Source of the DNA: Gemmatimonadota bacterium
GTDB taxonomy: Bacteria > GCA-2686955
Direction of reading: 5' to 3'
Length of the DNA: 16,704 nucleotides
NCBI GenBank assembly: GCA_002686955.1
Contig: NYZA01000110.1
Span: 1 to 16,704, forward strand
The position numbers were made by a program, and so were the translations under genes. Under the pieces are notes generated by a model. The model did no database searches, was not told the DNA's origin, and worked only from the letters and a program-made list of their open reading frames with translations. Each line of letters opens with the position of its first letter. The first letter of the stretch is position 1. Positions 1 through 16,704 of the stretch are shown here, in pieces.

Positions 1-939
1 CTCTCTCCATTCGACCTTTTCGAGCGCGGCGACGATATGCTCGAAGAGGTCGAAGTAGGTCTTGATCCGATCGCGCGACTCGACCGACGCAGGCAGCTCG
101 AGAACCGGCACGCCCGCTCTCCTCGCCACCGCCTGTGCCGCCTTCGGATCGACGAAATCGGAGTGGATGACGAGCCCCGCGCCCTCTTGCTTCATCTTGT
201 CGACCAACTCCGCGAGGTGGCGCGGCGCCGGCGGGATGCCCGGCTTCTCTTCAATGAGGCCGATCCGTTTCAGGTCGAGCCAATCGAGCAGATACTCCCA
301 TTGCTGGTGATAGCAGACCACGGAGCGGCCCCGGATCTTCGCCAATCGTTGCTCCCAGGTCGCGACGCGTGTCGCGAGATCGGTCTCGAAGCCGTCGAGG
401 TTTCGGCGATACTCAATCGCACCATCGGGGTCGAGGAGTGACAAGCGCGCGGCGAAAGTGCGTGCCATGATGGCGCCATTTCGAGGATCAAGAGAGTAGT
501 GGGGATTGCCCTCGGGGTGCACATCACCGGCTGCGCGCGTCGCTTCGGCGGTTGGGACCTCTAGGACTCGGATCCCATCGGAAATGTCGACATCGCCCTT
601 CGCGCCCGGCATGATTTGCGAGTTCCGGGCTCCTCGAAGCAAGAGGGGAAGCCAACCGATCTCAAGCTGGAGTCCGTTGTAGGCGACCAGATCGGCGCGG
701 TTCGCGCGCACCATGTACGAGGGCTTGGCGGCCACGTAGTGGGGGTCCTGGTAGCCTTTGGCGATCGCGTACACTTCGACGCGCTCTCCGCCGACGGCGC
801 GGGCGATCGATGCCACGTCTTGGGTGGTTGCCACGAGATCGAGGTGGGCGCAGAAGGCGGTACCATTGCTTGTCGAGCAGGCCGCAATTGTTACGACAAT
901 CGAGGCCAGTGCACGCGCGGTTTTCGTTGGTGAGCTCAT
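1..939 (-). CDS. ZnuA/TroA-like metal ABC transporter substrate-binding protein (3' end cut)
   Basis: Periplasmic metal (zinc or manganese) receptor of an ABC importer, cluster A-I fold. The frame is open from the ATG at 939 to the window edge: 313 residues are visible and the C-terminus is missing. The N-terminus has a hydrophobic stretch ending in IAAC (18-21), a fair lipobox, so it may be a lipoprotein; cleavage after AFC (28-30) is the alternative. Family marks are QDPHYVAAKPS (65-75, His67), ADLVAYNGLQLE (82-93), HPEGNPHYSLDPRN (141-154, His147), YHQQWEYL (210-217, His211) and a C-terminal HSDFVDPKAA (259-268). His67, His147 and His211 sit where the three His ligands of ZnuA/TroA lie; the fourth ligand is unclear. 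A GAGAG-type ribosome site precedes the ATG. The stop of the upstream barrel gene is 22 bases away, so the two are co-transcribed. Permease and ATPase genes would be expected beyond position 1. The exact metal cannot be read from sequence. Confidence 0.9.
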   Translation of the reverse strand, partial: MSSPTKTARALASIVVTIAACSTSNGTAFCAHLDLVATTQDVASIARAVGGERVEVYAIAKGYQDPHYVAAKPSYMVRANRADLVAYNGLQLEIGWLPLLLRGARNSQIMPGAKGDVDISDGIRVLEVPTAEATRAAGDVHPEGNPHYSLDPRNGAIMARTFAARLSLLDPDGAIEYRRNLDGFETDLATRVATWEQRLAKIRGRSVVCYHQQWEYLLDWLDLKRIGLIEEKPGIPPAPRHLAELVDKMKQEGAGLVIHSDFVDPKAAQAVARRAGVPVLELPASVESRDRIKTYFDLFEHIVAALEKVEWRE

Positions 940-961
940 TCTGTCTCTCCCTTCGGTTCTC

Positions 962-2089
962 TCAGCGGTAGGAATGCGCGGGATGGGAACCGATTGTGAT
1001 CGAGTACTGAAGACGTACTTCGTGGCTTGCCTCGGTCGATTCTTCATGCCCCTCCGCCGGCCGGTGGCCGTAGAACAGGCGAATCGACTGGAACTCGCTC
1101 GGCACGAAAGCGATCTGCATCGCGCCGGCACTCCGCAACTCGCCGTCGTCCGAGGAGGGAAGCCCGATCAGGTCGAGACGGCACTGGAGCCAGAATCGGC
1201 GTGAGAGCTTCCAGGAGAGGGCGCTGTAGGCGCTCAGGTCGACCCGGGGATCGGCTGCGGGTGTGTCTTGTCGAGAGAGGCGGATCAGCTCACTCTGCCA
1301 AATCAGCTTCTTGCGATTGACGCTCCGAGTGGGAGCCCATTGCAGGGTCAGATCTACCCCTGTGAGATGGGTCCATCCGAGGTGCTCGTTCCGACCGGAG
1401 AGGTTCGAGCCGGAGAGCTCGAGGGTGCCGTTCTCGCCGAGATCCCAGAGATTTCGCAGCCGCCCAAGGTAGGCGAGATCTTCATCGTCGGGGGAATGGA
1501 AGAGGGTGCCCTCGCTGCCGTTGGTCACTTGTGCCGTCAGCTCCGCGAAATGGGGCAGGGGCGCAAGCCAACTCAACTCCAGGCCAGCGTCGCCGTGCAC
1601 ATCGGCGCCAACGCTGCGCTCGATGATCCACGGAGCGTCGGCGAAGAGGAAGTTGTGGACGTGCTGCGGTGCATGTTTGCCGAAGGCCGGCTTCAGCACG
1701 CCAACCCGTGCTCGCATATCACCGGGTAGGGCATCGAAGGTGGCGTGGCCCTCCTCGAGCGCGAGACCCTCGCCAGGAGAATACGCGAGCACAATGTCGG
1801 CGCGGGCGTACGGGTCGATCGCGCTGGTCATGCGGATCTCGGCCTCTTGCAGGCTGAGCCCGCGAGTCGGTCCGGCATGGTCGTGGGCGTCGTGCTCGTG
1901 CGCATCGTCGCCCTCCTCTTCTTGCCCGACTTCGTCGGGGGCGATGTTCGACGCGCGGCCGAGGAAGAGCGCGTTGACGCTGATGGCGGGATTGAGGGCG
2001 CGCGAGATTCCGGTGGCGGTGGCGCTGGGGGCGCCGCTTGCCTGGCCTGTCGCGCAGAGCAATGCCAGTAGGTGCGGATGGCAGATCAT
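962..2089 (-). CDS. outer-membrane beta-barrel protein with His-rich segment, linked to metal uptake
   Basis: Predicted 375-residue exported protein. I chose the ATG at 2089 because GGAG lies five bases upstream; a GTG at 2110 would add seven residues and leaves the signal peptide less terminal. The signal peptide is about residues 1-20, ending near QASG/A. Then come NPAISVNALFLG (about 32-43), an acidic linker, and a His-rich patch DAHEHDAHDH (62-71; His64, 66, 69, 71). Next is a region with alternating polar and hydrophobic strands, including a second His cluster FGKHAPQHVHNF (136-147). The C-terminus YSITIGSHPAHSYR looks like a barrel closing strand. I recognise the pattern from uncharacterised porin-like proteins found beside ZnuA-type genes, but no name is established. 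The likely role is passage or capture of metal ions at the outer membrane, inferred from the His clusters and the neighbouring metal-binding protein. It is 22 bases upstream of that gene. Confidence 0.75.
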   Translation of the reverse strand: MICHPHLLALLCATGQASGAPSATATGISRALNPAISVNALFLGRASNIAPDEVGQEEEGDDAHEHDAHDHAGPTRGLSLQEAEIRMTSAIDPYARADIVLAYSPGEGLALEEGHATFDALPGDMRARVGVLKPAFGKHAPQHVHNFLFADAPWIIERSVGADVHGDAGLELSWLAPLPHFAELTAQVTNGSEGTLFHSPDDEDLAYLGRLRNLWDLGENGTLELSGSNLSGRNEHLGWTHLTGVDLTLQWAPTRSVNRKKLIWQSELIRLSRQDTPAADPRVDLSAYSALSWKLSRRFWLQCRLDLIGLPSSDDGELRSAGAMQIAFVPSEFQSIRLFYGHRPAEGHEESTEASHEVRLQYSITIGSHPAHSYR

Positions 2090-2255
2090 CTCTTCTCCAG
2101 TCGTTCCCACATGCCCCGGGCGGAGCGAAGCGGGGACGGCGATCGGTTCCTGAGCGGCGAGAGCTCGACGTTCGCGCGCTCTATCGGCGCGCGGTCGGAG
2201 CTCCGCTCATCATGGGGACGGGGAGTACCCGATCACCCGAATACGGAGATTGCTT
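2090..2255. other. 166-base spacer between the His/Cys-rich protein and the barrel gene
   Basis: This is the longest non-coding stretch in the window. It carries the strong hairpin at 2151-2209 and a weaker inverted repeat CCCCG/CGGGG (2114-2118 with 2131-2135). I see no convincing -35/-10 pair, no AT-rich palindrome of the Zur type and no T-run after either hairpin in the transcribed direction. It marks the most likely place for separate control of the metal uptake genes from the cytochrome operon upstream, but a promoter is not demonstrated. Confidence 0.6.
2151..2209 (-). other. long imperfect hairpin (21 bp stem, 9-base loop)
   Basis: The sequence shows four nested arm pairs: TGAGCGG with CCGCTCA (2151-2157 / 2203-2209), AGCT with AGCT (2162-2165 / 2199-2202), CGAC with GTCG (2166-2169 / 2194-2197) and CGCGCG with CGCGCG (2173-2178 / 2188-2193). 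Small bulges lie between the arms. It lies about 60 to 120 bases ahead of the barrel gene start. No T-tract follows in the minus direction, so it is not a standard intrinsic terminator. It may be an mRNA processing or stabilising stem, an attenuator-like leader structure, or a dispersed REP-like element. Confidence 0.65.
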
Positions 2256-2651
2256 TCAGACCGGAGGAGAGTGCTTGGGCGCCAGGCGGAAAAGGGCGAG
2301 GGTGTTGAACTGCCGCGTGTGCGTGTCCGCACATGGCGCGAGTGCCGATGGATGAGCAGCCCTCTGCTCGGCGAGCGCGCGGGCGATTCGGGCTCGTTCC
2401 GCCTGCGTAAAGACGCAATGCTCGTGCTCGTGGTCGCTTTCCCGCGGCTCATCGGGGAGGATGCCCAGGCCCGCGATTCGGGGCGCGTGGGGCGCCGCCT
2501 CCTCGCCGTGGACGATCTCACCGTGATCGGCGCATCGTGTGTGCGGGACGACGCTGTAGTGAAGGGATCCCCCGATGCCGGCCCAGAGCATGAGGAGGGC
2601 CAGCAACGCGCCTGGCGCGCGGTGACGGGTCGCTGGGTGGATCGGAGCCAT
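2256..2651 (-). CDS. small His/Cys-rich exported or membrane-anchored protein
   Basis: 131 residues from the ATG at 2651. The reading frame stays open upstream, but the sequence before this Met is low-complexity and lies in the next gene's other frame, so I place the start here although no strong ribosome site is visible. A hydrophobic segment at about 13-29 (GALLALLMLWAGIGG) is a signal peptide or single anchor. After it come HYSVVPHTRC (31-40), ADHGEIVHGE (41-50), ESDHEHEHCV (71-80) and CADTH (107-111), giving many His and three Cys in a short chain. The pattern suggests metal binding, as in small periplasmic chaperones or sensors. I recall similar unnamed proteins near ZnuA-type genes but cannot assign a family. 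It sits 59 bases after the second substrate-binding protein and 166 bases before the barrel gene, so it could belong to either unit. Confidence 0.65.
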   Translation of the reverse strand: MAPIHPATRHRAPGALLALLMLWAGIGGSLHYSVVPHTRCADHGEIVHGEEAAPHAPRIAGLGILPDEPRESDHEHEHCVFTQAERARIARALAEQRAAHPSALAPCADTHTRQFNTLALFRLAPKHSPPV

Positions 2652-2710
2652 GGAGATCTGACCATTGAACAGTGCTCCCGAAGACACTCTACAGCGGGGA
2701 AGGGCGGGAG

Positions 2711-3871
2711 TCAGCGGACTTTTGAGGTGGGTATCCGGCTCCATCGCCCCTTTCGGTGCGTACAGAGAACCGGCGCCATCGAGGCTCCGCCCAAGCCATC
2801 GAATCGGTATGTGCCGGCGAGTCCGCTGTGGACACCCTCCGCCAGCGCGGAGCGGATGGCCGTGCGGCTCGGTCCGGCGGAATCGATCGCCTCGATGATC
2901 ATGCGGGTGGCGTCGTACGTGAAGATCCCGACAGGATCGGGAGGAGACCCTGTACGGGAGCGAAAGGCGCGCTCGAGCTCCGTCGGCCACCGGCGTCCCA
3001 GATCGTACGGTGCCGCCACGATCAGCTCGCCCAAACTCTCACGAGCCGAGATCAGCTCCGGCCCCAGTGTGTTCGCCGCGAGGAGCACGGGACCGTCGAA
3101 GCTGTCCGCGCGGGCGGAGCGAATCAGCTCGAGGGCGCCCGTCGGTTCTCCCCAGATCAGTAGAGCATCGGCATCTCGAACCGCTGCACTCTTCGTCTCG
3201 TACATTTCATGCGCCTCGTACTCCTCGATGCCCCAGAGCCCGAATCCGGCCCGATCGGCCGCCTGCTCGAGTCTGCGCCTCCCGGTTCGCCCCTCCCGGT
3301 TTCCCTCGATCAGCACGAGCAGGCGCCGCAACCCTCGCTCGCCGCCGTAATCGATCAGCGAGCGGGCCTGCAGATCGTCTCGGGGAAAGATGCGGAAGAC
3401 CCAGGGCACGTTCGCGTAGTCGATCGTCATATCGGAGGCTGTCGGAGTGATCAATGGAACCCACAGTTTCGCCGTTGCGAGCTCTGCGACATGTGCGTCA
3501 CCCCCATTCAGGCCACCGACGATGGCGCTGACGCTGTCTTCCAGGGCGAGTGCCGCCAGTTGTTTCGCCCCTGTTCCCCATAGACCGTCGTCCGATCGAA
3601 ACACCATTTCGTATGGGCGTCCCTTGCAGCCTCCTCGCCGGTTGGCCTCCTCGATTGCGATCTCCACGGCCGCCTGGAGCCGGTCCCCCGCCGCACTCCG
3701 TGCGGGGCCGAGCACACCGATCCGAATCGTCTCGTGTCCATCTGGAGCGACGTCGCTATCGCTCGGTCCCAGAAACCTAGTGTCGCTCAGCGATAAATCG
3801 CGATAGGGCTGCCCACTCGCCGGCACGTTAATGGCCATCAACACGGACAAGAAGAGCGGCCCGGAGATCAA
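2711..3871 (-). CDS. LivJ/LivK-type periplasmic substrate-binding protein, paralogue B
   Basis: Branched-chain-amino-acid-type binding protein fold (Peripla_BP_6). I place the start at TTG 3871 (386 residues). It overlaps the upstream stop as TTGA, has a GAGAG site, and yields MISGPLFLSVLMAINVPASG as signal peptide. A GTG at 3907 in the same frame (398 residues) is the alternative. Core features are IRIGVLGPARS (49-59), IAIEEANRRGG (71-81), DDGLWGT (94-100), EDSVSAIVGGLNG, VPWVFRIFPRDD and the C-terminal GIFTYDATRMIIEAID. It matches the neighbouring upstream gene segment by segment (GLWG, EDSV, PW-FR), so the two arose by duplication. The ligand pocket residues differ, so the ligands may differ. 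No permease or ATPase gene of the Liv type lies nearby, which suggests a sensor or delivery role rather than ordinary import. The ligand is unknown. Confidence 0.85.
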   Translation of the reverse strand: MISGPLFLSVLMAINVPASGQPYRDLSLSDTRFLGPSDSDVAPDGHETIRIGVLGPARSAAGDRLQAAVEIAIEEANRRGGCKGRPYEMVFRSDDGLWGTGAKQLAALALEDSVSAIVGGLNGGDAHVAELATAKLWVPLITPTASDMTIDYANVPWVFRIFPRDDLQARSLIDYGGERGLRRLLVLIEGNREGRTGRRRLEQAADRAGFGLWGIEEYEAHEMYETKSAAVRDADALLIWGEPTGALELIRSARADSFDGPVLLAANTLGPELISARESLGELIVAAPYDLGRRWPTELERAFRSRTGSPPDPVGIFTYDATRMIIEAIDSAGPSRTAIRSALAEGVHSGLAGTYRFDGLGGASMAPVLCTHRKGRWSRIPTSKVR

Positions 3872-5142
3872 AACGCTCTCAACACCTTCGGCTCGTTGTA
3901 CACCCACCGGCCGCCCCGCATGGTCGCCATCGTTACCCTGCCGCGATCGGAATGGACTCGGTCCATCTCGATCTTGCCGGTCACGCCCTCGAACTGATCG
4001 ATCTCAGCAAGTGCGTCTCGAATTCTGTATCGATTGAGTCCGGCTTTGTCGATCGCCGCGAGCACCATCATCGTGCCGTCGTACGAGTGGGCGGCATGGA
4101 CCGATGGCTCATCGCTGTGGAGCTTGCGATACGAATCTCTGAACCCCTCGTGGAGCCGGGATGGCGACGAAGGGTCGTACGGCACCACGGCCACGACCCC
4201 CTCGGCGGCGTCGCCCGCGATCTCGACGAAAGAGCCGTGGAGGACGCGATCGCATGCGAAGACCGGCATCGTCAATCCCGCGCCTCGAATGCGGCGCACG
4301 AGATGCCCCGCCGCCTCGGCGTCGGCCCACAGGACCACGGCGTCGGGGTCGACTCGCCGCAGACGCTCGATCTGGAGGGCGAACTCAGGATTCAGATTGC
4401 GATGAGCCACCTCGTAGTTGATCTCGATGGGCGGCGGATGGCCGAGTCGAACCGAGCCGCCGCGGAACTCCCCCACACCGAATCGCCCATAGCGATTGTC
4501 GGCTCTCAGGATGGCGACGCGCTCGAAACTCCGTTCCTTGTAGAGATGGAACGCGATCGTGTAGGCCATCTGGCGATCGTCGGCGATGTTCCGGAAGATC
4601 CACGGGATCTTCGTCTCGACCAAAGTCGGATCGGTATCGGCGACATTCATGACCGGGAGCTCGGTCTTCAGCGCTACGCGAATCGCGATATGTGTGTTGG
4701 CCCCGTCGACCGTGCCGATCACCGCCCACACACTGTCTTCGTACGAGAAGGCGACGATCTCGTTCGCGGAGGCTCCCCAGAGGCCGGTATCGTTGCGCAC
4801 GACTAGCTCGAAAGGTGTTCCCCGAAACCCGCCGCTTTTGTTCCTCTCGTCGATCGCCAGCTCCACGCCGGCCAGCATGTCGCGTCCGATATAGGTCTCG
4901 TGTGAACCCTCCAGCGGCGCGAGTACCCCGATGCGCACCGTCTCCACTTTCGGCTCCGGCTTCTCCCGCCCCGGTCCGGTGAATTCGAGTGGCTCGACGA
5001 AGAACTGCTTGTAAGGCGCCGTCAAGAAGCGCCCGAAGGGTCGCAGCTCTTCGGGCGTGTTGCCGTAGACCGCCAACGAATCGTCGCTCATCGCGGAGGG
5101 TGAAAGGGCGCAGAGTGCGACCACCATCGTTCGGCTGATCAT
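3868..5142 (-). CDS. LivJ/LivK-type periplasmic substrate-binding protein, paralogue A
   Basis: 424 residues from the ATG at 5142, which overlaps the preceding stop as ATGA with AGGGA upstream. The frame is open much further 5', but that part is the shadow of the propeller gene. The signal peptide is about 1-18 (MISRTMVVALCALSPSAM). A 45-residue linker follows, then the Peripla_BP_6 fold: VRIGVLAPLEGSHETYIGRD (69-88), GVELAIDERNKSGGF (92-106), DTGLWGAS (118-125), EDSVWAVIGTVDG (135-147), a second lobe from about 200 (FERVAILRADNRYGRFG, 206-222), DAVVLWADA (267-275) and AHSYDGTMMVLAAIDKAG (351-368). Domain order and length fit LivJ-like receptors. The linker before the fold is longer than usual. 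It is paired with a paralogue immediately downstream and a propeller gene immediately upstream. The ligand is not predictable from what I can see. Confidence 0.88.
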   Translation of the reverse strand: MISRTMVVALCALSPSAMSDDSLAVYGNTPEELRPFGRFLTAPYKQFFVEPLEFTGPGREKPEPKVETVRIGVLAPLEGSHETYIGRDMLAGVELAIDERNKSGGFRGTPFELVVRNDTGLWGASANEIVAFSYEDSVWAVIGTVDGANTHIAIRVALKTELPVMNVADTDPTLVETKIPWIFRNIADDRQMAYTIAFHLYKERSFERVAILRADNRYGRFGVGEFRGGSVRLGHPPPIEINYEVAHRNLNPEFALQIERLRRVDPDAVVLWADAEAAGHLVRRIRGAGLTMPVFACDRVLHGSFVEIAGDAAEGVVAVVPYDPSSPSRLHEGFRDSYRKLHSDEPSVHAAHSYDGTMMVLAAIDKAGLNRYRIRDALAEIDQFEGVTGKIEMDRVHSDRGRVTMATMRGGRWVYNEPKVLRAF

Positions 5143-6218
5143 GGCGAGATTCCCTTCCGGCTCTTCGCGCCTCCCAATCTGCCGCGGCTCACACCTTTCG
5201 CCGTCGCCACCCACACGTCTTCTCCATGAAAATCGACACCCAGAACGAAGTTGTTGGCCAATCCCGCCTCGAGGGCGACCGTATTGAGTAGTTCCCCCTC
5301 GCTGTAGTTTCGGGCGACCCAGGGTCCCATGTAGTTGGATGGATCGTCCCTCGGAGCGTATGTCACCCACCGATTCGAGCCGTAGTCGACGACGCTGAGC
5401 CCCTTGTCGGTGCAGAGCCAAGCCTGGCGCCCCTTCGCCTTCACGGAGTTGATGAAGTTGCTGGCAAGCCCCGTGTCGTGATCCATATAGCCGCGCCAGC
5501 GATAGCCGTCGTAGCTGGAGAGCCCGAAGTAGGTGGCTGCCCAGAGTATGCCCGCTCGATAGCTCACGGCGGTCGTGATCATGTGGATCAAGCCGTCGTC
5601 CCGGAAGAGGTCGATCTCCATCTCGCGATCGGGATCGATATGGTCCTTCCATTTCTCCGTGGCCGGATCGAACTCGAGCACCCCTCCACCCCAGAGCGCC
5701 GCCCAGACCTTCCCATCCGCATAGTCGACCGCGTAGCCCCAGGGTTCGTGCTGAGGACTATTTTCCGGTGTGTACACTTGCCACCGGCCCTCTCGGACCA
5801 TATAGCGACCCTGGCCGACAGTGGTGGCGACCCAGACGTTTTGGTTTTCGATCGCCACGCCGAAAACGACGTCGTTCGGGAGTCCGCTGTCGAACTGAGT
5901 GAAAGTCGTGAAACGCCCCGCCGAAAGCCGCGACAGTCCCCCCATGGTGCCGGCCCAGAGCTCTCGTGTCGCTGGGTCCACCGCGACGGAGAGAACGGCA
6001 TTGTGCGCTAGCCCCTCCGCTTCGCGGTAAGTCCGCCACACTCCTTCCTCACGGCAAGCCAGGCCCCGATCGGTGCCCACCCAAACTCGATCTCGATCGA
6101 CCGCGACACAGAACGCCTTCTCGGAAGGCAGGCCATCCGTCGTGTGGAAAGACTCCCATAGGTGATAGACCGGCGGTGTCGCGGCCAGGGCGGCCGCTAC
6201 GATCCAGACCGAAATCAT
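5139..6218 (-). CDS. secreted seven-blade beta-propeller (reg_prop type), no kinase domain
   Basis: 359 residues from the ATG at 6218, with GGAG/GAGG just upstream. It starts two bases after the stop of the cytochrome gene. The signal peptide is about 1-14 (MISVWIVAAALAAT). The rest consists of blades with the two-component-regulator-propeller signature W-x-x-T-x-x-G-[LV]: WVGTDRGL (46), WAGTMGGL (88), WVATTVGQG (129), WAALWGGG (172), WAATYFGL (226), WLCTDKGL (267) and WVATAKGV (336). Seven copies make a closed propeller. In well-known proteins this repeat is the periplasmic sensor part of hybrid histidine kinases. Here there is no Y_Y_Y domain, membrane helix or kinase after the last blade, so it is a free periplasmic or secreted propeller, probably a protein- or ligand-binding platform for its neighbours. 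Its C-terminus overlaps the first substrate-binding protein by four bases. Confidence 0.88.
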   Translation of the reverse strand: MISVWIVAAALAATPPVYHLWESFHTTDGLPSEKAFCVAVDRDRVWVGTDRGLACREEGVWRTYREAEGLAHNAVLSVAVDPATRELWAGTMGGLSRLSAGRFTTFTQFDSGLPNDVVFGVAIENQNVWVATTVGQGRYMVREGRWQVYTPENSPQHEPWGYAVDYADGKVWAALWGGGVLEFDPATEKWKDHIDPDREMEIDLFRDDGLIHMITTAVSYRAGILWAATYFGLSSYDGYRWRGYMDHDTGLASNFINSVKAKGRQAWLCTDKGLSVVDYGSNRWVTYAPRDDPSNYMGPWVARNYSEGELLNTVALEAGLANNFVLGVDFHGEDVWVATAKGVSRGRLGGAKSRKGISP

Positions 6219-6220
6219 GC

Positions 6221-6877
6221 TCACTCCTCTCCTTCTTCGTTTTCGCGCTCCGAGTGCTCGATCATTGGCCATGCCGTTTCTACATCGAATGGGAGTGCGG
6301 GTTCGTGCGAAGGCTTTTGCTTGTGGCAGGAGATGCACTGCTCGCGCTTTGGCATCGCTATTCCGTAGTGCGCCCACAACCCGGCCACCATAGCGACCAG
6401 CGCGCGCGGCGGACTCGCCAACCCGGCGCGCGAAACGAGCGCCAGAGCGGCCGCCGACGCATGCGTGCCGCCGGGACCGTGACAAGCTTCACACACGACG
6501 CCCTCAGCCATGCGAAAGTCGGCATCTCTGTAGCCGGCCGGCACATCGTGCCCTGTCGCATGGCACGACAGACATTTGCCGCTCTTGGCCGGCTCGTCGC
6601 CGGTGATACCCACCTCTTCGCCCATGGAGATCGCCGCGGCGGAGCGGAGCGATACAAATGCCCGAGCGTGCTTGGTGCCCAACCATGTCTCGTACGTCCC
6701 CGGATGGCATTGAGCACACGCGTCATTGCCCAAGTAACGAGCCGCCGGTGTCGCGAGCTTCTCGATATCGCCGATGTCGAGCTCGTCCGGCTCGAGGCGA
6801 TCTTCGTACAGCTGCCCGATCGCCGCCGAAGAGACCGCCACGGCCAGTAACGCGATCACCGGCAGCGCCTTGACCAT
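6221..6877 (-). CDS. tetrahaem c-type cytochrome, c554-like
   Basis: 218 residues from the ATG at 6877, which shares one base with the upstream stop (TGATG). The signal peptide is about 1-21 (MVKALPVIALLAVAVSSAAI). There are four CxxCH haem c sites: CAQCH (54-58), CLSCH (102-106), CEACH (129-133) and CISCH (181-185). The stretch YLGNDACAQCHPGTYETW (48-65) followed by KHARAF (69-74), and later CEACHGPGGTHASA (129-142), is the pattern of the cytochrome c554 / multihaem cytochrome family; in that family His residues such as His70 and His139 can serve as distal ligands. The C-terminus is acidic (ERENEEGEE). The protein would be a periplasmic electron carrier, most simply passing electrons to or from the diheme enzyme encoded just upstream. 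No catalytic role is visible in the sequence. Confidence 0.92.
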   Translation of the reverse strand: MVKALPVIALLAVAVSSAAIGQLYEDRLEPDELDIGDIEKLATPAARYLGNDACAQCHPGTYETWLGTKHARAFVSLRSAAAISMGEEVGITGDEPAKSGKCLSCHATGHDVPAGYRDADFRMAEGVVCEACHGPGGTHASAAALALVSRAGLASPPRALVAMVAGLWAHYGIAMPKREQCISCHKQKPSHEPALPFDVETAWPMIEHSERENEEGEE

Positions 6878-8808
6878 CAGAAGCTCTTGATGTACTCGAT
6901 CAGCGCGTTCAACTGATCCTTGGTCATGTCGTTCGTGACTCCATGCGTGTCGTCCGGGTTGAAGCGGGTCCAGAGCTCCTCCAGGCTGTAGCAGCGGCCG
7001 TCGTGCAGATAGGGTGCCTTCTGGTGGACGTTGCTCAAATGTGGAGTGTCGAAGACGCCGTCTCTGTCGTGTGTGGCCTTCGATCCGATATCGTGGCGCT
7101 TTCGATCGGTACCGTAGGGAGGCTTGTGACAACCGATGCATCGATTCGCGGTGGGAATGTAGCGACCGAAATTGTCGTACTCCCGCTCGAACATCTCTTT
7201 TCCGAGTAGCTGGAATTCGGTCAAAGCCGCGCCCGTCTCTCGGTAGCGATTCGGCCGCAACGGAATCGATTCGATGAAGCGAACAATCGCCGTATTCTCA
7301 TCTCGGACGAAGCCATGGGTCCGAAAGAAGAGCTGGGCCGCGCGGGGCCCCTCCTGTCGCTCCAGCGTCGGGTTCTTGCCGGTCCACTTGAAGGGAGCGG
7401 TCTCGGAGATGCCGCGCAACGAGCGATTGTCGACGAGGTTCCGCCCCATGCCGCCGTCGACCGCGATATCGTACGAGAGGCCGTCCAGGTGCTCCTCGGG
7501 ATGACAGGTATTGCAGCTGAGTTGTTTCTGGAAGCTTATGCTCGCGTGATTGAAGAGCACGGCCCCGTGACGCAGGACCGTCGTAGTATCCGGGCCTCCC
7601 AGATCGATCGAGCCGATCGCTTCCAGGCTGTTTGTATCGATGATGGTGATATCGTCGGAGAGGCGATTGGCGACATAGACGAAACGACCATCGGGTGAAA
7701 CCCTCAGCCCCTTCGGGTTGCGGCCGGTCGGGACGCGCGCCAGAACGTACGAATCGCTCGCGCCGAGGTGGCGCGCCAGACGGCTGATCTCCTGATCGTC
7801 GAGTCCAATCTCTCCGCCCCGAACCTCCAATCGTTCGTAGGCGCTCGCCACATCGATGACCGTGACGACATCGGCGCCGCTCGACGAGATGAAGAGGAGG
7901 CGACCATCGGGAGTGAAGTCGACGCCGTACGGATCGGCGAAATAGAGATTCGGCTCGTCGATCAGAAGAAAGGCACTGCGGCCGCCCGGGCGGGTTTCGG
8001 TCAGCGCGATTCCGAAGGTCACCATCCAGCCCTGCGCGAGCTGAGTCTCCGGGATCAAGTTCTTCGGAATCTCCAGAGCGGTGACGACGAAGCGGCCATC
8101 TGGCGAGACAGCCAGACCTTGCCCGATCACCGTCGATCGGAGTCGCCTGCGCTCCCAGATTAGTCCAGCGTCCGCATCGACGACCGTCAGCTCCAGAATC
8201 GGCGGCGTTCGGAAGGGGACCGGCTCGGAGTATTGGCTTGAGACATAGAGTGTTCGGCGTTCTTCCGTCGCGGCGATGTCGAAGGGACCCGCGCCCGCCG
8301 GTAGCCGCCTGGTCTCACGGAACTCGGCCATGTCGACCACCGAAATATCGTTCGTGCTCAGGTTGGCTACGAAGAAACGCTCTCCGGTGGAGTCGAACGA
8401 GATGCCATGGGGATCGTCACCAACCCGCACGCCGCGGCGCGACTCCAGTGACGCCGGATCGAGCTCCGAGACGGTGTTCTCCCAACGACTCCCGACCAGC
8501 AGGCTCTTCTCGTCGGGGCTGAGAGCGAGCCCGAAGGGCAGGCGTTCGACCCCTCCGTGGCCCACGACCGCCGTCGTCGCCGTATCGATGAGCAACACTT
8601 CACCGGTTCCCTCGCAGGCGACGTAGAGCCGCCCTCCATCGGGGGAGAGCAGCAGCTGCACCGGCGACTTGTAGAGCTCATCCGCCGGCCCTCTGTAGCG
8701 CTCGTAGCGGTCGCTCACCGGTCTTTCGTCGAAGCGCTCGCCGACCGCTCCGCGGGCCGTCGTTGCGATCCAGAGGGCGGCGAGCGCCAGACCGAGCATT
8801 GGGCTCAT
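6877..8808 (-). CDS. YVTN beta-propeller fused to diheme MauG/cytochrome c peroxidase-like domain
   Basis: 643 residues from the ATG at 8808, which overlaps the upstream stop as ATGA and has GGAGAG five bases ahead. The signal peptide is about 1-20. Residues 50-410 are a YVTN/NHL-like propeller, with repeats such as LYVACEGTGEVLLIDT (61-76), FFVANLSTNDISVVD (145-159), VDFTPDGRLLFISSSGADVV (296-315) and FVYVANRLSDDITIID (376-391). Residues 415-643 form a diheme c module: CNTCH (432-436), DNRSLRGISETAPFKW (460-475), CIGCH (557-561) and the family ending TPHLSNVHQKAPYLHDG (588-604) before SLEELW. This ending is typical of MauG and bacterial cytochrome c peroxidase. Such enzymes use peroxide or high-valent iron to reduce peroxide or oxidise protein residues. 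Which reaction applies here cannot be told, and I could not place the distal Tyr/Met ligand. The fused propeller suggests substrate-protein docking. Confidence 0.9.
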   Translation of the reverse strand: MSPMLGLALAALWIATTARGAVGERFDERPVSDRYERYRGPADELYKSPVQLLLSPDGGRLYVACEGTGEVLLIDTATTAVVGHGGVERLPFGLALSPDEKSLLVGSRWENTVSELDPASLESRRGVRVGDDPHGISFDSTGERFFVANLSTNDISVVDMAEFRETRRLPAGAGPFDIAATEERRTLYVSSQYSEPVPFRTPPILELTVVDADAGLIWERRRLRSTVIGQGLAVSPDGRFVVTALEIPKNLIPETQLAQGWMVTFGIALTETRPGGRSAFLLIDEPNLYFADPYGVDFTPDGRLLFISSSGADVVTVIDVASAYERLEVRGGEIGLDDQEISRLARHLGASDSYVLARVPTGRNPKGLRVSPDGRFVYVANRLSDDITIIDTNSLEAIGSIDLGGPDTTTVLRHGAVLFNHASISFQKQLSCNTCHPEEHLDGLSYDIAVDGGMGRNLVDNRSLRGISETAPFKWTGKNPTLERQEGPRAAQLFFRTHGFVRDENTAIVRFIESIPLRPNRYRETGAALTEFQLLGKEMFEREYDNFGRYIPTANRCIGCHKPPYGTDRKRHDIGSKATHDRDGVFDTPHLSNVHQKAPYLHDGRCYSLEELWTRFNPDDTHGVTNDMTKDQLNALIEYIKSF

Positions 8809-10334
8809 CGCTCCTCTCCGGGTAGGACCGATGCGCCGTAGCGATCGGCCGGAGGCATCGCGGGCTGCGCTCGAATCAAGGCCTGCGTCGCCCGATTCTC
8901 CGGCGCGAGCTCCTTGTCCTCGTGGCAGCCGATGCATCCGCGCTGGTCGCCGGATCGCACCCAGGACCATGCGCGCATCGTCTTCACCGCCTTCCCCCGC
9001 GCGTCGAGCAGCTCCAGGTAGAAAGGCCGATCTCCGGCGACGTTGAGGTAGAAAGAGCCGTCCTCTTCGACCGGCGCCTCGCCGAGGGGTCGCGTCTCCA
9101 CCGCCGGGGGCGGCCAGGTCGTGTCGGGATCGGCCCCGCCGCTCGCCGCGACCACCCCTTCCTCCAGGTCACGGGGCACGCCTTCCACGAGCCGCACCCG
9201 CGCGACGCTACCCTGCGCCGGTGCGCGTGCTCGATCCGATTCGTACACATTGAGACACTGCAACTGCCCCACCGATCGGAGTGAGCCGACATCGAGCACC
9301 GAGGCGAACTCCACCGTCGGGATCCGTGCGGGGGGCGGCTCTCGCGGGGCTAGAAGCATCGCATCGACATCGTTCCATTCCGGATCGTCGAAGAGCTCCC
9401 GCACGACCTCGCGCGACTCCGGATCGAAGAGGCCGATCCCGTACGATCCGCCCTCCTCCGGCCGCACTGAAACCAGCATCCTCTCGTCATCGAAGGGGTG
9501 CGGAGTGCGGTAGAGACCTCTCGCTACGAGCTCCCGGCTGTGCAGAGGACGGCGCAACGAGAGCATAGCCAGATCGCCCCCTCCGTCCGCCCTCGGTCCG
9601 ATCGACTCGATGAATGCCACGAGCCGACCCGGCAGCTCCGCGGCCGAGTGTTGCGACACGAAAGCGTCATGGCTGCCGTAGAAGGGGTTCAGATTCTCGC
9701 CCGCCCAACTGATGGTCATCAGGCCGAGAGCACCGCGCTGCCGCGCCGAGTACAGAACCCGGCCGTCCGAGAGCAAACTCGGCGACCCGTCTCCCCCCAA
9801 ATTGTAGGTGGTGCGCCAGAGCACATCGCCCCGCTCCGGCACGGGATCGAGATTGGCGGCGTAGAGCGAACGCAAGCGCTCATCTCCGAGATCGTTCATC
9901 ACCGCGGGCGCGGTGCTCACGAATTCGATCCATCGCACCCTCGCCTCGAAGTTCGGCGAGTCGACCGCCGCTCGCGGAAGGTAGATCGGTTCTCGGCAGT
10001 CGCCCAGCTCATCGGTGCAACGCCTGAGATCCATCCCGCTCGCGCTCATCTCCCACACATTCCACGGATCGTCGCCCCTCTCTTTCCCGGCAAAGAGGAT
10101 CGATTGCCCATCGAAAGCAACAGTTGGGTCGGCCGCCGAGGCGAAACCCTCGGTGAGGATCGTCACGGTGCCGCCGGGATCGAGGCGGGCGATACGGCTG
10201 CCCTCGGCCGCGACGCCGGGATAGAGTCGCTCTGCCGACCGCGGCTCCTGGACGAACACGATCGAATGCTCGATCGGCCCCGCCGAGGCAAGGACCGTCC
10301 CGGCCGCCATCGCGAGGCCCAGCGCTACGCTCAC
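8805..10334 (-). CDS. hydrazine-synthase-alpha-like protein with TolB-type propeller and one haem c
   Basis: 509 residues from the GTG at 10334. I prefer this start because it overlaps the upstream stop as GTGA, has AAGGAG eight bases ahead (10343-10348) and gives a clean signal peptide (MSVALGLAMAAGTVLASAG). The longer in-frame Met at 10409 would add 25 charged residues inside the next gene. Residues 25-330 resemble a TolB/PD40 propeller (DPTVAFDGQSILFAGKERG at 69-87, DGSPSLLSDGRVLYSARQRG at 182-201). Residues 420-509 hold DGSFYLNVAGDRPFYLELLD (425-444), RAWSWVRSGDQRGCIGCHED (454-473) and PEN (478-480). A propeller, a beta domain and a terminal GCIGCHE-x-PEN match HzsA-like proteins. True hydrazine synthase needs beta and gamma subunits, which are absent, so hydrazine chemistry should not be assumed. 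It more likely acts as an electron-transfer or scaffold partner. Confidence 0.82.
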   Translation of the reverse strand: MSVALGLAMAAGTVLASAGPIEHSIVFVQEPRSAERLYPGVAAEGSRIARLDPGGTVTILTEGFASAADPTVAFDGQSILFAGKERGDDPWNVWEMSASGMDLRRCTDELGDCREPIYLPRAAVDSPNFEARVRWIEFVSTAPAVMNDLGDERLRSLYAANLDPVPERGDVLWRTTYNLGGDGSPSLLSDGRVLYSARQRGALGLMTISWAGENLNPFYGSHDAFVSQHSAAELPGRLVAFIESIGPRADGGGDLAMLSLRRPLHSRELVARGLYRTPHPFDDERMLVSVRPEEGGSYGIGLFDPESREVVRELFDDPEWNDVDAMLLAPREPPPARIPTVEFASVLDVGSLRSVGQLQCLNVYESDRARAPAQGSVARVRLVEGVPRDLEEGVVAASGGADPDTTWPPPAVETRPLGEAPVEEDGSFYLNVAGDRPFYLELLDARGKAVKTMRAWSWVRSGDQRGCIGCHEDKELAPENRATQALIRAQPAMPPADRYGASVLPGEER

Positions 10335-11950
10335 CGCGCCGGCTCCTTCAGAACCAAAACTCGGTCTGCGTCGACCCCCTTGATGCTTTGTCGCGCCCCG
10401 CAAGGCCACCCAACCACGATCTCATCGATTCTCGAATACGTCCCGAGCCCGAAATGGAGCCGAGGATCGTTCTCGGAGAGGTAACTGCCGCCTGAGATTC
10501 GCTGTTCGGTGCGCTTCAGCTCCCCCGCGCAGACCGTCACGATCGCGCCGATTCCATCTCTATTGCAGTCGCTGCCCTCGAGCCGGATCGCAAGCCAGTG
10601 ATGCGCGTTCCCCCCATCGTTTCGAACCAGATGCGATGGACGATCCAGATTGACGACGAGAAGATCGAGATCGCCATCGTTGTCGTGGTCGGCCACGCTC
10701 AGCCCTCGCGACACCATTTTTCGCCTGAACCACGGCCCGTACTGCTCTCTCAGATCGCGGAACACGCGCCCGCTCGCGCCCCGCGCCAGATTGAGCAAGA
10801 GCAGAGGCTCCATCGTGTCGAGGCGATGGTTGTCCCCCGTGCTCAGCAAGATATCGAGGAAGCCGTCGTTGTCGAAATCGCCGAAATCCCCACCCCAACT
10901 GATGTACTGGCCACTTGCCTGCGCCAATCCGCACGCGGCGGTCGCGTCTTTGAAAAGCGCCCCTCCGACATTGACGTAGAGGTTGTTGAACGCCATATCG
11001 GGGACCAGCAAATCGAAATCTCCATCGTTGTCGAAATCGCCGAAATCTCCCCCCATCGACGATGTGGCGTCCCCGTTCGCCGAAAGCGCGACACCCGACT
11101 GGAAAGCGACGTCGGAGAAGGTGCCGTCGCCGTTGTTTCGATAGAGGTAGTTCTGCATCGCATCGTTCGCGACGAAAATATCGATCCACCCGTCCGCGTC
11201 ATAGTCGGCCGCGATCGTTCCCATGGCGCGCCCGCTCTTCGCCACACCTGCGCGCTCGCCGACCTCCTCGAAGGTGCCGTCGCCTTTGTTGTGATAGAGA
11301 AGATCGCGTTGTCCCAAATAGGAGAGCGGCCCTGGAAACTCATCCGCCGCGTAGTGCAGGCGATAGCCCGGATCGAAATCGAGATAGTTGCCGACGAAGA
11401 GATCGAGAAAACCGTCGCGATCGTAGTCGAGAAATGCGCAACCCGTCCCGCCCAAGGTGTCTCCGACACCCGCGGCGACCGTCATGTCGGCAAAAGTCCC
11501 GTCCCCGTTGTTCCGGTAAAGGGTGTTGCGGCCGTAGTTCGAAACATAGAGATCGGAGTCGCCGTCGTTGTCGATATCACCCGCGACGCAACCCATCCCG
11601 TATCCGTCATCGCCCACGCCGGCCACGGCGGTTACATCCGCGAATTTGCCATTGCCGAGGTTGCGATAGAGCCGGTTCGTGGCGCCGATGTCGCCGCTCT
11701 CCGCCGGCCCTTCGTTGAAGGGTGGCGTATAGCTGCAGTTCACCAGATAGAGATCGATCCAGCCATCGGAATCGTAGTCGAAGGAAGCGCAGCCGGAGCC
11801 GCTCGATTCGACGATGTTGGTGAGCGCTACGTCGCCCAGCCTGTGCTGGAAATCGATGCCCGCGCTGCGCGAGATCTCCACGAAGGTGGGCGGAGGAGGA
11901 GCGTCGGCCCTCGCCGTGAGCATGAGCAACGGAAGAAAAGCAATGAACAT
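10331..11950 (-). CDS. CRTAC1-type FG-GAP/VCBS repeat protein with ASPIC/UnbV domain
   Basis: 539 residues from the ATG at 11950. No strong ribosome site is visible, but this is the only Met before the mature chain and gives a signal peptide MFIAFLPLLMLTARA. The 5' extension of the frame is a shadow of the glycosyltransferase gene. Seven calcium-loop motifs Dx[DN]xDG are visible: DYDSDG (58), DIDNDG (125), DYDRDG (175), DYDADG (249), DFDNDG (305), DFDNDG (358) and DHDNDG (421). Most are followed by a hydrophobic DLxV-type strand and NLYRN, as in FG-GAP/VCBS propellers. Residues 450-539 are an ASPIC/UnbV domain (HHWLAIRLEGSDCNRDGIGA at 450-469, ISGGSYLSENDPRLHFGLG at 485-503). Such proteins are exported and bind calcium; their function is mostly unknown. 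It is the first gene of the coupled run and lies 40 bases after the glycosyltransferase stop. Its Cys residues (54, 72, 121, 171, 340, 462, 474, 517) may form disulfides. Confidence 0.9.
   Translation of the reverse strand: MFIAFLPLLMLTARADAPPPPTFVEISRSAGIDFQHRLGDVALTNIVESSGSGCASFDYDSDGWIDLYLVNCSYTPPFNEGPAESGDIGATNRLYRNLGNGKFADVTAVAGVGDDGYGMGCVAGDIDNDGDSDLYVSNYGRNTLYRNNGDGTFADMTVAAGVGDTLGGTGCAFLDYDRDGFLDLFVGNYLDFDPGYRLHYAADEFPGPLSYLGQRDLLYHNKGDGTFEEVGERAGVAKSGRAMGTIAADYDADGWIDIFVANDAMQNYLYRNNGDGTFSDVAFQSGVALSANGDATSSMGGDFGDFDNDGDFDLLVPDMAFNNLYVNVGGALFKDATAACGLAQASGQYISWGGDFGDFDNDGFLDILLSTGDNHRLDTMEPLLLLNLARGASGRVFRDLREQYGPWFRRKMVSRGLSVADHDNDGDLDLLVVNLDRPSHLVRNDGGNAHHWLAIRLEGSDCNRDGIGAIVTVCAGELKRTEQRISGGSYLSENDPRLHFGLGTYSRIDEIVVGWPCGARQSIKGVDADRVLVLKEPAR
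10335..10348 (-). promoter_or_regulatory. ribosome binding site deciding the GTG start of the HzsA-like gene
   Basis: AAGGAG at 10343-10348, read on the minus strand, stands eight bases before the GTG at 10334. It lies inside the end of the CRTAC1-type gene. This supports the GTG over the upstream Met at 10409 and shows that the two genes are coupled through a GTGA overlap. Confidence 0.7.
10867..11047 (-). repeat. internal direct repeat encoding the GDFGDFDNDG blades
   Basis: A 22-base unit (cgttgtcgaaatcgccgaaa followed by tc on the plus strand) occurs identically at 10867-10888 and 11026-11047, 159 bases apart (53 codons, so in frame). Both copies encode part of the same blade motif in the CRTAC1-type gene. 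Identity at the DNA level suggests recent duplication or conversion between blades, since the other five calcium motifs have drifted further. Confidence 0.75.
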
Positions 11951-11990
11951 CGCGCGTCCGAATCTAGCGAACCCGGGCGCATAGGTCCAT

Positions 11991-13094
11991 CTATCGTTCG
12001 AGCATCTCCAACACTCTCGCCGCGACCGCCTCCGCGCCATCGATCGGCGGCGGCGATTCGGGCCACGGGCGAGCCGCCAGCCTTCGCAAGGGCTCCAGCA
12101 GCTCCCCCTTCCGCAAATCGTCCGGGTCGACGTACTCGGCGGGGAAGTAATCCTGCATCTCCTCCACCAGGATAGGGTACTCACGAAACGTCCCACGCCG
12201 CGTGTAGAGCATCGCGCAGCGGTTGACCGCGCACTCCGAGACGATGCCGTAGCCGGGCTTGGTGACGACCACATCGACCGCCCCGACCAGGTCCTCGTAG
12301 AGGAGCCCCCTCGCCTGCAGCTCCCATTCCTCCAGGTGGGTTCCCCCCACCACCTTGGTCGCGCCCACGGTGACGTAGTGATGGTCACGATCGCGCGCCA
12401 GCCGCCTGAGATCGGCCTCACCGAGCCCCATCCCCCCGAACGAGAGCAGCACCGCCCGGACCTTCTCCGGTATGCCGGCCCTGCGCCGCGCCTCGTCCCG
12501 GTCGAGGGCGGCCCGCCTGCCGACCAGCGGAACATCCTCTTGTCGCGGAAAGGCGCGCATTTCATCGTGGAAGGGCAGGCGCAGAAGCAGATCGGTCGCC
12601 GCATAGTCCTCGCGGATCGAGTCGATCACGTGCGCGGCCTCCGGAGCCTCGCCCGCCCATTCGCCGTAGATCCACTCCCAGTCGAAATTTCCCATCGCCA
12701 CCGAGGGCACGCCGGCCCGTCCCCCCACGGCCGACGCCAGAGGCGGAATATCGCCGAATATCAGATCGACTCGGTCTCTGCGAATCGACTCCGCCTCAGC
12801 ATCGATGATCGCCTCCCTGCCCTTCGAGAACTCCGCGTAGCGCCGCAACGTCGCCCCCCCGTCGAGGGTCAGACCATCGCTCTGCACGACCCCCACATCG
12901 TTCACCCGGCGCGCGATCTCCAGCGGGATCGGCATCGCCGCCAGGAAGAGGCGGACCGGTGCCGCGCTGCGGATCTGGACCCGCAGATCGGGCGCCCGTC
13001 GCCCCAAAGCCCTCAGCACCGCGCTTACGCGGGTGGCGTGTCCGAAGCCGTGGGCGCTGACGTAGAAGCGGATCGTCTTGCGGGAGCGTTCCAT
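11991..13094 (-). CDS. glycosyltransferase (GT-B), similar to the N-terminal half of L-arabinokinase
   Basis: 367 residues from the ATG at 13094 with GGAGAG just ahead. The N-terminus IRFYVSAHGFGHATRV (8-23) is the conserved opening of a GT28/MurG-like group that also forms the N-terminal region of plant L-arabinokinase. A nucleotide-sugar half follows with LLSFGGMGLGE (about 214-224) and VVVTKPGYGIVSECAVNRC (about 274-292), the usual donor-binding Pro-Gly-Tyr-Gly and Ser-Glu of GT-B enzymes. It has no signal peptide and should be cytoplasmic or membrane-associated. No kinase domain is attached and the length fits a stand-alone transferase. The sugar and acceptor are unknown. Its first 70 bases overlap the end of the RND exporter gene, so the two are likely co-translated. 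A lipid or cell-surface glycan role would fit the exporter, but that is inference. Confidence 0.82.
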   Translation of the reverse strand: MERSRKTIRFYVSAHGFGHATRVSAVLRALGRRAPDLRVQIRSAAPVRLFLAAMPIPLEIARRVNDVGVVQSDGLTLDGGATLRRYAEFSKGREAIIDAEAESIRRDRVDLIFGDIPPLASAVGGRAGVPSVAMGNFDWEWIYGEWAGEAPEAAHVIDSIREDYAATDLLLRLPFHDEMRAFPRQEDVPLVGRRAALDRDEARRRAGIPEKVRAVLLSFGGMGLGEADLRRLARDRDHHYVTVGATKVVGGTHLEEWELQARGLLYEDLVGAVDVVVTKPGYGIVSECAVNRCAMLYTRRGTFREYPILVEEMQDYFPAEYVDPDDLRKGELLEPLRRLAARPWPESPPPIDGAEAVAARVLEMLER

Positions 13095-15847
13095 CTCTCT
13101 CCGATCGCTAGGAGCGTGGGAAGGGCGGTGACCGACGCCAAGAAACAGGCGGTGACGCCGATGACCATCACCCTTCCGAGCGATTCGAGGCCGTTGTGGT
13201 CCGCCAATTCGAAAACGCCGAAGCCGATCACGGTCGTCGCCGAGGTCAGCAGAACCGCGCGACCGGTGTGGCGGAGCACATGGCGGATCCGTCCTCTGCC
13301 CTCCTCAAGATAACGGTGCATCATATGTACGCCATCGTCGATCCCGATGCCGAGCAGGAGCGGAACCGCCACGACGTTCGCGAAGCTGAAATCGATCCCC
13401 AGTGCCCGCATGATCCCCAATGTCCACGAAATGCCGAGCAGCAGAGGCACCATGGTGATCGCGGCGCGGCCCACCCGCCTCAGGTCGGCCAGCAGCGCCA
13501 CGAAGATCAGCCCGAACGCCAGCTTTGCCGCTCTCGCCCCTTCGCGACGCGAGAGCCCGAGAAGATCGGCGTAGAGCACCGGAACCCCCACCAACTTGGG
13601 AAAGTGCACCCGTAGCCGATCCACCAGCGCCGAATTCACCTTGTCGTCATAGATATTGTGGCGGCCGTAGATCGAGACGAGCAGATGACCACTCTCTCCG
13701 ACCAGCCGCGTTCGCAGCTCGTCGGGCAGGTCGTCCACCCCGAAAGGCCTCCCCTGCGCGGGACCGGAGATCTCGGCCCGACGCTGCGCCAGGACCTCAC
13801 GCAGCGCTCCATCGATCTCCGGCGAGGGCGCGACGCGGTCCGCGGCCCCACGCGCCCGCCGGGCCAGCTCCGGCGATTCCCTGGGCAAGCTCTCCAGCCC
13901 GGAGAGATAGGCCAGATCGCCGAGCTCGGTCACGGTCGCCGCGAGCCGGTTCAGCGCCACGGACATCGTTCCAGCGGGAGGGGAGAAAGAGAGGGGACGG
14001 TTGCAGAGCTCGTAAAGTGTGTCGCGTACCGTTCGTCCCGCGCCTATGCGGCTGGGCAACCCGTCGGGGATTAGCCTGGCCGGCGACACCACGCGAGAGA
14101 TGACACGCTCCTCCTCCAACCCCTCGAAAACTGGTTCCCACCGCCTTGCTTCGTCCAAGTCGGCGGCCGAGAGGTAGAAGGGCTCGCCGCCCATATCGAA
14201 TCGCTCGACGACCTCTCGCTGCAAGCGATGCGAAGGCGTGTTCGGCTGGGCCAGCAACAGATCGCCCTGGAATTCGATGCCACGCCGCAGCCAACCGTCC
14301 TCCGGGCCGAGCGGAATGCCCGCGGCGATCCCCAGCGAAGCCGCCGTCGCGATCAGTGTCGCTACCGCGAACCACCCCGTGCGCCTCTCGATCGCGTCGG
14401 CCAGTCCCCCCAAGATATCGAGGGCCATCTCGCGTGTCTCGAAGCGTGGGAGGCGGCGGGCGGCCAGGCGGTCCTTGATCAGGAGAAGTGCGGGCATCAC
14501 GGTGACGAAGGCCACGAACGCCAGCCCGATACCGGCGAAAGCGACCCAGCCCAGCTCGTAGAAGGCGGGGTAGCGCGAGAATATGAGGGCGCCGAAGGCC
14601 ATGATCGTCGAGATCGCGCCGGTCGTGACGGCGCTGCCGGTGGCGGCGATCGCCCCGCGAAGCCCCTCTTCCGCTCCCTTGCCGCCCGAGCGCTCCTCGC
14701 CGTAGCGCACGATCAGATGAATGCCGAAATCGATGCCGAGGCCGAGCACGACCGCCACGAACATCACGCTGAAGACGTTGAGGCGCCCGAAGGTGAGGGT
14801 GACGCCCGCCAGCGTCCAGGTGAGCGACATCAGCAGCGGGAACATCGCGAGCAGCGGCGCGATCCAGAGACGGAGCGCAGAGCAGAGCAGGACCGTGATC
14901 AGGATCGCCGCCATGCGCCCCGTGCGTTTGAAGTCTTCTCGGATGATCTCCTCTTCGAGCTCCTGCTGGGGGATCGGGCCGGTGACGCGAACCCTTGGCC
15001 CCGGCACCGCCGCTTCGGCCCGGGCGATCGCCGCGCGCGCCCCCGACATCGTGTCGTAGATGAACTCGCGCCCCTCTTCGCCGAGGGTCGAACGGGCCGC
15101 CTTCGCCGATACCAGCAGGGCTTTTCCGTCGGTAGAGACGATCCGTTCGTCGCGCAAAACGTCCGGCTCGCGGCCGCCGATCAGGATCCGGTCGAGGCGG
15201 CGGCCGACCTCCGCGCGAAATATGTCGTCATCTTGGCCGGCGCCGCCATCCGCGAGCAGCGCACCGAGCTCCACCAGCTCGGTGAGCAGCTCCGTCGCTC
15301 TTTCGTCGCTCTCCCTCGTGAGCTCCCCCTCGCCATCGACGTAGCGAGCGTCGATCAGATCGCAGCCGGCTCCGATCAGCTCGGCGGCCGCGCGGGCGTG
15401 TAGGAAGCGACGCAATTCCTCTCGGTGGGGCACGATGTCGCCCTCGATCGACGCCAGCTCTTCCGGCTCGAGATAGAGAAGGGCCCGCTTGCGGAACCAC
15501 TCGACCGGCAGGCGGCTCGACGCCGACTCGAAGAGTTCGCTCCGGCGACGCAGATCGGCGGCCAGAGTGTCTGCCAGAGCGGCGCGCGCGGGGGCATTGG
15601 ACCCGTCGATCACGAAGAGCAGATGCGACACACCCCCGTGCTCGCGCAGAATCTCCCGCATCTCGGCGACGACCGGATTGTCGCCCGGGAGCAGATTGTT
15701 GTAGTCGGCGTCGAGGGCGAGGCCGCGCAGGCTGACGATCGTGCAGGCGATCGTGAGGAGTGTCGCCAGCGAGACCAGAGGCCATGGGCGGGCGATGACG
15801 GTCGTCGCGATCCAGCGGAGGGCGCGGGCGCGGGCGCGGAGACGCAT
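13025..15847 (-). CDS. RND/MMPL family exporter (HpnN-like)
   Basis: 940 residues, inner-membrane exporter of the RND superfamily in its MMPL/HpnN branch (lipid or hopanoid export in studied members). The architecture is duplicated. Helix 1 is at about 23-41 (PLVSLATLLTIACTIVSLRG), followed by a large periplasmic loop starting LALDADYNNLLPGDNPVVAE. Next comes a sterol-sensing-type helix block from about 315 to 470 containing GLGIDFGIHLIVRYGEE (near 370). Helix 7 is near 495, followed by a second periplasmic loop and a second helix block from about 775 with GIGIDDGVHMMHRYLEE (near 835). The paired G-[IL]-D-[FD]-G-[IV]-H motifs in both halves hold the proton-relay Asp typical of the family. The start is the ATG at 15847, with no clear ribosome site. 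The last 23 residues overlap the glycosyltransferase gene and look unconstrained. No hopanoid genes are in view, so the cargo is open. Confidence 0.9.
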   Translation of the reverse strand: MRLRARARALRWIATTVIARPWPLVSLATLLTIACTIVSLRGLALDADYNNLLPGDNPVVAEMREILREHGGVSHLLFVIDGSNAPARAALADTLAADLRRRSELFESASSRLPVEWFRKRALLYLEPEELASIEGDIVPHREELRRFLHARAAAELIGAGCDLIDARYVDGEGELTRESDERATELLTELVELGALLADGGAGQDDDIFRAEVGRRLDRILIGGREPDVLRDERIVSTDGKALLVSAKAARSTLGEEGREFIYDTMSGARAAIARAEAAVPGPRVRVTGPIPQQELEEEIIREDFKRTGRMAAILITVLLCSALRLWIAPLLAMFPLLMSLTWTLAGVTLTFGRLNVFSVMFVAVVLGLGIDFGIHLIVRYGEERSGGKGAEEGLRGAIAATGSAVTTGAISTIMAFGALIFSRYPAFYELGWVAFAGIGLAFVAFVTVMPALLLIKDRLAARRLPRFETREMALDILGGLADAIERRTGWFAVATLIATAASLGIAAGIPLGPEDGWLRRGIEFQGDLLLAQPNTPSHRLQREVVERFDMGGEPFYLSAADLDEARRWEPVFEGLEEERVISRVVSPARLIPDGLPSRIGAGRTVRDTLYELCNRPLSFSPPAGTMSVALNRLAATVTELGDLAYLSGLESLPRESPELARRARGAADRVAPSPEIDGALREVLAQRRAEISGPAQGRPFGVDDLPDELRTRLVGESGHLLVSIYGRHNIYDDKVNSALVDRLRVHFPKLVGVPVLYADLLGLSRREGARAAKLAFGLIFVALLADLRRVGRAAITMVPLLLGISWTLGIMRALGIDFSFANVVAVPLLLGIGIDDGVHMMHRYLEEGRGRIRHVLRHTGRAVLLTSATTVIGFGVFELADHNGLESLGRVMVIGVTACFLASVTALPTLLAIGERWNAPARRSASTSAPTASDTPPA

Positions 15848-15866
15848 CGGGTGGCCGACTTTTGCT

Positions 15867-16187
15867 CTACTCTTCCCGGCTCCGGACCGCCGTACCGTAG
15901 ACCACGACCTCCGCCGCGCTTCGCATCACTTCGGTCGTCGCGAAGCGGGCGCAGACGACGGCGTCGGCCCCGAGGACGCGCGCGTCTTCGATCATGCGAT
16001 CGATCGCCTGCTCGCGCGCCTCGGCGATCATCTTGGTGTACTCCTCGATCTCGCCGCCCACGATCCCCTTGAGCCCGGCCATGAAGTCGCGACCGAGGTG
16101 GCGGGCCCGAATGGTGCTCCCCTTGACGAGGCCGAGCGCCTCTTCGATCCGGCGCCCCGGAAGCTCGTTGGTGGTGACGACGATCAT
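15867..16187 (-). CDS. YbjQ / UPF0145 family protein
   Basis: 106 residues from the ATG at 16187, overlapping the anti-sigma stop as ATGA; GGGAG lies about nine bases upstream. The usual family length is about 105. Family marks are MIVVTTNELPGRRIEEALGL (1-20), VKGSTIRARHLGRD (21-34), a Gly-rich helix start GLKGIVGGEIEEYTKMIAEA (38-57), AREQAIDRMIEDARVLGADA (57-76) and the final strands VVCARFATTEVM and AEVVVYGTAV. These small cytoplasmic proteins form ring-like oligomers and are described as putative heavy-metal binding, though no Cys/His cluster is visible here and the function is unproven. The 19-base gap to the exporter start suggests one transcript with it. Confidence 0.92.
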   Translation of the reverse strand: MIVVTTNELPGRRIEEALGLVKGSTIRARHLGRDFMAGLKGIVGGEIEEYTKMIAEAREQAIDRMIEDARVLGADAVVCARFATTEVMRSAAEVVVYGTAVRSREE

Positions 16188-16630
16188 CGAATGATCTCCC
16201 GGTAGCGTTCGTTCCGGTGGAGGAAGAGTTTCTCTCTCGCGACCGAGATCAGCAGAATCACGAGTCCGATCGCCGCGATCGGCAGGCCGACGCGCACCGT
16301 CATCGCCACGCTCGGGTCGCCGATCACGTCGCTCATGGCCTGATAGGCGAGAGTGCCCCCGGCCACCGCCGCGCCGACGGAGAGTAGCACCCATCCCGCC
16401 GCCCGTTCGATCCGCTGATAGACACCGAGATGGAATCGGTCCCAGAGCTCGGGATCGGGCTCGCGCAGGCGCAAGGCCGCCGTCGTCTCTCGCTGTTCGC
16501 TGAGCGCCCGCAGCTCCTCGTCGCAGCGCTCGCACCTTTCGAGATGCTTCCGAATGCGGGCCTCTTCGTCCGGCTCCAGCTCCGCGTCGATGAGGCCGCT
16601 GATCAGGGGGGCGAGGTCGTCGCAGCTCAT
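16184..16630 (-). CDS. membrane anti-sigma factor with zf-HC2 (ZAS) domain
   Basis: 148 residues from the ATG at 16630 with GGAGG upstream. The N-terminal anti-sigma zinc domain has HLERCERC (29-36), that is His29-x3-Cys33-x2-Cys36, plus Cys3 near the N-terminus as a possible fourth ligand. Two hydrophobic helices follow at about 79-99 (GWVLLSVGAAVAGGTLAYQA) and 113-131, ending in a basic cytoplasmic tail. Such proteins hold an ECF sigma factor inactive at the inner membrane until a signal arrives. The partner is almost certainly the sigma factor whose stop codon overlaps this start by four bases. The gene that senses or proteolyses it is not in view. Having two helices instead of one makes it a polytopic rather than a single-span anti-sigma factor. 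Confidence 0.88.
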   Translation of the reverse strand: MSCDDLAPLISGLIDAELEPDEEARIRKHLERCERCDEELRALSEQRETTAALRLREPDPELWDRFHLGVYQRIERAAGWVLLSVGAAVAGGTLAYQAMSDVIGDPSVAMTVRVGLPIAAIGLVILLISVAREKLFLHRNERYREIIR

Positions 16631-16704
16631 GAGACCGCCTCCGAGTAGTAGGGGGCCAGCTCCTCGCGGAGCGCCTTGCGTGCGTTGTGGAGTCGAGACA
16701 TCAC
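16627..16704 (-). CDS. ECF sigma factor, C-terminal tail only (5' part outside window)
   Basis: Only the last 25 codons and the TGA stop are inside the window. The residues VMSRLHNARKALREEL followed by APYYSEAVS match the end of sigma region 4.2 of sigma-70 family ECF factors, where G-T-V-x-S-R-L-x-R-A-R-x-x-L is the DNA-recognition helix. The stop overlaps the anti-sigma ATG as ATGA, the usual sigma/anti-sigma arrangement. The rest, and any autoregulated promoter, lies beyond 16704. Confidence 0.8.
   Translation of the reverse strand: MMSRLHNARKALREELAPYYSEAVS

Follow-up and report, generated by a model that had tools for sequence, protein, structure and literature searches.

Hydrazine synthase (HZS) is the key enzyme of anammox and produces the signature intermediate of that metabolism. 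The genes of anammox HzsABC (PDB 5C2V; Scalindua-type beta-gamma fusion) are adjacent and have a multihaem electron partner. Outside of Brocadiales, hzsA is directly upstream of a fused hzsBC in Phycisphaerae UBA1845 (PMC10732223). Hagglund et al. (2025, December; PMC12758564) described clade III of HZS homologues as a neighbourhood of CRTAC1, alpha, betagamma, and two binding proteins. The same paper names related loci in the culturable species Opitutus terrae and Thermogutta terrifontis. We analysed a window of 16,704 nucleotides (NYZA01000110.1, Gemmatimonadota bacterium assembly GCA_002686955.1), and its seven-gene locus resembles clade III. In both, CRTAC1 is upstream of alpha, alpha is upstream of a fused beta-gamma, and two ABC substrate-binding protein genes are downstream. 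Alpha is short, with one haem and without haem alphaII and approximately the last 100 residues, and a conserved Trp occupies the position of gamma His144. The two differ in that betagamma of clade III has one extra CXXCH, whereas the fused protein here has two motifs only. The initial annotation, which knew of no named set of this kind, is outdated on this point. The main text of PMC12758564 makes no mention of a separate tetrahaem gene, Reg_prop, chorismatase-like Rid, or DAHP synthase, all of which are noted here. What is new here is recurrence across five phyla in two gene orders, a fusion of the tetrahaem and beta-gamma proteins, the constancy of the Reg_prop and binding-protein parts, and a link to a chorismatase-like Rid gene.

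The seven ORFs are all on the minus strand and span 11950–2711, with the following features in order of transcription:

10331 to 11950, minus strand: g1, CRTAC1-type FG-GAP/ASPIC integrin-like propeller of 539 aa without a haem motif (PF13517 1e-47, PF07593 2e-18; PDB 9etn, cartilage acidic protein 1, 5e-17)
8805 to 10334, minus strand: g2, homologue of hydrazine synthase alpha, 509 aa with one CXXCH (PF18582 1e-21)
6877 to 8808, minus strand: g3, homologue of a hydrazine synthase beta-gamma fusion, 643 aa
6221 to 6877, minus strand: g4, tetrahaem cytochrome c554-type protein, 218 aa (PF13435 9e-19; PDB 1bvb 1e-9)
5139 to 6218, minus strand: g5, secreted Reg_prop beta-propeller, 359 aa (PF07494 4e-10)
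3868 to 5142, minus strand: g6, LivJ/HAAT-type substrate-binding protein, 424 aa (PF13458 6e-40)
2711 to 3871, minus strand: g7, second, divergent substrate-binding protein, 386 aa, TTG start (PF13458 1.5e-30; PDB 4mlc 3e-14)

The tight coupling reported by the initial annotation was reproduced. Junctions are −4 (g1/g2, overlap GTGA), −4 (g2/g3, ATGA), −1 (g3/g4, TGATG), +2 (g4/g5), −4 (g5/g6, ATGA), and −4 (g6/g7), the last provided that g7 starts at TTG 3871. Scans for promoters and terminators showed no excess relative to shuffles, and an Rfam search returned no match. Pfam calls (FG-GAP and UnbV_ASPIC, HZS_alpha, YncE-like propeller and CCP_MauG, Cytochrome_C554, Reg_prop, and two Peripla_BP_6) agree with the earlier identification of CRTAC1/ASPIC, monohaem, tetrahaem, reg_prop, and two LivJ-like genes. 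All seven N-termini have a hydrophobic 11-mer (mean Kyte-Doolittle of 1.90–2.94; 95% of internal windows are below 1.68), but most of the proteins have no basic residues ahead of it. CXXCH haem motifs, of which g2 has one, g3 two, and g4 four, need periplasmic maturation. The prediction of export therefore leans partly on the haem motifs.

Alignments and structural models indicate that g2 is, almost certainly, a whole-chain homologue of HZS alpha, and g3 one of a fused HZS beta-gamma. The best PDB match of g2 is 5c2v_A (1e-39), and its AF2 model superimposes on 5c2v_D (Z of 38.8, 473 of 509 residues, rmsd 3.5). In g3, a seven-bladed propeller is followed by a dihaem CCP/MauG-like domain; PDB matches are 5c2v_B (1e-39) and, for the dihaem half, 5c2v_C (5e-13), and the AF2 propeller aligns with 5c2v_B over 341 residues (Z of 47.2). 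The gamma domain was modelled poorly (low pLDDT); the fold comparison covers the propeller, and statements on gamma haem geometry derive from sequence only. Among NCBIfam models, g2 matches NF052339 (5.6e-45, 153.5 bits, cut-off 800) and g3 matches NF052340 (3e-46) and NF052342 (7e-45), both below cut-off; all three scores (153.5, 158.2, and 153.4 bits versus 800, 560, and 1250) are under one third of the cut-offs. L-NosZ and PQQ_ABC_repeats were rejected as identities of g3 because their NCBIfam matches are weaker than those of HZS and confined to the common propeller. The description of g3 as a YVTN-diheme fusion is hence corrected. The initial annotation recognized g2 as HzsA-like but missed that g2 and g3 jointly correspond to alpha and beta-gamma of an HZS-like enzyme.

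Relative to anammox HzsABC, the order of genes is opposite and the locus has additional propellers and binding proteins, and residues of the active sites differ. Tyr591 of HZS alpha is a ligand of haem alphaI (PMC12758564), and gamma Cys165 forms a third haem bond. The sole CXXCH of g2, at residue 467 of 509, is at the position of haem alphaI, and the domain of haem alphaII is missing. In the alignment, no Tyr follows the motif CIGCHEDKELAPENRA, hence the counterpart of Tyr591 is also missing. In the gamma domain of g3, Trp aligns with His144 and Glu aligns with Cys165. The Trp, within APFKW in g3 and present in 22 of 22 gamma domains compared, is by alignment that of cytochrome c peroxidase/MauG. 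Given these differences, the locus is no evidence of anammox, and HZS-like matches in metagenomes should not be taken as such.

At least five bacterial phyla contain the gene set. The check proposed by the initial annotation, whether at least four of the genes are neighbours in distant phyla, came out in its favour: at least four of seven are adjacent, as seen in MAGs that bear the labels Latescibacterota, KSB1, Gemmatimonadaceae, Pirellulaceae, and Acidobacteriota. This recurrence excludes chance neighbours. Two orders were found, CRTAC1-alpha-betagamma-tetrahaem-Reg_prop followed by two substrate-binding proteins, and alpha-CRTAC1-[c554]betagamma-Reg_prop followed by the same pair. The bracketed domain reflects N-terminal fusion of the tetrahaem (c554) domain to g3 homologues (L038, L152–L156, L159, L165, and L166). 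A Reg_prop gene is present in every full-module locus with a sufficiently long contig, and it and the binding proteins are constant parts of the module. Within one family, six of six genomes examined have the module. G001, which belongs to the family of the window's own genome, has no match to g3 and, at an E of 0.001, none to PF18582. Searching 30 relatives with g3 alone yielded only generic YVTN/CCP-type matches, so the wide scan was run with the alpha alignment instead. Evolutionary distances of module members correlate (r of 0.70–0.94). Together with the conserved neighbourhoods, this correlation lends good support to the previously proposed shared function and to a periplasmic system of small-molecule binding and electron transfer, and we are highly confident that the seven genes are a single functional module. 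Such a sister system, widespread and built of the same subunits plus constant extra parts, offers a testable object for the origin of hydrazine synthase.

Genomes with the module also tend to have a chorismatase-like Rid gene. It is present in 19 of 21 module genomes, including that of the window, versus one of 26 controls (Fisher p of ∼6e-10, in a test that ignores kinship of genomes). The profile of module-associated Rid proteins has 5AG3 as its first PDB match. In Hyg5, Gly240, Cys327, and the catalytic Glu334 have defined roles (PMC7170507). Like Hyg5/FkbO chorismatases (PDB 5AG3, 4BPS), all 21 such Rid proteins compared (16 from module genomes), including the native copy, keep these three positions. 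Conversely, the long, module-linked forms score only 37–58 bits versus the TIGR04444 chorismatase cut-off of 325, and short forms lack the N-terminal domain. The Rid gene adjoins the module in many other loci, but the native copy (G000:C37:7065-7490) is unlinked to the module and encodes a short protein of 199 aa without that domain. These proteins may therefore be imine deaminases. In KSB1, Latescibacterota, Acidobacteriota, and G208, a DAHP synthase gene lies next to either the module or the Rid gene; most module loci have none alongside. The company of a chorismatase-like gene suggests that the module most likely acts on a small molecule other than hydrazine precursors.

Other functions can be considered against these patterns. 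Every HZS subunit has a homologue in this one operon, which also encodes a multihaem partner. That could reflect nitrogen-oxide or ammonium chemistry, by a divergent hydrazine synthase or a relative that processes NO or hydroxylamine in a non-anammox bacterium, and the similar Phycisphaerae loci were proposed as novel anammox (PMC10732223). The key residues here argue against it: alpha has neither Tyr591 nor haem alphaII, and His144 and Cys165 of gamma are replaced. The low NCBIfam scores and the rejection of anammox function for such homologues by the 2025 study (PMC12758564) likewise make this chemistry very unlikely. A genome search for Multi-haem_cyto (HAO-type) proteins returned no match, and the control set was equally silent. 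Oxidation of amines or amino acids, with delivery by the LivJ-like proteins, formation of imines by the haem complex, and clearance of these reactive imines by Rid, is unlikely. Both g6 and g7 belong to Peripla_BP_6/HAAT, PDB matches of g6 are HAAT-type chains (including 4gnr, 1e-23, and 4ey3, 1e-14), and the closest solved relatives of the two are mostly amino-acid binders. Rid genes generally cluster with amine oxidases (PMC4433059) and the module-associated Rid proteins retain the critical Rid arginine. However, the position of the carboxylate-binding Ser of LivJ is mostly Gly in binding proteins of the module, and the pocket loop of g6 has an extra His that g7 shares. Module Rid proteins have the chorismatase Cys327, which none of 16 ordinary RidA have, and the adjacent DAHP synthase genes suggest a tie to the shikimate pathway. 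Moreover, periplasmic imines would be out of reach of a cytosolic Rid.

A role in post-translational modification or maturation, where the MauG-like domain oxidises a residue of a partner protein and propellers act as a protein-binding scaffold, fits the CCP_MauG domain with its conserved Trp and the several propeller proteins. Yet the module comes with no gene for an obvious small target protein, and the two binding proteins, the haem domain of HZS alpha, and the chorismatase-like gene are left unaccounted for; we regard this role as very unlikely. With seven haems across three proteins, the module could instead be a respiratory complex for electron transfer or extracellular electron exchange, in which the binding proteins would be sensors and no particular aromatic compound would be the substrate. 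Genes for NrfD, a molybdopterin enzyme, and a NarJ-like protein are upstream in two Latescibacterota loci, but were not found among neighbours scanned at other loci. A respiratory complex also leaves the association with Rid and DAHP synthase unaccounted for, and we find it decidedly unlikely.

The best reading, to which we give about an even chance, is an extracytoplasmic HZS-like redox machine that would act on a chorismate-derived aromatic acid, most likely without producing hydrazine. By analogy to HZS, g2 and g3 probably form its physical core, in which alpha would hold a second haem site, fed from the dihaem site of gamma past the beta propeller. The peroxidase/MauG Trp makes one-electron chemistry of the peroxidase or MauG type likelier than reduction of NO. 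Fusion to g3 homologues elsewhere suggests that g4 is the electron wire of g3; it is likely a direct partner and would exchange electrons with the gamma haems, in the way proposed for the multihaem partner of HZS itself. The CRTAC1 and Reg_prop propellers may serve as scaffolds. In the cytosol, the chorismatase-like Rid protein would make a small aromatic acid, such as a hydroxybenzoate, and a dedicated DAHP synthase would boost supply in some lineages. The aromatic substrate is a tentative lead only; if the chorismate link is real, it would give these HZS homologues their first concrete substrate class. The full scheme is more doubtful: an undescribed pathway of at least five phyla, in which DAHP synthase and Rid divert chorismate to an aromatic acid that paired binding proteins present to a tetrahaem-wired, peroxidase-like relative of HZS. 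If true, its machine would be of the kind from which the anammox enzyme derived.

In the same reading, the two LivJ-like proteins would catch the substrate and present it instead of supplying a transporter. No permease gene is among the module neighbours scanned or in the window. A search for the BPD_transp_2 (PF02653) permease had no match in the 84.5% complete genome but was positive in 12 of 14 control genomes, and two other module genomes likewise lack it. Amino-acid transport by g6 and g7 was therefore rejected for this genome, in whose 84.5% complete sequence no permease was found near the module or elsewhere, whereas most other module genomes have one. A LivH-type permease is located somewhere in 18 of 21 module genomes, and transport may occur in those.

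The window is one entire contig (G000:C110) of a 4.28 Mb metagenome-assembled genome (MAG) that is 84.5% complete; its family contributes one comparison genome and the remaining relatives share domain rank only. Seven open reading frames (ORFs) occupy 11950 to 2711 of the minus strand, encoding a CRTAC1 protein (gene 1), the products of genes 2 and 3, a tetrahaem c554-type cytochrome, a Reg_prop protein, and two LivJ-like binding proteins (genes 6 and 7). Recomputed junctions of -4, -4, -1, +2, -4, and -4 bases, the last requiring a TTG start, agree with the tightly coupled run described in the initial annotation, and the N-termini of all seven products exceed 95% of internal windows in hydrophobicity. 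Pfam recovered the domains named in that annotation, but its identification of genes 2 and 3 gave way, on PDB, NCBIfam, and fold matches, to homologues of the alpha and beta-gamma subunits of hydrazine synthase (HZS), the key anammox enzyme. The flanking genes are:

1-2110, minus strand: ZnuA-type zinc-binding protein (PF01297, 7e-51) and an overlapping 382-aa ORF
11991-16702, minus strand, upstream of the operon: 367-aa protein, MMPL/RND exporter, YbjQ heavy-metal-binding protein, and zf-HC2 protein

The 382-aa ORF has a His-rich stretch (DDAHEHDAHDHAGP), and neither it nor the 367-aa protein has a Pfam match. The 382-aa ORF and the ZnuA-type gene, both downstream of the operon, look like a pair for zinc acquisition.

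At an E-value of 0.01, the sole solved relative of gene 2 is the alpha subunit of Kuenenia HZS (1e-39). Its predicted model aligns to the HZS alpha chain over 473 of 509 residues (Z 38.8), and the next-ranking matches, TolB propellers, cover the propeller portion only (Z 27). The propeller of gene 3 has HzsB as closest solved relative (1e-39; modelled fold Z 47.2, next chain 37.3), its dihaem half matches HzsC (5e-13), and its top NCBIfam matches are models of HZS beta and of the beta-gamma fusion. Thus, each of the three HZS subunits has a homologue in the operon, and beta and gamma form a single protein, as they do in Scalindua.

When 84,980 species genomes were scanned with an alignment of three alpha sequences, 18 loci were recovered; all seven proteins were mapped onto these and onto loci from further genomes. 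The conserved set, or module, is present in MAGs whose records are labelled Latescibacterota, KSB1, Gemmatimonadaceae, Pirellulaceae, and Acidobacteriota, as well as in several more lineages, so the neighborhood that the initial annotation took to have one function is kept across distant phyla. One family in the phylum of genome G144 has it in all six of its genomes; in a Cyclobacteriaceae MAG, a short contig holds alpha and beta-gamma. The KSB1 module appears split across two contigs, one ending within the Reg_prop gene and the other starting with a cut Rid-fold gene followed by a binding protein, the tetrahaem gene, and a binding protein. Two gene orders exist. In that of the window, the tetrahaem gene stands separate; in the other, alpha is first and CRTAC1 second, followed by beta-gamma, Reg_prop, and the binding proteins. 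In several lineages with the latter order, the beta-gamma protein carries one or two cytochrome c554 domains as an N-terminal fusion, a direct link between the tetrahaem protein and gene 3. Pairwise distances of five module members correlate at 0.70–0.94.

By the available tests of scores, residues, and haem count, this is not a hydrazine synthase. NCBIfam HZS scores are far under curated cut-offs. In gene 2, the haem motif is followed by EDKELAPENRA, the Tyr591 equivalent is absent, and no second haem motif was found. Trp occupies the gamma His144 position in 22 of 22 gene 3 homologues compared; cytochrome c peroxidase and MauG have the same residue, which may point to peroxidase- or MauG-like chemistry. 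The gamma Cys165 position is Glu in the window and Cys in the c554-fused version. Such homologues were likewise judged not to be hydrazine synthase by Hagglund et al. (2025; PMC12758564), who defined clades I–IV. In their clade III (PMC12758564), the CRTAC1 gene precedes alpha, alpha precedes beta-gamma, and genes for two ABC binding proteins follow. The window has this layout, although gene 3 lacks the extra haem motif in beta-gamma that is listed among the traits of the clade. The locus falls within, or close to, a recorded group of HZS homologues; the constant extra parts and the testable metabolic link are new.

Homology, fusion, and co-conservation together support the module and the link between genes 3 and 4. 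The interpretation with most support places genes 2 and 3 in an extracytoplasmic HZS-like core, for which gene 4 would wire electron flow, genes 1 and 5 would serve as propeller scaffolds, and genes 6 and 7 as presenters; we infer a physical complex. The binding proteins look like presenters rather than components of a transporter. The scanned module neighbors include no permease gene, and LivH/LivM family matches are absent from the window's 84.5% complete genome (12 of 14 control genomes were positive) and from two further module genomes. This absence is only suggestive because the remaining 18 module genomes have such permeases elsewhere. All module binding proteins share a pocket-loop His, and the position of the Ser that binds carboxylate in LivJ is mostly Gly.

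The Rid-fold gene adjoins the module in many loci. One family has it upstream of alpha, Latescibacterota have it between the binding-protein genes, and in an Acidobacteriota MAG it lies within the operon. The top match of its profile among solved structures is the Hyg5-type chorismatase 5AG3 (5e-21; entry title, putative pteridine-dependent dioxygenase). All 21 such Rid proteins, 16 of which come from module genomes, retain the Hyg5 positions Gly240, Cys327, and catalytic Glu334 (PMC7170507), and the Cys327 equivalent occurs in 0 of 16 ordinary RidA proteins. Among 50 genomes (21 with the module, 26 without, and three with divergent alpha/beta-gamma homologues), 19 of 21 module genomes have the gene versus 1 of 26 without the module (Fisher value 6e-10, phylogeny ignored), and all three with divergent homologues have it as well. 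The 19 include the window's genome (G000:C37:7065-7490) and the KSB1 copy cut by a contig end; with one family's six genomes taken once, the count is 14 of 16. The Rid protein may instead be an imine deaminase, since the copy in the window's own genome is short and unlinked to the module and long-form proteins score far under the chorismatase cut-off. Regarding chorismate, DAHP synthase, the entry step toward it, adjoins the module in KSB1, Latescibacterota, and Acidobacteriota, and the Rid gene in genome G208. If the chance per locus is taken as 0.006, our own estimate, its presence at 4 of 19 loci would be rare. A chorismate-derived aromatic acid would be a tentative, rather doubtful candidate for the substrate and serves as a lead.

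In a Gynuella MAG (L066:5024-13988), four consecutive ORFs encode a Rid protein with the chorismatase signature, a 283-aa product, a 1268-aa alpha-like protein, and a 1005-aa beta-gamma-like protein, extending the Rid link to divergent HZS homologues. In genome G269, without the module, a chorismatase-like Rid gene adjoins the gene for a PD40 propeller protein that has a single CXXCH (L186:4872-7724). Directly upstream of the module are molybdopterin oxidoreductase and NarJ-like genes in one Latescibacterota MAG (L160:3317-6549) and an NrfD gene in another (L161:3104-4345). In two Latescibacterota MAGs, flavodoxin-like genes separate alpha from CRTAC1 (L059:1097-2993 and L056:3749-4231), the former insert also having a pyridine-nucleotide disulphide oxidoreductase. 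A Planctomycetia MAG has three tandem alpha-like genes of ∼1000 aa with two haem motifs each (L062:6342-15991), and a convergent gene for a 1424-aa alpha-like protein adjoins a Pirellulaceae module (L159:14965-19239).
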